From Hyphomicrobium sp. NDB2Meth4 (GTDB lineage Bacteria; Pseudomonadota; Alphaproteobacteria; Rhizobiales; Hyphomicrobiaceae): a stretch of DNA of 64,000 nucleotides. How positions within the stretch are numbered: the first letter of the stretch is position 1; each line of letters opens with the position of its first letter. The translations under genes were made by a program, and so were the position numbers. The notes beneath the pieces were generated by a model, which was not told the DNA's origin, did not search any database, and saw only the letters and a program-made list of their open reading frames with translations. Positions 1-64,000 of this stretch are shown here, in pieces. The DNA is taken from positions 868,001 through 932,000 of the forward strand of contig NZ_FPEJ01000013.1 of assembly GCF_900117445.1 (NCBI RefSeq). Direction: 5' to 3'.

Positions 1-438
1 GTTTCCGTGCAGCGCGTTCGACAGCACGACCTTGCAGCTCCAGTCCGCGGCGTACTCCGGCACGATCTCGCGGATCGCCGCATCTCGGCGCTCGTAGCAA
101 CCCGATGCTGCCAGGGTCGGCGCAATGTCTTCGACCACATGACGAATGCCGTAGGCTTCCGCAACGAGCCGCCCCAACCGCAAACTCTCGGGATCGGAAT
201 CCCTTTCCGGCATCAGCACCGCCAGCACGTTGTCGGCGCCCAGTGCCGCCACGCATAACGCTGCCGTCACGCTGGAATCGATGCCGCCCGAAAGTCCAAC
301 GATCGCCCCGCGCCGGCGCAGGCGCCGCTGCACCTGCTCGCGAATGCCCTCCGCGATACGCGCGATGGCGACATCGGCATCGAGCGTCAGCGCCTCGGCA
401 GAGAACTCGCGCGCTTTGGTCGGATCGAACAACGGCAT
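1..438 (-). CDS. NAD(+) synthase-like ATP pyrophosphatase, partial (C-terminus off the left edge)
   Basis: The minus strand reads open from an ATG at 438 to the window edge, giving 146 residues with no stop. The PP-loop motif SGGIDSS, near residue 50, is the ATP-binding signature of N-type ATP pyrophosphatases. The following VLMPERDSDPESLRLG segment is typical of ammonia- or glutamine-dependent NAD synthases, which amidate deamido-NAD through an adenylate. The ATG directly abuts the stop of the acyl ligase gene (stop codon at 439-441), so this is the last visible gene of a minus-strand operon. Because the neighbours are an acyl ligase, an acyl carrier protein and an asparagine synthase-like amidotransferase, it may be a pathway-specific amide-forming enzyme rather than housekeeping NadE. 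The catalytic C-terminus is not visible, so the exact substrate is open. Confidence 0.75.
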   Translation of the reverse strand, partial: MPLFDPTKAREFSAEALTLDADVAIARIAEGIREQVQRRLRRRGAIVGLSGGIDSSVTAALCVAALGADNVLAVLMPERDSDPESLRLGRLVAEAYGIRHVVEDIAPTLAASGCYERRDAAIREIVPEYAADWSCKVVLSNALHGN

Positions 439-1992
439 CTAGGCGTTCCCAGCTTGAGCTTCGGCAACAAGGCGACGGCTGATCTTCCCCGACTCCGTCT
501 TCGGCAGAGCGGGACGGAACTCGACGAACTTCGGCACCATGAAATCTTCCAAGAAGCGGGCGCAGTGGCGCACGATGTCGACTTCGGCAAGCTGCGCACC
601 GGGCTCAGGTGCCACCACCGCCTTGATCGCGCTGCCGAGGATCGGATCGGGCACCCCGATCACCGCCACCTCGGCAACGCCTTCTAGCGCGTAGATGATG
701 TTTTCGACTTCCTTCGGCGCTACCTTTTCCCCGCGCGACTTGATGATGTCGTCCTTGCGCCCGACGAAATAGAGGAAGCCTTCCTTGTCCGCGCGGAACA
801 GATCGCCCGTATGCAGCACGCGCTCCCAGTCATGCGGACCAGGGCGCAGCGCCTGCGCCGTCGCCTCCGGATTCTCCCAGTAGCCCTTCATCACGTGTGC
901 GCCGCGGATCACGAGTTCGCCCACAACGCCCGGCCCAACGCGCTCGCCTTTGTCATCCACCACATAGGCTTCCGTCCCAGGGATGGCGATCCCGACCGAA
1001 GTGATGCGGTTCTTCAGCTCGGACGGCGGCAGCCACGTGCAGCGCTTGCACTCCGTCAGCCCGTACATCGAATAGAGCGCCACGTGCGGGAACAGCGCCT
1101 GCAGCCGCTCGATGTGCGACGGCGGAAGCGCCGCCGCCGTATTGGTGATGTAGCGCAGATGCGGCAGCGCGCCGGCTTCGAGGTTGCGCTGAGCGATAAG
1201 GATCGCCGCCATCGTCGGCACCAGCGGCAGACCCGTCACCTTCTCTTCGGCCACGCGCTGCAGGATCACCTGCGGGAACGCGAACGACTTCTCCAGCACC
1301 AGCGTCGCACCGATCTTCACCGCCATCAGCACCTGATAGAGGCCGTAGTCGAACGCTATCGGCAGCACGTTGAGGATGATGTCGTCGCTGGTGTTCTCCA
1401 GATACGTCGTGATCGACGTTGCCGCCGCCACGACGTTCTGATGGGTCATCATCACGCCCTTGGGGAACCCGGTCGACCCCGACGTGTAGATCAGCATCGC
1501 CAAATCGATGTCGATGCCGGGCGCTGCCTTCAACAGCTCCAGCGACGGAGCGGCCAGCGTATCGCCCCAATGCACGAAGTTTGCGTGCGACGGCGCTGCA
1601 TCGCCATCCGCAACAACCGTCACTGAGACTGAAGGCGCTCCCACCACCGCGTCCGCGGCTACTTGTACGCCCCTCTGCTGCGTGATCAGCGCCTTGGCGC
1701 GGCAGTTGTTGAGGATGAACGTGAGCTTGTCGACCTTGGTCGAAGGATTAACCGGGCAGAACACAGCGCCCGCCTTCAGCACCGCAAAAATCGAGACAAC
1801 CGCTTCGGCGCAGTTGTCCAGGAAGAGGACAACCCGGTCGCCCCGAGCCACGCCGCGATTCACCAAGCCCTGCGCCAGCTCATCGGACAAATCGTCGAGC
1901 TGGCTGTAGGTGACCCTGCGCCCCTGTGCGACCAGCGCCGTCTTGTCTGGGAACCGCGTTGCGCTCTCGCGCAGGAATTCCTCAAAGCGCAT
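439..1992 (-). CDS. AMP-forming acyl-CoA/acyl-ACP ligase
   Basis: A 517-residue ANL-superfamily adenylating enzyme. The start is taken at the ATG at 1992, reading MRFEEFLRE, because the longer open frame upstream is only arginine-rich out-of-family sequence. The P-loop-like A3 motif YTSGSTGFPKGV lies near residue 170. The YGLTE-type A5 region and the C-terminal GRKDDIIKSRGEKVAPKEVE hinge with the conserved lysine ...ESGKISRR near the C-terminus are all present, so the enzyme looks complete and active. It would activate a carboxylic acid with ATP and load it on CoA or on the acyl carrier protein encoded 34 bases upstream. It resembles the ligases found with acyl carrier protein and amidotransferase genes in exosortase/glycan loci. 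The acid substrate cannot be read from the sequence. Confidence 0.88.
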   Translation of the reverse strand: MRFEEFLRESATRFPDKTALVAQGRRVTYSQLDDLSDELAQGLVNRGVARGDRVVLFLDNCAEAVVSIFAVLKAGAVFCPVNPSTKVDKLTFILNNCRAKALITQQRGVQVAADAVVGAPSVSVTVVADGDAAPSHANFVHWGDTLAAPSLELLKAAPGIDIDLAMLIYTSGSTGFPKGVMMTHQNVVAAATSITTYLENTSDDIILNVLPIAFDYGLYQVLMAVKIGATLVLEKSFAFPQVILQRVAEEKVTGLPLVPTMAAILIAQRNLEAGALPHLRYITNTAAALPPSHIERLQALFPHVALYSMYGLTECKRCTWLPPSELKNRITSVGIAIPGTEAYVVDDKGERVGPGVVGELVIRGAHVMKGYWENPEATAQALRPGPHDWERVLHTGDLFRADKEGFLYFVGRKDDIIKSRGEKVAPKEVENIIYALEGVAEVAVIGVPDPILGSAIKAVVAPEPGAQLAEVDIVRHCARFLEDFMVPKFVEFRPALPKTESGKISRRLVAEAQAGNA

Positions 1993-2026
1993 CGCCCACT
2001 CCCTATCCCTGTTTCCCCGGTCGTCT

Positions 2027-2302
2027 TTACGCGACCTGCGCCGACGGCTGCGCCGATTGCTTGCGCGCCACATACGCAGTGATCAGGCCGATGGAATCGA
2101 GGTTCTCCGGCACGATCTCTTCGTCGTTAACGACGATGCCGAACTCGCTCTCGAGATACGACACCAGTTCCAGAATACCGGTGGAATCGATCAGTCCGGC
2201 TCCCAACAGCGATTCATCATCTCCGAGCCCATCGCGACCTTCACGAAAAAGAAAGCTCGTTTCGACGAACTCGCGCACTGCCTGCTTAAGATGGTTGCTC
2301 AT
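2027..2302 (-). CDS. acyl carrier protein
   Basis: A 91-residue acidic acyl carrier protein when started at the ATG at 2302 (MSNHLKQAV). A GTG at 2317 would add five residues and cannot be excluded. The phosphopantetheine attachment serine lies in GLIDSTGILELV, in the usual helix II context. The protein sits between the amidotransferase gene and the adenylating ligase gene in the same direction with short gaps, so the ligase most likely loads this carrier. It differs from housekeeping AcpP in context and sequence and is probably a dedicated carrier. Confidence 0.85.
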   Translation of the reverse strand: MSNHLKQAVREFVETSFLFREGRDGLGDDESLLGAGLIDSTGILELVSYLESEFGIVVNDEEIVPENLDSIGLITAYVARKQSAQPSAQVA

Positions 2303-2320
2303 GCCTAGCCCACTCACTGA

Positions 2321-4330
2321 TTACGCATTGCCCTGGGCGACTGAAGCGCCGCCCCGAAAGGCTTCAGCAGCTGACGTAGCAACGCTCATGCCACGTCTTC
2401 CCTGCGCGGGCTTCGTAAACGTCTCGTGCCAGACCTGGGTCGACAGGATGCCAACGAACGCCAGGTTGTCCCTGAACCCCGTCGAAGGCAGCTTCTCGCA
2501 TTTGGCAACGAGACGGCCGACCAGTTTGCTGTCGAAATAGCCGGCGGCATCTAGGTTCGCGGGCGACAAGTGATCGAGCACCGTGGCCGACACGCGCGAG
2601 CGCAAAAATGCGCGGCTCTCCGGCGCGCGGTACGGCTGCTTGGTGCGCTTGGCGATCCCTTCCGGCAGCATGTCCGCGACGCTGCGCCGGAGGATATGCT
2701 TCTCAGTCAGGCCCTTCAGCTTCAACCGCGGCGGGATGCGCGAGGCGAGCTCGATCAGTCGATGGTCAAGGAATGGAAACCGGCCTTCGACCCCATTCGC
2801 CATCGCCACGCGGTCGCCCTGAGACGATAGGATGTAGCCAGGAAGCAGGAAAGCACTCTCCAGATATTGAGCCTGCGACAGCGGATGCCAGCGTCCAAAT
2901 TCGGCGGGCAGTTGGTCACGCAAATCGGCAAGCGCATCATAGTCGCCGATGCTGGCCCGTAGATCTGCCGAGAAGAAGCCCTTCGCCGCAGCGCTGGTGC
3001 GGAAGCGCGGCAGATGGGAATAGAGCGGATCATTGAGCGCGTCCTGGCTGCCAAAGAACGCTTCCAGATAGCGCTGCGATTGCCCCTGCAGCCGGGGCAT
3101 GTACGGATAGAGCTTGCGCAACAGCAGCGGTCGCAGGCGCGATCCCGGTTGCGCCGCGCAGAACCGCCGAACCTTGGCCTCTTTGAAGACGTCATACCCG
3201 GCAAAGACTTCGTCGGCGCCCTCACCCGTCATCACAACCTTGACGCCGTTTTCGCACACCAGCCGCGACAGCAGCAGCATCGGCGCAGGCGCCGTGCGCA
3301 TGATCGGCCGCTCGGTATGGCGGATCAGCTCAGGCAGCGTTCCCGCGATATCGTCGTCCCGGCAGTACGTCACCGAATGCCTGAGGCCCAGCGCGGCGAC
3401 CATCTCCTCCTGGAATACGCTCTCGTCATATTCCGGCGTCTCGAATGCCACCGAGAACGAGCGCAGCTGGTCGGGCACGAACTTTCCAATTGCCGCGGTG
3501 GTAATGGATGAATCGAGCCCGCCACTGAGATAAGCGCCAACGGGGACATCGGCACGCAGGCGAATACGCACGGCGTCGAGCAGCATCTCCCGCACTTCTT
3601 CGCTCCACCGCGCCTCTTCCCGTTCCGAAACCGGACGATCCTCTGCGGCGTCGGGATAGGAGAACTGCCAGTAGCGGCGCGTCGTAACGCCATCGCGCGT
3701 TGCGATCATTACGTGTCCCGGCGGCAGCTCGCTGATCCCCTTGAAGGGTGTGCGCGGCGCCAGCGGGAACCAGAAAGTAAACATCTGGTCGAGCGCGATG
3801 GGGTCGAGGGAGGCATCGATGCCCGGCACCTCGAGCAGCGCCTTCACCTCTGACGCAAACGCGATCCCGCGATCGAGCCGAGCATAATAGAGCGGCCTAA
3901 CACCGACACGATCCCGCGCCAGCATCATGCGCTGCTGTCTTTGATCCCAGATCGCGAATGCGAAATCACCATTGAGTGCTTCGACGCAATCCGCACCGCG
4001 CTCCTCGTAAAGGTGCACGATCACTTCGGTGTCGGAGCGCGTCTTGAAGACGTGCCCGCGCGCAATCAGTTCCTCACGCAGCTCTACGTAATTGAATACT
4101 TCGCCATTGAACGAGAGCCAGACAGAGCCGTCCTCGTTGCACATCGGCTGGCGCCCGCCGCCAACGTCGATGATGCTGAGGCGCGCATGTGCCAGCCCGG
4201 CATCTCCATCGACGTATGTGCCGTTTCCATCAGGCCCGCGATGCTGCAACGTCTCGATCATCCGCATCAGCAGCGCGCGCGCTTCCTCCGGCGCCACCGG
4301 CAGTCCGAAGTATCCAGCAATTCCACACAT
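2321..4330 (-). CDS. asparagine synthase (glutamine-hydrolysing)-type amidotransferase
   Basis: A 669-residue class II glutamine amidotransferase. The start is fixed by the MCGIAGYFG N-terminus at 4330, because cysteine 2 must become the exposed nucleophile; the open frame extends 56 codons further upstream but would bury it. The N-terminal Ntn-hydrolase domain (about 1-200) has RGPDG and the usual ASEVKALL region. The C-terminal synthetase domain has the PP-loop LSGGLDSS. It would transfer ammonia from glutamine to an adenylated carboxylate. Asparagine formation is possible, but the operon with an acyl carrier protein, acyl ligase and GNAT protein suggests amidation of an acyl or sugar substrate, as proposed for exosortase-associated amidotransferases. 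No exosortase gene is in view. Confidence 0.9.
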   Translation of the reverse strand: MCGIAGYFGLPVAPEEARALLMRMIETLQHRGPDGNGTYVDGDAGLAHARLSIIDVGGGRQPMCNEDGSVWLSFNGEVFNYVELREELIARGHVFKTRSDTEVIVHLYEERGADCVEALNGDFAFAIWDQRQQRMMLARDRVGVRPLYYARLDRGIAFASEVKALLEVPGIDASLDPIALDQMFTFWFPLAPRTPFKGISELPPGHVMIATRDGVTTRRYWQFSYPDAAEDRPVSEREEARWSEEVREMLLDAVRIRLRADVPVGAYLSGGLDSSITTAAIGKFVPDQLRSFSVAFETPEYDESVFQEEMVAALGLRHSVTYCRDDDIAGTLPELIRHTERPIMRTAPAPMLLLSRLVCENGVKVVMTGEGADEVFAGYDVFKEAKVRRFCAAQPGSRLRPLLLRKLYPYMPRLQGQSQRYLEAFFGSQDALNDPLYSHLPRFRTSAAAKGFFSADLRASIGDYDALADLRDQLPAEFGRWHPLSQAQYLESAFLLPGYILSSQGDRVAMANGVEGRFPFLDHRLIELASRIPPRLKLKGLTEKHILRRSVADMLPEGIAKRTKQPYRAPESRAFLRSRVSATVLDHLSPANLDAAGYFDSKLVGRLVAKCEKLPSTGFRDNLAFVGILSTQVWHETFTKPAQGRRGMSVATSAAEAFRGGASVAQGNA

Positions 4331-4356
4331 CCGAGAGCTCCAGCGCCACGCGGCCG

Positions 4357-5451
4357 TTACGCAAAACTTCCACCGATGAGACGAAGCCATGACTCGCCTG
4401 CAAGCCCCGTCATCAGCGAACGTGCACCCTGCACCTCGCTGAGCAGCGACTTGTCGCGAGCATGAATGACTGTCGCGGCACCGTGATAGAGAAGACACCG
4501 GCGCGACACGAGCGCGTCGAACAGGCCAGGATCTGCGCGTCCGCGCACGCCGACGCAGCCAAGATCGGCGGCCGTACGCAAGAGACTGTCGATCGCCAGC
4601 CCCGCGGCGTTAGGTTCGGCCAAGACCTGCAGCACGCGCGCGATGTCGCCGCGCCGCGCATGAAAGAGGTAGCAGGCAACCGGCTTGTCGCCGCGCCCGT
4701 AAACAACGCGCCGATGCAGCTCGCCGTAACGCTCCTTGCTCTCGGCATGGGCGAGCAAACGCGGCAAAGCCGGCAACTCCCAATCCGGGCGCAATTGATA
4801 GCTGCCGCTCAGCAGCTGGATCGCGTCGAGCACTTCGCCGGTCGTCGCCGCAACATCGCGCGACCCTCGCGTCTCTGTCTCCTCCAGGGCGACAAAGCCA
4901 GCAGACGAAGCAAAACGATCGATCACAGAACCCAGCGGGCGCAGTGCTCGCAAAGGCCGAAACGAAGCACCCGCCGCCGCGACACAGAAACCCGCAGGAC
5001 GCAGCACCTTCAGCCAATCAAGACTGGCCGCAGGAATACGTTCGCCTCCGACGCGCTCCCACATACGCTGCGAAATGCCGTTCGCCGTTTCGCTGAAAGA
5101 AAGGTCCTGCGGCCCTGCCAGATAAGCCCGCAATAGCCGCGCCCCGGCCGTCGGGTGATCCTCCGGCCGATCGACCATCATCGAGCCGGCAGCCGCTGCC
5201 TCGATAATCCGGCCACCCAGCAGCATGCGGCGCGGCCACACGCCGATGAACCCGCGCACAACGCCCTCCCGGTCGACGAACACGCGCGAACGCGGCTCCG
5301 TGCCGTCACGGGCGCTATCGAACAGGATGTCCTCGAAATAGGAGGAGAGCAGAGACTTGGAGGGCGCGCGCCCCTTCATGAAGACACGCGCGAACATTTC
5401 GGTCACGGCCGGAACATCCCCGCGTCGGACAGCGCGAATGACCTCACTCAT
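4357..5451 (-). CDS. GNAT-like acyltransferase, first gene of the ligase/ACP operon
   Basis: 364 residues starting at the ATG at 5451. The first ~150 residues look like a GNAT fold: N-terminal IRAVRRGDVPAVTEMFARVF, a central beta-strand VVRGFIGVW and a following acyl-binding-like region. The second half is a further, weaker GNAT-like unit, with VACYLFHARRGDIARVLQV and then a strand-helix tail. Tandem GNAT/FemAB-like proteins of this kind occur in exosortase and surface polysaccharide clusters, where they transfer acyl or aminoacyl groups. The next gene starts only 26 bases downstream, so it is probably the promoter-proximal gene. The substrate is unknown and the family call is moderate. Confidence 0.65.
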   Translation of the reverse strand: MSEVIRAVRRGDVPAVTEMFARVFMKGRAPSKSLLSSYFEDILFDSARDGTEPRSRVFVDREGVVRGFIGVWPRRMLLGGRIIEAAAAGSMMVDRPEDHPTAGARLLRAYLAGPQDLSFSETANGISQRMWERVGGERIPAASLDWLKVLRPAGFCVAAAGASFRPLRALRPLGSVIDRFASSAGFVALEETETRGSRDVAATTGEVLDAIQLLSGSYQLRPDWELPALPRLLAHAESKERYGELHRRVVYGRGDKPVACYLFHARRGDIARVLQVLAEPNAAGLAIDSLLRTAADLGCVGVRGRADPGLFDALVSRRCLLYHGAATVIHARDKSLLSEVQGARSLMTGLAGESWLRLIGGSFA

Positions 5452-5857
5452 GAACTGATACTCTGCCTACAACCGACCGAAATTGGCGCTAAACACACGC
5501 ATGCGAGCACACGTCTCAAACTGGGGCGCCGCCTGTCCCAGTCTCCATGCACGCACGAGCCGTTCGGCACCCGATTCTCAGCAACTGCATAACCCGGACC
5601 ACCTTACGGCCAGGCACACTGCGCCACTTAGACAAAGGTGGTTCGCCAAGTCTTGATAATTTGAGTACGCAAATTAACGACGCTTGGGCCCATCCCAACG
5701 ACGGGATATATGCGCAACGTCATATTCTACGGGCATTTTCAGCGCACGGAGCGCCCCTGAAAGCGACCGGGTAGGATTAGCCGCGGCCAACCATTTTGGC
5801 GCGCATGCTTACCAAGCGATTAAGCTGATCGCACGCGCGTGGGCGCGGCCATAGAGG
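5452..5857. other. intergenic region between the ligase/ACP operon and the SH3 protein gene
   Basis: About 400 bases without a supportable gene. It must carry the promoter of the minus-strand operon beginning at 5451. The only clear structure is a near-perfect AT-rich palindrome at 5657-5676, annotated separately. The rest is lower in GC than the flanking genes, which fits regulatory sequence. Confidence 0.6.
5657..5676. promoter_or_regulatory. 20-bp palindrome, possible operator for the acyl-ligase operon
   Basis: Half-sites TAATTTG (5657-5663) and CAAATTA (5670-5676) flank AGTACG, whose core GTAC is itself palindromic. The element therefore reads as one 20-bp dyad with a single mismatched pair. 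It lies about 200 bases upstream of the first gene of the minus-strand operon. A dimeric regulator site is the simplest reading. No matching regulator gene is adjacent. Confidence 0.4.
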
Positions 5858-6832
5858 CTAATGCCGCGATGGGCCCGCCTGGCTGATATCTTCGGCGAGA
5901 TAGTAGCGGTTGACCCAACCCTTGAGCCGCCCATGCCGAATTGGGCACCATAGATCGCGGCAAGCCCCGACGATCATCACGCCCCGCCCGCGGGCAGGGA
6001 TCGCGCCCACTGCCTGATGATATTCTGATGGACCACTGCGAACGTTCAGCATGTCGCCGTCCACGACCCTCGACACCCGGAACGTCCCCGGCGAGATCGA
6101 CGACGTCGACACAGCCGACGCTTCCGCCAAATCGTCGGGAGTGGATTTGCTCGGCTTGACTATGTTCGTTGCAGGCTTCTTCCGCGTGCTGGGAACTTTC
6201 GCAACGCGCACGGTCCGCGGCGCCTCCTTGAGCTTCGGAGGCGGCGGCGCAATCGCCACGGCCTCTCTCGTCGGCTCCACCCTCGTGCGGACCGGCGCCA
6301 CGGGCTGAGCTGCAGGAGCCCGCTCCTCGAAGGAAACGTCTGCCACATCCCCCGCACCAACGCGCATCTTTTCAACCCGATCAGCAGAAGCCGTCTGCAC
6401 TTTCTTCGGCTTCTCCACTGCAGGGCTCGCCTTTGCGACAATCGCGGTCGGAGACTCGGTGATGGTGGCTGTGCCGCTCTCGCCGCTGTTCTCTTGCCAG
6501 TAGACCTTGCTGCCGTCACGCTGCAGCGAAATGCAGCGCGCCTTGGCATCGAACCAGCGGAACCATTTCACGCAAAGCTGGTCGGACTCGGTCCACCAGC
6601 GGCCACGATCCTTCATGGCGCCAAGCGTAAGACCCAGCGCACCAGCTTCACCGGAAACGATGCCGTTGGACTCGACCTTGACCGGAATGGAGATACGCAG
6701 CGGGGTATCGATCTCGAGCAGCGCGCCCGGCTGCATCACGTGCTTGATATCCGCGCTCGACATGCGAACCGGCTCAGCCGACGCAACGCCGACGCTGCAC
6801 AACAATCCCGCAACCGTGACCCACCGCAACAT
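5858..6832 (-). CDS. secreted SH3-domain protein
   Basis: 324 residues from the ATG at 6832, chosen because GGGAG lies five bases upstream; a GTG three bases earlier is less well placed. There is an N-terminal signal peptide ending near SVGVASA. An all-beta region of roughly residues 20-110 holds four cysteines or tryptophan-rich strands (KWFRWFDAKARC). A low-complexity Lys/Ala/Pro linker runs from about 130 to 235. The C-terminal bacterial SH3 domain (about 245-315) has VVDGDMLNVRSGPS and a WCPIRHGRLKGWV core. Such proteins usually bind the cell wall or periplasmic partners. It is monocistronic here and not obviously linked to its neighbours. Confidence 0.75.
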   Translation of the reverse strand: MLRWVTVAGLLCSVGVASAEPVRMSSADIKHVMQPGALLEIDTPLRISIPVKVESNGIVSGEAGALGLTLGAMKDRGRWWTESDQLCVKWFRWFDAKARCISLQRDGSKVYWQENSGESGTATITESPTAIVAKASPAVEKPKKVQTASADRVEKMRVGAGDVADVSFEERAPAAQPVAPVRTRVEPTREAVAIAPPPPKLKEAPRTVRVAKVPSTRKKPATNIVKPSKSTPDDLAEASAVSTSSISPGTFRVSRVVDGDMLNVRSGPSEYHQAVGAIPARGRGVMIVGACRDLWCPIRHGRLKGWVNRYYLAEDISQAGPSRH

Positions 6833-7221
6833 CACTTCTCCCAGGTGCCCCCTATGGCACCCTTAATGAAATGAGAAAGTGGCGAGAACCCGGTTGGCAC
6901 TGCCGTGGTTTCTCCCCACAAAAGGCATGCCTATGTCATCTCTGCCTGCTCACCCGTTCGTTGGGGAGCAATGCTCACCCGGGGAAAGAAGGCCGAGTGC
7001 TACGTCGAGCAACACGCGACACACCTTGTCTCAAATCCCAGCATCCACTGTAACCATTAAAGAGTGGTGGCAAAGGCTTGCCCGAACCCTGCGGCCGTGA
7101 AGCTGATCGAGCCTCCAAAGGCGATATTGACGCCCCAGACAAAGGATACTCAGATCGTATAGTATTCACGTTCGAGCGCAGAACGCGATAAGGTTCAAGG
7201 CTGATCTGACGAGGACGTCAT
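6833..7221. other. intergenic region between divergent SH3 and heme oxygenase genes
   Basis: About 390 bases that must hold two divergent promoters. No convincing gene, terminator or palindrome was found. A sigma-54-like sequence near 7066 was rejected because its spacing is one base short. Confidence 0.5.
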
Positions 7222-7863
7222 ATGACTGCAGAAGCTATGGCCGACGCTCCCACCGGGCGCTGGAAGCGCCTCAAAGAGGCGACCGCAGCGGCGCACCAGC
7301 GCATCGACACCCGCATCATGGCCGCGGCACCTTTCGCCTCTCGCGAGCGCTATGGCCTCTTTCTCAAGGTGCAGCACGCCTTTCATCGCGACATCAACAA
7401 CCTCTATCATCTGCCTGAGTTGCAGAGCGCATTCGATGACCTTCCAGTCCGGGCACGCCTTACGGCCGTCGCCCAGGATCTCGCCGATCTCGGATTCCCC
7501 ATCCCAGCCGAAAGCGATACCGCGCACGAGATGCCCAAGTTCGACGCCCCCACCGCGGCCGGCTGGCTCTACGTCGCCGAGGGCTCCAACCTGGGTGCAG
7601 CGTTTCTGCTCAAGGCCGCCAGCCGCCTGGGCCTCAGCGAGGACTTCGGCGCGCGTCACCTCGCAGCGGCGCCAGAAGGGCGTGGCATCAGCTGGCGCAA
7701 GTTTACAGCCGCGCTCGATGCGATGACACTGACCAAAGCCGACGAGGAACGCCTCTTTGCCGCCGCCCGCAACGCGTTCGAGCGCGTACATGCCCTCGTC
7801 GAGTTGATGATGCCGCTCCCCGGACCAACAGCCCCGGCCTCGCAGCCAGAGATCGCCACCTGA
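7222..7863 (+). CDS. biliverdin-producing heme oxygenase
   Basis: 213 residues, start ATG at 7222 preceded by GAGGA. The helical heme oxygenase fold is indicated by LKEATAAAHQRID near the N-terminus, whose histidine (about residue 25) is the expected proximal heme ligand, and by GWLYVAEGSNLGAAFL, the distal helix region of bacterial heme oxygenases. It would open heme to biliverdin, CO and iron, supplying iron from imported heme. The DUF454 gene starts 23 bases downstream, a pairing common in heme-iron loci. A phytochrome partner is not visible, so iron acquisition is the more likely role. No Fur or Irr box could be assigned with confidence. Confidence 0.85.
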   Translation: MTAEAMADAPTGRWKRLKEATAAAHQRIDTRIMAAAPFASRERYGLFLKVQHAFHRDINNLYHLPELQSAFDDLPVRARLTAVAQDLADLGFPIPAESDTAHEMPKFDAPTAAGWLYVAEGSNLGAAFLLKAASRLGLSEDFGARHLAAAPEGRGISWRKFTAALDAMTLTKADEERLFAAARNAFERVHALVELMMPLPGPTAPASQPEIAT

Positions 7864-7886
7864 GGGGACCGTCGCAAAGGAGCAAC

Positions 7887-8288
7887 GTGAGACAGATGGG
7901 GCGCTACCTCTACTTCAGTCTCGGATGTTTGTTTGTGGCTTTGGGAATTATTGGCGCCATGCTGCCGGTGATGCCCACGACGATATTTCTCATCCTCGCC
8001 GCTGGCTGCTTCGCGCGGTCCTCACCCGCCTGGGAACGCTGGCTTCTCGAGCATCCGCGCTTTGGCCACACTCTCCGGAGCTGGCGCGAGGAAGGAGCCA
8101 TACCCCGCCGCGCAAAATTCCTGGCCTGCGTGGGCATGACTGTCGGGCTCTTGCTCTTTTATATCGGCACCCACCCCGGCCCGCTCCTGCTTGCCACAGT
8201 CGCCAGCGTCATGATTGCCTCCGGCATCTATGTCCTGTCACGCCCCCTGCCGGCACCTCGCAGCCCGCCGCCCCAGTCGAACGACTGA
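7887..8288 (+). CDS. DUF454 (YbaN-type) small inner-membrane protein
   Basis: 133 residues from a GTG at 7887 with AAAGGAG correctly spaced upstream. The family signature is seen in GIIGAMLPVMPTTIFLILAAGCFARSS and the following LLEHPRFG motif. Three to four membrane segments are evident (about 8-28, 75-95 and 97-115). DUF454 proteins have no established function but often sit beside heme utilisation genes. It is probably cotranscribed with the heme oxygenase just upstream. Confidence 0.85.
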   Translation: MRQMGRYLYFSLGCLFVALGIIGAMLPVMPTTIFLILAAGCFARSSPAWERWLLEHPRFGHTLRSWREEGAIPRRAKFLACVGMTVGLLLFYIGTHPGPLLLATVASVMIASGIYVLSRPLPAPRSPPPQSND

Positions 8289-8426
8289 CAAGCCTCTCCC
8301 GCGCTCCCTCGCGCCGCTTGCCTGCTAGCAAACCGCGCGTCACGTTCGACACGGCCTCGCGATTCGCCGAGCCTTCCGCGAACTGCACGTGAACGAGCGT
8401 ATTCACCGAAGGGAGCCAGACCGAAC

Positions 8427-9371
8427 GTGAATCCCACGCCTTCGACGCTCCTCGTTTGTGCGCACATCCTCCCCGGCCGCGAATCCGATTTCGCGCTGTG
8501 GCAGGCACGCTGGCAAAGTGCGTTGCTGACGGCTTCAGACGCTGTAAGCGCCGAGCTCTGGCCTCCGTCGCCGCCCGATCAGCTCGAAGCCGTAGCCCTC
8601 GCGCGCTTCAACTCGCTCGACGCGCTGCGCCAATGGCGTCACGGCGACACCAACCGTAAGCTAGTCGACGAGGTAGTCCCTCTTGTAGAAGCAGGCGTCG
8701 TCATGCAGCTCGTCGGCCGAGCGGCGGCCGAATACGCCGTCGTCAACGGCGTCAGCATGGTCGTCACCACGCGTCTGAAGCCCGGCCGCGAAGGCGCCTA
8801 CCGCGTGTGGGCCAATCGCATGCAGAAGCTGCAGGCGACGTTCCCAGGCTTCCTCGGCTCATTCGTTCAGCCACCACTCAAGGGCGAGATGGACTGGACC
8901 ACGGTCCTCCGCTTTGACACTGCTGCAAACCTGGAGCGCTGGCTCAAGTCGGACGAGCGCACGTCGATGATCAACGAGAGCGCAGATTTCGTCGGCGATT
9001 TTCACGTCTCTCGCGTCGACACGTCATTTCCGGGCTGGGTCCCGAACGACCCGGCAACGGGATCGCCGCCCAGCATGTGGAAGACAGCCTGTCTCGTACT
9101 GCTCACGCTCTTTCCGGTTGTCATGCTGGAGATGCGGTTTTTGAGCCCGCACCTCGAACACCTCAATCCGGCGCTCCGCACATTCATCGGCAACGCCATC
9201 AGCGTCGGCCTCACCACCTGGCCGCTGATGCCGCTGGCAATCCTCGCCTTTCGCGGGTGGCTCTATCCGGAAGGCTACCCACGCTGGTGGAAGTGGGCGA
9301 TGCCGGCAGCACTCGTCGCAGGCTACCTGATCGAGATCATTCTGCTTTGGAATCTTATTGCGCCGGCTTGA
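8427..9371 (+). CDS. antibiotic biosynthesis monooxygenase-domain protein with C-terminal membrane segments
   Basis: 314 residues, GTG start at 8427 with GAAGGGAG upstream. Two consecutive dimeric alpha-beta barrel (ABM) repeats are visible: LLVCAHILPGRESDFALWQARWQ at about 7-29, and a second unit beginning VVTTRLKPGREGAYRVW near 110. The C-terminal 85 residues contain three hydrophobic segments (about 212-230, 245-265, 285-305). The membrane-anchored double-ABM architecture recurs in alphaproteobacteria without known function. The ABM fold includes IsdG-type heme degraders, and the gene lies just after a heme oxygenase operon, so a heme or quinone substrate is conceivable. This is inference only. 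Confidence 0.75.
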   Translation: MNPTPSTLLVCAHILPGRESDFALWQARWQSALLTASDAVSAELWPPSPPDQLEAVALARFNSLDALRQWRHGDTNRKLVDEVVPLVEAGVVMQLVGRAAAEYAVVNGVSMVVTTRLKPGREGAYRVWANRMQKLQATFPGFLGSFVQPPLKGEMDWTTVLRFDTAANLERWLKSDERTSMINESADFVGDFHVSRVDTSFPGWVPNDPATGSPPSMWKTACLVLLTLFPVVMLEMRFLSPHLEHLNPALRTFIGNAISVGLTTWPLMPLAILAFRGWLYPEGYPRWWKWAMPAALVAGYLIEIILLWNLIAPA

Positions 9372-9573
9372 GGCGGTGGCGTCGGTGCGCGGATTCTGTG
9401 CACCCAGCCGCTGCATGCGGCACGAAACTCAAGTGCTATAAGCTGCAAAATCATCGACCCACTTCGGCGATCTCTTTATGCTTCCCGGCAAACGCTAGCA
9501 CCCACTCTTTAGACCCGACGCTGGCTCTAGCGCCCCGTTGGATGCTCGCCGAATTGATACGACAAGGACCACC

Positions 9574-10386
9574 ATGGTTGAGACGATGACCCAGCTCGAC
9601 CTGCTCCTATCGCAGCGCTCGCTGAACGATGAGCAGCTCCAGGCCGCGGCTGAGAAGGCCGCCGACTATCGCATTCTGCCCGACGCCAACGTCATCAAGA
9701 TCGGCGGGCAAAGCGTCATGGATCGCGGTCGCGCCGCCGTCTATCCGCTCGTCGACGAGATTGTCGAAGCCCGCAAGCAGCACAAGTTGCTGATCGGAAC
9801 CGGTGCCGGCACAAGGGCTCGCCACCTCTATTCGATTGCCTCCGAACTCAACCTGCCCGCCGGCATTCTCTCGCAGCTCGGCGACGCGGTCGCTGACCAG
9901 AATGCGGCGATGCTCGGTCAGCTTCTCGCCAAGCACGGCATTTCAGCCGTCAGCGCCGCTGGTCTCTCGTCCGTTCCCCTCTTCCTGGCGGAGGTGAATG
10001 CGGTCGTCTTCAGCGGCATGCCACCCTACTCGCTTTGGATGCGTCCCTCGCGCGAAGGTGTCATTCCGCCCTATCGCACCGACGCCGGCTGCTTCCTCGT
10101 CTCCGAGCAGTTCGGCTGCAAGTCGATGATCTACGTAAAGGACGAGAACGGCCTCTACACCGCGAACCCCAAGACCTCCAAGGACGCCACCTTCATCCCG
10201 AAAATTTCGGTCGACGAGATGAAAGCGCGCGGCCTGCACGACTCCATCCTCGAGTTCCCCGTGCTCGACCTATTGAAAGCCGCACGCCACATTCACGAGG
10301 TGCAGGTCATCAACGGCCTCGTGCCGGGTAACCTGACCCGCGCCCTCGCCGGCGAGCATGTCGGCACCATCATCACCGCGAGCTGA
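9574..10386 (+). CDS. mosB: molybdenum storage protein subunit beta
   Basis: 270 residues from the ATG at 9574, which has AAGGA five bases upstream; an in-frame start 36 bases earlier lacks a ribosome site. The length equals that of the Azotobacter vinelandii beta subunit as I recall it. An amino acid kinase/UMP kinase-type fold is evident from [20 protein letters not shown] near residue 40, [12 protein letters not shown], and the C-terminal [22 protein letters not shown]. In the known system three alpha and three beta subunits form a cage that stores polyoxomolybdate or tungstate clusters using ATP. The alpha subunit gene starts 10 bases after the stop. Confidence 0.93.
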
Positions 10387-10396
10387 AGAGCGCCCC

Positions 10397-11230
10397 ATGT
10401 CCGACAGGTCCAACGACATCAAGCACGTCGACTCCGCGCTCGCGCGCCAGACGCTACTCGACGGTTCGCTCACCGCGCCGGTTGCCGGGCACCGCCCCAT
10501 CCGCATTCTGCCATGGCTGCAGGTGGTCAAGATCGGCGGCCGCTCCATCATGGATCGAGGTCGCGCCGCCATCGTCCCCATCGTCGAGGAAATACGCAAG
10601 CTGCTGCCTGAGCATCGCCTGTTGCTATTGACTGGCGCCGGCATCCGCGCACGCCACCTTTACACTGTGGGGCTCGACCTCGGCTTGCCGGTCGGCTCGC
10701 TTTCTTCGCTAGCAGCCACCGAAGCCGGTCAGAACGGTCATATCCTCGCTTCCATGCTCGCGCCCGACGGCGTTTCCTACGTCGAGCACCACACGTTGGC
10801 CAACCAGCTCGCCATCCATCTTTCCGCCGCGCGCGCCGTCGTAGGCAGTGCGTTCCCGCCCTACCATCATCACGAGTTCCCCACCTCACGGATCCCGCCG
10901 CACCGCGCCGACACCGGCGCCTTCCTGCTGGCCGATGCACTGGGTGCTGCCGGGCTGACCATCGTCGAGGATGTCGACGGCCTCTACACCGACGACCCAA
11001 AGACATCGGATAAGAAGAAGCCGCAGTTCATCAGCGAGATCAACGCCAGCAAGCTCATCAAGCACCCTGGCACGCTGCCGTTCGACCGCATGTTGGTCGA
11101 TGTGATGGTCAATGCGCGCAACATCGAGCACGTGCAGATCATCAACGGCCTCGTGCCCGGCAAGCTTACCGCCGCCCTGCGCGGCGAACATGTGGGAACC
11201 ATCATTCACACAGGCGCTGGCAAAGGCTGA
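10397..11230 (+). CDS. mosA: molybdenum storage protein subunit alpha
   Basis: 277 residues, ATG at 10397, ten bases after mosB. Strong family markers are [41 protein letters not shown], and the metal-cluster region [11 protein letters not shown] with its histidine run, which in the Azotobacter protein contributes to polyoxomolybdate binding. [18 protein letters not shown] and a C-terminal [11 protein letters not shown] follow. Together with mosB it should form the alpha3beta3 Mo/W store. In this window possible users of molybdenum are the two-subunit hydroxylase at 39.6-42.4 kb, whose maturation factor XdhC lies at 26.5-27.5 kb. Nitrogenase genes are not in view. Confidence 0.94.
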
Positions 11231-11299
11231 CCTGCTACGTGACGCCTTGGCCGTAGCTGGAATCGGGCGTGCAAATGCGGAACTGGGGGCCAATACGCA

Positions 11300-11332
11300 A
11301 ACCGGGCCACAGCATCACGCCGTGACCCGGTT
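11300..11332. terminator. stem-loop between convergent mosA and porin genes
   Basis: AACCGGG (11300-11306) pairs with CCCGGTT (11326-11332), and inner CAC/GTG and GC/GC pairs extend the stem. It lies between the 3' ends of mosA and the minus-strand porin and may stop transcription from both sides. No U-tract follows on either strand, so strength is uncertain. Confidence 0.5.
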
Positions 11333-11370
11333 GACGAACAACACAGCGGCCGGTGTGCGCCAGCCGCGCG

Positions 11371-12150
11371 CTATTTCAGCTGATTGAGCGAAGTGTCGAA
11401 TGACAGGCTCATGAAGAATCGGTTGCCGCACGAGTCGGCTTGACCGATGAACAGAACGCACTCGCTGTCGGACAGATCGGAGCCCGTGTAGCGCAGGTCG
11501 AGCGTGGCAGCCTTGTAGGTGAAGCCACCACCGACATTCCAGAACGTGTAGCCAGGCGCAAAATCATCGCTGACCCACTGATGCCCGATCTCGCCCGACA
11601 CATACGAACCGATGTCGTGCGGCAACCGTAGCTCCGGCAGCGTGCGCTTGGCGAAGAATGAGGAGTGCGAGCCCGCGATGCCGTTATATCCGACGAACGA
11701 GTTCGACCAGTAAATGTTGGCACCAACGGTGAGATCGGGCGTCAAGGCATACTTGCCGACGCCGTAGATCTTCCAGAAGTCGAGCTGGTGACCCTGATCC
11801 TCGCCCTGATAGTCGATGTAAACGTAACCGACGTCGAGACTGAGCGGATCCCACGTATGACGGATACCGCCGTAGTAATCGAACTCGGCATAGGGATTGG
11901 TACCGTCGAAATTGACGTTCGACGAGAAGAAGCCCGCATAAAGGCCGTTCTTGAAGTCGACCTCGATGTAGCCCTGCGCGGCAGGGTCGCCCTGCGTCTG
12001 CGAGACGCTGCGCAGGTTGTATTCGTTCGCGATCTTCGTCCCGAACAAGATATCGAACGGCAACGGCTGGGACGTATCACCCGCGAAAGCAGGAGACGCG
12101 AGGCTCAGGAGGACACCTCCAACTGCGAGCGACAGCTTTACTGACGACAT
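11371..12150 (-). CDS. TorF-family putative porin
   Basis: 259 residues from the ATG at 12150, with GGGGA eight bases upstream. A signal peptide ends near SPAFA. The mature protein is beta-rich with alternating aromatic strands (GYIEVDFKNGLYAGFFSSNVNF, YAEFDYYGGIRHTW, LDVGYVYIDY) and ends in a strand typical of an outer-membrane barrel. The TorF family (TIGR02001-like) is proposed to form small-solute pores. It lies downstream of amide module 1 on the same strand but behind its own 159-base upstream region, which carries CTAG-containing inverted sequences like those in the module 1 control region. It may therefore be the outer-membrane pore for the same substrate. Confidence 0.8.
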   Translation of the reverse strand: MSSVKLSLAVGGVLLSLASPAFAGDTSQPLPFDILFGTKIANEYNLRSVSQTQGDPAAQGYIEVDFKNGLYAGFFSSNVNFDGTNPYAEFDYYGGIRHTWDPLSLDVGYVYIDYQGEDQGHQLDFWKIYGVGKYALTPDLTVGANIYWSNSFVGYNGIAGSHSSFFAKRTLPELRLPHDIGSYVSGEIGHQWVSDDFAPGYTFWNVGGGFTYKAATLDLRYTGSDLSDSECVLFIGQADSCGNRFFMSLSFDTSLNQLK

Positions 12151-12180
12151 ATTTTATTTCCCCGTAGTTCACGACTGACA

Positions 12181-12221
12181 TTTATCATCTAGATGGAGTC
12201 TAAGCAGGATTCCTAGATAAA
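12181..12221. promoter_or_regulatory. CTAG-containing inverted repeat upstream of the TorF porin gene
   Basis: TTTATC (12181-12186) followed by ATCTAGAT (12187-12194) is mirrored by CTAGATAAA at 12213-12221. CTAG is normally rare in proteobacterial DNA. Similar CTAGA-containing dyads cluster in the promoter region of amide module 1 (22586-22865). It lies 30-70 bases upstream of the porin start, a plausible operator position. Confidence 0.45.
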
Positions 12222-12309
12222 AACGGAGAAAACAGTCATATGTGATTAGTATTGTTGCCCCGCGAACGCACTGCATGCTTACGATGCAATAAAGGGCCGC
12301 AATGCCTAA

Positions 12310-12630
12310 TCAAGCGCCAGTAGAGCTAAGCGTATTTACTATGCGCTTATACAGAAAGACGTGCGCGCCCGAGGTGGAATTCGCGGGCGCGCTCTGCACG
12401 TGCAATTGATCTGTCAGGTAGCGGTAGACGATGCGTGCGGCCGCCGGAGAAAGGGCCGGTTTCCAGAGCCAGATGTCCTGCTCCCGGTCGACCCCCTCCT
12501 GCACGAACAGGGCGTCTTTCGCATCGCCCGCGCAGCCGACGTGCCACTCTTCAGGCCGTCCTCCGAATTCCTTGATGTAGCTCAGGAACTCGAATTTGAT
12601 CTGCTGCGGGCTGAACACGATGTTGTTCAT
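12310..12630 (-). CDS. uncharacterised 106-residue protein, last gene of amide module 1
   Basis: Starts at the ATG at 12630, whose A overlaps the stop of the preceding Sel1-repeat gene (TGATG), so translation is probably coupled. The protein has no signal peptide or membrane segment. Notable features are two tryptophans in EEWHVGCAG and DIWLWKPALS and one cysteine. I do not recognise the family. Position at the end of the transporter/DMFase/Rieske-like operon suggests an accessory role in amide metabolism, but the sequence itself gives no function. Confidence 0.65.
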   Translation of the reverse strand: MNNIVFSPQQIKFEFLSYIKEFGGRPEEWHVGCAGDAKDALFVQEGVDREQDIWLWKPALSPAAARIVYRYLTDQLHVQSAPANSTSGAHVFLYKRIVNTLSSTGA

Positions 12631-13325
12631 CACGGCGCCAGATGCAGACGCGCATGACGGGAAACCTCTGAGGTTCGCGTACGCCAGGCTTCGACGAGTG
12701 CTACGCCGCGACGCTTTTCGTCCGACGACATTTGCTCGACGATCTGCTCCAGCGCATTGAGTGCCGTACCCACGCCGTGTTGTGCGGCGAGCGCCAGCCA
12801 AAGATAGGCTTCAACCCTGTCCTTCCCGACACCCAGCCCGTTGGCATAGAAGAACCCGAGACGCGCTTGCGAGGGATAGTGCCCCGCCTCGGCCGCCGCC
12901 CGGTACCATTTGGCGGCAAGCGCGTGATCGGCTGGAATGCCCTCACCCTTCGAGTAGAGCGTTGCCAAATTGTATTGCGCGAACAGATCGCCCTGCTCTG
13001 ACGCCTTGGTCAGCCACAGCACGCCTTCCGCTTCATCGCGCGCAACGCCTTGCCCCATAGCCAGCATCGCACCGAGATTGGTCTGCGCCTGCACATTGCC
13101 GGCCTCAGCAGCCTCGCGGTAAAGCGCAACCGCAGATGCGAGCGAAGCGTCGACACCTTCACCGTTGGCGTAAAGCGCTGCGAGCCACGCCTTGGCCTCG
13201 ACATCGCCCTGCCCAGCAAGTTCCTCGAACAAGCTGAATGCTTGCCGAAAGTCGCCACGCTCATACGCGCCAACAGCAGCGGACAGCGCTGAAGCTTCGT
13301 CTATCTGAAGCGAAAGGGAGAGCAT
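12630..13325 (-). CDS. Sel1-like (TPR-like) repeat protein
   Basis: 231 residues from the ATG at 13325, five bases after the stop of the Rieske-like gene; the long upstream extension of the frame overlaps that gene and is rejected. About five Sel1 repeats of roughly 36 residues are visible, each with an A-x-LYxxGxG-V core, for example AKAWLAALYANGEGV, AQTNLGAMLAMGQGV and AQYNLATLYSKGEGI. Such solenoids mediate protein-protein contacts. No signal peptide is seen, so it is probably cytosolic. In this operon it might scaffold the amidase, the degenerate Rieske protein or the sensor proteins. It is translationally coupled to the next gene. Confidence 0.82.
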   Translation of the reverse strand: MLSLSLQIDEASALSAAVGAYERGDFRQAFSLFEELAGQGDVEAKAWLAALYANGEGVDASLASAVALYREAAEAGNVQAQTNLGAMLAMGQGVARDEAEGVLWLTKASEQGDLFAQYNLATLYSKGEGIPADHALAAKWYRAAAEAGHYPSQARLGFFYANGLGVGKDRVEAYLWLALAAQHGVGTALNALEQIVEQMSSDEKRRGVALVEAWRTRTSEVSRHARLHLAP

Positions 13326-13330
13326 TCTGG

Positions 13331-14425
13331 TCAACCTCTCAAGTGCTGATAAATCGGTTTCGGGGAAGGCTGCTCCATCGCGCGCGCCGCTCGACCCGCA
13401 ACCATGCGCTGCATCCAGTAACCTTGCGCGTCGAGCTGGAGCGGCAACGCCGCTCCCACCGTTTCGGGACGCAGCCCCGTCCCCCACCGCACTGTCGCAA
13501 GATGCTCATCGACCGCTTTGGCCGCACGCCATTCGATCTCCGCGCGCCAGAACTCCGCTGCGTCATCGCGCAGCGCGCCATACACGGCGCCGCGGCACAG
13601 CGTCTGTCCCAGCGCCGTCGGCTGCATGACGACCACGCAGGTCTCGCCACGCGCCCGCATCAGCACGAGATTTGGAAACAACCATGCCACCACCGCTGGT
13701 TCACCCGCGATGGAATTGCTGGAAAGGAGCCAATCCCCACTGTCCGGCTTCCCAATCGGCTCGCCCGCGGCCAGGTGCTGCCCAAGCAGTTTCCAATTGG
13801 CGTTGAACTCCAGCCAGCCGACATCCGCCCGATGCGTCACATCCCGAAAGAACTGTCCCGCATCTACGACAGCATCGAGCGCGCCATTGATGGGCGGCGG
13901 CTCCACATCGAGGTTGACGAACATCAGCGGACCGAACGACATCACATGCACGGGCAGCAGCCGCTCCGGTCTAAGCCCCAGATACTGCTCCATCTCCGGT
14001 GTCGCCTGCCCCATCTCGCTGGCAGGAATGACACCGCGATCCCGGCTGTAGCCGCACGACGTGAACGAGCACTTCGTTTTCTTGCCCGTCTGGCATTGCA
14101 GTGGGATGGCCCTGCAGCCACCATGCTGCGCCTTGTTGAACCGCCCCTTCAGGGCGCCATCCACCCGCTGCACGTGGATGCCGTGATTGCCGACGGTGTA
14201 GGGAAGCACATCGCCTTCATTAGCGATCTCGTCCGAGCAACCGACGCAGACCCAATCCCGCGTCCAGATCGTCTCATCCTCGAGCAGGGAAAATCGGATT
14301 GAACGATAGGCCAAGGGAGGCAACACGCGCGCCTTGCCGACAGGTAGTAGAGCGTCGGCATAGAACGCCGCGCCCGCCAAGTCCTGCCCTTCGTCATGAA
14401 AACCGAGATCGGGGCGATGAAGCAT
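13331..14425 (-). CDS. Rieske oxygenase alpha-subunit homologue with degenerate metal sites
   Basis: 364 residues from the ATG at 14425. The fold of a ring-hydroxylating oxygenase large subunit is clear: IWTRDWVCVGCSDEI at about 52-66, the Rieske region near 93-125 and NANWKLL near 217. However, the ligands are altered. The first pair, normally C-x-H, reads A-Q-H, and the second, normally C-x2-H, reads C-G-Y-S. One cysteine and one histidine are therefore missing. After NANWKLL the usual E-x-Y-H...H mononuclear iron motif is replaced by GQHLAAGEPIG. The protein is thus probably not a normal oxygenase. It sits right behind the DMFase large subunit gene and before the Sel1 gene in one operon. 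Confidence 0.75.
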   Translation of the reverse strand: MLHRPDLGFHDEGQDLAGAAFYADALLPVGKARVLPPLAYRSIRFSLLEDETIWTRDWVCVGCSDEIANEGDVLPYTVGNHGIHVQRVDGALKGRFNKAQHGGCRAIPLQCQTGKKTKCSFTSCGYSRDRGVIPASEMGQATPEMEQYLGLRPERLLPVHVMSFGPLMFVNLDVEPPPINGALDAVVDAGQFFRDVTHRADVGWLEFNANWKLLGQHLAAGEPIGKPDSGDWLLSSNSIAGEPAVVAWLFPNLVLMRARGETCVVVMQPTALGQTLCRGAVYGALRDDAAEFWRAEIEWRAAKAVDEHLATVRWGTGLRPETVGAALPLQLDAQGYWMQRMVAGRAARAMEQPSPKPIYQHLRG

Positions 14426-14475
14426 GATCAATCCCCTGGCTTGCCAATTGCGTTGTGAATTCCATCGAAGGCAAA

Positions 14476-14506
14476 CCGGTGCCCACGGACGGGGCGTGGG
14501 CACCGG
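14476..14506 (-). terminator. strong stem-loop behind the DMFase large-subunit gene
   Basis: CCGGTGCCCAC (14476-14486) pairs perfectly over 11 bp with GTGGGCACCGG (14496-14506) around a 9-base loop. It lies in the 93-base gap between the DMFase large-subunit stop and the next gene. No U-tract is seen, so it may act as a partial terminator or RNA stabiliser that keeps amidase expression above that of the downstream accessory genes. Confidence 0.55.
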
Positions 14507-14518
14507 GCCGACCCACCC

Positions 14519-16930
14519 TTACGTTGCAGAGGAAACGGCAGGGCTCTCGTAGTCCGCACGACCGCGATGCTTGATGGCATCGGCCGGCGGAGGCGGCAGC
14601 GGGCCATCCATCATGAAGCGGTTGAGCACATTGCCGACCAGCGTCGAGACGTTGTTCTTGCCGTTGTTCCATGGCAGCGAGCCGCAGAAGGCAATCGACG
14701 AGAACGCGAAGCAGGCGCCGCCGTTCGGAGTCTCGTGGAAGGCGATGTCGCCGCGCACGCGCGGATGCGTCGTCCCATCGAGGCCCTGCTGGTTGAAGCC
14801 GAAGTCTTCCATGACGAGCAGGTAAGCTTCGGTGTGGCGGCCAGCCGACGTTGCAACCGCCAGCGTATGCGGCGGCGAGCCCAGCGTGACGTCGACGATG
14901 TCGAGCTCGAGGCCCGCACAACCACCACCGACGAGACCGAAGTTGCCGATCGGCTCATCATAGGTAATGCCCTCGAACGCCCACGCAACGCGCGGATCGA
15001 GGCTGTCCGGTGTGCGGCTGTAGTACGTCGAGACGTCGAAGCCTTCGTTCGTCATGCCGACGCCGGCAACCGAGTAAAGCGAACGCCCGCGGAAGCGCCA
15101 CATGCCACCAAGCTCGCCGGTACCTTGGTGGTAATACTCACCCGGCTCGGCGCGCCAAGTACGGATCCCCGACTCGCAGCGCCGCATCTCCGTGACCACG
15201 CCCCGACCGTGCTTATCGTAAGCCGGGTGGAACGAGTGCACCCAGTACCAAGCGTCGGCGCCCATATACATCAGCCTGCCGCCACGCTGCGTGTAGTTAT
15301 GCAGCGCGTCGAGCTGCGTGCCCGAGTTGTGCTCGGGATGCGAGCCCGTGATGACGACGTTGTAGTTCTCCAGACGGGCTACGCCGTCATAGGTCACGTC
15401 TTCATCGGTGATGACGTCGTACTCATAACCCATCGTCTCCAGCCAGTAGATCAGATGGAGATCGGCAGGATACTGCCAAGGCGCCTGCGCCAGGAAGTGA
15501 TCGTACTTCGGCCGGATGCTCAGGATCGGACGCAACCGCGACGACAGGCAGATGCCCGAACCATCGGTGTGCGTGTCGTAAATTGATCCGCCGTATTCGC
15601 GATGCTCGGCCAGGAACATGTTTTGGTGCTGCATGATCGGCACGCGATAAACGAAAAGCTCCGCGCCGCCCGCGTTGCAAGCCACATGCTCGTTCGCATA
15701 CGCCATGTAGCTGATCGTCGGCACCATCACCGCGATCTTCGACTGCTCCTTGCCGATCTTCGGCACCACCCAGAATGGGATGTAATCCTCGTCGCCATCT
15801 GCGGTGGTGAGCTTCAGCGCATAGAAACGGCTCTTGACGCCTTCCGCCGGCACGTCCCACTCGACGTCCACTTCCCAGCGGGCATTGTCGACGTCGTCAT
15901 CATGGAAGTGGATCGCGCCGTATTCCTTCTTGGCGTACTTCCAATCGAAGTTCTGGCCCGACCAGTTGTAACCCGTCAGCGCGCGCGTGGGGCAGTTCAC
16001 CAGCTTCGCATCGAAGCGATAAGGGCCGTTGTCCTTCGCAACGATGGTATCGATCCCGTCCCAGAAATCCCAGGCAGCGACGATCACCTCAGACAAGGCA
16101 CCCGTCGGGCCCGAGTTACGCCGCTCGGTAAGGCCCGGCTGCGCGCCAGCCTTCATCTGCTCGATTTCGAACCGGCTCAGCGCTTTGTTGCAGATGCGCG
16201 GGCTGTCGATCTTGCCGTTGTACTTGCCCGCGAACCACACGCCCGATGGCAGCGCAGACTTCGCCAGCGGATCATCATCCATGCGATCGATATAGGCACC
16301 GAGCGCAACCGGCGCCGGCGTGTGAATGATCTTCGTTTTGATCGTCGCCTTAACTGGCTCGATCACCGGGTCTAGCGCGTAGACGACCTGCGGCTCGTGA
16401 TACAGCACCACTTCGCCAGTCGCCGCGTTGTAGCTCGCCGCCACGAAGTGCCACGCATGATCGCGGATCGGCACATTGGTCGTGACTTTGTGCTCGTTGA
16501 TGCGCAGCTCCAGACAGCCCTGCTCATTGATGAACAGACCATAGCCCTTGCCGTAACCCTGGCCGTTCATCCACTTCGTCACGAGACCCTGCGCACCGTG
16601 CTTCCAGTAACGCGGATGGGTCTTCGGCGTCGTTGGCCAGATCCAGCACTGCAGCGTGAAGCTATCGACGTGGAACTGCGGCGCATTCTCGACGTAGCCG
16701 TAAGACCCGCCATGGATGATCTGCTTCCGGCCCTTGTAGGTACCGGTCACCTTCGTATCGATCGGGCGCTCGATGAAGCCGGGACCGCGCGGATTGGTGT
16801 CGCCGTGAATCATCTGTACCACCTCGGCCTTAAACTCCGAGGGGCCGTCGCAGTTGACGTAGAACTTGATGGTATCGCCCGGATGGACTCCGAATTTGTC
16901 CGCGTATCCGGTTAGCCTCATCGCACACAT
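14519..16930 (-). CDS. dmfA2: N,N-dimethylformamidase large (beta) subunit, copy 1
   Basis: 803 residues, start ATG at 16930 with GGAGAAG upstream. Homology to DMFase large subunits is clear along the length: N-terminal LTGYADKFGVHPGDTIKFYV, a lectin-like beta domain (about 60-260, GLVTKWMNGQGYGKGYGLFI), and a C-terminal Rossmann-like amidase domain. The enzyme hydrolyses N,N-dimethylformamide to dimethylamine and formate with a mononuclear ferric centre bound by two tyrosines and one glutamate. Matching residues here are Y411 (YANEH), Y451 (YDTHTDGSG) and E533 (GSHPE). The length exceeds the ~760 residues usual for characterised enzymes. It follows the small subunit gene and the five-gene importer in one operon. 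The natural substrate could be another short amide. Confidence 0.88.
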   Translation of the reverse strand: MCAMRLTGYADKFGVHPGDTIKFYVNCDGPSEFKAEVVQMIHGDTNPRGPGFIERPIDTKVTGTYKGRKQIIHGGSYGYVENAPQFHVDSFTLQCWIWPTTPKTHPRYWKHGAQGLVTKWMNGQGYGKGYGLFINEQGCLELRINEHKVTTNVPIRDHAWHFVAASYNAATGEVVLYHEPQVVYALDPVIEPVKATIKTKIIHTPAPVALGAYIDRMDDDPLAKSALPSGVWFAGKYNGKIDSPRICNKALSRFEIEQMKAGAQPGLTERRNSGPTGALSEVIVAAWDFWDGIDTIVAKDNGPYRFDAKLVNCPTRALTGYNWSGQNFDWKYAKKEYGAIHFHDDDVDNARWEVDVEWDVPAEGVKSRFYALKLTTADGDEDYIPFWVVPKIGKEQSKIAVMVPTISYMAYANEHVACNAGGAELFVYRVPIMQHQNMFLAEHREYGGSIYDTHTDGSGICLSSRLRPILSIRPKYDHFLAQAPWQYPADLHLIYWLETMGYEYDVITDEDVTYDGVARLENYNVVITGSHPEHNSGTQLDALHNYTQRGGRLMYMGADAWYWVHSFHPAYDKHGRGVVTEMRRCESGIRTWRAEPGEYYHQGTGELGGMWRFRGRSLYSVAGVGMTNEGFDVSTYYSRTPDSLDPRVAWAFEGITYDEPIGNFGLVGGGCAGLELDIVDVTLGSPPHTLAVATSAGRHTEAYLLVMEDFGFNQQGLDGTTHPRVRGDIAFHETPNGGACFAFSSIAFCGSLPWNNGKNNVSTLVGNVLNRFMMDGPLPPPPADAIKHRGRADYESPAVSSAT

Positions 16931-17055
16931 GGTCTTCTCCAGTCTGTCAGGACTTCCCGCATGGCTCCGCCGTTCACGCCCCTTGCGAGGGCGCGGCAGG
17001 AATTTGCTTTTTGATGATTATCCCCGAGGCCGAAGCCTCAGCGTGCAGTGTCGCG

Positions 17056-17496
17056 TTACGTTACCGGCCAGTTGTCATCGCGATGCTTCCAGCCTTCCGT
17101 GAAATGCTCCGGCATACCGGCAGTCTCAGGCAGCTCGTCCAAGCGCATCACGAAGATGTCGTGCTGGATCTCCTGTTCGTCCGTGTAGACTTTGTCGTTT
17201 ACGAACACCGGCGGCACGCCGCGGATGCCCGACAGACGACCGATGCGCCATTCTTTGTCGATCTTGGTGCAGATGACGATGAGCTTCCCCTTTGGAGATT
17301 CGCCACGCATGCGCAGCAGCACGCGGCGCAGCACCGGATGCTCGTGCACCCCGCCGGACACCACGGTGGTGTCGCCGGGTGCTCCGCACTTGAGTACCGA
17401 AAAGCCGGCGACGCCCTTCATCGATTCAACGCACTCTTTGTGCAGACGGATCAGCTCCTCCCGCTCTGGGGTACCTTTCTTCGGAATTGAGATCAT
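17056..17496 (-). CDS. dmfA1: N,N-dimethylformamidase small (alpha) subunit, copy 1
   Basis: 146 residues from the ATG at 17496, with GGAGA five bases upstream. It matches the DMFase small subunit in size (about 130 in characterised enzymes) and in the core pattern: HPVLRRVLLRM, then WRI, LSGIRGVPP (88-96), KVYT (102-105) and H112-x2-F115-x2-R118. The same pattern occurs, without gaps, at the C-terminus of the fused permease at 52092-53729. The small subunit packs on the catalytic large subunit and is needed for activity. The large subunit gene follows 125 bases downstream. Its C-terminal tail, rich in tryptophan and histidine, is longer than in the fused copy. Confidence 0.85.
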   Translation of the reverse strand: MISIPKKGTPEREELIRLHKECVESMKGVAGFSVLKCGAPGDTTVVSGGVHEHPVLRRVLLRMRGESPKGKLIVICTKIDKEWRIGRLSGIRGVPPVFVNDKVYTDEQEIQHDIFVMRLDELPETAGMPEHFTEGWKHRDDNWPVT

Positions 17497-17596
17497 ATTC
17501 TCTCCATAGGTTGGCGCTTGCGTTCGTTGGCCTTGCTGTCGGCCGTTGTGGTTGGGGGCATCGCGGGAGGAAGGCGAAGCGTTGCGGGGGAACACC

Positions 17597-18301
17597 TCAG
17601 ATCGTCATGTGCCGCTCCACCAGCTCGTCGGTCATCTCTGAGATCGGACCGCGAGCCACGACGCGGCCGTTGTCGACCATCATGAAGACATCGCCGAGCT
17701 TGCGTGCGACTTTGATGTGCTGCTCGGTGAGGATCAGGCTGATGCCCAATTCTTTGTTCAGCATGCGCAGGATCTCGCCGATCTCGTGCACGATGTTGGG
17801 CTGAATGCCTTCGGTCGGCTCATCCAGCAACAACACTTGCGGACCAACCGCTAGCGCACGCGCGATCGCGAGCTGTTGCTTCTGGCCACCCGAAAGCAGG
17901 CCCGCCCGCCGTTCGAGATTCTCACGCAAATAAGGAAAGATGCGCAGGCAGATTTCCGGAATGTCAGGCGCGTTGTCCTTGCGCGCGAACGTCCCAAGCA
18001 GAATGTTCTCGCGTACCGTAAAGTCGGAAAGGATGCCGCGGCCCTGCGGCACGTAGCCGATGCCATAGCCCGCCCGCTGATAGGGAGGTTTGTTCTCGAT
18101 CGCCTCGCCGTTAATTCGGATCGCACCCGTGGAGCGATCCGTCAGCCCCATGATCGTGCGCATCAACGTCGTCTTGCCGACGCCATTGCGCCCCAGAACG
18201 CACACACACTGCCCCTTCTCCAAGTCGAAGGAGAAATCCCGCAGAATCTGCGTCGCGCCGTAGTAGGATGAAACGTTGTCGAAGCTGAGCAGCGTAGTCA
18301 T
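17597..18301 (-). CDS. ABC transporter ATP-binding protein, LivF/UrtE type (amide importer 1)
   Basis: 234 residues. Walker A is GRNGVGKTT near residue 38, the signature is LSGGQKQQ and Walker B is VLLLDEPTEG, followed by a switch histidine in LTEQH, so an active ATPase is expected. The ATG overlaps the stop of the LivG-type gene by four bases (ATGA). It is closest in style to UrtE/LivF subunits, which pair with a LivG-type ATPase under two permeases. The DMFase small subunit gene starts about 100 bases downstream, so the importer and amidase should be coexpressed. Confidence 0.92.
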   Translation of the reverse strand: MTTLLSFDNVSSYYGATQILRDFSFDLEKGQCVCVLGRNGVGKTTLMRTIMGLTDRSTGAIRINGEAIENKPPYQRAGYGIGYVPQGRGILSDFTVRENILLGTFARKDNAPDIPEICLRIFPYLRENLERRAGLLSGGQKQQLAIARALAVGPQVLLLDEPTEGIQPNIVHEIGEILRMLNKELGISLILTEQHIKVARKLGDVFMMVDNGRVVARGPISEMTDELVERHMTI

Positions 18302-19044
18302 GCAGCCTCCTGCTCGCCGAGGTACACATCGCGCACCCGCGGATCGGACTCGATTTGCTGAATGGTGCCCTGCGCCAGCAACGACCCCATGTGCATCACC
18401 GTGACGACATCAGCGATCTCGCGAACGAAACCCATGTCATGCTCGACCACGATCAGCGTCGTCGACTTGCGCAGCTCCTTGAATATGCGAGCCGTCTTCT
18501 CGATTTCGCCCTCGGTCATGCCGGCGATGGGCTCATCCATGAGCATCAGCCGCGGCGACTGCATCAGCACCATGCCGATCTCGAGCCACTGCGTCTCACC
18601 ATGAGAGAGGATGCCGGCGCGCTCATCGAGGCGATGCGTCAGGCCGGCAAGCGTCGCAATCTCGTCGAGCTTGTCCTTCAGGCCGGGCACATTGAAGCGC
18701 AGCAAATTAAAGAACGGGTTGGTCTGCCGGCTAAAAGCAACCGTTAGATTCTGCCGCACCGTCAGGTCGCGCAGGACCGCGGGAACCTGAAACTTGCGGC
18801 CTATCCCCGCTCGCGCGATGACGTGCTCGTCCTGCCCGGTGATGTCTTCACCCGCAAACACCAGCTTGCCCGAAGTCGGCTTGATGCGCCCCGTGATGAG
18901 GTCCATGGTCGTCGTCTTGCCCGCGCCATTCGGCCCGACAAGGCAGCACAGCGTTCCCTCGACCACCTCCAGACTGAAGTCGTCGATCACCTTGATCGTG
19001 TCGAAACTCTTGCAGAGGTGGTGGATTTCCAGAAGTCCGGCCAT
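18298..19044 (-). CDS. ABC transporter ATP-binding protein, LivG/UrtD type (amide importer 1)
   Basis: 248 residues from the ATG at 19044; the frame is open for over 100 more codons upstream, but that stretch overlaps the permease gene. Walker A is GPNGAGKTT, the signature is LSHGETQ and Walker B is LMLMDEPIAG, typical of LivG/UrtD proteins. The switch histidine is in VVEHD. The start lies five bases after the LivM-type permease stop, and the gene overlaps the next ATPase gene by four bases. It would form a heterodimeric ATPase with that partner. Confidence 0.92.
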   Translation of the reverse strand: MAGLLEIHHLCKSFDTIKVIDDFSLEVVEGTLCCLVGPNGAGKTTTMDLITGRIKPTSGKLVFAGEDITGQDEHVIARAGIGRKFQVPAVLRDLTVRQNLTVAFSRQTNPFFNLLRFNVPGLKDKLDEIATLAGLTHRLDERAGILSHGETQWLEIGMVLMQSPRLMLMDEPIAGMTEGEIEKTARIFKELRKSTTLIVVEHDMGFVREIADVVTVMHMGSLLAQGTIQQIESDPRVRDVYLGEQEAA

Positions 19045-19049
19045 ATCGA

Positions 19050-20153
19050 TCACTCCGCTGGGAACGGCTTGGCGCCGTTCGGCTCGTGCGATGTCGCTGT
19101 CTTCGACTTGGTGGCGATAAGGCCGAGCCCTGCTTCGACCAGGCTTGCGAGCCCATTTGGAAGGAAGCGTACGACCAGGATGAAGAACCCGCCGAGAAAC
19201 AGCAGCCACGTCGAAAGGAAGGCATCGCCCAAATAGCTCTGGCCGCCTTGAATAACGAAGGCCCCTATGATCGATCCGATCAGCGACATGCGTCCCCCGA
19301 TCGCCGCCCAGATCACCATCGAAATACTGAAGCCGACATCGAGCTGCGCCGGTGATACGTACTGCACCAACATCACCCAGAGGCACCCAGCGATCGCCGC
19401 AATGAACCCAGAGATGCTGTAGATCACCGTCTCATAGCCTGAGACGCTGTAGCCCAGGAACCGCACGCGCTCGGCGTCATCGCGGATCGCCTGCGTCACC
19501 AGTCCGAAGGAACTCTGCGTGATCAACTTGGCTACCACCGTCGCGATCAGCAGCGCGAAGAAGACGACCCAGTAGCCCACCGAGCTGTAGGGATCGATCT
19601 CGAAGCTACCAAGTCGCAGTGGCGATGGCGGCGTAATTCCATTGACGCCCCCGGTGTAAGCCTGCTGGTCGAGAATGATCGTGTAAAACGCCGACAGCAT
19701 CGCCAGTGTCATGATGGCGAAGAACGCTCCCGACACACGCGCCTTGAACATGATGCGTCCGAACACGGCGCAGAACAGCGTCGGGATACCCAGTGCGAAA
19801 ATCAAACCCGACGCCGTGTTCTGGAACGGCCACCAGAGATACGGCAGATAGTCGAGCCCGTTGTTCAGCATAATCGGCGGGATCGGGTTCTCCACGGTCT
19901 GCGACTGCATCTGCATAGTCATTGCCATGCCATAGGCACCTAGACCGAACGCAATTCCCTGCCCGAGGTTGAGAATGCCGCCGAAGCCCCAACACAAGCT
20001 GATCGACAGAGCGAGCAACCCGTAGACGCCGTACGTGGCGAGCTGATTGAGGAGGAAATCATCGTCGATCCTCATCGGGATGATTGCCAGCGCGGCGAAG
20101 AAAGCCGCGTACGCAATCCACTGCGCCGTCTTGTTGTAGTAGAGGTTCCCCAT
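19050..20153 (-). CDS. ABC transporter permease, LivM/UrtC type (amide importer 1)
   Basis: 367 residues, start ATG at 20153. It is hydrophobic, with about ten membrane segments and the family landmarks SISLCWGFGGILNLGQGIAFGLGAYG near 55-80 and GAIGG/IGGRMSLIGSIIGAF near 290. The C-terminus ends shortly after the last helix with a ~35-residue tail, that is, without any enzyme domain. This contrasts with the fused LivM copy in amide module 2. It should pair with the LivH-type permease encoded just upstream. Confidence 0.9.
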   Translation of the reverse strand: MGNLYYNKTAQWIAYAAFFAALAIIPMRIDDDFLLNQLATYGVYGLLALSISLCWGFGGILNLGQGIAFGLGAYGMAMTMQMQSQTVENPIPPIMLNNGLDYLPYLWWPFQNTASGLIFALGIPTLFCAVFGRIMFKARVSGAFFAIMTLAMLSAFYTIILDQQAYTGGVNGITPPSPLRLGSFEIDPYSSVGYWVVFFALLIATVVAKLITQSSFGLVTQAIRDDAERVRFLGYSVSGYETVIYSISGFIAAIAGCLWVMLVQYVSPAQLDVGFSISMVIWAAIGGRMSLIGSIIGAFVIQGGQSYLGDAFLSTWLLFLGGFFILVVRFLPNGLASLVEAGLGLIATKSKTATSHEPNGAKPFPAE

Positions 20154-20197
20154 GTCTCAGCACCCGCCCTGCTGCATACCCGTGATTGACTCCTGCC

Positions 20198-21073
20198 TCA
20201 TCGCCGCACGCCCGCTTTTGCGAACAGGCCCTGCGGTTTGAACCTCAGGAAGACAACGATCAGCACGAAGATCAGGAAGCGAGCGAACGTGTCGTTCGTA
20301 AAGAACGCGAACATCGATTGCAGCTCGCCCGAAGCAAAGCTCGCGATAATGGTTCCTGCCAGCGAGCCGCCGCCCACGACGACCATCAGGAACGCCTGCA
20401 CGACATAGCTGTCGCCCATCGTCGGAAGCACGATATTGAGCACGCCGAAAAGCGACCCAGCGACGCCGGCAAGCCCGGCACCAAGCGCGAACGTGAGCAT
20501 ATAGACGCGGCTCGCATTGATCCCAAACGAAGCCGCCATCTCCTTGTTCTGCATCACCGCGCGCACCTGCACGCCAAAGCGCGTCTTGTAGAACAGGACC
20601 CAGATGCCGAACACGAGCAGCGCCGTGACGGCAAGCACGATGACGCGGAAGGTCGAGATCGACACCGAGCCGATCATGAATGAGGAAGAGAAGATCTCCG
20701 GCACCGCCAGGTACTTCGGATCCGAGCCGAAGATAAGCCGCACACCCTGCACCAGCACCAGCGCAACGCCATAGGTCGCAAGCAGTGTGTCGAGCGGCCG
20801 GTTATAGAGATATTGTATCAGCCCGCGCTCGAGGATCAGTCCGACCACGGCGACGATGACGAACGATGCGGGAATGCAAAGAAGGTACGGAACGCCCACA
20901 TAGTGCTGCAGCATGTACGCGCTGTAGGCACCAAGCATGATCAACGCGCCGTGCGCCATGTTGATCACGCCCGCCGCACCGTAAATGATCGTCAACCCAA
21001 GCGCGGCGATCAGCCAGATACTCGCGATACTGAGCCCAAGTATCAGTGCGTTGAGAACCGACCCGAATTCCAT
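20198..21073 (-). CDS. ABC transporter permease, LivH/UrtB type (amide importer 1)
   Basis: 291 residues from the ATG at 21073, with AGGGGAA seven bases upstream; the longer frame to 21094 lacks such a site. About eight membrane segments are present, with the LivH motif GAAGVINMAHGALIMLGAYSAY near 40 and VVGGGGSLAGTIIASFASGELQ near 225. It sits between the binding-protein gene, from which it is separated by a strong hairpin, and the LivM-type permease gene. Confidence 0.9.
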   Translation of the reverse strand: MEFGSVLNALILGLSIASIWLIAALGLTIIYGAAGVINMAHGALIMLGAYSAYMLQHYVGVPYLLCIPASFVIVAVVGLILERGLIQYLYNRPLDTLLATYGVALVLVQGVRLIFGSDPKYLAVPEIFSSSFMIGSVSISTFRVIVLAVTALLVFGIWVLFYKTRFGVQVRAVMQNKEMAASFGINASRVYMLTFALGAGLAGVAGSLFGVLNIVLPTMGDSYVVQAFLMVVVGGGSLAGTIIASFASGELQSMFAFFTNDTFARFLIFVLIVVFLRFKPQGLFAKAGVRR

Positions 21074-21149
21074 AGCTGTTCCCCTCTCGCCCACGTCCGG
21101 CTAATGCCCCGCCCGGACGCAGCATCCCGAGTGCTGCGCTTACATCCTG

Positions 21150-21198
21150 GTGGAACGGCCGCTCCGCAGGACCGCGAAGACCGCGGAGCGGCTTCCAC
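21150..21198 (-). terminator. long hairpin immediately after the binding-protein gene
   Basis: GTGGAA (21150-21155) pairs with TTCCAC (21193-21198), and GCCGCTCCGC (21158-21167) pairs with GCGGAGCGGC (21183-21192), with a two-base bulge. It begins exactly at the end of the binding-protein gene. Such hairpins behind solute-binding protein genes commonly reduce read-through and protect the upstream mRNA, giving excess binding protein over membrane subunits. Confidence 0.6.
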
Positions 21199-22506
21199 TC
21201 AGATGACGCTCTTGCGGATCTTGCCGTCTGGAGCCTTGAGGCCGTCCTTGGTGCACACGCCGAGGTCCGGGTAGATCGAGAACGGATCGGGTGCGACCTG
21301 CGCATCCGCCGACTTCACCACCTTGAAGGTGCCGTCACCCTGGCATTGACCGATCTTCGGCTTCAGCCAAGTGTTGAAGTTGTTCTCGTCGATCCACACC
21401 TCGCCTTCGGGCGAGATATCGTCCCCGATACGAACACCAGCCGAGTGATCTCGGATCGCGCGCGGCGTAACGTTCTCGAAGCCGACGGCCGCAGCTGCCT
21501 TCTCGAAACCGGCCTTGAACACGTAGGCGGAGAGATAGGTCTCCTCCATGTTGTAGTGCGTGACGCCGTTCTTGCCGTACTTGCTCTTCAAGAAGCCCTC
21601 GACGAACTTCTGGTTCGTCGGGTTATCGAGGCTCTGGAAGTAAGGAGCCGACAGGAAGTGGCCCGCACCGAACTCCGGACCCATGGCGCGCGTCTCGATC
21701 TCACCGGTGGTGAGCGAGGCGATCGGCATCTGGTCGACCTTGAAGCCTTCCTGCTTGAACTGCTTGTGGAAGGCGATGTCCGATGCACCGACGACGGTCG
21801 AGAAGATGAAGTTCGGCTTCGCGTCGCGGATCTTGTTCAGCACCGGACCGAATTCGGAGCTGCCCAGCGGGATGTACTCCTCGCCGAGCAGTTCGCCCCC
21901 GGCTTTCTCGAGCCAGATCTTGGCGTTCTTGTTGGACTCTTTCGGCCACACGTAATTCGAGCCGACGAAGAAAACCTTCTTGCCGAAGTTCTCGACCATG
22001 TATGGGATCAAGTCCTTCGAATGCTGGTTCGCGAGCGGACCGGTGCAGATGGCGTTCTGCGTGCACTCGGCGCCCTCGTAGCATGTGGGGTAGTAGAGCA
22101 GATGGTCGCGCTGCATCACTGTCGGCAGGATCGCTTTGCGGCTCGCCGACGTGTAGCAGGCGAACAGAGCGATCACCTTCTCGCGCAGCATCAGCTCTTT
22201 CGTCTTCTCCGAATAGACGCTGAAATCCGATTTCGCATCCACGATGATCGGCTCGACGGGAACGCCGCCGACACCGCCGGCCTTGTTGATCTCATCGAAC
22301 GCGTATTGCAGAACGAGGGTCGAGTCCTCCTCCGGCACGGCGAGAGCACCCGTGAGGGAGAACAGGACGCCAACTTTCAGTGGCTCCCCCTTCTTGAGCG
22401 TCGCACCCCAGGCTTCGCTCGATCCCGGGATCCAAAGGTGAGGCATTCCAATGGCTGCGGAGGCAGCCAACGACGTCTTCAGAAGCTTGCGGCGACTAAA
22501 TTCCAT
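21199..22506 (-). CDS. periplasmic amide/urea-type solute-binding protein (amide importer 1)
   Basis: 435 residues. A Tat-like leader, SRRKLLKTSLAAS, is followed by a hydrophobic stretch and a cleavage region near GSSEAWGA. The mature part is a type I periplasmic binding fold of the UrtA/FmdD/AmiC group: KVGVLFSLTGALAVPEEDS, an FDEINKAGG strand-helix unit, TVMQRDHLLYYPTCYEGAECTQN, and a C-terminal domain with HYNMEETYLSAYVF. UrtA/FmdD proteins bind urea or short-chain amides. The gene is first in the operon of amide module 1 and divergent from the regulator genes at 22891 onward. Confidence 0.88.
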   Translation of the reverse strand: MEFSRRKLLKTSLAASAAIGMPHLWIPGSSEAWGATLKKGEPLKVGVLFSLTGALAVPEEDSTLVLQYAFDEINKAGGVGGVPVEPIIVDAKSDFSVYSEKTKELMLREKVIALFACYTSASRKAILPTVMQRDHLLYYPTCYEGAECTQNAICTGPLANQHSKDLIPYMVENFGKKVFFVGSNYVWPKESNKNAKIWLEKAGGELLGEEYIPLGSSEFGPVLNKIRDAKPNFIFSTVVGASDIAFHKQFKQEGFKVDQMPIASLTTGEIETRAMGPEFGAGHFLSAPYFQSLDNPTNQKFVEGFLKSKYGKNGVTHYNMEETYLSAYVFKAGFEKAAAAVGFENVTPRAIRDHSAGVRIGDDISPEGEVWIDENNFNTWLKPKIGQCQGDGTFKVVKSADAQVAPDPFSIYPDLGVCTKDGLKAPDGKIRKSVI

Positions 22507-22585
22507 GTGTCCGGGTTCCCCTCGGTATGGCGGCGGAACAAGGCATGTCCCCGTGACATGCAGTACGATATATGAATACGAAGAG

Positions 22586-22602
22586 CTAGACGTTGCGTCT
22601 AG
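22586..22602. promoter_or_regulatory. perfect palindrome CTAGACG-TTG-CGTCTAG, candidate response-regulator operator
   Basis: Seven-base half-sites form a perfect dyad around TTG, about 80 bases upstream of the binding-protein start. The same half-site CTAGACG recurs as a direct repeat at 22832 and 22847, just ahead of the response regulator gene. NarL-family regulators bind as dimers to short inverted heptamers, so the fit is good, but binding is inferred. Confidence 0.55.
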
Positions 22603-22619
22603 ACAAAACAGGAGGAATT

Positions 22620-22745
22620 ATGCCCAATCTGAGGGCGATCTTAGCATTTTATCTAGGCAATCGCTGCGGGATGATGCAGTCTAGATGCCTGGCGGTGGTT
22701 GCCCTGCACCTCGCGCAACACATAGACGAAATAAGCGTGCGCTAG
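22620..22745 (+). CDS. candidate small protein or leader peptide, 41 residues
   Basis: An ATG at 22620 is preceded by AGGAGG with a four-base spacer, the best ribosome binding site in the neighbourhood. The frame runs 41 codons to a TAG at 22743. The peptide begins MPNLRAILAFYLGNRC, has two cysteines and one amphipathic helix-like C-terminus, and shows no match I recognise. It lies on the same strand as, and about 145 bases ahead of, the response regulator gene, inside the CTAG-rich control region. It might be a leader peptide or small protein. Chance cannot be excluded because coding statistics on so short a frame are weak. Confidence 0.4.
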   Translation: MPNLRAILAFYLGNRCGMMQSRCLAVVALHLAQHIDEISVR

Positions 22746-22831
22746 CCCCAACTCAGGCAACGCCTCCGCTTGGATTATCGAGCGAATATGGGCACAGTTG
22801 CACGGTTCAAAGGGTTTACGGCAACATACCG

Positions 22832-22853
22832 CTAGACGCGTCATATCTAGACG
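22832..22853. promoter_or_regulatory. direct repeat of CTAGACG ahead of the response regulator gene
   Basis: CTAGACG at 22832-22838 and again at 22847-22853, fifteen bases apart, with a further CTAG at 22862. The repeats end about 38 bases before the regulator start codon, so a regulator bound here could repress or autoregulate the sensor operon. Confidence 0.45.
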
Positions 22854-22890
22854 TTAATGATCTAGCGCTAAGGGAGCTGGCGTCGTTGAA

Positions 22891-23565
22891 ATGAAAGTCA
22901 TAATTGCCGACGACCACTGGGTGGTCAGACAGTCTCTAAAGCAAATTATGCGTAGGCTGAATCACACCCTCCACACCTACGAGGCCGAAACATTCGGCGA
23001 GCTGACGGCTTTGCTTGCCGAGCACCCCGATACGAGCCTCATCCTGCTCGATTTGGTCATGCCCGGATTTGAGGGACTGAACGGACTCCGCAGCTTGCGC
23101 GCGAGATTTCCCGACATCCCCATTGTGATCGTGTCCGTGCACGAGGACGTCGAACACGTCATTCGCTCCGTCGAGCAGGGTGTGATCGGCTACATCCCCA
23201 AATCGGCCGACGGCCTGGAAATAGAGCGCGCGCTGGAGCGCGTCTTGGCCGGCGAAGTCTCATTTCCTCGCCGCATCATCGAGCGCTCGCATGCACCCGC
23301 AAAGCCGGCCAAGGCAATCGAAGTTGCCGCGCGCGACCCTGAACGTGACATTGATGCACTGACGGAGCGTGAACGCGCCGTGCTGGAGCTTCTCGGAGGC
23401 GGCTCATCGGTAAAGAACATCGCCGAGGAGTTGGGACTGAGCAGCCAGACCGTACGCATTCACCTCGGCAATGCCATGAAAAAGCTGAATCTGCGCGACC
23501 GGACCAGTGCCGTGCACTACGCCGTCACACATTTTGGTCGCGCAACCAGTGCAGCCAATGGATGA
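22891..23565 (+). CDS. NarL/LuxR-family response regulator (amide module 1)
   Basis: 224 residues. The receiver domain (1-120) has the acidic pair DD at 7-8, phospho-acceptor D54 in LLDLVMPG and a conserved lysine in YIPKSA. A LuxR-type helix-turn-helix fills about 150-215 (LTERERAVLELLGGGSSVKNIAEELGLSSQTVRIHLGNAMKKL). It overlaps the kinase gene by eight bases. It is divergent from the importer/DMFase operon and probably controls it through the CTAG dyads between them. The paralogue at 57812-58480 keeps the same motifs. Confidence 0.9.
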   Translation: MKVIIADDHWVVRQSLKQIMRRLNHTLHTYEAETFGELTALLAEHPDTSLILLDLVMPGFEGLNGLRSLRARFPDIPIVIVSVHEDVEHVIRSVEQGVIGYIPKSADGLEIERALERVLAGEVSFPRRIIERSHAPAKPAKAIEVAARDPERDIDALTERERAVLELLGGGSSVKNIAEELGLSSQTVRIHLGNAMKKLNLRDRTSAVHYAVTHFGRATSAANG

Positions 23566-25129
23566 TTTAGTAGACCGGGACGGGGGTGCCGACCAGCAGA
23601 TGCGGGCGACGTGGAATGGCTTTGATGCCATCGACACCGGCCTTCTGATCTGGTCCCATGATCGCGTCCTCGTCTATATCAACGACGGCTTCCGCCGCAG
23701 CTGCGATATCCCAGTTAAGCTCGGCATGCACTACACGGACTACGTCGCCGCTGTCGCTCACTCCCGTGAGTGGATCATCCCCGACCCTGACGAATGGGAA
23801 CAGCGCACCGTCAACGACTTCGGCATCGCCAAAGAGTCCGACTACCAGTCCGCCATCGGCAATTTCATGCACGTCGCGCAACGCCCCTCGCGCGACGGCG
23901 GCATGGCGATCACCTTCACCGACATCACGGCCGTCAAGCACAATGAACGCCAATTGCGCGAAGCGAAGGAGACCGCCGAAGCCACTGATGAAGCCAAGTC
24001 GCGCTTCCTGCGCGCAGCCAATCACGACCTGCGACAACCGCTCGCCTCTCTCAAGATCCTCATCTACAGCTGCGCGCGCGAGGAGGATGAGGAAAAGCGT
24101 GCCGAGATGCTGCACGCCATGGGCGTTGCGACCTCAATCATGGAAGATTTGCTCGGCGCCCTTCTCCAGATCGGCCAGCTCGATGCCGGGCGCGTCCAGC
24201 CGCGCATTACATCGTTCCAGCTATCGGAACTCTTTGATCGCCTGCGCATCCAGTTTGCACACCAGGCACAGGAGAAAGGCCTGAGGCTCAAGTTCGTCAT
24301 TCCGGCGAAAACAGTTTCAACCGACCGCGCCTTGCTCGAGCGCATACTCAGCAACTTCGTTGCCAATGCGATCCGTTTCACCGAGGTCGGCGGCGTCGTA
24401 GTCGGTTGCCGCAAGGAAGGCCGCGGCCTGCGCATTGAAGTTGTCGACACCGGTCGCGGTGTAAAGGAAGAAGATCGCGTGCGTATCTTCGACGAGTTTT
24501 ATCGAGGTACCGACGACAGGCAGCCGCAGAAGAAAGGTCTTGGCCTCGGGCTCAACATCGCCAAACGTCTCGCCGACCTGCTCGAATTGCAAATCGACGT
24601 CCGTTCGGAAGTCGGCAGGGGCTCGATCTTTTCAGTCTGGGTCCCCTTCGGAAACATTTGGCACAGCGACATCAGCGCCGAGGCCAACATCACCGAGGCG
24701 GTCGCCGGCGAGTTCGCTGGTACGCCAATGCTGCTCGTCGAAGATGACGACTTCCTGCGCGAATCCATGACCCAGCTACTGCTACGCTGGGGCATAGACG
24801 TCCGCGCTGCGGCCAACGAGACCGAAGCCATCGAACTCGTCACCAATGAAGCCGTCTCACCTCGTCTCATCATCGCCGACTACAATCTGGAAAGCCGCAC
24901 CGGCCTCGACGTCATTACGGCGATCCGCGCAGCCATCGGCGCCGATACGCCTGCCATTGTTGTCACCGCCGATGCCGAACCCAAGGTCGTGGCCAGCATC
25001 CGCGCCGCCGGCATTCCAGTACTCATCAAGCCGGTTAGCCCGCCGCGCCTGCGCGTGATGATGCATAACCTCCTGTTCGAGCCCGAACTCCTGAGGCAGA
25101 CACCCGACGCGTCGCCAACCTCTCAGTGA
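23558..25129 (+). CDS. soluble hybrid sensor histidine kinase (amide module 1)
   Basis: 523 residues from the ATG at 23558, which overlaps the end of the regulator gene; a start 51 bases earlier is less likely. Order: PAS-like domain (about 15-125), a short coiled linker, HisKA with H156 in ANHDLRQPLA, an HATPase domain with N, G1 (VVDTGRGV) and G2 (KGLGLGLNIAKRL) boxes, and a C-terminal receiver with D441 in IIADYN. No transmembrane segment or signal peptide is present, so sensing must be cytosolic. The next gene encodes an AmiC-like binding protein that likewise lacks a leader and is the probable input. Confidence 0.9.
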   Translation: MDDLVDRDGGADQQMRATWNGFDAIDTGLLIWSHDRVLVYINDGFRRSCDIPVKLGMHYTDYVAAVAHSREWIIPDPDEWEQRTVNDFGIAKESDYQSAIGNFMHVAQRPSRDGGMAITFTDITAVKHNERQLREAKETAEATDEAKSRFLRAANHDLRQPLASLKILIYSCAREEDEEKRAEMLHAMGVATSIMEDLLGALLQIGQLDAGRVQPRITSFQLSELFDRLRIQFAHQAQEKGLRLKFVIPAKTVSTDRALLERILSNFVANAIRFTEVGGVVVGCRKEGRGLRIEVVDTGRGVKEEDRVRIFDEFYRGTDDRQPQKKGLGLGLNIAKRLADLLELQIDVRSEVGRGSIFSVWVPFGNIWHSDISAEANITEAVAGEFAGTPMLLVEDDDFLRESMTQLLLRWGIDVRAAANETEAIELVTNEAVSPRLIIADYNLESRTGLDVITAIRAAIGADTPAIVVTADAEPKVVASIRAAGIPVLIKPVSPPRLRVMMHNLLFEPELLRQTPDASPTSQ

Positions 25130-25160
25130 AGGCCAAATTCCAGTCAAGGACTGAGCGCAC

Positions 25161-26441
25161 GTGGACGATCACAACCAAGCGATACCGATCGGCAGCATGG
25201 TTCCCCTCACCGGACCGTCTGCCGCTGACGGCGCGGAATTCCGCAATGGCATGATCCTCGCGTGCGAGGAGTTGAACGCGCGTGGCGGCCTGCTCGGCCG
25301 CCCCATCCGGCCTATCTTCGCCGACACCTGCCGCCAGACCGCCCAGGAAGTCGTATCCGCGGCCCGCTGGCTCATCGAGAAGCATAAAGTCCACGCCATC
25401 ATCAACGGCTACAATATCGGACCGCAGAACTCCGAGTACGAGCCCATCGCCGACGCCGGCATTATCTACGTGCACGCCAACACGCTGCTGCAGCACCACG
25501 ACACGGTGATGAGCGACCCCGAGCGCTACTTCGGCTGCTTCATGGCCGACCCCGCCGAGTATTGGTACGGCCCCGGCTTCATCAAGTTCCTCTCATGGCT
25601 CCGCGATACGGGACAATGGGTACCCAACTCCGATCGCATCGCCATCATTTCCGGATCAACGCCCTACAGCATCGTGATTGCCAACGCGATGGCTAACGCC
25701 GCCGCGAGCTTCGGATGGAAAGTCTGTTTCGGTCCCAAGATCGTACAGACCCCGACCAGCCAATGGCGCGATGTCATCGAAGAGGTCCGCGCCACCAACC
25801 CGGCTGTTCTCGCCAACACGCACTTCTACGCCGGAGACCTCGCGCACTTCCAACGCCAGTTCGGCGAAGATCCGATGGATTGTCTCGTCTATCTGCAGTA
25901 CGGCGCAGTGCACCGCAGCTTCATCGACATTGCCCAGGAAGCCAGCGTCGGCGTCATCGTATCGTCGATCGTCGGTCTGCTCCGCGATGAAATGGGTAAG
26001 CGCTTCGAGGCCCGCTACCGCGATCGCTTTGGTGTTGGCTCCACAGCAACCATCGGCTGCCAGTCCTACAGCAACATGCATCACTATGCCGTCGCGGCAG
26101 CTATGGCGGGCGGATCCGGTCCGCCAGGTGACTTCGAGCAGAACCGCAAAGTTGCCTTTGCGTTGCGGGGCATGATCTACCGCACCGTCCACGGCACGAT
26201 CCGCTATCACCCCGATTGGCAGGCCGTCGTCCCCTACCCCGTCGTGACACGCGATCCCTCGCTCGGAATGCCGCACATCTTCTACCAGATCCAGGACTTC
26301 CGGGCGCCGTTGTCGATGATCGCCCCCGAGCCCTACAATACTGAGCGCTTCATACTTCCACCTTGGATGAGCAAATCACGCCTATCAGCACAGCCCGCCC
26401 AAACCGATCGTCGCGGATTGACGAATATCGAACAGCAATAG
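25161..26441 (+). CDS. cytosolic AmiC/FmdD-like amide-binding sensor protein (amide module 1)
   Basis: 426 residues from a GTG at 25161, with AAGGA upstream. It has a type I periplasmic binding fold but no signal peptide: the N-terminus goes straight into the first strand, IPIGSMVPLTGPSAADGAEFRNG. Internal markers are NGYNIGPQNSEYEPIADAGI and QHHDTVMSDPERYFGCFM. Pseudomonas AmiC is a precedent for a cytosolic binding protein that senses amides and controls a regulator. Here it directly follows the response regulator and kinase genes. I infer that ligand-bound protein modulates the soluble kinase. A paralogue with the same gene order is at 60051-61310. Confidence 0.85.
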   Translation: MDDHNQAIPIGSMVPLTGPSAADGAEFRNGMILACEELNARGGLLGRPIRPIFADTCRQTAQEVVSAARWLIEKHKVHAIINGYNIGPQNSEYEPIADAGIIYVHANTLLQHHDTVMSDPERYFGCFMADPAEYWYGPGFIKFLSWLRDTGQWVPNSDRIAIISGSTPYSIVIANAMANAAASFGWKVCFGPKIVQTPTSQWRDVIEEVRATNPAVLANTHFYAGDLAHFQRQFGEDPMDCLVYLQYGAVHRSFIDIAQEASVGVIVSSIVGLLRDEMGKRFEARYRDRFGVGSTATIGCQSYSNMHHYAVAAAMAGGSGPPGDFEQNRKVAFALRGMIYRTVHGTIRYHPDWQAVVPYPVVTRDPSLGMPHIFYQIQDFRAPLSMIAPEPYNTERFILPPWMSKSRLSAQPAQTDRRGLTNIEQQ

Positions 26442-26476
26442 CGCGGGGCCTCAGCTCCCGCACGCCCTCGCAAGAC

Positions 26477-27493
26477 CTAGCTGACCAGGCGCCGCTCCTT
26501 CGCCGCCGCCAGCAACTCCGCCAAGATGCCGACTGCAAGCGTTGCCTTGCTCTTGGCTCCCTGTATGGCGCCGACGGGAGCGCGGATGCGGGCGGTGTCC
26601 AATTCGCTCCAGCCCAGGTCGAACAGTGCGCGCAGCCTCGCCTTATGCGCCGACCGGCTGCCCAGCGCGCCGATATAGAAACAGTCGCGCTGCAACAGTC
26701 GCGCTAGCAGCGTCGGCTCGGCGTCATGCTCGTGGAAAACGAGCACCGCGGCAGACGCGGAATCGAGCCTCTCGACGGCACGCTCGGGCAAGTCCGCCCC
26801 TGATATCGTCTCTATGCCTGCGGCGCGCACCTGGCTGCGAGTGCTCTCGTCCGGAGCCCAGACGTCGGTCTCCAATCCGGTCGCCTGCGCCAGCGCCGCC
26901 AACCCGGAAAGCACTGGTCCGCTGCCGAGAAGCAAAAGACGTGGTTGCGGGAGGTAGACGCGTCTGAAGCGATTGCCCTCACGCGTACACTCGGGCACCT
27001 CATCGCCGCGGAGCATCGTAATCTTGCACGCGCCACTTTCGAGGTCCGCGTCCATGGCAAATCGTTGCCGTGCACTGAGATGGAGAACGCTTGTGCCCAG
27101 CACGTCCGGGCCAAGCGTGCAGTCGAACTGAAACTCCAGCCCGCTATCGCAGGGCAGTCGCACATCGATGTACTTAGAGCCGCGTCCATATCGCACGATC
27201 CGGTTTGCCCCGGATCGAATGACGTCCTGCGCCTCGATGACGATTGCGCGTTCCAGGCATCCGCCCGAAAGATAGCCGAAATGCCTGCCGTCCTCCGCGA
27301 CCACCATCTGCGCACCCAGCGGCCTGGGCGAGGTGCCGTCGATGCCGACAAGCGTGACGAGAGCCGTACGCGCACCCTCGCAGCGCCATTTCCACATGAT
27401 CGGCAGCACACTGTCATGCGCCAACAGGCTTGCAGTGCGGCTCGGCGCCGGAACTTCGATGTTCACGCCTTCGACACCCCCGAAACTCGCCAT
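26477..27493 (-). CDS. xdhC: XdhC-family molybdenum cofactor maturation protein
   Basis: 338 residues from the ATG at 27493. The N-terminal XdhC/CoxI domain contains VTLVGIDGTSPRPLGAQMVV and the conserved GYLSGGCLE cysteine motif. The C-terminal Rossmann-like domain has LLLLGSGPVLSGLAALA. XdhC proteins bind and help sulfurate the molybdenum cofactor before insertion into xanthine dehydrogenase-family enzymes. A client candidate is the two-subunit molybdenum hydroxylase at 39.6-42.4 kb. The gene follows the sigma-54 activator gene by 21 bases on the same strand, so their expression is probably linked. Confidence 0.87.
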   Translation of the reverse strand: MASFGGVEGVNIEVPAPSRTASLLAHDSVLPIMWKWRCEGARTALVTLVGIDGTSPRPLGAQMVVAEDGRHFGYLSGGCLERAIVIEAQDVIRSGANRIVRYGRGSKYIDVRLPCDSGLEFQFDCTLGPDVLGTSVLHLSARQRFAMDADLESGACKITMLRGDEVPECTREGNRFRRVYLPQPRLLLLGSGPVLSGLAALAQATGLETDVWAPDESTRSQVRAAGIETISGADLPERAVERLDSASAAVLVFHEHDAEPTLLARLLQRDCFYIGALGSRSAHKARLRALFDLGWSELDTARIRAPVGAIQGAKSKATLAVGILAELLAAAKERRLVS

Positions 27494-27514
27494 GCGACCC
27501 AACCTTTGCAGCCG

Positions 27515-29557
27515 CTAGGTCGGGCGGTTGATGTCGAGTTTCTTGATCCAGCGGTAAAGCGTCTGGCGACTGACGCTCAACTCGTTCGCCGCATCCGAGA
27601 TGCACCAACCGTTGCGTTCGAGAACGTCGGCGACATCGGGCGCGATCACTTCTTCGGCGCCCGCTTGGCTTGCTGCTTCCGACGCATTGAGATCCAGCCA
27701 CGTCGGCAACCGCGTATGCTCGATCTCGTCCCGATCGGCGCACGCGAGTGCATAGCGAACCGCGAGCCGAAGCTCGCGCATGTTACCCGGCCAGGGTTGC
27801 GCGACGAGAATGTCGAGAGCCTTTGCCGACAGCCGCGGCGGATTATCGTGCCCCATCTGCGCCGCCTCGATGGCGAGCGCGCCAAGAATGACGTCCGCTT
27901 TGTCCGCCCGTGCACGCAACGGCGGAAGCTCTAGCCTGATGCCGGCGATCCGATAATAAAGATCCTGTCGGAAGCGCCCTTCTGCGATCAGCTTCGGCAA
28001 ATCCTGGTGGCTTGCGCAGATGACGTTGAAATCGACCTTGGTCGGCTTCGTCGAGCCCAGCGGCACGACTTCGCTTTGCGCCAGCACCCGCAACAGACGC
28101 GTTTGCAGCTGCAGCGGCATATCGCCGATTTCGTCGAGGAAGAGCGTTCCACCGTTAGCCTCCGCGATGCGACCCTTGCGACCGTCGCGGCGGGCACCGG
28201 TGAACGTGCCGGTCTCGTAACCGAACAGCTCGCTCTCAATCAGGCTCTCAGGAATCGACGAGCAGTCGATGGCAATGAACGGGCCGCTCGCCCGGGCACC
28301 CGCGAGATGGATGCCGCGCGCGAACTCTTCCTTGCCCGTGCCGGTCTCGCCGTGCAGAAGGATGGGGAGACGCTTGTCGACGAGCTGCCTGATCGTGCGC
28401 AGATGCTCCTGCATCACCGGATCACTGCCCGTCAGCGTCTCGAGGCCGAGCCAATTTCCATTTGCTGCCGCAGCCGTCCGCGCCGCTTGTGCCGGCGCGG
28501 CGGGCCTTGAGGTACGCAGGGGCGATGTTCGTCCAGCCGGTCCGATGAGGCTCGTGAAGCACGGCCGGTCGCTCCCCTTTACGCGGGCGATGCCAATGCG
28601 CTCGACACGATCCAAATCTTTCTGCGGGCTGCCGTCCTGCCAGTTGATATCGAGGAAGCCGGACAGCGGCTTACCGATCAGCGACGTGCGCTCGGGAAGC
28701 CGGTCACTCTTTGCGCCGCCAAGAATTTCAACCGGAGCGGCGTTATCGTCGAGTGCGATCAAGGCGCCGTCGCCCTCCATCGCAGCATCGAGACCCCACT
28801 CGATACGCAGGATGTGCCGGTTCTGGTTCCGCTTGAGAAAATAGTTGCGCTCGATCCGCCGCGTCGTCTCGAGCACGAGGTCAAGCACGAAAGACTGCAT
28901 TTCCTCTGGAAGGTCGGCGACAGCGGACGCATCGAGTGCAGCAATCACGTTGCCGGCAGCATCAAAAATGGGTGCGGCCGTGCAGGTCAAACCGAGATAG
29001 GTCGGGAAAAAATGTTGTGACCTGTGGACGGTGACGCCACACCCCGAAGCGATCGACGTGCCGATGCCGTTCGTCCCGGCGTTCTCCTCGCCCCAGGCCG
29101 CGCCAGCGCACACACCAACCCGGCGCAGCGCGCGATCGGCGGGCGTCGAGCTCAGAACATCGAGTGCAACACCATCAGCATCCGACAGCATCAGCACGTA
29201 ATTGGCCGGCGCCAGACGCTTCATCAGCCGCACGATGTCGGGTTTCGCGACATGCGTAAGCATATCGAGCGCGTCGCTGGCAGTTCGCAACTCAGGCTGC
29301 GTGAGGATGGCCGGTCCGCTATGGCGGTTCGGATCCAGTTTGTACTGCGTTACGCACCGTTTCCACGAAGAGACAACGAGATTGTCCGCCTTTTCGGCTA
29401 GATCGCTTCCACGCGCGACCTCCTCGAGTATCTTTTTCGTGTGAACGTATTCGCGAGACCCTACTTGCTCGGGCATTCCATGCTGCATCCCATTCATCTC
29501 GTCCCTCCCGACGAGCCGCATTTGGTTTTTTTTGTTATCGGCGGTGAGTTTTCTCAT
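27515..29557 (-). CDS. sigma-54-dependent activator, AcoR type
   Basis: 680 residues. The start is taken at the ATG at 29557, which overlaps the LldR-like gene stop (ATGA); internal methionines within 25 codons are alternatives. Order: GAF-like sensory domain (about 80-220), AAA+ domain with Walker A GETGTGKEEF near 395 and Walker B GGTLFLDEIGD, and a Fis-type helix-turn-helix at the C-terminus (ISDAANELSVSRQTLYRWIKKL). The sigma-54 contact loop reads GTFTGA instead of GAFTGA. AcoR-type activators switch on acetoin or alcohol dehydrogenase genes. A good -24/-12 promoter precedes the Rieske/PQQ-dehydrogenase genes at 36981, a likely target. Confidence 0.88.
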   Translation of the reverse strand: MRKLTADNKKNQMRLVGRDEMNGMQHGMPEQVGSREYVHTKKILEEVARGSDLAEKADNLVVSSWKRCVTQYKLDPNRHSGPAILTQPELRTASDALDMLTHVAKPDIVRLMKRLAPANYVLMLSDADGVALDVLSSTPADRALRRVGVCAGAAWGEENAGTNGIGTSIASGCGVTVHRSQHFFPTYLGLTCTAAPIFDAAGNVIAALDASAVADLPEEMQSFVLDLVLETTRRIERNYFLKRNQNRHILRIEWGLDAAMEGDGALIALDDNAAPVEILGGAKSDRLPERTSLIGKPLSGFLDINWQDGSPQKDLDRVERIGIARVKGSDRPCFTSLIGPAGRTSPLRTSRPAAPAQAARTAAAANGNWLGLETLTGSDPVMQEHLRTIRQLVDKRLPILLHGETGTGKEEFARGIHLAGARASGPFIAIDCSSIPESLIESELFGYETGTFTGARRDGRKGRIAEANGGTLFLDEIGDMPLQLQTRLLRVLAQSEVVPLGSTKPTKVDFNVICASHQDLPKLIAEGRFRQDLYYRIAGIRLELPPLRARADKADVILGALAIEAAQMGHDNPPRLSAKALDILVAQPWPGNMRELRLAVRYALACADRDEIEHTRLPTWLDLNASEAASQAGAEEVIAPDVADVLERNGWCISDAANELSVSRQTLYRWIKKLDINRPT

Positions 29558-30318
29558 CTCGCCAAGTAGTCACTCCTGCCTACACGCAAGAGCGATGCTT
29601 CGAGCCGCTTGCTGTCGCGGCGTATCTCTTCGACAGTCTCGAACGTGAACGCGACATGGTTAGCCGCGGCGGACTCTGCCGCCTTCGGCTTCCCTGCGAA
29701 GATCGCATCCGCAATCGCCAAGTGCTGAGCCAGAAGCTTCTCGCGTACACTCGGACGTTGGTAGAGCTGCTGCCGGCTGTAGAAGATGTTGCTGCGCAAC
29801 AATTCCACAAGCGCTCTCATAATATGCAGCAAAACGGCATTATGAGCGGCTTCATAGATGGAAAGGTGAAAATCGACGTCCGCTTGGGATTCCTGCGTCG
29901 GATCCTCGAGCTCGTGCGCCGCCTTTATTTGGTTAATTGCCGTGCGGATCGCATCGCGATCGACTTCCGATGCGCGCTCGGCAGCATACCTCGCCGCCTG
30001 CGCATCCATCGACTGCCGGAACTCGAAATAGTCGGCGGTTGCCTGCGGATTGTCCTCAAGAAGCGACGCCAACGGCTTCAGTAGCGGCGACAGAAACTGC
30101 GCCACGAACGTTCCCCCGCGCGTCGTGCGCAACAGGCCACGCTCCGCGAGCATGTCGATCGCCTCGCGCAGCGAAGGGCGCGAGACGTCGAGCTTTTCAG
30201 CCAGCTCGCGCTCCGGAGTAAGGCGCTCGCCGGGCCTCAGAACGCCCTGCAAGATCAGCTTCTCGAGATGGTCGGCGATCGCCTCGGCGATCTTCTGCGG
30301 GCGAATTCGTTCAGTCAT
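29554..30318 (-). CDS. GntR/FadR-family regulator, LldR/PdhR-like
   Basis: 254 residues from the ATG at 30318; upstream in-frame codons start only with TTG. An N-terminal winged helix (about 8-75) has LTPERELAEKLDVSRPSLREAI. The C-terminal all-helical FCD ligand domain has the metal/ligand histidines in DVDFHLSIYEAAHN and further downstream. LldR responds to lactate and PdhR to pyruvate. It is divergent from the lactate permease gene and shares a region with two inverted repeats, so it probably represses lactate uptake genes. It overlaps the sigma-54 activator gene by four bases. Confidence 0.88.
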   Translation of the reverse strand: MTERIRPQKIAEAIADHLEKLILQGVLRPGERLTPERELAEKLDVSRPSLREAIDMLAERGLLRTTRGGTFVAQFLSPLLKPLASLLEDNPQATADYFEFRQSMDAQAARYAAERASEVDRDAIRTAINQIKAAHELEDPTQESQADVDFHLSIYEAAHNAVLLHIMRALVELLRSNIFYSRQQLYQRPSVREKLLAQHLAIADAIFAGKPKAAESAAANHVAFTFETVEEIRRDSKRLEASLLRVGRSDYLAR

Positions 30319-30353
30319 TTCGCAATCCGTATTGACCTTTGGAGAGGTAGCCG

Positions 30354-30414
30354 ACACCAATTGTCGCAATGGTGTATGCGGTGACCCAGGCCTGTCAATA
30401 GAAACAAACTATTG
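30354..30414. promoter_or_regulatory. two inverted repeats between the LldR-like gene and lactate permease
   Basis: ACACC at 30354-30358 and ATTG at 30360-30363 mirror CAAT-GGTGT at 30367-30375, with one unpaired A. The GGT/ACC flanks resemble operators of GntR/FadR regulators. A second perfect dyad, CAATAG/CTATTG, lies at 30396-30414 around a seven-base spacer. Both precede the permease start (30506) and the divergent regulator start (30318), so either could be the LldR-like binding site. Confidence 0.45.
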
Positions 30415-30505
30415 CGCCATAGATAAATCGTGGTCTAGTCATCTTACCAACAGAACGGGCAGGTGCTTCAGTGCTGAGCCCGTCGCATTACGGGGTGGAA
30501 ATGTC

Positions 30506-32152
30506 GTGTGGTCTCAAACATATGATCCCTTCGGGAACATGCTTCTCTCGGCCGTCGCAGCGGCCATTCCTGTCGTCGTCCTGCTCGGTTCGATCGCGAT
30601 ATTCGAGATAAAAGCGCACATAGCGGCGCTTCTCGGCCTTGCGGCGGCGCTGCTCGTCGCCATCGTCGGCTTTGGTATGCCGGTGGATATGGCAGGGCGG
30701 GCCGCAGCCTATGGCGCAGCCTTCGGCCTCCTGCCGATTGGTTGGATCATTCTCAACGTGATCTTCCTCTACCAGCTCACCAATGAGCGCGGAGAGTTCA
30801 CGTTGCTGCAGCAGAGCATTCGCAACATCAGCGATGACCGGCGGCTGCAGCTACTCTTCATAGCGTTTTCGCTCGGCGCTTTCTTCGAAGGCGCTGCAGG
30901 CTTCGGCACGCCGGTCGCTGTTACAGCTGCAATGCTCATCGGACTGGGGTTCTCACCCCTCTCCGCGTCTGGGCTATCGCTCATTGCCAATACCGCACCG
31001 GTTGCCTTCGGCGCACTCGGATCTCCAGTCATTGCGCTTGCGGCTGTGACCGGGCTCGATCTGCATGAGCTTAGCGGAATGATCGGTCGCCAGCTTCCCC
31101 TCTTCTCGCTGATCGTGCCCTTCTGGCTCATCTGGGCCTTTGCAGGCTTTCGGCGCATGATTGAGGTTTGGCCGCCCGTGCTTGTCGCGGGCCTTTCTTT
31201 TGCCATTCCCCAGTACCTCGTGTCGAATTTCCACGGGCCGTGGCTGGTCGACATCATCGCAGCGATCTGCTCGATGATCTGCCTCGCGCTGTTCCTGCGG
31301 GTCTGGCAGCCCAAGAACGCCATGACCAGTGCGGACGGCACGGCATCGACAGACACCACGCCGCTTGCCGGTGCAGCGCCTGAACCATCGCGCGCGGCCG
31401 TGCTTCGCGCATGGATGCCGTGGCTCCTGCTCAGCGTATTCGTGTTCACGTGGGGAACACCGCAGGGCAAGGCGTATCTCGACAGCCTCTGGATCTATAA
31501 ATATCCCGTCGCGGGCCTGCACGAACTCGTGCAGAAGGTGCCTCCAGTCGTGCCGACACCGCACGCCGAAGCTGCGATCTACACGTTCAACGCACTGTCC
31601 GCGACAGGAACAGGCATTCTAATCGCAGGCATACTCTCCGGCTTCCTGCTGGGCTACGGCCCTATAAGCATCGTCCGGATCTACCTGCGCAGCCTCTATC
31701 AAGTGCGCTATTCGCTGCTGACGATCGCCGGCATGTTGGCGATCGGCTTCGTGACGCGATACGCCGGGACCGACGCGACGCTCGGTCTGGCCCTCGCCAA
31801 CACCGGCTGGTTCTATCCATTCTTCGGTACGTTGATCGGCTGGCTCGGCGTCGCCCTCACCGGTTCTGACACCGCATCGAACGTTCTCTTCGGCGGCTTG
31901 CAGAAGGTCAGCGCCGAACAGCTCGGCATCAATTCGACGCTCATGGCAGCCGCCAACAGTTCCGGCGGTGTGATGGGCAAGATGATCGATGCCCAGAGCA
32001 TCGTCGTCGCCTCCACGGCCACCCGTTGGTACGGCCACGAGGGCACGATATTGCGCTTCGTATTCTTCCATAGCGTGGCGCTGGCCATGCTCGTCGGATT
32101 GCTGGTGATGGGGCAAGCCTACTACTGGCCCTTCAACCTGCTCGTCCACTGA
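30506..32152 (+). CDS. lldP: L-lactate permease
   Basis: 548 residues from a GTG at 30506 with GGTGGA seven bases upstream. The reading WSQTYDPFGN just after it matches the start of LldP/LctP permeases, whereas the much longer open frame overlaps the divergent regulator and is rejected. About 12 membrane segments are present. Family landmarks are AFFEGAAGFGTPVAVTAAML near 125 and LTGSDTASNVLFGGLQ near 450. It would import lactate (and perhaps glycolate) with protons. It is followed at 27 bases by lutABC, giving a compact lactate uptake and oxidation unit. Confidence 0.92.
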   Translation: MWSQTYDPFGNMLLSAVAAAIPVVVLLGSIAIFEIKAHIAALLGLAAALLVAIVGFGMPVDMAGRAAAYGAAFGLLPIGWIILNVIFLYQLTNERGEFTLLQQSIRNISDDRRLQLLFIAFSLGAFFEGAAGFGTPVAVTAAMLIGLGFSPLSASGLSLIANTAPVAFGALGSPVIALAAVTGLDLHELSGMIGRQLPLFSLIVPFWLIWAFAGFRRMIEVWPPVLVAGLSFAIPQYLVSNFHGPWLVDIIAAICSMICLALFLRVWQPKNAMTSADGTASTDTTPLAGAAPEPSRAAVLRAWMPWLLLSVFVFTWGTPQGKAYLDSLWIYKYPVAGLHELVQKVPPVVPTPHAEAAIYTFNALSATGTGILIAGILSGFLLGYGPISIVRIYLRSLYQVRYSLLTIAGMLAIGFVTRYAGTDATLGLALANTGWFYPFFGTLIGWLGVALTGSDTASNVLFGGLQKVSAEQLGINSTLMAAANSSGGVMGKMIDAQSIVVASTATRWYGHEGTILRFVFFHSVALAMLVGLLVMGQAYYWPFNLLVH

Positions 32153-32179
32153 TTGCCAAGTTAGAGGTCGACGAATTTC

Positions 32180-32977
32180 ATGTCTCAGCCAGAACCCACC
32201 TCCGGTTCATCGACGTCTCCGCCGCGGGTGGCGCTGTTTGTCACGTGTCTCGTCGACCTCTTCCGCCCTAGCGTGGGCTTTGCTGCGATCAAGCTCCTCG
32301 AGGATGCTGGCTGCATTGTCGAGGTGCCCTCACAGCAGGTCTGCTGCGGGCAACCTGCCTACAACAGCGGCGATACCGAAGCTGCGCGACGCATCGCCAA
32401 GCAGGTCATCGAAACGTTCTGCGAATTCGACTATGTCGTCGGCCCCTCGGGCTCTTGCATGTCGATGCTCCGCAAAGACTATCCCGAGATGCTCAAGGAC
32501 GACCCGGCATGGAGCGCGCGCGCTGACTCGCTCAGTCAACGCAGCTACGAGCTGATGTCCTTCCTCAGCGATGTCCTTCACGTCCGTGTCGAGGGCATCT
32601 CATACGCGGGCACGGTTGCCTATCACGACAGCTGTTCGGGCCTTCGTACGCTCGGCATCAAAGCGCAGCCGCGACAGCTGCTTTCGGACGTCGCCGGTCT
32701 TGAACTGCGCGAGTTGCAGGACGCCGAAACCTGCTGCGGCTTTGGCGGAACATTCTGCGTCAAGTATCCCGATATCTCCGTGAAGATGGTCTCCGACAAA
32801 GTCGGGAACATCGACATGAGCGGCGCCGACACCGTCATCGGCGGAGACCTCGGGTGTCTCCTGAACATTGCTGGCAGGTTGAAGCGCCTCGGCAAGACGA
32901 CGCGCGTGTTCCACGCCGCCGAGGTGCTTGCAGGTATGGCCAAGGGCCCGGGCATCGGCGAAGCGGAGAAGACCTGA
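32180..32977 (+). CDS. lutA: lactate utilisation iron-sulfur protein LutA/LldE
   Basis: 265 residues. Two CCG domains are visible, CCGQPAYNSGD near 55 and CCGFGGTFCVKYPDIS near 190, which bind an iron-sulfur cluster in heterodisulfide reductase-like proteins. The N-terminal VALFVTCLVDLFRPSVG is typical of LutA. Together with LutB and LutC it replaces flavin L-lactate dehydrogenase and oxidises L-lactate to pyruvate. The stop overlaps the lutB start by one base (TGATG). Confidence 0.93.
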   Translation: MSQPEPTSGSSTSPPRVALFVTCLVDLFRPSVGFAAIKLLEDAGCIVEVPSQQVCCGQPAYNSGDTEAARRIAKQVIETFCEFDYVVGPSGSCMSMLRKDYPEMLKDDPAWSARADSLSQRSYELMSFLSDVLHVRVEGISYAGTVAYHDSCSGLRTLGIKAQPRQLLSDVAGLELRELQDAETCCGFGGTFCVKYPDISVKMVSDKVGNIDMSGADTVIGGDLGCLLNIAGRLKRLGKTTRVFHAAEVLAGMAKGPGIGEAEKT

Positions 32978-34398
32978 TGAGCGCCCAACCGCAGGGCTTC
33001 CAGCAGCGCGCTGCGCAAGCCCTTTCCGATGAGAACCTCCAGCGCTCGATCGGAAGCCTCAAGGGCGGCTTCGTGGCTGCACGCGCGCGCGCCGTTTCGG
33101 CTCTCCCCGAGTTCGAGGCGATGCGCGAAGCAGGCCGCGCGATCAAGGACCACACGCTCGACAACCTCGACTATTACCTCACGCGCTATGAGGCTGAAGT
33201 CGTCCGCCGCGGCGGCCACGTCCACTGGGCCTCGGATGCGCAGGACGCTTGCCGCATCATCCGGGATATCTGCGCGCGCGTTGGCGCCAAGACCGTCACC
33301 AAGGGCAAGTCCATGGTGTCGGAGGAGATCGGCTTAAACGATGCACTGGAAGCCGACGGCCTCGAGGTAATCGAGACGGACGCCGGCGAATACATCGTGC
33401 AGCTCGCCAAGGAAGCGCCGAGCCATATCGTCATGCCGACGATCCATAAGACGACGAGCCAGATCGCCTCGCTCTTTCACGAGCATCATCGCCAGTACGG
33501 CTTTGAGCACCACGTTGAGGACCCCGCCGAGTTGATCGGCCAGGTGCGGTCGGTTCTGCGCGGCAAGTTCTTCGCCGCGGACGTTGGCATCACAGGCGCC
33601 AATTTTCTCGTCGCCGAGACCGGCTCCAACGTCATCGTCACCAACGAAGGCAACGGCGATCTGACCTCGACGCTGGCGCGCGTCCACATCGTAACCGCCG
33701 GCATTGAAAAAGTTGTACCGACGCTGAACGACACTTCCGTGCTGTTGCGCCTCCTTGCACGCAGCGCGCTCGGCATGGACGTGACGAGTTACGTCACCTA
33801 CTCCACGGGTCCGCGGCGCGAGGGCGATCTCGATGGGCCTGAGGAATACCACGTCGTTCTCGTCGACAATGGCCGCACGAAAATGCTCGAGGGCGCTTAC
33901 CGGCCGATGCTTCGCTGCATTCGCTGCGGCGCCTGCATGAACCATTGCCCGGTCTATCTCTCGGTCGGCGGACATGCGTATGGCTGGGTTTATCCCGGCC
34001 CCATGGGCGCAGTGCTGACCCCCATGATCGCGGGGCACGAGAAGGCGCAGGAGCTGCCGCACGCGTGCACGCTGAATGGACGCTGTCAGCAAGTCTGCCC
34101 GGTCAAGATTCCTCTGCCGGACATGCTGCGCCATCTCCGCCACGATCAGTGGGAAGAAGGTTTTATCCGTGGCAAGGCACGCTGGGGCATCGATGCATGG
34201 GCCTGGCTGGCAACACGCCCCAAACTCTACCACGCAGTGACGCGCACGCTGGTCGGCATCGGCGCACTGTTGGGCCGCTCGAGCGGGCGCTTTCGTCGCC
34301 TGCCTCTCGCTTCCGGATGGACCACCGGACGTGATATGCCAGCACCCCAAGGCACGACATTCCATGCCGCCTGGGCAAAATCAAAAAAGCAAGGGTAG
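32977..34398 (+). CDS. lutB: lactate utilisation iron-sulfur protein LutB/LldF
   Basis: 473 residues from the ATG at 32977, coupled to lutA by TGATG. An LUD domain (about 60-300) is followed by two cluster motifs, CIRCGACMNHCPVY near 310 and CTLNGRCQQVCPVKIPL near 362. The last ~70 residues form the usual DUF3390-like tail. The long frame upstream of 32977 overlaps lutA and is not coding. It acts with LutA and LutC in lactate oxidation at the membrane face. Confidence 0.93.
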   Translation: MSAQPQGFQQRAAQALSDENLQRSIGSLKGGFVAARARAVSALPEFEAMREAGRAIKDHTLDNLDYYLTRYEAEVVRRGGHVHWASDAQDACRIIRDICARVGAKTVTKGKSMVSEEIGLNDALEADGLEVIETDAGEYIVQLAKEAPSHIVMPTIHKTTSQIASLFHEHHRQYGFEHHVEDPAELIGQVRSVLRGKFFAADVGITGANFLVAETGSNVIVTNEGNGDLTSTLARVHIVTAGIEKVVPTLNDTSVLLRLLARSALGMDVTSYVTYSTGPRREGDLDGPEEYHVVLVDNGRTKMLEGAYRPMLRCIRCGACMNHCPVYLSVGGHAYGWVYPGPMGAVLTPMIAGHEKAQELPHACTLNGRCQQVCPVKIPLPDMLRHLRHDQWEEGFIRGKARWGIDAWAWLATRPKLYHAVTRTLVGIGALLGRSSGRFRRLPLASGWTTGRDMPAPQGTTFHAAWAKSKKQG

Positions 34399-34404
34399 CA
34401 GTCT

Positions 34405-35037
34405 TTGGGACGCGACAAGATCCTGCAGCGCATCCGATCGGCGCTCGGTGAAAGCCATGCATCGGAACACGATCGCGCCTTGCTCGACGCACGCATGGAC
34501 CAGCGACCCAGCGGACCCAAGGTTGCTCTCGGCGCCGAGCGCATGTCGCAGTTTCTTACCAAGGTCATCGCGAACAACTTCACTGTTGAACGCCTTGCTT
34601 CGCAGCAGTTGCTCGTCTCGGCTGTGCGCGCTCTCATGCCCGACGATGAAACACCCGACATCAGCGTCGCCAAAGCCATTCAGAGCCTCGGCTGGCCCGC
34701 GGACTGGAAAATCAACTACGGCCCCGGACGCCACGTCGAGCGACTATGTGTGACGCAGGCGCTGGCCGGCATAGCCGAAACAGGTAGCGTGGTCGTCGCC
34801 TCAGCGCCAGACAATCCCACAACCCTCAATTTTCTTCCCGATATGCACGTCATCGTGCTGCGCGCCGAAGATGTCGTCGATCATCCCGAAGATGTCTGGG
34901 CCCGCATGGCGCTCGAGAACTGGCCGCGCGCTGTGAACGTCATCTCAGGGCCATCGCGCACCGCCGACGTCGGCGGTATCATCGTGCGCCCCGCCCATGG
35001 CCCCAAGCGCGTGCATCTCATTGTCATAGATGCCTGA
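34405..35037 (+). CDS. lutC: lactate utilisation protein LutC/LldG
   Basis: 210 residues. The start is a TTG at 34405, six bases after lutB, giving the usual RDKILQRIRSAL N-terminus of LutC. The LUD domain is seen in ETGSVVVASAPDNPTTLNFLPDMHVIVL and the C-terminal DVGGIIVRPAHGPKRVHLIVID. It completes the lldP-lutABC unit. Confidence 0.9.
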   Translation: MGRDKILQRIRSALGESHASEHDRALLDARMDQRPSGPKVALGAERMSQFLTKVIANNFTVERLASQQLLVSAVRALMPDDETPDISVAKAIQSLGWPADWKINYGPGRHVERLCVTQALAGIAETGSVVVASAPDNPTTLNFLPDMHVIVLRAEDVVDHPEDVWARMALENWPRAVNVISGPSRTADVGGIIVRPAHGPKRVHLIVIDA

Positions 35038-35078
35038 CCGGGCGCATTTCGCGCGGGCTGCCCATCACCCTCACGGAT

Positions 35079-35107
35079 AAAAAAAGGGGGCGACCGAAGT
35101 CGCCCCC
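35079..35107 (-). terminator. intrinsic terminator of the porin gene, possibly bidirectional
   Basis: GGGGGCGAC (35086-35094) pairs with GTCGCCCCC (35099-35107) around CGAA. Read on the minus strand the stem is followed by a run of T (35079-35085), the classic pattern for ending the porin transcript at 35141. The same stem faces the end of lutC and may stop it too. Confidence 0.85.
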
Positions 35108-35140
35108 GAGGCTGCGCGAGGAGTTCGGAGGATCCAGCGC

Positions 35141-36487
35141 TTAGAAGAAGATGATCGCGCCGACGATGCCCATGTTGAAGCTTTCGAACTTCTGCTTTCC
35201 GGCAACGCCGCCGTCCACGTAGGTCGCTTCGAGCTGGTGCATACGCCACTTCGCCCAAAGCTGCATCGAGGCCGCATCGATATCCTGCACGAGGCCGACG
35301 CCGATGCGCGAGGCATCCGTCCCCGTCAAGGTGACGTCCGTGTCGGCGGCACTGCTGCAAGAGTCGCTGATGCTGCCGCCCACGCCGAAGAAGTCTGCGC
35401 ACAGGCTGGCGCTGCCCGCCGGATACGAGGCATGCATATCGCGGTTCTGTCCGTACTCGCCATAGATGTGCGTGTTGCCGAGTGGGACCCACTTTTGCGT
35501 CAGACCGGCCTTGATGTAGTAGTGATAATCATCCTGCGTTCCTGGCAGCGACGCGCCTTCCTCACCATAGAGCGCGTGCACCCAAAGTCCGGACGGATTG
35601 TGTTTGATGAAGCCGCCGACCTGCGCGTAGGTGGCGTCACCGAAGGCCGGATCCGAAGCCGACGTGTAAGCGCCGCTCAGTGCCAGCTGGAAGTCCTGCC
35701 ACTCGCCCTTCCAACGGGCGGACAGATCCCAGAAATCATCCTCGCCCCAGGACGCTGAAAGCACGAGGCCGCCGAAGGTTGGCGTATCGTAGCGGATCGC
35801 GTTGCGACGGTCGCCGGCGCAGTCGCCGCCGATACCGAGCTGTGTCGACTGGCAGAAGAATGCAAGATCCCACCAGGTGGCAGTCGAAAGGCCCGCAGCG
35901 CCCGAAAGACCACCCTTCGGCCGCAAGCGGAACGAGGCGCCATCGAAGGTCACGGTGTTTGCGGCAATCAGCGTGCCCGAAAGGTCGGAATCGAGCGCCG
36001 CGTTGTCCGAGGCGTGTGATTGCTTGCCGACTGTCACGCGGCCGAGCTTGTCGCTCTGCAGGTACCAGTTTGAGTGGATGAGATCGATGCCAGTGCCGGC
36101 ATTCGAAGTGTTCTGATCGACCAGCAAAGCGTCAGTCGCATCGAGCGAAACCGTCAGCTGATAGCCTGCCTTCCAACCCGGGCTGATGATCGCCTCACCG
36201 GCGAATGTGAAGCGCGTAGCAAGGTCAGGCGCCTGACCGTTGACGTACACGTTGCTCTCGTTGCCATCGTCCCAGTACATGACCTGCTGGCTGACGAAGC
36301 CCGAGATCGAGAACGAGACCTTCCGATTTCCCTTTCGCACGGTCGTCGCCTCGAGTTCCGCTATCCTCTCCTCCAGATCAGAGCAGCAATCGCCACCGAG
36401 ATCTGCGGCCGAGGCCTTACCGCCTTGGATCGCGCCTGCTGCCATCATCACGACGGCGCAGCACAGCGCACGACTTCCCCCACGCAT
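35141..36487 (-). CDS. alphaproteobacterial porin (Porin_2 type)
   Basis: 448 residues from the ATG at 36487, with AGGAG eight bases upstream. A signal peptide ends near GKASAA. A short coiled segment, DLEERIAELEATTVRK, follows, as in Omp2/Porin_2 proteins of Rhizobiales. The remainder alternates beta strands rich in aromatics and ends in GIVGAIIFF, an outer-membrane insertion signal with terminal phenylalanine. Internal landmarks are VSFSISGFVSQQVMYWDDG and LGRVTVGKQSHASDNAALD. It would form a trimeric general diffusion pore. It ends at a strong terminator and is transcribed alone. Confidence 0.88.
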   Translation of the reverse strand: MRGGSRALCCAVVMMAAGAIQGGKASAADLGGDCCSDLEERIAELEATTVRKGNRKVSFSISGFVSQQVMYWDDGNESNVYVNGQAPDLATRFTFAGEAIISPGWKAGYQLTVSLDATDALLVDQNTSNAGTGIDLIHSNWYLQSDKLGRVTVGKQSHASDNAALDSDLSGTLIAANTVTFDGASFRLRPKGGLSGAAGLSTATWWDLAFFCQSTQLGIGGDCAGDRRNAIRYDTPTFGGLVLSASWGEDDFWDLSARWKGEWQDFQLALSGAYTSASDPAFGDATYAQVGGFIKHNPSGLWVHALYGEEGASLPGTQDDYHYYIKAGLTQKWVPLGNTHIYGEYGQNRDMHASYPAGSASLCADFFGVGGSISDSCSSAADTDVTLTGTDASRIGVGLVQDIDAASMQLWAKWRMHQLEATYVDGGVAGKQKFESFNMGIVGAIIFF

Positions 36488-36857
36488 TACGCTTACTCCT
36501 ACAAATACTGTCACGACTTGACGGGTCGCGTACTCATTTGCGCACCCGAACGCATGACGCGGGCACGCTTACGAAGAACGAGTAAGGCAAGGCGTATGCC
36601 AACTATTGCGGTGACACCGCACCACGAGGCGCGCTACGAGCATCATCGAACCTAGTTGCCGCGAGCTCGCAGAGAGAAACCCACGTGTTTCCGCAATCGG
36701 CGCACACAGGTGACAACCGCACGAGGCCGTGGAGCGCCCACTTCTCTCTTCTATCTGTTGCGCCGGAGTAACGCGCAGCTCGCCTCCGGGTGAGATGCAC
36801 ATGACCCTGACGGGCCCGGTGCTGTGACAGATCAGCGCCCTGCGTGTAACGCTCCGC

Positions 36858-36869
36858 TGTCCGCGGACA
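36858..36869. promoter_or_regulatory. palindrome TGTCCGCGGACA, possible enhancer for a sigma-54 activator
   Basis: A perfect 12-bp dyad located about 120 bases upstream of the -24 element at 36981. That distance is usual for enhancer sites of sigma-54 activators. The AcoR-type protein encoded at 27515-29557 is the only such activator in the window. Confidence 0.4.
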
Positions 36870-36980
36870 CGCGTGCACTGCAACCATCAGGTGTGGGCTG
36901 CACAGCAGCCCACGTCGATACGCCCGAGAATCCGGTGCGAACGTGCCTGATTGGGCATCGAACGTCGCGACTGGCCCGGT

Positions 36981-36995
36981 TGGCACGGTTTGTGC
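36981..36995 (+). promoter_or_regulatory. sigma-54 (-24/-12) promoter upstream of the Rieske/PQQ-dehydrogenase genes
   Basis: TGGCACGGTTTGTGC matches the -24/-12 consensus TGGCACG-N4-TTGC with one mismatch, and the invariant GG and GC doublets are separated by the required 10 bases. Transcription would begin near 37007, about 78 bases before the Rieske protein start. The AcoR-type activator in this window fits as the regulator. Confidence 0.6.
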
Positions 36996-37084
36996 CTTTA
37001 ACTACTCGTGAAGGGTCCGGTTGCGGCGGTGAGCCCGCCGGATTCCCACGTCAAGCACGTAAGAACAAAGGTTGGGGAGTGAGG

Positions 37085-37702
37085 ATGCCGAAGGACACCA
37101 CGACCGGCAGCAGTGCCGGCCGAGAGGGGGAATGCGCTTGCCAAGTCGGGCGTCGCGCGATTGTGAAGGGGCTCGCGCTTGCCGGGTGTGCGGCAGCCAC
37201 GGAGATGCTTTCTGGATCGTCGGCGTTCGCTGAGTCCAAGCGCTCACGCCCTGAACCGGGCGATCACCTCGTCTACATGACAGGCGACAACGAGGGGAAG
37301 GTTGTGAACCCCGCCGACGTCAAGCTCGGTGAGCCCCCGGTTCTCGTCTATCCGATGGACCCGAAGACGCAGACTGTCATTCAGTCGCGCGCCAGTCTCC
37401 TTTTGCTTGTTCGGCTGAAGGAAGACGAAATCGGACCATCGACAAAGCCGCACTCGGCCGATGGGATCGTCGCCTACTCGGCGGTCTGCACACACAACGG
37501 CTGCCCGATCACGAGCATCCACGAAAACAAGCGCATGATCGTCTGCAACTGCCACGGCTCGACATTCGACGTCGGCAACGACGGCGCCGTCGCACACGGA
37601 CCGGCCACGCGCAAACTAGCCATGCTGCCAGTCGCCATCACCGATGGCGCGCTGGTGGTTGCAGGGAAGCTGGACGGCCCGATCGGACCGCCAGCCGCGT
37701 GA
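37085..37702 (+). CDS. Tat-exported Rieske [2Fe-2S] protein
   Basis: 205 residues from the ATG at 37085, preceded by GGGAGTGAGG; upstream codons in the frame are not coding. A twin-arginine-like leader, GRRAIVKGLALAGCAAATE, points to Tat export. The Rieske ligands are intact: CTHNGC near 137 and CNCHGS near 158, the standard C-x-H...C-x2-H pair with the two flanking cysteines. It resembles small periplasmic Rieske subunits such as that of arsenite oxidase rather than cytochrome bc1. The PQQ dehydrogenase starts 52 bases downstream, and no cytochrome c gene is present in the cluster. It may therefore be the electron acceptor. Confidence 0.83.
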   Translation: MPKDTTTGSSAGREGECACQVGRRAIVKGLALAGCAAATEMLSGSSAFAESKRSRPEPGDHLVYMTGDNEGKVVNPADVKLGEPPVLVYPMDPKTQTVIQSRASLLLLVRLKEDEIGPSTKPHSADGIVAYSAVCTHNGCPITSIHENKRMIVCNCHGSTFDVGNDGAVAHGPATRKLAMLPVAITDGALVVAGKLDGPIGPPAA

Positions 37703-37754
37703 GCGGCAGAAAACTGCCGCACACCAAATCAATCGAAAAAATTGGGAGGACACG

Positions 37755-39480
37755 ATGACACTACGACTACCCGTCGCTGCGCTCGCATTGACGATCGCAT
37801 CGGCGCTCAACGCGGCCGACTACAAGCCGGTCACCGATGCGCGCCTTGCCAATCCGGAGCCAGAGAACTGGCTCCTTGCCAAGGGCAACTATGAGGGCTG
37901 GAGCTACTCGCCGCTCGACCAGATCAACACTTCGAACGTCGCAAAGTTGAAGCCGGTCTGGTCCGCCGCCACCGGCGTCGCCTCGGGTCACGAGGCACCC
38001 GCCATCGTCAACGGCGATTACATGTTCGTCGCCACGCCGCGCAACCAGGTCCTGGCGTTCGATGCCAAGACTGGCCGCTCGTTGTGGAAGTACCAGCGCG
38101 AGCTGCCTGAGGGCTTCGGCGCGCTGCACATGACGAACCGCGGCGTCGCGCTGTGGGGCGATAAGGTCTACGTTGCGGGCATCGATTGCGTTCTGACCGC
38201 TCTCGATGCGAAGACCGGAACGAAAGTCTGGGAGTCTCCCGTCTGCGATTGGGAGAAGGAAAGCGCCTACATCACTTCCGCTCCTCTTGCCGTGAAGGGC
38301 AAGATCATCGTCGGCCCGTCGGGCGGTGAATTCGGCGTGCGCGGCTTCGTCAAGGCATTCGACGCCGAGACGGGCAAGCTCGCCTGGACTCGCTACTCGG
38401 TTCCGGCCCCCGGCGAACCCGGCTCTGAAACCTGGCCGCAGGAAGGTCGCTGGAAAGACGCCTGGAAGAACGGCGGCGGCACCATGTGGATGCCCGGCAA
38501 CTACGACGCCAAGAATGAAGTCATCTACTGGGGCGTGGGCAACGGCGCACCGTGGCTCGGCGATCAGCGTCCAGGCGACAACCTCTATCTCGCCTCGGTC
38601 GTTTCACTCAACCCGGACAACGGCGAGATCATCAGTCACTTCCAGTATCACTGGAATGACTCCTGGGACTGGGCTGGCATGAATGCTCCGACACTCGTCG
38701 AGTTCAATCGTGACGGCAAGAAGGTTCCTGGTCTCATCAGCGCCCAGCGCAACGGCCGCCTCTATTGGCTGGATCGCGATGCCAAGGGCAAGATCAGCTA
38801 TGACAAGTCCGAAGGCTATGTGAAGAACAACGTCTTCAAGACCATTGATCCGAAGACGGGACGTCCCACCTATAACGAGGACGCAAAGCCTGGCACCAAC
38901 AAGACGGCAACCTACTGCCCGAGCCTTTGGGGCGGCAAGGATTGGCCGTATGAGGCGTACAATCCCAAAACCGGAATGCTGTACGTGCCCTTCAACGACA
39001 ATCACTGCATGACGTTGACCGGCATGATCCAGCCTGTTCTGCCAGGCCAGTGGTCGGCAGGCGTCGATATCAAGAAGCTTGACCTCAAGGTCGACGACAA
39101 CTTCCCCTTCATTGGCGGCGTCCAGGCATGGAGCGTCGATGGCGGCAAGGAAGTCTGGCGCCAGACCTATAAGCACTCCTGGAACTTCGGTTCGATCCTG
39201 ACGACGGCCGGTGGATTGGTCTTCGTGGGCGGCACCAACGACCGCATGTTCCGCGCCTACGACGGCGAGAGCGGCAAGCTGCTCTGGGAGTTCCCCACGC
39301 CGTCGGGCATCATTTCTCCGCCCAGCAGCTTCTCGATCGACGGCAAGCAGTACATCGCCGTTGTCTCTGGCTGGGGTGTTGATGCCCAGTGGGATCCAGG
39401 GCAAGATGCACGATCAGGTCGGCTGGGAGAAGTCGGTTCCAGAAGGCGGATCGATCTGGGTGTTCGCACTCGGCGAGTGA
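37755..39480 (+). CDS. PQQ-dependent alcohol dehydrogenase, with an apparent one-base frameshift near the 3' end
   Basis: About 575 residues after correction, ATG at 37755 with GGGAGGA upstream and a signal peptide ending at ALNA. The eight-bladed propeller is seen from repeated W motifs (DAKTGRSLWKYQRELP, DAKTGTKVWESP, DGGKEVWRQT). The segment WDWAGMNAPTL has the catalytic aspartate followed by alanine at +2, as in calcium-dependent enzymes and unlike lanthanide XoxF, where aspartate is found. The vicinal cysteine pair of methanol dehydrogenase is absent. After GWGVDAQ the frame is broken: dropping the T at 39390 restores the family C-terminus GKMHDQVGWEKSVPEGGSIW to a TGA at 39480, whereas the uncorrected frame runs to 39599 into the next gene. 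Confidence 0.85.
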
Positions 39481-39492
39481 TCTTTGAAACAG

Positions 39493-39528
39493 CCCCGACC
39501 CGCGCAACTCTCGCAGCGCGGGTCGGGG
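39493..39528 (+). terminator. GC-rich stem-loop after the PQQ dehydrogenase
   Basis: CCCCGACCCGCGC (39493-39505) pairs perfectly with GCGCGGGTCGGGG (39516-39528) around a 10-base loop and is followed by AATTTG. It starts 13 bases after the corrected stop at 39480, supporting that position as the true gene end. The lack of a long U-tract suggests attenuation before the downstream hydroxylase genes. Confidence 0.65.
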
Positions 39529-39580
39529 AATTTGAGCAGGCAGCAGCGGGCGACTTCTCGGGAGCGAAGGGAGGACAGCA

Positions 39581-40033
39581 ATGCTCACCATCAGCGTAAA
39601 CGGCAAAGAAATAAAATTCGACGGGGACCCCAACACGCCACTGCTTTGGTTCGTGCGTGACGAACTCGGCCTTACCGGCACGAAATACGGGTGTGGAGTA
39701 GGTCTTTGCGGCGCATGCACCGTGCATCTCGACGGCACAGCGGTCCGCGGCTGTCAGACGGCGGTCAGCGAAGCAGCCGGCAAGAAAGTGACGACGATCG
39801 AAGGGTTGAGCGCCGACGGTAATCACCCCGTGCAACAGGCATGGCGTGACTTGAACGTTCCCCAGTGCGGATTCTGCCAAGCTGGCCAGATGATGCAGGC
39901 AGCTTCTCTGCTCGCCAAGAACCGCGCTCCGACGGATGCAGAAATCGTCGACGAGATGACCGGAAACATATGCAGATGCGGATGCTATGAGCGCATTCAC
40001 GCTGCCGTGCGCGCAGCAGCGGGGGGCGTCTGA
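39581..40033 (+). CDS. [2Fe-2S] small subunit of a molybdenum hydroxylase (isoquinoline 1-oxidoreductase type)
   Basis: 150 residues, with GGGAGGA upstream of the ATG at 39581. An N-terminal plant ferredoxin-like cluster motif, [15 protein letters not shown], is followed by the second cluster motif CGFCQAGQ and CRCGCYERI in the helical domain. This is the standard two-cluster small subunit that passes electrons from the molybdenum centre outward. The large subunit gene starts two bases after the stop. Confidence 0.92.
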
Positions 40034-40035
40034 TC

Positions 40036-42408
40036 ATGTTGCACTATTTCGAAAAGCAAAGCGGCCCCGCGGGCAACCCGCCGGTGCGCGCCATTCTTGA
40101 GAACGTCAGCCGGCGCTCTTTCATCGGCGGCGTGTTGAAGACCTCGGGCGTTGCCCTGGCGCTGCAGATCGTCCCCGGTGCGGCCAACGCATATGAAGCC
40201 TACCCGACCGGCGCAGCCGGCATGCCGCACGGTGTTGTCAGCGATCCGCATGTCTTCGTCGCTATCGACAAGGACGGCCAGGTGACCATCGTCGCCCATC
40301 GCTCCGAGATGGGTACGGGCGCACGCACCAGCCTGCCCATGGTTGTCGCCGATGAGATGGAAGCCGACTGGCAGCGCGTGCGCGTCATCCAGGCACCGGG
40401 CGATGAGCCTCGCTACGGCAACCAGGACACCGACGGCTCTCGCAGCGTGCGCCACTTCATCCAGCCGATGCGCGAATGCGGCGCGGCCATGCGCTTCATG
40501 CTCGAAGCAGCAGCCGCCGTTCATTGGGGCGTCGACCGTTCGTTGTGCAAAGCGTCGAACCACGAGGTCATCCAACTCTCCAAAGGCCCCGACGGCAAGC
40601 TCATCGAGACCGACAAGAAGATCGGTTACGGCGCACTTGCGACCATCGCCATGGCGATGGCAGTGCCGCGGCCCGATCAGATCACGTTCAAAGACCCGAG
40701 CCAGTTCCGCTACATGGGCAAGGGCAAGACGCAGATCGTCGACCTGCACGACATAACGGTCGGCAAGGCGATCTACGGCGCCGATGTGCACCTTCCCGGC
40801 ATGAAGTACGCCGTTATCGCGCGCCCGCCTGTCGTTGGCGGCAAGGTCAAGAAGTTCGATGCGACCGAGACCAAGAAGGTACCGGGCGTCGAAGCCGTGC
40901 ACGAAATGGCAGGCTGGGCAGCACCGGCAAAGTTCGCTCCTCTCGGCGGCGTCGCCGTCATTGCCAACTCGACCTACGCAGCCTTGCAGGGCCGCGAGAA
41001 GCTCGCGATCGAATGGGAGGATGGCCCGAACGCCGTCTATAACTCCCCGGCCTATCGCGATGCCATGATCGCGGCAGCGGCAAAACCCGGGAAGGTGATC
41101 CGCAGCCAGGGTGATGCCGACGCAGCCTTCGCCAACGCAGCCGAAGTGTTCGCAGCCGACTACACACAGCAGCACGTCGCCCAAGCCTCTATGGAGCCGC
41201 CCGTTGCCCTCGCGCGCATCGTCGACGGCAAGATCGAGGTCTGGGCGCCGGTCCAGAGCCCCTATGGCACGCGCGAAGACATCGCCAAGACGATGGGCGT
41301 GCCGATTGAAAACGTGACTGTCCACGTGACATTGCTGGGTGGTGGCTTCGGCCGCAAATCGAAGTGCGACTTCGCCATCGAAGCCGTGCAGCTTTCCAAG
41401 ACGCTCGGCGGCAAGCCTGTACGCGTGCAATGGACGCGCGAAGACGACCTGCAGCACGCGTTCTATCACACCACCTCGGCAGAGAGGATCGAGGTCGCGC
41501 TCGACAAGGCCGGGAAGGTCACCGGCTGGAGACATCGCACGGTTGCTCCGTCGATCCTGTCGACCTTCGCCGAGGACAGCGGCTACCAGTTCAAGATCGA
41601 ATACGGCATGGGCTTTGTCGATATGCCGTTCGACATCCCGAACATCCGTTGCGAGAACGGACAGGCCTTCGCACACACGCGCATCGGCTGGTTCCGCTCG
41701 GTGTCCAATATCCCGCGCGCATTCGCGGTGCAGTCCTTCGTCGCCGAGCTCGCCCATAAGCTCGGCCGCGATCCCAAGGACATGCTGTTGGAGATGATCG
41801 GCCCAGACCGCGTCATCGACATCAAAACCGCAGGCATGCCGGAGGACTTCTGGAACTACGGCGAGCCTTATCCGGAGTTCCCCATCGACACCGCACGCTT
41901 GAAGAACGTCGTGAACGTCGCCGCGGACAAAGCCGGCTGGGGCAAAAAGCTCCCCGACCGGCAAGGTCTAGGCATCGCGGTCCACCGCTCGTTCGTCACC
42001 TACGTGGCGTCGGTCGTGCACGTCGCCATCGACGACGATGGCACCATTCGCGTTCCGGAGGTCACGACCGCCATCGATTGCGGCTTCTACATCAACCCCG
42101 AGCGCATTCGCTCGCAAGTTGAAGGCGCAGCCGTAATGGGTATGTCGACAGCGATGTACAGTGGCATCACCTTCAAGGACGGACGCGCCGAGCAGTCCAA
42201 CTTCGGCGATTTCTCCGTCGCGCGCATGGGGAACTTCCCGCAGAAGGTCAATGTGCACATCATCGAACCGACGTCTCCGACGCACCACGCAACGGGAGTC
42301 GGTGAGCCCGGCGTACCGCCCTTCGCTCCGGCACTCTGCAACGCGATTTTCGCTGCCACTGGCAAGCGGCTGCGCAGCTTGCCCACTGGGGAAAAGCTAG
42401 AGGCATAG
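40036..42408 (+). CDS. molybdopterin-binding large subunit, isoquinoline 1-oxidoreductase (IorB) type
   Basis: 790 residues. The N-terminal SRRSFIGGVLKTSGVALAL is a Tat-like leader typical of IorB proteins, which move to the periplasm with their small subunit. Cofactor-binding stretches include HRSEMGTGARTSLPMVVADEME, LLGGGFGRKSKCDF, and, near the C-terminus, the GVGEPGVPPFAPA segment with the catalytic glutamate. In the family these oxidise N-heterocycles or aldehydes and feed electrons to cytochromes. Downstream of a PQQ alcohol dehydrogenase, aldehyde oxidation is the more natural guess. XdhC and the Mo storage protein encoded in the window could serve it. Confidence 0.9.
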   Translation: MLHYFEKQSGPAGNPPVRAILENVSRRSFIGGVLKTSGVALALQIVPGAANAYEAYPTGAAGMPHGVVSDPHVFVAIDKDGQVTIVAHRSEMGTGARTSLPMVVADEMEADWQRVRVIQAPGDEPRYGNQDTDGSRSVRHFIQPMRECGAAMRFMLEAAAAVHWGVDRSLCKASNHEVIQLSKGPDGKLIETDKKIGYGALATIAMAMAVPRPDQITFKDPSQFRYMGKGKTQIVDLHDITVGKAIYGADVHLPGMKYAVIARPPVVGGKVKKFDATETKKVPGVEAVHEMAGWAAPAKFAPLGGVAVIANSTYAALQGREKLAIEWEDGPNAVYNSPAYRDAMIAAAAKPGKVIRSQGDADAAFANAAEVFAADYTQQHVAQASMEPPVALARIVDGKIEVWAPVQSPYGTREDIAKTMGVPIENVTVHVTLLGGGFGRKSKCDFAIEAVQLSKTLGGKPVRVQWTREDDLQHAFYHTTSAERIEVALDKAGKVTGWRHRTVAPSILSTFAEDSGYQFKIEYGMGFVDMPFDIPNIRCENGQAFAHTRIGWFRSVSNIPRAFAVQSFVAELAHKLGRDPKDMLLEMIGPDRVIDIKTAGMPEDFWNYGEPYPEFPIDTARLKNVVNVAADKAGWGKKLPDRQGLGIAVHRSFVTYVASVVHVAIDDDGTIRVPEVTTAIDCGFYINPERIRSQVEGAAVMGMSTAMYSGITFKDGRAEQSNFGDFSVARMGNFPQKVNVHIIEPTSPTHHATGVGEPGVPPFAPALCNAIFAATGKRLRSLPTGEKLEA

Positions 42409-42431
42409 CAACCGCCCACCCCACCGAGACC

Positions 42432-42455
42432 GGGATGCCGCTGAAGCGGCATCCC
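42432..42455 (+). terminator. stem-loop between hydroxylase and aceE
   Basis: GGGATGCCGC (42432-42441) pairs with GCGGCATCCC (42446-42455) around a TGAA tetraloop. It lies 24 bases after the hydroxylase stop. No U-tract follows, so it is a weak terminator or a processing/stability element separating the pyruvate dehydrogenase genes from the upstream unit. Confidence 0.6.
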
Positions 42456-42560
42456 CAATGACCGCGAAATCTGCGGCTTCCCGCTGTCGTGTTGCATGAC
42501 GCATGCACGACGCCGCGGTGACGTGCGGCTTTCGTAACCACAATTCGAGGACCACCGACG

Positions 42561-45224
42561 ATGCAGAACGAAGCGAACGACAAGCTGCGCGAAGAGCGCG
42601 AATGGTTGGACGCGATTTCCTCTGTCATCGCGTTCGATGGAACGCATCGCGCCGACGAGGTGCTGCAAACAGCCGTCGATGAGGCCCGCCGCTCCGGCGC
42701 CAAGCTTCCGTTTGCAGCGCGCACCGCCTACGTCAACACCATTCCTGCCGACCAGGAGCCCAAGCACGAGGGCCACCTCGACGTCGAGCATCGCATTCGC
42801 TCGGCCATCCGCTGGAACGCAGCCATGATCGTGTTGCGTGCGAACAAGGATTCATCCGAGCTGGGCGGCCACATTGCCAGCTTCCAGTCTGCGGCGACGC
42901 TGTACGACACGGGCTTCGAGCATTTCTGGCACGCACCATCCGCGACACACGGCGGCGACCTTGTCTTCATGCAGGGTCACTCCTCGCCCGGCATCTACGC
43001 CCGCGCATTCCTCGAAGGGCGTCTCACCGAGGAGCAGATCTGCAACTTCCGCCAGGAAGTCGATGGCAACGGCGTCTCCTCCTATCCCCATCCCTGGCTG
43101 ATGCCGGATTTCTGGCAGTTCCCGACTGTCTCCATGGGCCTCGGCCCGCTCATGGCGATCTATCAGGCGCGCTTCCTCAAGTACCTAAAAGGCCGCGAGC
43201 TGCTCGACACTGACCGGCGCCACGTCTGGGTCTTCTGCGGCGATGGCGAAATGGACGAGCCTGAAAGCCTCGGCGCCATTTCGCTCGCCGGGCGCGAGAA
43301 GCTCGACAACCTCATCTTCGTCATCAATTGCAACCTGCAGCGGCTCGACGGCCCTGTGCGTGGCAACGGCAAGATTATCCAGGAGCTGGAGGGCAACTTC
43401 CGCGGCGCCGGCTGGAACGTGATCAAGGTCATCTGGGGATCGAACTGGGACGAGCTTCTGGCGCGCGACACGTCCGGCAAGCTGCGCCAGCTGATGGAAG
43501 AGTGCGTCGACGGCGACTACCAGGATTTCAAATCAAAAGACGGCGCCTACATCCGCAAGAACTTCTTCGGCCGCTATCCCGAAACCGCCGCGATGGTCGC
43601 CGACTGGTCCGACGAGCGCATCTGGAAGCTGACGCGCGGCGGCCATGACCCCTCGAAGGTGTTCGCCGCCTACAAGTCCGCCGTCGAGCACCGCGGACAG
43701 CCGACTGTCATCCTTGCCAAAACCGTCAAGGGATACGGCATGGGCAACGCTGGCGAAGCGCAGATGATCATCCATCAGCAGAAGAAGATGGAGATCGATG
43801 CCCTGCGCCAGTTCCGCAACCGCTTCCAGGTTCCGGTGCCCGAGTCTGAAATCGAGAAGCTGCCATTCATTCGCTTCGCCGAAGATTCCGAGGAGATGCG
43901 CTACCTCAAGGAGCGGCGCGATCGCTTGGGCGGATACTTGCCCGCGCGGCGCCGGCGCTCGGAGAGCCTTCCCGCTCCCGCGCTGTCGCTGTTCGAAGGT
44001 CAGCTGAAAAGCACCGAGGATCGCGAGATCTCTACCACAATGGCCTTTGTGCGCGTGCTTTCCACTCTGCTGCGCGACAAGACCCTCGGGCCCCGCATCG
44101 TGCCCATCGTGCCGGATGAAAGCCGGACCTTCGGCATGGAAGGCATGTTCCGCCAATTCGGCATCTTCAGTCAGGTCGGCCAGCTCTACCGTCCCTCCGA
44201 TGCCGGAGAGCTGATGTTCTACAAGGAGGACAGCCGCGGGCAGATGCTGCAGGAAGGCATCAACGAAGCGGGTGCCATGTCATCGTGGATTGCTGCAGCC
44301 ACCAGCTACTCCACCTCGAACTTCCCGATGATCCCCTTCTACATCTTCTATTCGATGTTCGGCTTCCAGCGCGTGGGAGATCTTGCCTGGGCAGCGGGCG
44401 ACAGCCGCGCTCGCGGGTTCCTCATCGGCGGAACGTCAGGCCGCACGACCCTCAACGGAGAGGGCCTGCAGCACGAGGACGGGCACAGCCATCTCCTCGC
44501 TGCCACGATCCCCAATTGCATCTCGTACGATCCGACCTACGCCTACGAGCTTGCCATCATCATCCAGAACGGTCTGCAGCGCATGATCGAGCGGCAGGAA
44601 GACGTCTTCTACTACCTCACCGTCCTCAACGAGAATTATGCCCACCCGGCGATGCCCGAAGGCGTCGAGGAAGGCGTCATCAAGGGCATCTATCTTCTCC
44701 GTAGCACTGAGGGCGAGAAGGGAAGCCGCCGCGTTCACCTGATGGGCTCGGGAGCGATCCTGCGCGAGGTGATCGCAGGCGCAGAGCTGCTTGAAAAGGA
44801 CTTCGGCATCGGGGCCGACATCTGGAGCGTTACCAGCTTCACCGAGCTCGCACGCGAAGCCCAGGAGGTCGAACGCTGGAACCTACTGCATCCGCTCGAG
44901 ACCCCCCGTGTTCCCTACATCACGCGCGTCATGTCGGATCGACCGGCCGGCCCTGCCATCGCTTCGACCGACTATATGAAAGCCTTCGCCGATCAGGTGC
45001 GCGCTTTCGTGCCGTACTCCTACAGCGTACTCGGCACAGATGGCTTCGGCCGCTCCGACTATCGCCGCCGGTTGCGCTTCCATTTCGAGGTTGATCGCCA
45101 CTTCGTCGCCGTCGCGGCGCTCAAGGCGCTCGCGGACGAGAACAAGCTTCCATCGACCGTCGTTGCCGACGCAATCGCACGCTACGGCATCGACCCCGAC
45201 AAACCCAATCCGGTGAAGGCATGA
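42561..45224 (+). CDS. aceE: pyruvate dehydrogenase E1, homodimeric type
   Basis: 887 residues, the length of homodimeric AceE. The thiamine diphosphate motif GDGEMDEPES near 228 and its partner NCNLQRLDGPV are intact. The active-site histidine regions GHSSPGIYARAFLEGRL and LNGEGLQHEDGHSH are present. It decarboxylates pyruvate and loads acetyl groups on the E2 lipoyl arm. Alphaproteobacteria more often use the heterotetrameric PdhA/PdhB type, so this is probably a second or acquired complex. It is followed at 25 bases by aceF and then lpd, and lies downstream of lactate genes that make its substrate. Confidence 0.95.
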   Translation: MQNEANDKLREEREWLDAISSVIAFDGTHRADEVLQTAVDEARRSGAKLPFAARTAYVNTIPADQEPKHEGHLDVEHRIRSAIRWNAAMIVLRANKDSSELGGHIASFQSAATLYDTGFEHFWHAPSATHGGDLVFMQGHSSPGIYARAFLEGRLTEEQICNFRQEVDGNGVSSYPHPWLMPDFWQFPTVSMGLGPLMAIYQARFLKYLKGRELLDTDRRHVWVFCGDGEMDEPESLGAISLAGREKLDNLIFVINCNLQRLDGPVRGNGKIIQELEGNFRGAGWNVIKVIWGSNWDELLARDTSGKLRQLMEECVDGDYQDFKSKDGAYIRKNFFGRYPETAAMVADWSDERIWKLTRGGHDPSKVFAAYKSAVEHRGQPTVILAKTVKGYGMGNAGEAQMIIHQQKKMEIDALRQFRNRFQVPVPESEIEKLPFIRFAEDSEEMRYLKERRDRLGGYLPARRRRSESLPAPALSLFEGQLKSTEDREISTTMAFVRVLSTLLRDKTLGPRIVPIVPDESRTFGMEGMFRQFGIFSQVGQLYRPSDAGELMFYKEDSRGQMLQEGINEAGAMSSWIAAATSYSTSNFPMIPFYIFYSMFGFQRVGDLAWAAGDSRARGFLIGGTSGRTTLNGEGLQHEDGHSHLLAATIPNCISYDPTYAYELAIIIQNGLQRMIERQEDVFYYLTVLNENYAHPAMPEGVEEGVIKGIYLLRSTEGEKGSRRVHLMGSGAILREVIAGAELLEKDFGIGADIWSVTSFTELAREAQEVERWNLLHPLETPRVPYITRVMSDRPAGPAIASTDYMKAFADQVRAFVPYSYSVLGTDGFGRSDYRRRLRFHFEVDRHFVAVAALKALADENKLPSTVVADAIARYGIDPDKPNPVKA

Positions 45225-45249
45225 CCCGCACAACGTGGACCAGACAGCT

Positions 45250-46539
45250 ATGAACACGATCGAAATCAGGGTCCCTGACATCGGTAACTACGCCGACGTT
45301 CCCGTCATCGAGATATTGGTGAAACCCGGCGACAGCGTTCGCGCCGAAGATCCGCTGATCACGCTCGAATCCGATAAGGCCACGATGGAAGTCCCGGCCC
45401 CGTCATCGGGACGCGTCGCTGAGATCAACATCGGCGTCGGCGACAAGGTGAGCGCGGGCAGTCTCATCCTCAAGCTTCTGCCCGAAGGTGCCGCCGCAAG
45501 CACGGCGGGCGACACCGCACAAATCGCCGATACCGCTGTTGCCGCATCCGCAACAGCGCCCGGCAAGCCAGCAGATCAGAACCCGGCGGCGCCATCTCCA
45601 ATTGCCACGTCTAACGGCAATGGCCATGCGGGCCCGTTCCCGGCACCCACCGATTTCGGCAGCATCTACGCCAGTCCGTCGGTGCGTCGACTCGCGAGAG
45701 AACTCGACATCGACCCGACGAAGCTCAAAGGTACCGGCGACAAAGGCCGCATAACCAAGGACGACGTCAAACGCGCACTGGGCGCCGCTGCCTCCTCGGG
45801 CGCTGGCATACCGGCCATCCCCGCGCAGGACTTCGCAAAGTTCGGCCCCATCAGCACTAAGCCGCTGTCGCGCATGAAGCGGCTGTCGGGGCCGCACCTC
45901 CACCGCGCCTGGCTCAACATTCCGCACGTCACGCACACCGACGAGGCCGACATCACCGAGCTCGAGGTGTACCGCAAACAGCTCGATGCTGCGGCGAAAG
46001 ACAAAGGCTACCGCGTCACGCTGCTCTCGTTCCTGCTCATGGCGACAGTCACCGCTTTGAAGCAGCATCCCGAGTTCAATGCTTCGCTGTCTCCCTCCGG
46101 CGAAGAGCTAATTCTGAAGCACTACTTCAACATCGGCGTCGCCGTGGATACACCGGATGGCCTCGTCGTGCCGGTGATCAAGGATGTAGATCGCAAACGC
46201 ATCATCGAGCTCAGTCAGGAATTGGCAAACGTCTCGCAAAAGATGCGCGACGGCAAAATCGCCCCCACGGACATCCAAGGCGCCACCTTCTCCATCTCTA
46301 GTCTGGGTGGCATCGGTGGCACCAACTTTACTCCCATCGTCAATGCGCCGGAGGTGGCGATCCTCGGCGTGGTCCGCGCCCGCATGACCCCCGTCTGGAA
46401 TGGCGACAGCTTCGAGCCGCGCCTCATGCTGCCTCTGTGCCTCTCCTACGATCACCGCGTCATCGACGGAGCGCTCGCCGCACGCTTCACGCGTCGCCTC
46501 GCCGAAGTGCTCGGCGATGTCCGCCAACTCGTCCTCTGA
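45250..46539 (+). CDS. aceF: dihydrolipoamide acetyltransferase, pyruvate dehydrogenase E2
   Basis: 429 residues from the ATG at 45250 (MNTIEIRVPDIG); a GTG five codons earlier is possible. There is a single lipoyl domain (about 1-75) with the lipoylated lysine in ESDKATMEVP. An Ala/Pro-rich linker, an E3-binding domain (about 140-175, SVRRLARELDIDPTKLKG) and a catalytic domain follow, ending with the active-site LSYDHRVIDGALAARF. The enterobacterial AceF has three lipoyl domains, so this is a short form. It forms the core with AceE and the following Lpd. Confidence 0.93.
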   Translation: MNTIEIRVPDIGNYADVPVIEILVKPGDSVRAEDPLITLESDKATMEVPAPSSGRVAEINIGVGDKVSAGSLILKLLPEGAAASTAGDTAQIADTAVAASATAPGKPADQNPAAPSPIATSNGNGHAGPFPAPTDFGSIYASPSVRRLARELDIDPTKLKGTGDKGRITKDDVKRALGAAASSGAGIPAIPAQDFAKFGPISTKPLSRMKRLSGPHLHRAWLNIPHVTHTDEADITELEVYRKQLDAAAKDKGYRVTLLSFLLMATVTALKQHPEFNASLSPSGEELILKHYFNIGVAVDTPDGLVVPVIKDVDRKRIIELSQELANVSQKMRDGKIAPTDIQGATFSISSLGGIGGTNFTPIVNAPEVAILGVVRARMTPVWNGDSFEPRLMLPLCLSYDHRVIDGALAARFTRRLAEVLGDVRQLVL

Positions 46540-46558
46540 GCCAGCCAGTCCCAGCGCA

Positions 46559-47992
46559 ATGCCAAACCAGTCAGAACTGCAGACCGAGATCCTCGTGCTC
46601 GGCGCCGGCCCCGGCGGCTACACTGCCGCTTTCCGCGCCGCAGACCTCGGAAAGAAAGTCACGCTCGTCGAGCGCTCACCCGTGCTTGGCGGCGTATGCC
46701 TCAACGTTGGCTGCATCCCATCGAAGGCCTTGCTGCACGCAGCCAAGGTGATCGATGAGGCCGAGGAATTCAGCACCGCCGGCGTTACATTTTCCGCGCC
46801 GTCGGTCGATCTCGACAAGCTGCGCGGATGGAAGAATGACGTCATCAAACGCCTGACCGGTGGCCTTTCAGCGCTGGCCAAACAGCGTGCCGTCAAAGTT
46901 GTAACGGGCACCGGGCGCTTCGTGTCCGCCCATAGCGTGGAGGTCACCGACGCCGCCGGCGAGATCACACACATCACCTTCGATCAGGCGATCATTGCCG
47001 CCGGATCGGAGCCCTTACGGCTACCGTTCCTGCCGACATCCGATGAGCGCATCATCGATTCCACCGGCGCTCTCGAAATCACCGATATTCCCGAGACGAT
47101 GCTCGTCATCGGCGGCGGTATCATCGGTCTGGAGATGGCAACCGTCTATCACGCGCTCGGCACGCGCATCACCATCGCCGAGATGATGGATCAGATCATT
47201 CCCGGCGCGGATGCCGACATCGTCAAGCCCCTGATGAAGCGGATCAAGTCGCAGTACGCCGCCATCCTGCTCAGCACCAAAGTCGCAAGCGTCGATGCAT
47301 CCGGCAAAAAACTTGCCGTGACCTTCGCCGGGGCCAACGCCCCCGGCCCGCAGAGCTTCGACAAAATTCTCGTCGCCGTCGGCCGCGCGCCGAACGGCAA
47401 GACGCTGGGGCTCGAAAGCGCTGGCATCACAGTCGACGAACGCGGCTTCATCCCGGTCGATCGCCGCATGCGCACCACCGTTCCGCACATCTTCGCCATC
47501 GGCGATATCGTTGGCCAACCGATGCTTGCTCACAAAGCCGTGCACGAAGGAAAGGTTGCAGCGGAAGTCGCCGCCGGCATGAAATCCGCATTCGACGCCC
47601 GCGTGATTGCGTCCGTTGCCTACACCGATCCGGAAGTCGCCTGGGTCGGCCTCACCGAAGTGGAGGCCAAGACCAATGGCATCCGCTACGAGAAGGCAAG
47701 CTTTCCCTGGGCGGCTTCAGGACGTGCATTGTCTCTGCGCCGCGACGATGGCCTCACCAAGATCCTCTTCGATCCCGACACGCATCGCATCCTAGGCTGC
47801 GGTATTGCCGGACCTAACGCCGGCGATCTCATCGCAGAAGCCGCGCTTGCCATCGAGATGGGCGCAGACGCCACCGACATCAGCGCCACCATCCATCCCC
47901 ATCCGACGCTGTCGGAGACGATTGCTCAGGCCGCGGAGATGTTCGAAGGCACCATCACCGACCTGATGCCCGCCCCGCGCCGTAAGCCCTAG
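46559..47992 (+). CDS. lpdA: dihydrolipoamide dehydrogenase, pyruvate dehydrogenase E3
   Basis: 477 residues from the ATG at 46559; the longer frame overlaps aceF out of family. FAD-binding GAGPGGYTAAFRAADLG, the redox-active disulfide GGVCLNVGCIPSKALL, an NAD-binding GGGIIGLEMATVY, and the C-terminal HxxxxE catalytic region HPHPTLSETIAQAAE are all intact. It has no N-terminal lipoyl domain. It reoxidises the E2 lipoyl group and ends the aceE-aceF-lpd operon. Confidence 0.94.
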   Translation: MPNQSELQTEILVLGAGPGGYTAAFRAADLGKKVTLVERSPVLGGVCLNVGCIPSKALLHAAKVIDEAEEFSTAGVTFSAPSVDLDKLRGWKNDVIKRLTGGLSALAKQRAVKVVTGTGRFVSAHSVEVTDAAGEITHITFDQAIIAAGSEPLRLPFLPTSDERIIDSTGALEITDIPETMLVIGGGIIGLEMATVYHALGTRITIAEMMDQIIPGADADIVKPLMKRIKSQYAAILLSTKVASVDASGKKLAVTFAGANAPGPQSFDKILVAVGRAPNGKTLGLESAGITVDERGFIPVDRRMRTTVPHIFAIGDIVGQPMLAHKAVHEGKVAAEVAAGMKSAFDARVIASVAYTDPEVAWVGLTEVEAKTNGIRYEKASFPWAASGRALSLRRDDGLTKILFDPDTHRILGCGIAGPNAGDLIAEAALAIEMGADATDISATIHPHPTLSETIAQAAEMFEGTITDLMPAPRRKP

Positions 47993-48709
47993 CGCAAAGC
48001 GCGCCGAAAGCCGAAAGCCTTTAGCAACTTCGCCAATTGCGAAAGCCAATGACCGCGCGCGTCATTCAATGACTCATTTCGCAAATCCGGCTTTCGCGGG
48101 CGGTCCACCACACTGTAACGCACGCACGCCGAGTGACACGCCTACCCACAACGATTACACAGGCGCATTCCAAGTCACGCAAAAATGACGCGCCAATTCA
48201 AGCACTTATTGGTCAAACAATATCTATGCAGATTAAAACACGTAGTGGCATAGCGTTTGCAAAGATGAAAAGCGGAACCGCTTTCGAGCGTACTCATACT
48301 GCACTCGATTGCCGGATCCGTCGTCGCGTAATCGGAGACGGGGGACGGGGGGCCGCACCGGTACTATCGAAGCGCTTCTGCTCGGCGCGTCGATAGTCCG
48401 GTCCGGCCGGGTTTCGCTCCATTGCCCGGCCTTGTGACCTCACCCATGACCAGCGGTCGGCTTTCTCGTCGCCGGCCGCTGGTCCCTCCGTTGATCCCGA
48501 CTAAGGCGTCATCGCCAGCGTACGCCGTCCGTGACTTCGGACGCGCCCCAAGTGAGCTGCCCAGTTCGGCAGTCCGTCTGCGTCCAATCTAGTTCTCCGA
48601 TCAATCACAGCGCCCGCAGGCCTCGTCTGCTGGGACGGCCCCTTGCTGGTCTTTTCCAGCGAGACGATCGGCTGCGTGCGAACGCTGAATGCAAAAAAGG
48701 ATACAGGGA
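47993..48709. other. intergenic region after lpd with inverted repeats, no supportable gene
   Basis: About 700 bases. Its left part holds AATGAC/GTCATT (48048-48053 with 48061-48066) nested in the larger inverted repeat GCGAAAGCC/GGCTTTCGC (48039-48047 with 48089-48097), a possible transcription end for the pyruvate dehydrogenase operon. An open frame from 48133 has no ribosome site or recognisable sequence and is not called. The right part must contain the promoter of the outer-membrane protein gene at 48710. Confidence 0.55.
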
Positions 48710-49594
48710 ATGGCCTTAAACAATTGGTCCGCTTGGGCGCACGGGCTGCCACTGCGCAGTACGGTTGCAGCACTTGCAACGGGATGCGCGCTCTTTGGCG
48801 CCGAGCCAGCGCGTGCGCAGACCGTGTTCGATGTCATCGGCCCGCACGAGTACGATTTGCCGGTGAACTTCGATCCGTTCAACGTGTTCGTTCAGTACGC
48901 CTACGTTCAGAACGACTCGCAACGCTGGGACGCAAACGGCGATCTGGTCGATGGCTCAGGTGCTCAGCGCATCGTTGGACTCTCGAAATACGTCCACTTC
49001 TGGACGCCGGACTTCAACCGCAACATCGGTCTGGCGTGGGAAATCATCCAGCCGGAAATCTCGATCCGCGATCGCGGTGCGGTCGATCCCGCAGATCGCC
49101 ACCGCAGCGGGTTCGGCGACACTTACACCGGCTTTGCGGCCTGGTTCAAACCGACGCCTCAATCGACTCTCGGCATCCAGTCGTTCCTGCAGATCCCCTG
49201 GGGCGACAAGAGCGTCAGCGACGGCAACTGGAAGAACCTCACCAGCATGCTGTGGTACACGCCGCTGATCTGGGAACTCGATTGGACGGGCGACGCCGGC
49301 TTCATGTGGCAATCTCCGTTGGTCGACGGCGTCAAGCCTGGCACGACGTTCTACACCAACAATCGCTTCGGCTGGCGTGTCAATCAGTGGCTCGAGCCGT
49401 TCATCGCCCTCGATTATGAGCACTCCGACGCCTACGGCATCGTTCCCGAATCCTGGGTGTTCGACGGCGGTCTCGGCGTCATGGTGTTTACGTACAAGGG
49501 CCAGTCGATCACCGCCCGCTACTCGACCAGCTTCAAGGGACAGAACCATTCCGACAACAACAGTTGGAACCTGAAGTACGTCTATACCTGGTGA
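48710..49594 (+). CDS. outer-membrane channel-like protein (phenol/MetA degradation transporter-type barrel)
   Basis: 294 residues from the ATG at 48710, preceded by AAGGA at eight bases; a start 21 bases upstream is the alternative. A signal peptide ends near AEPARA. The mature chain alternates beta strands with aromatic girdles (NVFVQYAYVQNDSQRWD, WFKPTPQSTLGIQSFLQIPWG, LEPFIALDYEHSD) and ends in LKYVYTW with the terminal aromatic expected of an outer-membrane barrel. It resembles proteins grouped as MetA-pathway phenol-degradation transporters. It is convergent with amide module 2 and could be its outer-membrane pore, by analogy to the TorF porin of module 1. Confidence 0.7.
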   Translation: MALNNWSAWAHGLPLRSTVAALATGCALFGAEPARAQTVFDVIGPHEYDLPVNFDPFNVFVQYAYVQNDSQRWDANGDLVDGSGAQRIVGLSKYVHFWTPDFNRNIGLAWEIIQPEISIRDRGAVDPADRHRSGFGDTYTGFAAWFKPTPQSTLGIQSFLQIPWGDKSVSDGNWKNLTSMLWYTPLIWELDWTGDAGFMWQSPLVDGVKPGTTFYTNNRFGWRVNQWLEPFIALDYEHSDAYGIVPESWVFDGGLGVMVFTYKGQSITARYSTSFKGQNHSDNNSWNLKYVYTW

Positions 49595-49602
49595 CGCACG
49601 GC

Positions 49603-49635
49603 ACTGCGTGGCGGGCCAAGTGCTCGCCACGCAGT
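49603..49635. terminator. stem-loop between convergent channel and DMFase genes
   Basis: ACTGCGTGGCG (49603-49613) pairs perfectly with CGCCACGCAGT (49625-49635) around an 11-base loop. It lies nine bases after the channel stop and faces the end of DMFase copy 2, so it may end transcripts from both sides. No U-tract is present. Confidence 0.6.
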
Positions 49636-49739
49636 TCGGCTGTGAATTGATGTGAAGTTAGTGCGGCACGTGCTCTTGCGAGCCACCAATCCGCCCGCCG
49701 CCGATCACCTCTCCCAAACGTGCCTCCCATTGAGGAATC

Positions 49740-52061
49740 TCAGCGCCACTGCTTTTCGTCTGCTATCCACCTGGAACCGGGCAGCGGCCCATCCTGCACG
49801 AAGGCCTCGACGACGTTGGCGAGAAGCTTGGCGGCAGTATTGTTGAACCCTTCGGCTGGTAGCGCCTGACCGAAGGCGATCGATCCGGTCGAAAACATCG
49901 CGCCGTCCTTGGCGGTTGGAAAGAAGACGATGTCGGCACGGATGCGATAGTCCTGCGTGCCGCCTAGGCCCGCGTGGGCGTACAGCACCTCCTCCGTCGA
50001 CAGCACGAAGTTGTCGGTGTGGCCGCCTGACGAGGCGATGATCTTGGCGTGCGGAGGCGTGCCGAGAGAACGGTCATAGCGGTCGAGTTCAAGGCCGGCA
50101 GCACCGCCGTGAGCCAAACCACAGTCACCGATGATCTCGCCCTCGATGCCCTTGCACATCCAGTCGACCGTTCGATGGTAGCTGTCGGGCATGCGGCGGA
50201 AAGCGCGCGAATCCTCGAAACCTTCGCCGATGAAGCCGACGCCGAAGATCTTTTGCGGCGGCCTGCCGCGGTTCTTCCACAGTCCGCTCTTGTCACCGGT
50301 GGTCTGCAGGTAGTGCTCGCCGGGGCGGGCCGCCCACGCACGCATGCCCGAATCCAGCTTGCGCACCTCCATCACCGATGGATCATCGTTGCGATAGGCG
50401 ACGTTCCAATAGAAGCCGTTGCCGCCCATGTAGATGAAGCGGCCGCCATCGGCGACATAGTCCTCGATGGCATCGAGGATCGGCTCGGATACGTATTCGG
50501 GGTGCGATCCGCTCATCACGCACTTATAGGGCGCCAGCGCTGCCAATCCTTCGATGTGAACATCCTCATCGGTGATCACGTCGTAGTCATAGCCCTGGTG
50601 CTCGAGCCAGGCGATGATCGACAGGTCCGCCGGCAGCTGCCACGTCGTCCCCATGCTCGATACCCGATACTTCGGGCGCATGTTCACGAGCGGCCGATGA
50701 TAGCCGCTGTAGCAGACGCCGGTCCCGTCCATGTAGGAATCATAGGTGGAGAACCCGAAGTCCGGATTCTTGTACATCTCCACGTCGATGTCGGCGACGA
50801 TCGGCGGCTGTCCCGTCATCGGCTGAATGATCTGCGTGTCGAAGCTCAGGTGTTCGTTTGCATAGGCTAGGTAGCTTCCGGTCGGCGCGAGAAAAGCCAA
50901 ACGCCCCTGCGGCGTGACGGGACGCACGAAGAATACGACGTATTCTTCTGCAAGTCCCACGCCGGGGCCTGCGCGCAAGCGAATGGCATAAACCCCGCTC
51001 TTGAGATCCTTGGGAATGGTGAACGAGCGCGTGACTTCCCAGTTGCAGTCGATCATCGCATCGGCGTGGAACTCGACACCACCGTATTCATGTGGCGCGA
51101 GGCGGAAGCAGTCGTTTCGTCCCGACCAATTGTAGCCTGTCATCGCGCGAACGGGGCGATTGTAGCCATGTGCGTCGAGCCGGTAGGGGCCGACGTCTAC
51201 GACGGTATCGCCGATGCCGTTCTCGGTGTAGCCGACGGTCGTGTCCCAGTAAGCCAGAAGGCCGTCGGGCGGGGGCGGACCGCCGTCCCTGATCCTGTCG
51301 AGTTCATCGCGCGTCAAAGCGCGGCCTGACATGCCCGGCCGATCGATCTTGCCGCAGAAGCACTCCGAGATGAAGTATCCGCGCAGCTCGTGCCAATCCT
51401 GCGAGCCTGCCATGATGAATGGGGTTTCCGCGCCGTTCTTCGCGCGAAAGCGGAGCGTCTCGGCAACGTGGGAGCGATAGTCGAGCGGCGCCGCCTTGCC
51501 CAACAGAGAGTTGTAGCGGTTCATCACCGGCTCCTGGTAGAGCTCGGCACGCCCGGTTTCGGCGTTGAAGCTGACAGCCACGAAATACCAGATGCGCGGC
51601 TGCAGCGGCACTTCGGCTGCAACGTAGTCGACTTCCTTGCCGTCACCCAGCCAGAATTCCAGAAGCCCGCTGCGATTGATGCCGAGGCAATAGCCTTCGT
51701 TCCGGTAGCTGTCCCAGCGCCCGATCAGAGACTGCCTGACGCCGAAACTGGGAAGTGTCGCCCAGACGTAACCGAAGATCGTGAAGCTTCCATCGTGGGC
51801 AAGACGCTTTGCAGGATCGGCCACGCGCAAGAACGAGCCCACTTGAGTGAACTGCTTCTTGACGTCCCACTCCCCGTTGACCTCGCACGCAACCTCTTTC
51901 TCGATGAAGCCCGGCCCGCTTGGGTGCTGGTCGCCATGGATGATCTTCACGAGCTGCGCGGATGCGCGATCGGTTCCGTCCGCGTGAACATGAATGTCGA
52001 TCTTCTGACCGGGTTTGATAGTGATCTTATCGGCGTAGCCGAAGAGTTTGATCTGCGCCAT
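49740..52061 (-). CDS. dmfA2: N,N-dimethylformamidase large (beta) subunit, copy 2
   Basis: 773 residues, close to the ~762 of characterised DMFases. It has the same layout as copy 1: an IKLFGYADKITIKPG start, a lectin-like domain with SLIGRWDSYRNEGYCLGINR, and a C-terminal catalytic domain. The expected iron ligands fall at Y400 (AYANEH), Y440 (STYDSYMDGTG) and E522 (GSHPE), almost the numbering I recall for the Paracoccus enzyme (399, 440, 521). Copies 1 and 2 are clearly diverged throughout. No separate small-subunit gene accompanies it: the upstream gene, ending 30 bases before this start, carries that domain fused to a permease. Confidence 0.88.
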   Translation of the reverse strand: MAQIKLFGYADKITIKPGQKIDIHVHADGTDRASAQLVKIIHGDQHPSGPGFIEKEVACEVNGEWDVKKQFTQVGSFLRVADPAKRLAHDGSFTIFGYVWATLPSFGVRQSLIGRWDSYRNEGYCLGINRSGLLEFWLGDGKEVDYVAAEVPLQPRIWYFVAVSFNAETGRAELYQEPVMNRYNSLLGKAAPLDYRSHVAETLRFRAKNGAETPFIMAGSQDWHELRGYFISECFCGKIDRPGMSGRALTRDELDRIRDGGPPPPDGLLAYWDTTVGYTENGIGDTVVDVGPYRLDAHGYNRPVRAMTGYNWSGRNDCFRLAPHEYGGVEFHADAMIDCNWEVTRSFTIPKDLKSGVYAIRLRAGPGVGLAEEYVVFFVRPVTPQGRLAFLAPTGSYLAYANEHLSFDTQIIQPMTGQPPIVADIDVEMYKNPDFGFSTYDSYMDGTGVCYSGYHRPLVNMRPKYRVSSMGTTWQLPADLSIIAWLEHQGYDYDVITDEDVHIEGLAALAPYKCVMSGSHPEYVSEPILDAIEDYVADGGRFIYMGGNGFYWNVAYRNDDPSVMEVRKLDSGMRAWAARPGEHYLQTTGDKSGLWKNRGRPPQKIFGVGFIGEGFEDSRAFRRMPDSYHRTVDWMCKGIEGEIIGDCGLAHGGAAGLELDRYDRSLGTPPHAKIIASSGGHTDNFVLSTEEVLYAHAGLGGTQDYRIRADIVFFPTAKDGAMFSTGSIAFGQALPAEGFNNTAAKLLANVVEAFVQDGPLPGSRWIADEKQWR

Positions 52062-52091
52062 TGCAGCGAGCCTCGATTTATTCTTGTGACT

Positions 52092-53729
52092 TCACGATTC
52101 CAGAAGGTCCTGAACGCGGCGCATGAAGACGCCGTGATAGGCATCGTGGATGCTCGTGTAGACCTTCTCTTCGACCACGCGCGGGGCGACGCCACGGTGG
52201 CCGGACAATGCGACGATGCGGTACGACTTGAACGGCTCAATGACGGTGATCGCGTACTTGTCGACTTGCGGCTGTCTGCGGAAATAGATCAGCAGACGCT
52301 CCAACGCTTCGCTGTGCTGTCCGAGCGGACTTCTGCGATGCTCTTCGATGACCTCGTCTGTCACGAGCGTCTTCAGGTAGTCGCGCGTCAGCTTGTCGAA
52401 GCGGCGCAGATAGAGTTCGTCCTTGTCTTCGGTTTCGGTGGCTTCTTCGGGCAGCATCTCTCCGCCTTTCTCCGCTCGTGCTGATCTGTGCTCGCTCTTC
52501 TTCTTGTCGCGCCAGGTACGGAACTGTTCCTTGATGCCGAAGAGACCTCGGCGCAGGAACAGCACGACGAAGAGCATGATGAGGCCGATGATGACGAGGC
52601 GCAGGGCCCCGAGGTCGATGAGAACCTTGTCGAAGAAGACGACGATCAAGGTTCCGAGCACGGCACCTTCGGCGCGCCCCAATCCGCCGATGACGAGCAT
52701 CGCCAAGCCAAGCAGCACCGTGTCGAACGAGAACAGCGATGGCGAGGCGCCGCGGAAGTAGGATGCGTAGTAGCCGCCGATGGCACCCAGCGCGATCGAG
52801 GTGATGATGAACACGTGGATGCGCGCCTTGCGGTAATCGACGCCAGCCGCCTCCGCGAAGGCCTCGCGCTTTTCCGGCGCCATGCGCAGGATACGGCCCA
52901 GCCTGCGCCCGTTCACCAAGCGGAACAGCAGCAGCGCGGCCAGCAGAACGACGAAGCTGCCATAGTAGCCGATGATCAGCTGCGTCGACTGCGAGGCCGA
53001 CTGTGGGATGAAGCTGTCTGCGCCGTAGAGGCCTCCGGTAGCAGACCCGAACGTCTTCGATTGGATGACGTAGACACGGCACAGTTCATTGAGACCGAGC
53101 GTCAGCAGCGCGTAATAGAAGCCGTCGAGGCGTATTGCCGGCAAGGCGATGATCACGCCCATGACGAGGCCAAGCGCCGCGCCCGAGAGCGGCATCGTCC
53201 ACCATGGCCAGCCCCAGAAGACTGACGTGCCCGCCGCGGCGTATGCGGCCGCACCGACCACAGCCATCGTTGCCAGCGAAAAGATGCCCGCCGTGCCGAT
53301 GACAAGTGTCCAGCAAAGGTTGATCGCCGAATAGATGAGGAAGATCGTCGCCGCGCCGAGTAGCGTGTTGGCGACTTCGCCCGGCGTCAGCATCGGCAGC
53401 ACAGCCAATGCCATCAACGCCATCATCCACCAGATCGGACGCTTATCGACGATCGTCTTCTCGACCCGCTGAGTCTTCGGGTTGTACTCAGAACGAATGT
53501 CGAGCACGCGCCGACGCGTCGGCCAGTAGCGAAGCCGCGACCAGAGCTTTGCGCCGTGCCCACCCCACTTGTGATAGTAGCGCAGGCGTCCGACTTTATA
53601 GAGCTTGGCGTGCGAGGTGCGCTTCTTGCGCCATATCTCTGTCGGGTCGGTCCAATCCGGGGTCGGTGCTTCAGGGTTGGCTTTGGCCGCATGCCAGACT
53701 TGGTGCGGATTCTTCCAGATCGTTGTCAT
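52092..53729 (-). CDS. LivM-type ABC permease fused to a DMFase small-subunit domain
   Basis: 545 residues in one uninterrupted frame. Residues 1-100 are a long, basic, tryptophan-rich cytosolic extension. Residues ~103-390 are a LivM/UrtC permease with about ten helices (NLCWTLVIGTAGIFSLATMA, VIGGLGRAEGAVLGTLI). A charged linker (~395-430) leads to a domain matching the DMFase small subunit: YFRRQP, YRI (503-505), LSGHRGVAP (508-516), KVYT (522-525), H532-x2-F535-x2-R538. A gapless hand alignment with the free small subunit at 17056-17496 gives 18 identities in 39 positions. It starts overlapping the LivH gene (ATGA) and ends just before DMFase copy 2. An internal ATG at 52457 with GGCGGAG upstream could also make a free 121-residue subunit. 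Confidence 0.88.
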   Translation of the reverse strand: MTTIWKNPHQVWHAAKANPEAPTPDWTDPTEIWRKKRTSHAKLYKVGRLRYYHKWGGHGAKLWSRLRYWPTRRRVLDIRSEYNPKTQRVEKTIVDKRPIWWMMALMALAVLPMLTPGEVANTLLGAATIFLIYSAINLCWTLVIGTAGIFSLATMAVVGAAAYAAAGTSVFWGWPWWTMPLSGAALGLVMGVIIALPAIRLDGFYYALLTLGLNELCRVYVIQSKTFGSATGGLYGADSFIPQSASQSTQLIIGYYGSFVVLLAALLLFRLVNGRRLGRILRMAPEKREAFAEAAGVDYRKARIHVFIITSIALGAIGGYYASYFRGASPSLFSFDTVLLGLAMLVIGGLGRAEGAVLGTLIVVFFDKVLIDLGALRLVIIGLIMLFVVLFLRRGLFGIKEQFRTWRDKKKSEHRSARAEKGGEMLPEEATETEDKDELYLRRFDKLTRDYLKTLVTDEVIEEHRRSPLGQHSEALERLLIYFRRQPQVDKYAITVIEPFKSYRIVALSGHRGVAPRVVEEKVYTSIHDAYHGVFMRRVQDLLES

Positions 53730-54637
53730 GCTTCGCGGGCCCTATCCAGGATGCCCGCGATGCCGCGCGGCCGTACGAGAATGATCGCGATGATCAGCAG
53801 GAACTGTGTGATGAGGACGTATTGCCCGCCGAGAAACGACGCCGTGAGCGCCTCGTTGAAGCCGAGGATCACCGCGGCGATCACCGCGCCCTGTACGCTG
53901 CCAAGCCCGCCACAGAGAGCCACGCTAAGCCCTTTGATGAGCGGCGTCAGGCCCGCGAACGGACTGACGAAGTAAGTCTGCGACAGGAGAACGGAGGCGA
54001 GACCTGCAAGGCCACCGGTGAGCGCCATCACATAGAACCCGGTGCGCCGTACACCGATGCCGACTAGAGATGCTGCATGCGGGTTCATCATCATGGCCCG
54101 GATTTCGAGCCCGCGCCGGCTATGGGTCATCCAACGCAAAGTCAGCGTCAGCAGAACGATCGACGCCATGATCGATCCGCCCTTATCCGCCGTAATGACG
54201 ATGTCGCCGAATGAAACCTTCCAATCACCGAACAACGTGGGAAGCGGCTTCGCGCGCGGCCCGAACATATAGAGCAGCACCTGAGTGCCGATCAGACTGA
54301 TGGCCAGCGTTGCAATAAGACCGCGGACGGTGAACTCGGGCTTGTCGTGGATCGGGATAAACGCGAGCGCGCAGACCATCACACCCACGAGCGCCCCCGT
54401 GACGATGCCTGCCGCAATGACGATGGCGCCTAGCAGCAGCGGGTAATCGGCAACAAGCGGAAGGTCCTGCGCCAGGCGCCCCACGTACCAGGCACCGAAG
54501 CCCGCCGCCGAGAAGGTGAAGCCGTACGCCATGTTGACGAGCCCAAGGCTCGACCACGTGATCGAGATGCCGATCGCCAGCGTCCCGTATATGCACGCCA
54601 ATGTGATGGCCGTTATGAAGATGAAGCCGAAATCCAT
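53726..54637 (-). CDS. ABC transporter permease, LivH type (amide importer 2)
   Basis: 303 residues, about eight membrane segments. LivH landmarks are SSLGLVNMAYGFTFSAAGFGAWY near 30-50 and LSVALCGGLGSVQGAVIAAVILG near 240. The stop overlaps the start of the fused permease gene by four bases, so the two membrane subunits are translationally coupled. It is less like the LivH of importer 1 than expected for a recent duplication. Confidence 0.88.
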   Translation of the reverse strand: MDFGFIFITAITLACIYGTLAIGISITWSSLGLVNMAYGFTFSAAGFGAWYVGRLAQDLPLVADYPLLLGAIVIAAGIVTGALVGVMVCALAFIPIHDKPEFTVRGLIATLAISLIGTQVLLYMFGPRAKPLPTLFGDWKVSFGDIVITADKGGSIMASIVLLTLTLRWMTHSRRGLEIRAMMMNPHAASLVGIGVRRTGFYVMALTGGLAGLASVLLSQTYFVSPFAGLTPLIKGLSVALCGGLGSVQGAVIAAVILGFNEALTASFLGGQYVLITQFLLIIAIILVRPRGIAGILDRAREA

Positions 54638-54640
54638 AAT

Positions 54641-55387
54641 TTATGCCTCGCGCCTGTTGTGCTGGGCGAGGGAGGCTGAGGCCTCGCCTTTGAGTTTTCC
54701 GACGTGCATTCCGATGATCCTGTCGACTCGCCCTTCCAGCAGGGCGACGTTCTGCTCGGCGATCACCATCGCGGAGCTGCCCAGCTCGATTGCGAACAGC
54801 GCCTCCATGACGCTCTTGCCGATTTTGGGCGCGAGCCCCAGTGATGGCTCATCGACCAGAAACAGCGATGCGTCCGCCATCAGCCCGCGTCCGAGCGACA
54901 CCATGCGCCGCTCGCCGCCAGACAATCGTCCGACAGGCGTCTGCATCAGCTTGCGCAGTGGCGGAAACACCTGCAGCACACCTTCCTTGCGGGTGGCCCG
55001 TTCGCGCCATGCCTTGGGCGTGAAAGCACCACTGTCGAGATGTTCCTCGACGGTGAGGCCGTGAAAGATCTCATCGCCTTGGGGCATGAGGGCCAACCCG
55101 CGCCGCACCACCTTGTGCGTATGCCGCCCGGGCCCTTGGCTGCGTGTGCCGCCGACCTCGTGGCCGCTCAGCTTGATCGAGCCGCGTTGCCAGCCGGTCA
55201 GGCCGGCAATTGCCAGGAACAGCGTCGATTTGCCGTGGCCGTTGAGACCGACAATCCCGACGCGCTCACCGGGATGAATGATGAGATCCAGATCGTGAAT
55301 GACACGCATCGGGCCATAACCGGCCGATAGGCCATTCACGCTCAGGATCGGCTCGCCGCGCGCCACCTGCTCCTGCGAAACCGTCAT
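54641..55387 (-). CDS. ABC transporter ATP-binding protein, LivF type (amide importer 2)
   Basis: 248 residues. Walker A is GLNGHGKST near 46, the signature is LSGGERRM and Walker B is LFLVDEPSLGL, with a glutamine-type switch region VIAEQN, so it is a complete ATPase. It overlaps the LivG-type gene by four bases and is followed by the LivH gene at three bases. As its LivG partner has a degenerate signature, this subunit supplies the only consensus signature motif of the pair. Confidence 0.9.
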   Translation of the reverse strand: MTVSQEQVARGEPILSVNGLSAGYGPMRVIHDLDLIIHPGERVGIVGLNGHGKSTLFLAIAGLTGWQRGSIKLSGHEVGGTRSQGPGRHTHKVVRRGLALMPQGDEIFHGLTVEEHLDSGAFTPKAWRERATRKEGVLQVFPPLRKLMQTPVGRLSGGERRMVSLGRGLMADASLFLVDEPSLGLAPKIGKSVMEALFAIELGSSAMVIAEQNVALLEGRVDRIIGMHVGKLKGEASASLAQHNRREA

Positions 55388-56121
55388 GCCGCGTGCTCCT
55401 CTGAATGATTATCGAAGTAAGCGGCATGCACGCGCGGATCGTTGAGGATGTCGCTGAGGCCGCCTTCTGCGATCTGCTCGCCGGCATCCATGACCATCAC
55501 GCGGTCGGCGATCGTATCGAGTAGCTCGATGCGATGTTCGACGATGATGATCGCGATGTTCATCTCCTTGGAGACGAGACGGATGAGATGGTCGATCTCA
55601 TCGATCTCCGAGTTGATGAGACCCGCGGCGGGTTCATCGAGCAGCAGTAGTGTGGGCCGTCGCATCAACAGAACAGACAGAAGCAGCTTGCGGCGGTTCA
55701 TCGTTTCGAGACGGCTTGCAGGCATGTCCTCGTCGACACGCAAATCGACGAGTTCCATGCCCCATTCCGCATCGTGCCGTGTGAGCATCGGCCGGAAGGC
55801 CTGGCGCGAGGCCTTGAGGACCTCTCCGACAGTCAGGTCTTCCGGGACGACTGGCGTCTGATAGGTCCGCCCGATCCCGAGCCGAGCCCGCTCAAACAGG
55901 CGCAGGTTGGTGATATCCTGCCCCTTGAACGTCACGCGGCCACTCTTGGGCCGATGGCGACCGGAAAGCACCTCGAACAGACTGGTCTTCCCGGCGCCGT
56001 TTGGGCCGATGACGCCGAGCACCTGGCCGGGCTCAATGGACAGCGAGATCCCCTTGAGGATCTCGCGGCCGCCCAGATCCAGCCGAATGTCTTCGGCCGT
56101 AAAAAGCGGAACGTTTGCCAT
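55384..56121 (-). CDS. ABC transporter ATP-binding protein, LivG type, with degenerate signature (amide importer 2)
   Basis: 245 residues from the ATG at 56121; a GTG two codons earlier is possible. Walker A GPNGAGKTS and Walker B LLLLDEPAAGL are intact and the switch histidine is in VEHR. Where LivG proteins have LSxGQ/E, this one reads LETMNRRKL, so the signature is lost. In a heterodimer with the LivF partner one of the two composite ATP sites would then be non-consensus. It follows the binding-protein gene by nine bases and overlaps livF by four. Confidence 0.88.
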   Translation of the reverse strand: MANVPLFTAEDIRLDLGGREILKGISLSIEPGQVLGVIGPNGAGKTSLFEVLSGRHRPKSGRVTFKGQDITNLRLFERARLGIGRTYQTPVVPEDLTVGEVLKASRQAFRPMLTRHDAEWGMELVDLRVDEDMPASRLETMNRRKLLLSVLLMRRPTLLLLDEPAAGLINSEIDEIDHLIRLVSKEMNIAIIIVEHRIELLDTIADRVMVMDAGEQIAEGGLSDILNDPRVHAAYFDNHSEEHAA

Positions 56122-56130
56122 CACCACGCC

Positions 56131-57414
56131 TCACATCCACGGCGCGGCGCGCAACGTTTCCTGCTTCAGAGTTTCGGGGAAGATGATCTTGTGCTCCCCG
56201 TCCTGGACCTGGAAATAAAGATGGGCCATGCCCTTCTCGATATCCTGCGTTCCGACCGGGTAGTGCACCGCTTCCTGACGCGGGTTGTTCATGTAGGACC
56301 AGCCAGCGACGCCGCGGAACGGCGTTACACGGAGATAGTCGCACACGCCCTTGAAGTTCATCGGATCACCGACATGCTCCCACGCCTGTTTCATCATGTA
56401 GGCGATGTCGTAACCCGATGCGGTGTGCGCGAGACCAACCGGCGTCCCGGGGAAGCGCTTGGTGTAGGCGTTGCGGAACTTCATGCCCTTCTCATCGGCA
56501 TAGACGCCGAGGACGGTGCCCCACACGAAGCCTTCAGCTGATTTACCGGCAAGCTCGAGGAACTCGGGCTGCGAGGGACCGTACTGCAGGTAGACCAGCG
56601 CACCTTTGAGCGGATTGGCCTGGAACTGCTTGACGAAGGAAGCGTACTCGGACGCCACCCAGTGGTCGACCATGACAGTGCCTGCACCGACCTTGCGGAT
56701 CTGCTCGATCACGGGCGCCCAGTCCTGCACGGGGTACTGGATGTCCGTCACTGCAGCCAGCTCGAACTCACTGTTCTTGAGAGCCTCCTGCGCCGCTTTC
56801 GAGATAGTCTGGCAGTAGGCCACCTGCTCCTGAATGATGTGGACCTTGTTGTTGAGCGGCTTCCACGCACCGCTGTCCTTCATCTGCTTGAGGAAGATTG
56901 GGAATGCCTGGCCGTAAAAGACTTCGGAGGGATCCATCTGGAAGATGTGGCTGTACTTCTCCGGATTGGCTGCAACCTGATCCGTAGCCGCGCGCTGCGT
57001 GTTGGCGCTGACGTATGGGCACTTGTAGGCGACGGACGCATCCATGGCCGGGATCGGCACGAACAGGAACGCCTGCGAAATGGCGTGAACCTTCATATCG
57101 ACAAGTCGGCGGATCGACGCCTGACAGCTCTCGGCCGAGAGCAGGTCGACGTCAACGTGCTTCAACTCGAGCGGACGGCCGAGAATTCCGCCGGCGGCGT
57201 TGATCTCTTCCTGGGCAAGGATGGTCGCGTTTAGATGGTCCTGGTGATCCTGGACGCCCGCGGCGGCCGTTTCCGAGATCGGCAAGCCGAGGACAATGGG
57301 CTCACCAGATGGTGCAGCACTGGCACCACGAGACATGCTGAGGATGGCCGGCGCCACAGACAACGTGCCGATACCCTTGATGACGTTGCGACGATGCATG
57401 GGTCGCTTAAGCAT
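56131..57414 (-). CDS. periplasmic amide/urea-type solute-binding protein (amide importer 2)
   Basis: 427 residues, ATG at 57414 with GGAGGGGAAG upstream. A twin-arginine-like leader, HRRNVIKGIGTLSVAPAIL, ends near GASAA. The type I binding fold has VLGLPISETAAAGVQDHQD, EEINAAGGILGRPLELK, and a C-terminal AYMMKQAWEHVGDPMNFKG. It is closer in style to the AmiC-like sensors in this window (shared INAQGGILGRP-type motif and VYLQYGP stretch) than to the binding protein of importer 1. It heads the operon of amide module 2. Confidence 0.87.
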   Translation of the reverse strand: MLKRPMHRRNVIKGIGTLSVAPAILSMSRGASAAPSGEPIVLGLPISETAAAGVQDHQDHLNATILAQEEINAAGGILGRPLELKHVDVDLLSAESCQASIRRLVDMKVHAISQAFLFVPIPAMDASVAYKCPYVSANTQRAATDQVAANPEKYSHIFQMDPSEVFYGQAFPIFLKQMKDSGAWKPLNNKVHIIQEQVAYCQTISKAAQEALKNSEFELAAVTDIQYPVQDWAPVIEQIRKVGAGTVMVDHWVASEYASFVKQFQANPLKGALVYLQYGPSQPEFLELAGKSAEGFVWGTVLGVYADEKGMKFRNAYTKRFPGTPVGLAHTASGYDIAYMMKQAWEHVGDPMNFKGVCDYLRVTPFRGVAGWSYMNNPRQEAVHYPVGTQDIEKGMAHLYFQVQDGEHKIIFPETLKQETLRAAPWM

Positions 57415-57811
57415 TCTTCCCCTCCGACGGCAGATGCACTAGACTGATCGACTAGTCGTATCGTTTATCTCAGTGCAAATAGCCAGAGTCAACACAAAGA
57501 AATGCTTAGTTTTTATGCTTATCGTGCACATTGCATGCGCATCACGCGGGGGCGCCAAACCATTCAGGCTCGATACATTCAGGCCTTGTCATTCACGCCA
57601 CAACGCCACATAAGCATATCGTCTACAATCACAGCGTTTGGTGGGACCGTCCTCAACCAGAGTGCTCCCCTCGACCAGGGTACTCCGGCCTACAGCAGGA
57701 ACTCGGGATATGACGATCGCCTCAGAGGTAACGCTGGCAGCAACATCCTCGGCTGCACGTTCCTTCACACGCAGCCATATCGATGATGCCCAGGACCGCG
57801 CAAAACGGCGC
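57415..57811. promoter_or_regulatory. divergent control region of amide module 2
   Basis: About 400 bases, AT-richer than the flanks, between the importer/DMFase operon and the regulator genes. CTAGAC (57439-57444) and the perfect palindrome CGACTAGTCG (57449-57458) lie 25-45 bases upstream of the binding-protein gene and recall the CTAG dyads of module 1. ATGCTTA occurs at 57502 and 57515, and its inverse TAAGCAT at 57611. The response regulator encoded at 57812 is the obvious candidate binder. Confidence 0.5.
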
Positions 57812-58480
57812 ATGAAAGTCCTGATCGCCGATGATCACTGGTTCGTACGCGACGCGCTGAAGACGCTGATGCGGCGCATGCAGAAGTCGCTCGACCCGCT
57901 GGAGGCCGTGTCGTTCGAGGATGCGGTCGCCATCCTGGATGCCAACCCAGACATCGAGCTGATGCTGATCGATCTCGTCATGCCCGGTTTTGCCGAATTT
58001 GCCGGCCTGCGCATGTTGAGGCAGCGCTACCCGCAGATCCCGATCGTCGTGGTCTCCGTGCACGAGGAGCGCGGCCACGTGATCAAGGCCATCGAACAGG
58101 GCGTGATCGGATACATTCCCAAAACCGCGCCGCCAGAGGAGATGCTGCAGGCGCTCTCGCTGGCTCTCGCTGGTCAGGTGAGCTATCCGCGCCGCATTCT
58201 CGAGAGTTCGATAAGCGCGCCCGAGCCACACGCATTCAATACGTCGGACACGCCCTCCGCAGATGACCCAGCCGCCGAACCCAGGGGCGAGCAGCCTCTG
58301 ACGGCGCGCGAACAGGAAGTTCTCGCCCTGCTCGGAGAAGGCGCCTCGGTGCAGCGCATTGCTGAATCTCTGAAGCTCAGCAGGAACACCGTGCGCGTGC
58401 ACGTTTCAAACATCATGCGAAAGCTTCAGCTCAGCGATCGCTCTCAGGTGATCCATTACGCGGTAAGCCGCAAACGCTAG
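57812..58480 (+). CDS. NarL/LuxR-family response regulator (amide module 2)
   Basis: 222 residues from the ATG at 57812 (MKVLIADDHW); the frame is open for 58 more codons upstream, but those do not resemble a receiver domain. The receiver has acidic D7-D8, phospho-acceptor D54 in LIDLVMPGF and a conserved lysine in YIPKTA. A LuxR helix-turn-helix lies near 165-215 (LTAREQEVLALLGEGASVQRIAESLKLSRNTVRVHVSNIMRKL). It is a paralogue of the module 1 regulator, with the same gene order and divergent orientation. Confidence 0.9.
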   Translation: MKVLIADDHWFVRDALKTLMRRMQKSLDPLEAVSFEDAVAILDANPDIELMLIDLVMPGFAEFAGLRMLRQRYPQIPIVVVSVHEERGHVIKAIEQGVIGYIPKTAPPEEMLQALSLALAGQVSYPRRILESSISAPEPHAFNTSDTPSADDPAAEPRGEQPLTAREQEVLALLGEGASVQRIAESLKLSRNTVRVHVSNIMRKLQLSDRSQVIHYAVSRKR

Positions 58481-58485
58481 CGAAT

Positions 58486-60054
58486 GTGAAATTGGGCGTA
58501 GAACGATCGTCGTCTGAAGTGCCACTGCGCAGGGTTTGGGACTCCCTGCAGAGAGTTGGCTTCGGTCTTTGCATCTTCGATGACGCGCTACGGCTCATCG
58601 CCGTCAACGACCCGTTTTGCGACCTGTTCGGCGCTGCGGGCGAGCGGCTTCAATACGGCACGTCTCTTTCCCAGTTTGTGCGAGAACTCATCGCGCAAAA
58701 AGTCGTCCGCCAGGACGACGAGGAGACGTGGATCGCCGAATGCACCGATGCCCTGCGATCGGGAACCACCTTGCAGCTCAAGCTCAGCGATGGACGCATC
58801 TGCAAGCTCGTTACGACACTGGGGCATGAAAGCGGCCTGACGCTCGTTGCCGAAGACGTCACGCGGACGCGGTATAGTGAAGAGACCCTGCGCGAAGCCA
58901 AAGAATTCGCGGAGAAGGCCAATATCATGAAGTCGCGCTTCCTGCGCGCCGCCAACCATGACCTGCGGCAGCCGCTCGCGACGATGAAGATCCTCGTCTA
59001 CAACTGCATGTCGGTCGAGGACCCCGAGGCGCGCTCGCAAGCGCTGCGCTCGATGGATTTGACCGTCTCGGTCATGGAGGAGTTGCTGGGCGCGCTGCTC
59101 AACGTCGGACAGCTCGATGCGGGAGCCATCGTTCCGCGCGTTGCTTCGTTCCCCGTCGCGACACTCTTCAAGCGTCTGGGCGTGCAGTTCATCCATCAGG
59201 CGGAAGACAAAGGCCTCAACCTCACAATCGTGCCGACCAGCTGCCACATCGCAACCGATCAACTGCTGCTCGAGCGGATCCTGGCGAACTTCCTTTCGAA
59301 CGCGATCCGCTACACCGACTACGGGCGCATCCTCCTCGGCTGCCGCCGCATCGACAACAAGTTACGGATCGAGGTTTATGACACTGGACGCGGAATCGCG
59401 CCTGAGCATCATGAGCGCATTTTCGACGAGTTCTTTCGTATCAACACAGGCGGCAGCCACTCGGAACGCACGGCGCTAGGGCTTGGACTCAACGTCGCAA
59501 AGCGCCTCAGCCAGTTGCTGGAAACTCCGATATCCCTGCGCAGCGCACCTGGGCGCGGATCAGTGTTTTCCATCACCGTCCCAATCGGTGACATCTGGCG
59601 CAGCGAAGTCGGACAGAACGACATCACGGAAGCGCTTACCGGAGAGTTCGTCGGCGTCGAGGCGCTGATTGTCGAGGATGACTCGGTGCTGCGCGATGCG
59701 CTGTCTACGCTGCTTGATCGCTGGGGCATCATCGTTCACGCCGCGGGCAATTATGATCAGGCCCTTCAAATGGCCGCGGAGAAGCGGCCCGATCTCGTCA
59801 TTTCCGATTTCCAGTTGCCCGGCGGATCAAACGGGCTCGACGTCTGCCGCTCGGTCCAAACGGCTCTGGGCGAAGAGATCCCGTGCATCATCGTCACCGC
59901 CGACACCGATGAGCGCCGGCTCGCGGAAATCAGCGCTGCGGGTCTCCCTCTTCTTATCAAGCCCATCGCGCCCGCGCGGCTGCGAGTCCTCATGCACCAC
60001 GTGCTGTTCGAGGAGAACGATACATCGTCAGACTTTCAATCGGAGGCGGGATGA
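58486..60054 (+). CDS. soluble hybrid sensor histidine kinase (amide module 2)
   Basis: 522 residues from a GTG at 58486, five bases after the regulator stop. A PAS-like N-terminus (about 15-115) precedes HisKA with H158 in ANHDLRQPLA. ATPase boxes are DTGRGI and TALGLGLNVAKRL, and a C-terminal receiver has D441 in VISDFQLP. There are no membrane segments. Its stop overlaps the start of the binding-protein sensor gene (ATGA), which suggests that kinase and sensor are made in equal amounts and act together. Confidence 0.9.
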   Translation: MKLGVERSSSEVPLRRVWDSLQRVGFGLCIFDDALRLIAVNDPFCDLFGAAGERLQYGTSLSQFVRELIAQKVVRQDDEETWIAECTDALRSGTTLQLKLSDGRICKLVTTLGHESGLTLVAEDVTRTRYSEETLREAKEFAEKANIMKSRFLRAANHDLRQPLATMKILVYNCMSVEDPEARSQALRSMDLTVSVMEELLGALLNVGQLDAGAIVPRVASFPVATLFKRLGVQFIHQAEDKGLNLTIVPTSCHIATDQLLLERILANFLSNAIRYTDYGRILLGCRRIDNKLRIEVYDTGRGIAPEHHERIFDEFFRINTGGSHSERTALGLGLNVAKRLSQLLETPISLRSAPGRGSVFSITVPIGDIWRSEVGQNDITEALTGEFVGVEALIVEDDSVLRDALSTLLDRWGIIVHAAGNYDQALQMAAEKRPDLVISDFQLPGGSNGLDVCRSVQTALGEEIPCIIVTADTDERRLAEISAAGLPLLIKPIAPARLRVLMHHVLFEENDTSSDFQSEAG

Positions 60055-61310
60055 GCATGACGAGCGACACATCACCGATTCCGATCGGGAGCATCGTACC
60101 CCTCAGCGGCCCATCAACGGCGGATGGCATAGAATTTCGAAACGGCATCATCCTCGCCGCGGAAGAGATCAACGCGCAGGGCGGCATCCTTGGGCGCCCG
60201 GTCAAGCCCATCTTCATCGATAGCAACCGGCAGTCCGCCGACATGATACTCGGCGCCACGCGGCGGCTGCTGCATGAATTCGGCTGCCATGCGATCATCT
60301 GCGGCTACAATATCGGTCCGCAGAACTCCGAATACGAGGCGATCGCGGATGCCGGCGTCATCTACATCCACACCAATACGCTGGTGCAGCACCACGACAC
60401 GGTGCTGAGCAACCGCGACCGGTATTTCGGCTGTTTTATGAGCGATCCGCCGGAATACTGGTACGGGCAGGGCTTCGTGAAGTTCATCACTTGGCTCAAG
60501 GACACCGGGCAATGGACGCCTCGCAACAACCGCATGGCCATTGTATCGGGCTCAAAGCCGTACAGCATCGTCATCGCCAATGCGATGGCGAGCGCGGCGC
60601 GAGAATTCGGCTGGGTTGTCTCATACGGCCCGAAAATCGTGAGCACGCCGACGACCGAGTGGTCCTCGACAATCGAGCAAATACGGGCTGCTGATCCGGC
60701 GGTGATCGCCAACACACATTTCTACGTCGGCGACCTTGCATCATTTCAGCGCCAGTTTGTCGAACGGCCGGTGGATGCACTGGTCTATCTGCAGTACGGC
60801 GCGATGCACGAGGCGTTCAGCGCGACAGCAGGACCAGCGGCCGAAGGCATTATCGTCGGCACCGTCATTGGGCTCATCCCCGACGCTTTGGGCAATGCAT
60901 TCGCCAAACGCTATTATGAGCGCTTCGGAGAAGATTCAACGCCCAACGTCGGCTGCCAGACCTACAGCGAATTGCACCACTATGCGCTTGCTGCGGCGGC
61001 TGCCGGCGGCACAGCGGGGCCGGGCGGGTTCGAACAGAACCGCAAGGTTGCCGAACGGCTGCGTTCGATCGTGTTCCGCAGCGTGGCCGGGGCCATCTGC
61101 TATCATCCCGTCTGGCAGTCGGCGATCCCGTTCCCTAACCAGACGAACGATCCATCTTTGGGCATGCCGCACCTGTTCTTTCAGCTCCAGAACAAATCGC
61201 GCCAGCGCGTCCTGATCGCCCCCGACCCCTATCGCGTGGGCCGCTTCAAGTTGCCACCTTGGTTCAGCGCAGAGCTCAAGCAGTCTTCGGCCAAGGCTGA
61301 GGAGCCGTAG
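60051..61310 (+). CDS. cytosolic AmiC/FmdD-like amide-binding sensor protein (amide module 2)
   Basis: 419 residues, ATG at 60051 overlapping the kinase stop. It has a type I binding fold with no signal peptide (IPIGSIVPLSGPSTADGIEFRNG at the N-terminus). It shares long stretches with the module 1 sensor, for example CGYNIGPQNSEYEAIADAGV, LVQHHDTVLSNRDRYFGCFM and SLGMPHLFFQLQ. The absence of a leader in both copies, plus translational coupling to a soluble kinase here, argues for an intracellular amide sensor rather than a transporter subunit. Confidence 0.86.
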   Translation: MSMTSDTSPIPIGSIVPLSGPSTADGIEFRNGIILAAEEINAQGGILGRPVKPIFIDSNRQSADMILGATRRLLHEFGCHAIICGYNIGPQNSEYEAIADAGVIYIHTNTLVQHHDTVLSNRDRYFGCFMSDPPEYWYGQGFVKFITWLKDTGQWTPRNNRMAIVSGSKPYSIVIANAMASAAREFGWVVSYGPKIVSTPTTEWSSTIEQIRAADPAVIANTHFYVGDLASFQRQFVERPVDALVYLQYGAMHEAFSATAGPAAEGIIVGTVIGLIPDALGNAFAKRYYERFGEDSTPNVGCQTYSELHHYALAAAAAGGTAGPGGFEQNRKVAERLRSIVFRSVAGAICYHPVWQSAIPFPNQTNDPSLGMPHLFFQLQNKSRQRVLIAPDPYRVGRFKLPPWFSAELKQSSAKAEEP

Positions 61311-61446
61311 TAAGGCACAATCTGGCATACGGGGCATGACCGAACGGACAGAGGCCCAGCGGCTCACCGCACCACGCAAGCGGCGACCGTGGATTCTTCT
61401 TTCGTCCGTGTAAGAGCGGTGTTCCAGACTAACCCATTGAAGGGAA

Positions 61447-61474
61447 TAGTGGGTGATGAAGGACTCGAACCTTG
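61447..61474 (-). other. tRNA 3'-end-like fragment (T arm and acceptor)
   Basis: Read on the minus strand this 28-base stretch has a T-loop-like GGTTCGAGTCC flanked by AAGG/CCTT pairing, followed by CATCACCCAC-TA, like the 3' end of a valine tRNA with an altered CCA. No 5' half, D arm or anticodon arm is present on either side. It lies eight bases beyond the stop of the TonB receptor gene. tRNA 3' fragments often mark integration junctions, but a chance match is possible. Confidence 0.35.
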
Positions 61475-61482
61475 TTCTCGGG

Positions 61483-63717
61483 TCACCAGCGGCGGCGAAT
61501 GGAGGCGATGACCTTGCGCGTTTCGCCGAGGTAACAGCTGCTGTAGCAGCTAATCACATACTCGTCCGTCAGGTTCGTCGCGTTGACGGCGAAACGCCAG
61601 TCATTGATCTCATAGTCGATTGCAGCGTCGAACAGAGTGACGTCCGGCGCCGTTACCGTTCCCAGGTAGCCAGGGTTGTCGCCGATGTAGCGCACACCGC
61701 TGCCGAAGCCGAGTCCTTTGAACGCGCCGTCCTGCAACTGGTAATGCATCCAGAATGATGCCGTGTGCTCCGGCACCATCGGCGAGCGCTGTCCAAGTTC
61801 GCTCGGGTCACTGCTCTTGGTGATGTCGAACGTGGGTATCCACGTGTAGGTTGCGAGCACCTCGAGGCCCGGCAATGGATCTGCCGCACCCTCGAATTCG
61901 ATACCCTGCGAATGTATCTCGCCTGTGGCTTTCGCAGCGTAATTGTCGCCCGGGTCGTAGGTGAGGTAGTTCTGGCGCTTGATGTCGAAGGCGGCGACGC
62001 CAAAGAGGCTCCTAATTCCCGGCATCTCGTACTTGACGCCGACCTCATGCTGCTGACCCGTTTCCGGTTCGAACAGTTCGCCTGACGCGCTCTGCGGGAA
62101 GAACGACTCGGAGTAGCTGTAGTATGGGGCTAGCCCGCTCGGGTCACGATAGAGAAGGGCTCCTCTCCAGGTGAACGCCTTATCGGTCTTTTCCTCATCA
62201 GCATCGTTGTCGCTGCGGTCGTCGAGCTCCGTCCGAGCCCAGTCGTAGCGGCCGCCGAGCGTAACGATGAGGCGTTCTGCGATCTTCGCCTGCTCCTGCA
62301 GATAGAGCCCGGTCTGGCCTAAAACCGTACCCGCATCGGTCGAGATCGCCGGCTCGTCGAAATCGATGCCGTAGACGGGGTTGCTCAGATCAAGCGGAGA
62401 TGCCGCCCCGCTGCCCGAACGGATGGAGTACCAGTTGCGCTGGTAGTCGATGCCGGCCAGCAGCGTGTGCTGAACGTTACCAGTGACGAATTTTGCCTCG
62501 GCATGATTGTCGACCGTGAAGAGATCAGCCGTCTCGTCAGAGCGGAAGGCAACGCGATTGAGGGTAGCGCCGTTATCGGACGAGCCAACGCCGTAGACGG
62601 TCTTGTAGTCGACGTCGATGGAGGTGTAGCGCAGGTTCTGGCGCACCTTCCAGATGCTGTCGAGGCGGTGCTCGAACAGGTATCCAACCGCCCATTGCTC
62701 GCGCTCGAACTTGTCGTGATCCGGCTCGCCTACGAATAGGTTCGGGCGAACCTTGCTATCCGGAGTGGGCAAGTATGTCGCCGGCGACGGGACGGTGTCA
62801 TCCTTGCGGTACTGGCCGAGCACTGTAAGGGTCGTACCTGCCTCCGGCTTCCAGGTGAGAGCCGGTGCGATAAACATTTCCTTCTCGTCGACGAAATCCA
62901 TCTGCGTGTCGGTGTCGACGACGACGCCCGTGAGGCGATAGAGGAGTTTGCCATCGGAGGTGGCGGGGCCGGAGAAGTCGAAATCCGTCTCGAGGCGGTT
63001 GTTGTTTCCAATTCGAACCTGCACCTCGTTGAACGGTTCATCGAGCGGGCGTTTGCTGACGACGTTGATCATGCCGCCCACGTTACCTTGCCCGTAGAGG
63101 ACGGAAGGCGGTCCCTTCAGCACCTCGATGCGCTCGGCCGCATAGGGTTCGACCTTCGCCACGGCCCATGTGTTGTTATTTCTGGCCAGCAGGCCGTCGA
63201 TGAAATACCCGGGCTGGTAGGCGTCGAAGCCGCGGATACTGACCCAGTCGAAACGGGTATCCAGTCCCCAGATCGCCGGCATGACACCAGCAGTGTACGC
63301 AAGAGCCTGATTGAGGCTGGTGACGGCCTGCTGCGAGATGCGGTCAGCGGTCACCACAGAAACCGACTGCGGCGTCTCGATCAGCGGCGTGTCTGTCTTG
63401 GTGCCTGTCGCGCTGCGCGTTGCAACGATGCCCTTCACGGGTCCAGTTGCCGTCTCGGTCTGGGTGGAATTCGACTTCGATTGCTGTGGGGCAGTGGGCA
63501 CCTTTGGCGCTGAAACAGCCTTAGCCGGCTTGGATTTCGCTTTGGCCTTTTTCTTCGGAATTTCTTTCTGAGCTTCGACCGTCACTGGGGGCAGTGGCGT
63601 TACTTGCGGCTCCTGTCGGGCTGATGATGGGGGCTCCTGTGCCTTCACTCCAGCAATGCCGACCGTCATCATCGCGACCGTCAACGACGACCGCGCCACA
63701 CCACGCAAACGCGACAT
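61483..63717 (-). CDS. TonB-dependent siderophore receptor
   Basis: 744 residues from the ATG at 63717 (MSRLRGVARSS); a start 36 bases earlier is possible. A signal peptide ends near GVKAQ. A Pro/Lys-rich segment (about 28-90) with the run KKKAKAKSKPAKA precedes the plug domain, which contains TPQSVSVVTADRISQQ and VLKGPPSVLYGQGNVGGMINVVSKRP. The barrel ends in IASIRRRW with a terminal aromatic. The family (FhuA/FpvA-like) imports ferric siderophores with TonB energy. The extended lysine-rich stretch between leader and plug is unusual; no sigma/anti-sigma pair is adjacent. Iron supply would suit the iron-dependent amidases, but the link is only by location. Confidence 0.88.
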   Translation of the reverse strand: MSRLRGVARSSLTVAMMTVGIAGVKAQEPPSSARQEPQVTPLPPVTVEAQKEIPKKKAKAKSKPAKAVSAPKVPTAPQQSKSNSTQTETATGPVKGIVATRSATGTKTDTPLIETPQSVSVVTADRISQQAVTSLNQALAYTAGVMPAIWGLDTRFDWVSIRGFDAYQPGYFIDGLLARNNNTWAVAKVEPYAAERIEVLKGPPSVLYGQGNVGGMINVVSKRPLDEPFNEVQVRIGNNNRLETDFDFSGPATSDGKLLYRLTGVVVDTDTQMDFVDEKEMFIAPALTWKPEAGTTLTVLGQYRKDDTVPSPATYLPTPDSKVRPNLFVGEPDHDKFEREQWAVGYLFEHRLDSIWKVRQNLRYTSIDVDYKTVYGVGSSDNGATLNRVAFRSDETADLFTVDNHAEAKFVTGNVQHTLLAGIDYQRNWYSIRSGSGAASPLDLSNPVYGIDFDEPAISTDAGTVLGQTGLYLQEQAKIAERLIVTLGGRYDWARTELDDRSDNDADEEKTDKAFTWRGALLYRDPSGLAPYYSYSESFFPQSASGELFEPETGQQHEVGVKYEMPGIRSLFGVAAFDIKRQNYLTYDPGDNYAAKATGEIHSQGIEFEGAADPLPGLEVLATYTWIPTFDITKSSDPSELGQRSPMVPEHTASFWMHYQLQDGAFKGLGFGSGVRYIGDNPGYLGTVTAPDVTLFDAAIDYEINDWRFAVNATNLTDEYVISCYSSCYLGETRKVIASIRRRW

Positions 63718-63864
63718 AAGACCCCCGATACGCACACTTGACGCTGGCACCACGGTGGTGCCGTCCGCAACTTTGGGGCGGCCTTCACACTTTGTCTACT
63801 CCACAAGTATACAAGTATTGGAGTTCTATTCTTCCTGGTGCAAAACGACAACTGAGGCCGCGGC

Positions 63865-63999
63865 TCACCGGCTGTCGAGGTAGCCTTTGTTGACGTGATC
63901 GCCCATCACCAGGATTTCATCGTCGACCACTCGAACTGAGACCTCGGGCACGGGGCATCGTCTACGTGACAGCTGGAGCATCAGCCAAGCACCCTTTCG
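63865..63999 (-). pseudogene. remnant resembling an AMP-binding acyl ligase, truncated
   Basis: The minus strand enters the window open and reads 44 codons to a TGA at 63865. The stretch VRVVDDEILVMGDHVNKGYLD resembles the conserved (GE)ILVRG-x-HVMKGYL region of ANL ligases, which lies well upstream of the true C-terminus in that family. If so, the stop truncates the protein by some 150 residues, and the following bases up to the TonB receptor promoter contain no continuation. Only a short segment is visible, so the assignment is tentative. Confidence 0.35.
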
Positions 64000-64000
64000 A

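Follow-up and report, generated by a model that had tools for sequence, protein, structure and literature searches.

A LivM-type importer permease fused to a DMFase small-subunit domain, with a probable internal start for a free small subunit

The DNA analysed here (hereafter the window) is a stretch of 64,000 nucleotides from Hyphomicrobium sp. NDB2Meth4 (assembly GCF_900117445.1, contig NZ_FPEJ01000013.1, positions 868,001 to 932,000), and all coordinates refer to it. A single gene on its minus strand joins a permease of the LivM type to a domain that resembles the small subunit of DMFase. The gene and its parts are the following:

52092..53729, minus strand: fusion gene, 545 aa, LivM-type permease with a C-terminal DMFase small-subunit domain (Pfam, phmmer, Foldseek)
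53442..53729, minus strand: basic N-terminal extension, residues 1-96 (block pLDDT 30-63, partly conserved)
52500..53441, minus strand: permease part, residues 97-410, read as ten spans in the model
52434..52496, minus strand: linker, residues 412-432, with the near-invariant motif EKGGExLPEEATE (from the alignment)
52458..52469, minus strand: predicted internal ribosome-binding site, codons 421-424 (AAA GGC GGA GAG)
52455..52457, minus strand: predicted internal start, codon 425 (ATG), of a 121-aa free small subunit
52095..52451, minus strand: DMFase small-subunit domain (P0005), residues 427-545 (sequence and fold)

An earlier note on this DNA had described both parts in one uninterrupted frame without stating the strand; its coordinates were right and the description was borne out, the frame running for 545 codons to a TGA codon. 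No stop lies between the two parts, and the same fusion was found in 70 public loci. The permease was recognized by Pfam BPD_transp_2 over residues 124-389 (E 2.1e-26; 93.1 bits against a cut-off of 26.8). Its NCBIfam scores stayed below the cut-offs of the LivM subfamily (72.7 of 366 bits) and of the UrtC equivalog (46.1 of 296.2 bits) and hence it is referred to here as a BPD_transp_2 permease of LivM type; the names LivM and UrtC are not applied to it. The tail had no match to any Pfam or NCBIfam model at E up to 1, and the annotation of the fusion as a plain permease may be due to this. When the tail (residues 427-545) was compared by phmmer with the PDB sequences, the small subunit of the Paracoccus DMFase (6lvb_B) was retrieved with an E value of 5.9e-9, the alignment spanning residues 18-116 of 119 of the tail and 26-127 of 132 of the target, and the second and last match had an E value of 1.6. 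The window also encodes a free small subunit (17056-17496, minus strand), to which the tail was aligned by BLASTP with 25 identities in 71 positions and no gaps; the 18 identities in the last 39 residues, previously counted by hand, were seen again by eye on this alignment. This free subunit is more distant than the tail from the solved DMFase small subunit (E 0.69, not significant).

The fold of the tail was in agreement with the sequence match. An AlphaFold2 model of the fusion, built on 57 alignment rows, had a mean pLDDT of 73.2, with block values of 69-87 from residue 431 onwards, and its helices were read as ten spans. When the whole model was searched against the PDB with Foldseek, the top match was 6lvb_B (E 5.5e-5, TM 0.78 by target); the best matches (6lvb_B, 6lvv_B and 6lvd_B) were all DMFase small subunits and ranked above the permeases HmuUV and PsaBC. 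Importers of this fold with ten spans typically have both ends in the cytoplasm. In the loops assigned from the model, lysine and arginine numbered 40 in 164 residues inside and 2 in 44 residues outside, with both termini inside; a cytoplasmic location of the tail is thus supported both by charge and by the number of spans modelled. The tail and the large subunit were also modelled as one chain by reading through the stop codon. This predicted model (mean pLDDT 77.1, pTM 0.75) was obtained from a flawed alignment, in which the first ~78 residues of the large-subunit rows were laid on the tail, and pLDDT was below 50 in the first 21 residues of the tail. It matched 6lvb_A with TM 0.92 by target and 6lvb_B with 0.75, which bears on the fold of both halves and not on their docking. 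The N-terminal extension (53442-53729) has no Pfam match and might perhaps provide a second contact to the enzyme or to the ATPases.

The fusion gene belongs to an operon with the genes of a LivHMGF-type importer and of a DMFase large subunit, and a set of regulatory genes is transcribed divergently:

49740..52061, minus strand: DMFase large subunit, copy 2, 773 aa, with the iron ligands Y400, Y440 and E522 present
53726..54637, minus strand: LivH-type permease of the same operon, overlapping the start of the fusion gene by 4 bases
54641..55387, minus strand: ATPase, best NCBIfam matches UrtE/LivF, below the cut-offs
55384..56127, minus strand: ATPase, best NCBIfam matches UrtD/LivG, below the cut-offs
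56131..57414, minus strand: periplasmic binding protein, with a twin-arginine-like leader by eye
57638..58480, plus strand: divergent LuxR-type response regulator
58486..60054, plus strand: hybrid histidine kinase with PAS_7
60051..61310, plus strand: binding-protein-fold sensor, with no visible signal peptide by eye

Large copy 2 matched the DMFase large subunit 6lvb_A with an E value of 8.6e-175, and the binding protein of the operon had no NCBIfam match at E up to 1e-5. In the whole genome of the strain only two places resembled the tail at E up to 1, namely the fusion itself and the small subunit of large copy 1; hence, no separate small-subunit gene for large copy 2 was found. The claim that large copy 2 has no other small-subunit gene thus stands as regards genes, but the fusion gene has a conserved internal start from which a free subunit could be made. 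The copy-1 small subunit could in principle also serve large copy 2. No FmdA/AmdA formamidase was found in the genome of the strain, a family that was detected in 4 of 14 control genomes.

A second amide unit lies at 14519-22506 of the window and comprises a UrtABCDE-like importer, the free small subunit and a large subunit. Its importer reaches the NCBIfam cut-offs of UrtB and UrtC, not that of UrtA, and its large subunit has D at the position of N547. Each amide unit is accompanied by a hybrid kinase, a response regulator and a sensor with the binding-protein fold (22891-26441 and 57638-61310). No signal peptide was visible by eye in either sensor, and the sensors share 62% identity, against 20-26% for the permeases of the two importers.

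The distribution of the fusion was analysed in genome contigs with two patterns taken from a six-fusion alignment. Both patterns lie within the permease, so that the tail was not selected for. The scan yielded 73 loci and the tail was present in 70 of them, that is, in every locus reaching far enough (L076 with a partial tail), the contigs of L086, L089 and L092 ending before it. An unfused permease of this subfamily was not found among the 70 loci that reach the tail. A large subunit follows the fusion, at times beyond a free small one, in all 66 loci with sequence downstream. According to their architecture, the 70 loci were grouped into 39 of type A (fusion, large), 16 of type B (fusion, free small, large) and 11 of type C (fusion, large, free small, large), with 4 at a contig edge (L036, L053, L073 and L076). 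The recurrent operon reads binding protein, two ATPases, LivH, fusion, (small), large, and the divergent regulator, kinase and binding-protein-like sensor are often found beside it. Most record titles of the 73 loci name Alphaproteobacteria, others Beta- and Gammaproteobacteria, and 11 of the 73 carry a genus name starting with Methyl-, which we take to be methylotrophs. The tail matched 44 PLSDB records; identity was 60-80% in 26, a subset made up mostly of near-identical Agrobacterium plasmids. The five annotated plasmid records examined name the fusion 'branched-chain amino acid ABC transporter permease', a sixth record being unannotated; the design is therefore easily overlooked. Recurrence in 70 genome-contig loci and in plasmid records makes a sequencing error very unlikely, and the survey of genomes confirmed that the fusion is real and not an artefact.

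In even samples and with an E threshold of 1e-5, 49 of 397 genomes of the order had a small subunit of some kind, and the fusion frame was confirmed in 16 of these; with a threshold of 1e-12, the numbers were 7 of 385 genomes of the class and 3 of 398 of the phylum (own genome included). Six of 103 genomes of the family matched, and the only fusion among them was that of the strain itself. When the permease part alone was compared with 61 genomes of the order, three matches had 60-100% identity and all three were fused; every other match in those genomes had at most 33% identity and 104 bits.

Some records called for separate attention. The fusion is also carried by L082 (titled as a Klebsiella pneumoniae MAG), which groups with a gammaproteobacterial MAG, and by L068 (titled Oceanobacillus), which lies inside an otherwise proteobacterial type B clade; these are either misbinned or contaminated records, or cases of transfer. 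An archaeal candidate in Halalkalicoccus (L010), named 'inner-membrane translocator', was rejected as a fusion, being a free small subunit of ~180 aa whose name was probably carried over from the fusion. A 483-aa open frame around a small subunit (G764/L122) was likewise rejected by eye, as a start codon precedes the small subunit and the upstream frame opposes another long frame (also by eye). Two pattern matches were obtained in viral contigs and neither was a relative.

The fused tail is under strong constraint: in all 15 close pairs chosen, its dN/dS was 0-0.09. Mean pairwise identity, taken over the 37 type A loci in which every part is present, was 0.909 for the linker, 0.748 for the tail, 0.706 for the permease and 0.697 for the large subunit, and the identities of the tail correlated with those of the large subunit at 0.77 and with those of the permease at 0.71 (Spearman; not a formal co-evolution test). 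In type B the corresponding correlations of the tail were 0.82 with the free copy, 0.75 with an ATPase and 0.73 with the large subunit. The fused tail is better conserved than the free copy both in type B (0.758 against 0.461, same 12 loci) and in type C (mean 0.798 against 0.685, 11 loci). The fast-evolving type B free small subunits, measured on 12 of 17, are those of L058-L060, L062-L064, L066-L072, L075, L077, L085 and L011. A tree of 145 small subunits was built from a small number of columns and leaves many forks open. It nests the types B and C free copies within the fused tails, with the free subunit of Caballeronia (L012) just outside; the label 'fused' needs 2 changes on this tree. 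This placement fits one fusion with later free copies, and suggests that a tail of this kind is apparently able to act as a small subunit.

In the Paracoccus DMFase, as far as the consulted part of PMC7686228 goes, the iron site is formed by Y399, Y440 and E521, H519 and N547 are called essential, the large subunit alone is inactive, and the enzyme is an alpha2beta2 assembly or its dimer. All five residues are kept in 57 of 57 complete large subunits of fusion loci with a single large gene (43 of type A, 14 of type B), and the iron ligands together with residues H519 and N547 are present in P0003. Two large genes occur in twelve loci (L028, L034, L038, L039, L044, L045, L046, L050, L057, L081, L088 and L008), and in all 12 the loss of an iron ligand or the histidine affects one copy and spares the other: the proximal copy in 8 (Y399F/L with H519R), the distal copy in 3 (Y440C) and, in L008 of Aminobacter, the distal copy by E521A. 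Large copies with such a loss would be inactive, and non-catalytic large partners seem, from these sequences, to have evolved repeatedly by three routes.

The linker also contains a predicted translation start. Codons 420-425 of the fusion gene in the window read GAG AAA GGC GGA GAG ATG. The site was compared in a set of 77 loci (the window, 6 plasmid loci and 70 of the 73 genome-contig loci), of which 73 were classed, L036, L053, L073 and L076 being left out owing to cuts at contig ends; an earlier tally of 57 type A loci was set aside, as it included short or repeated loci and L102, probably of type C. Locus L008, where two large genes are present and the stretch examined contains no free small gene, was counted as type A. 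In the 45 type A loci, which have no free gene in the contig stretch examined around the operon, a start codon is present at position 425 or 426 in every case (ATG at 425 in 44), AAA encodes Lys421 in 41 (background 0.173) and GGA encodes Gly422 or Gly423 in 37 (background 0.152). In the 17 type B loci ATG was not found, any start codon was found in 2, AAA in 2 (background 0.223) and GGA in 1 (background 0.178), whereas the 11 type C loci have ATG in 8 and neither AAA (background 0.124) nor GGA (background 0.292). Since the AAA background is higher in type B and lower in type C than in type A, and that of GGA is higher in both, composition alone does not account for the contrast. Beyond the last large gene, more than 3 kb of sequence is available in 43 of the 44 type A loci other than the window; L082 ends 2 bases past the large gene, so that a further free gene is possible there.

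The codon columns were compared in 57 rows of alignment A5 (35 type A, 20 type B or C, 2 cut). In type A, the AAA frequency of 0.94 at Lys421 ranked first among 13 conserved Lys columns (next 0.60 and 0.54; median 0.15), and GGA at Gly422 (0.51) and Gly423 (0.29) were the top two of 38 Gly columns (next 0.20), against 0.10, 0.00 and 0.05, respectively, in types B and C. The median anti-SD pairing energy was -10.0 at the type A site and -6.4 in types B and C, with reference medians of -5.1 at 88 large-subunit starts (omitting the large genes of L066, L071, L075 and L082, cut at contig ends) and -1.6 over all positions. The window's own site, at -7.1, is weaker than the group median and within the top 1.9% of its frame. 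The well-kept Met columns 283, 344 and 385 showed no contrast between the types, and Met column 1, the start of the frame, does show one (17/35 against 0/13). The start has moved by one codon in L084, and in the deeper relatives L104, L105, L106 and L121 the SD-like stretch is kept with the start codon at 426. In alignment A2, the free subunits of L012, L013, L019 and P0002 begin at most one codon from the internal start, those of L014 and L018 begin upstream of it, and that of L010 has an insert near it. The best permease tree requires two gains of the free gene, and one independent pair is left on the starred branches alone; with one or two independent events the contrast between type A and types B and C cannot reach significance once relatedness counts, and the Fisher and binomial p values on it ignore relatedness. 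The internal site is weakened in the 28 operons with a free gene, although type C keeps ATG in 8 of 11 loci and its site still pairs well above background. The EKGGE motif is kept where the start has been lost, indicating that the linker has a role in the protein as well. One gene may thus yield the small subunit in two forms, tethered and free. With a free subunit made from the conserved internal start, tethering of the enzyme could be incomplete.

Taken together, we favour as probable the following arrangement. The product would be the second of the two permease subunits in an ABC importer of LivHMGF type, with a whole DMFase small subunit added to its cytoplasmic C-terminus; this tail would dock the catalytic large subunit, whose gene comes next in the operon, and a short amide would be hydrolysed where it emerges from the importer. 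The ribosome-binding site and start codon in the linker would probably also give a free small subunit (121 aa here) in the window and in relatives without a nearby separate gene. The likeliest substrate would be formamide or N-methylated formamides, as suggested by the family of the enzyme and by hosts such as those of the Methyl- genera. The tether of enzyme to importer predicted in the earlier note is well supported, and the amide may be channelled from one to the other.

Importers of this type typically contain a single LivM beside a single LivH. With one LivM per importer there would be a single tail, against the two small subunits of an alpha2beta2 DMFase, and a free small subunit would complete the enzyme. 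A two-large, two-small enzyme on one importer would then contain one tethered and one free small subunit, the latter coming from the internal start in type A and from its own gene in types B and C. We give an even chance to the fuller proposal that one gene provides the subunit-bearing permease and the free subunit, which jointly place an asymmetric amidase of two large and two small subunits on one importer, that the internal site decays where a free gene exists, and that where two large genes exist one lacks the iron site and is non-catalytic.

Alternatively, the tail might only tether, the fusion being the sole small subunit without internal initiation, and the AAA and GGA codons might serve ribosome pausing after the last span. 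The conservation of EKGGE in all architectures and the position of the site shortly after the last membrane span are in favour of this explanation; pausing at SD-like sites is itself disputed. However, pausing needs no start codon and should be independent of a free gene, whereas a start codon lies at the right spacing in all 45 operons without a nearby free gene, is shifted by one codon in L084 and stands at codon 426 in the four deeper relatives outside the 45, and we consider this explanation unlikely. A different role for the tail would be that of a regulatory domain which senses substrate or product and gates transport, with the large subunit using another small subunit. Other ABC importers have C-terminal regulatory domains, and in types B and C it is the fused copy, present together with a free one, that is the more conserved. 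On the other hand, the 45 type A operons have no other small-subunit gene in the stretch examined, and in the tree the types B and C free copies arise within the fused tails; together with the inactivity of the large subunit alone, reported in the consulted part of PMC7686228, this leaves the regulatory role quite improbable.

It was also considered whether the internally started free subunit is the only functional one, the fused copy being a tolerated by-product of a stop lost between overlapping genes. The starts of several free relatives, which lie at most one codon from the internal start, would agree with this. However, in type B, where a free gene is present and the internal start is mostly absent, the fused tail is still highly constrained, and each of the 70 loci that reach the tail has the permease fused; a mere by-product would be lost by nonsense mutations. 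This makes such an origin very improbable, and tethering with a probable internally started free subunit is retained as the preferred reading.

If this is true, it would represent a natural ABC importer with a catabolic enzyme built on, conserved across several proteobacterial classes. Direct passing of a substrate from importer to enzyme would become testable in one protein, and the nested start would be a simple genetic handle for separating tethered from free enzyme. The earlier note knew of no enzyme-transporter fusion of this kind, and none was found described in the literature searched on DMFase and on enzyme-transporter fusions, a search with most subscription papers and all bioRxiv preprints outside its scope, including the consulted parts of PMC7686228, PMC8235418, PMC4543880, PMC11381386, PMC10781810 and PMC7078480.

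Among known systems, the Paracoccus DMFase (6LVB; DmfA1/DmfA2) resembles the fusion unit in the fold of the small subunit, the iron site of two tyrosines and one glutamate and the adjacent genes, but its small subunit is a free protein and the word 'transport' is absent from the main text of PMC7686228. The fmdCABDEF cluster of Methylophilus methylotrophus includes a formamidase of another family, and no fusion is mentioned in the part of its description that was consulted; it is set apart by that description and not by the sequences of FmdDEF. The LivHMGF and UrtABCDE importers share with the fusion unit an operon that encodes two permeases and two ATPases together with a binding protein, without the C-terminal enzyme subunit and the N-terminal extension of the fusion. 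Internally translated small subunits are represented by Cas11, inside cas8/cas10d, and by SctQ/SpaO, where a small subunit similarly arises from an internal start within the gene of a larger subunit; here the host gene is that of a membrane permease and the predicted internal product would be an enzyme subunit.
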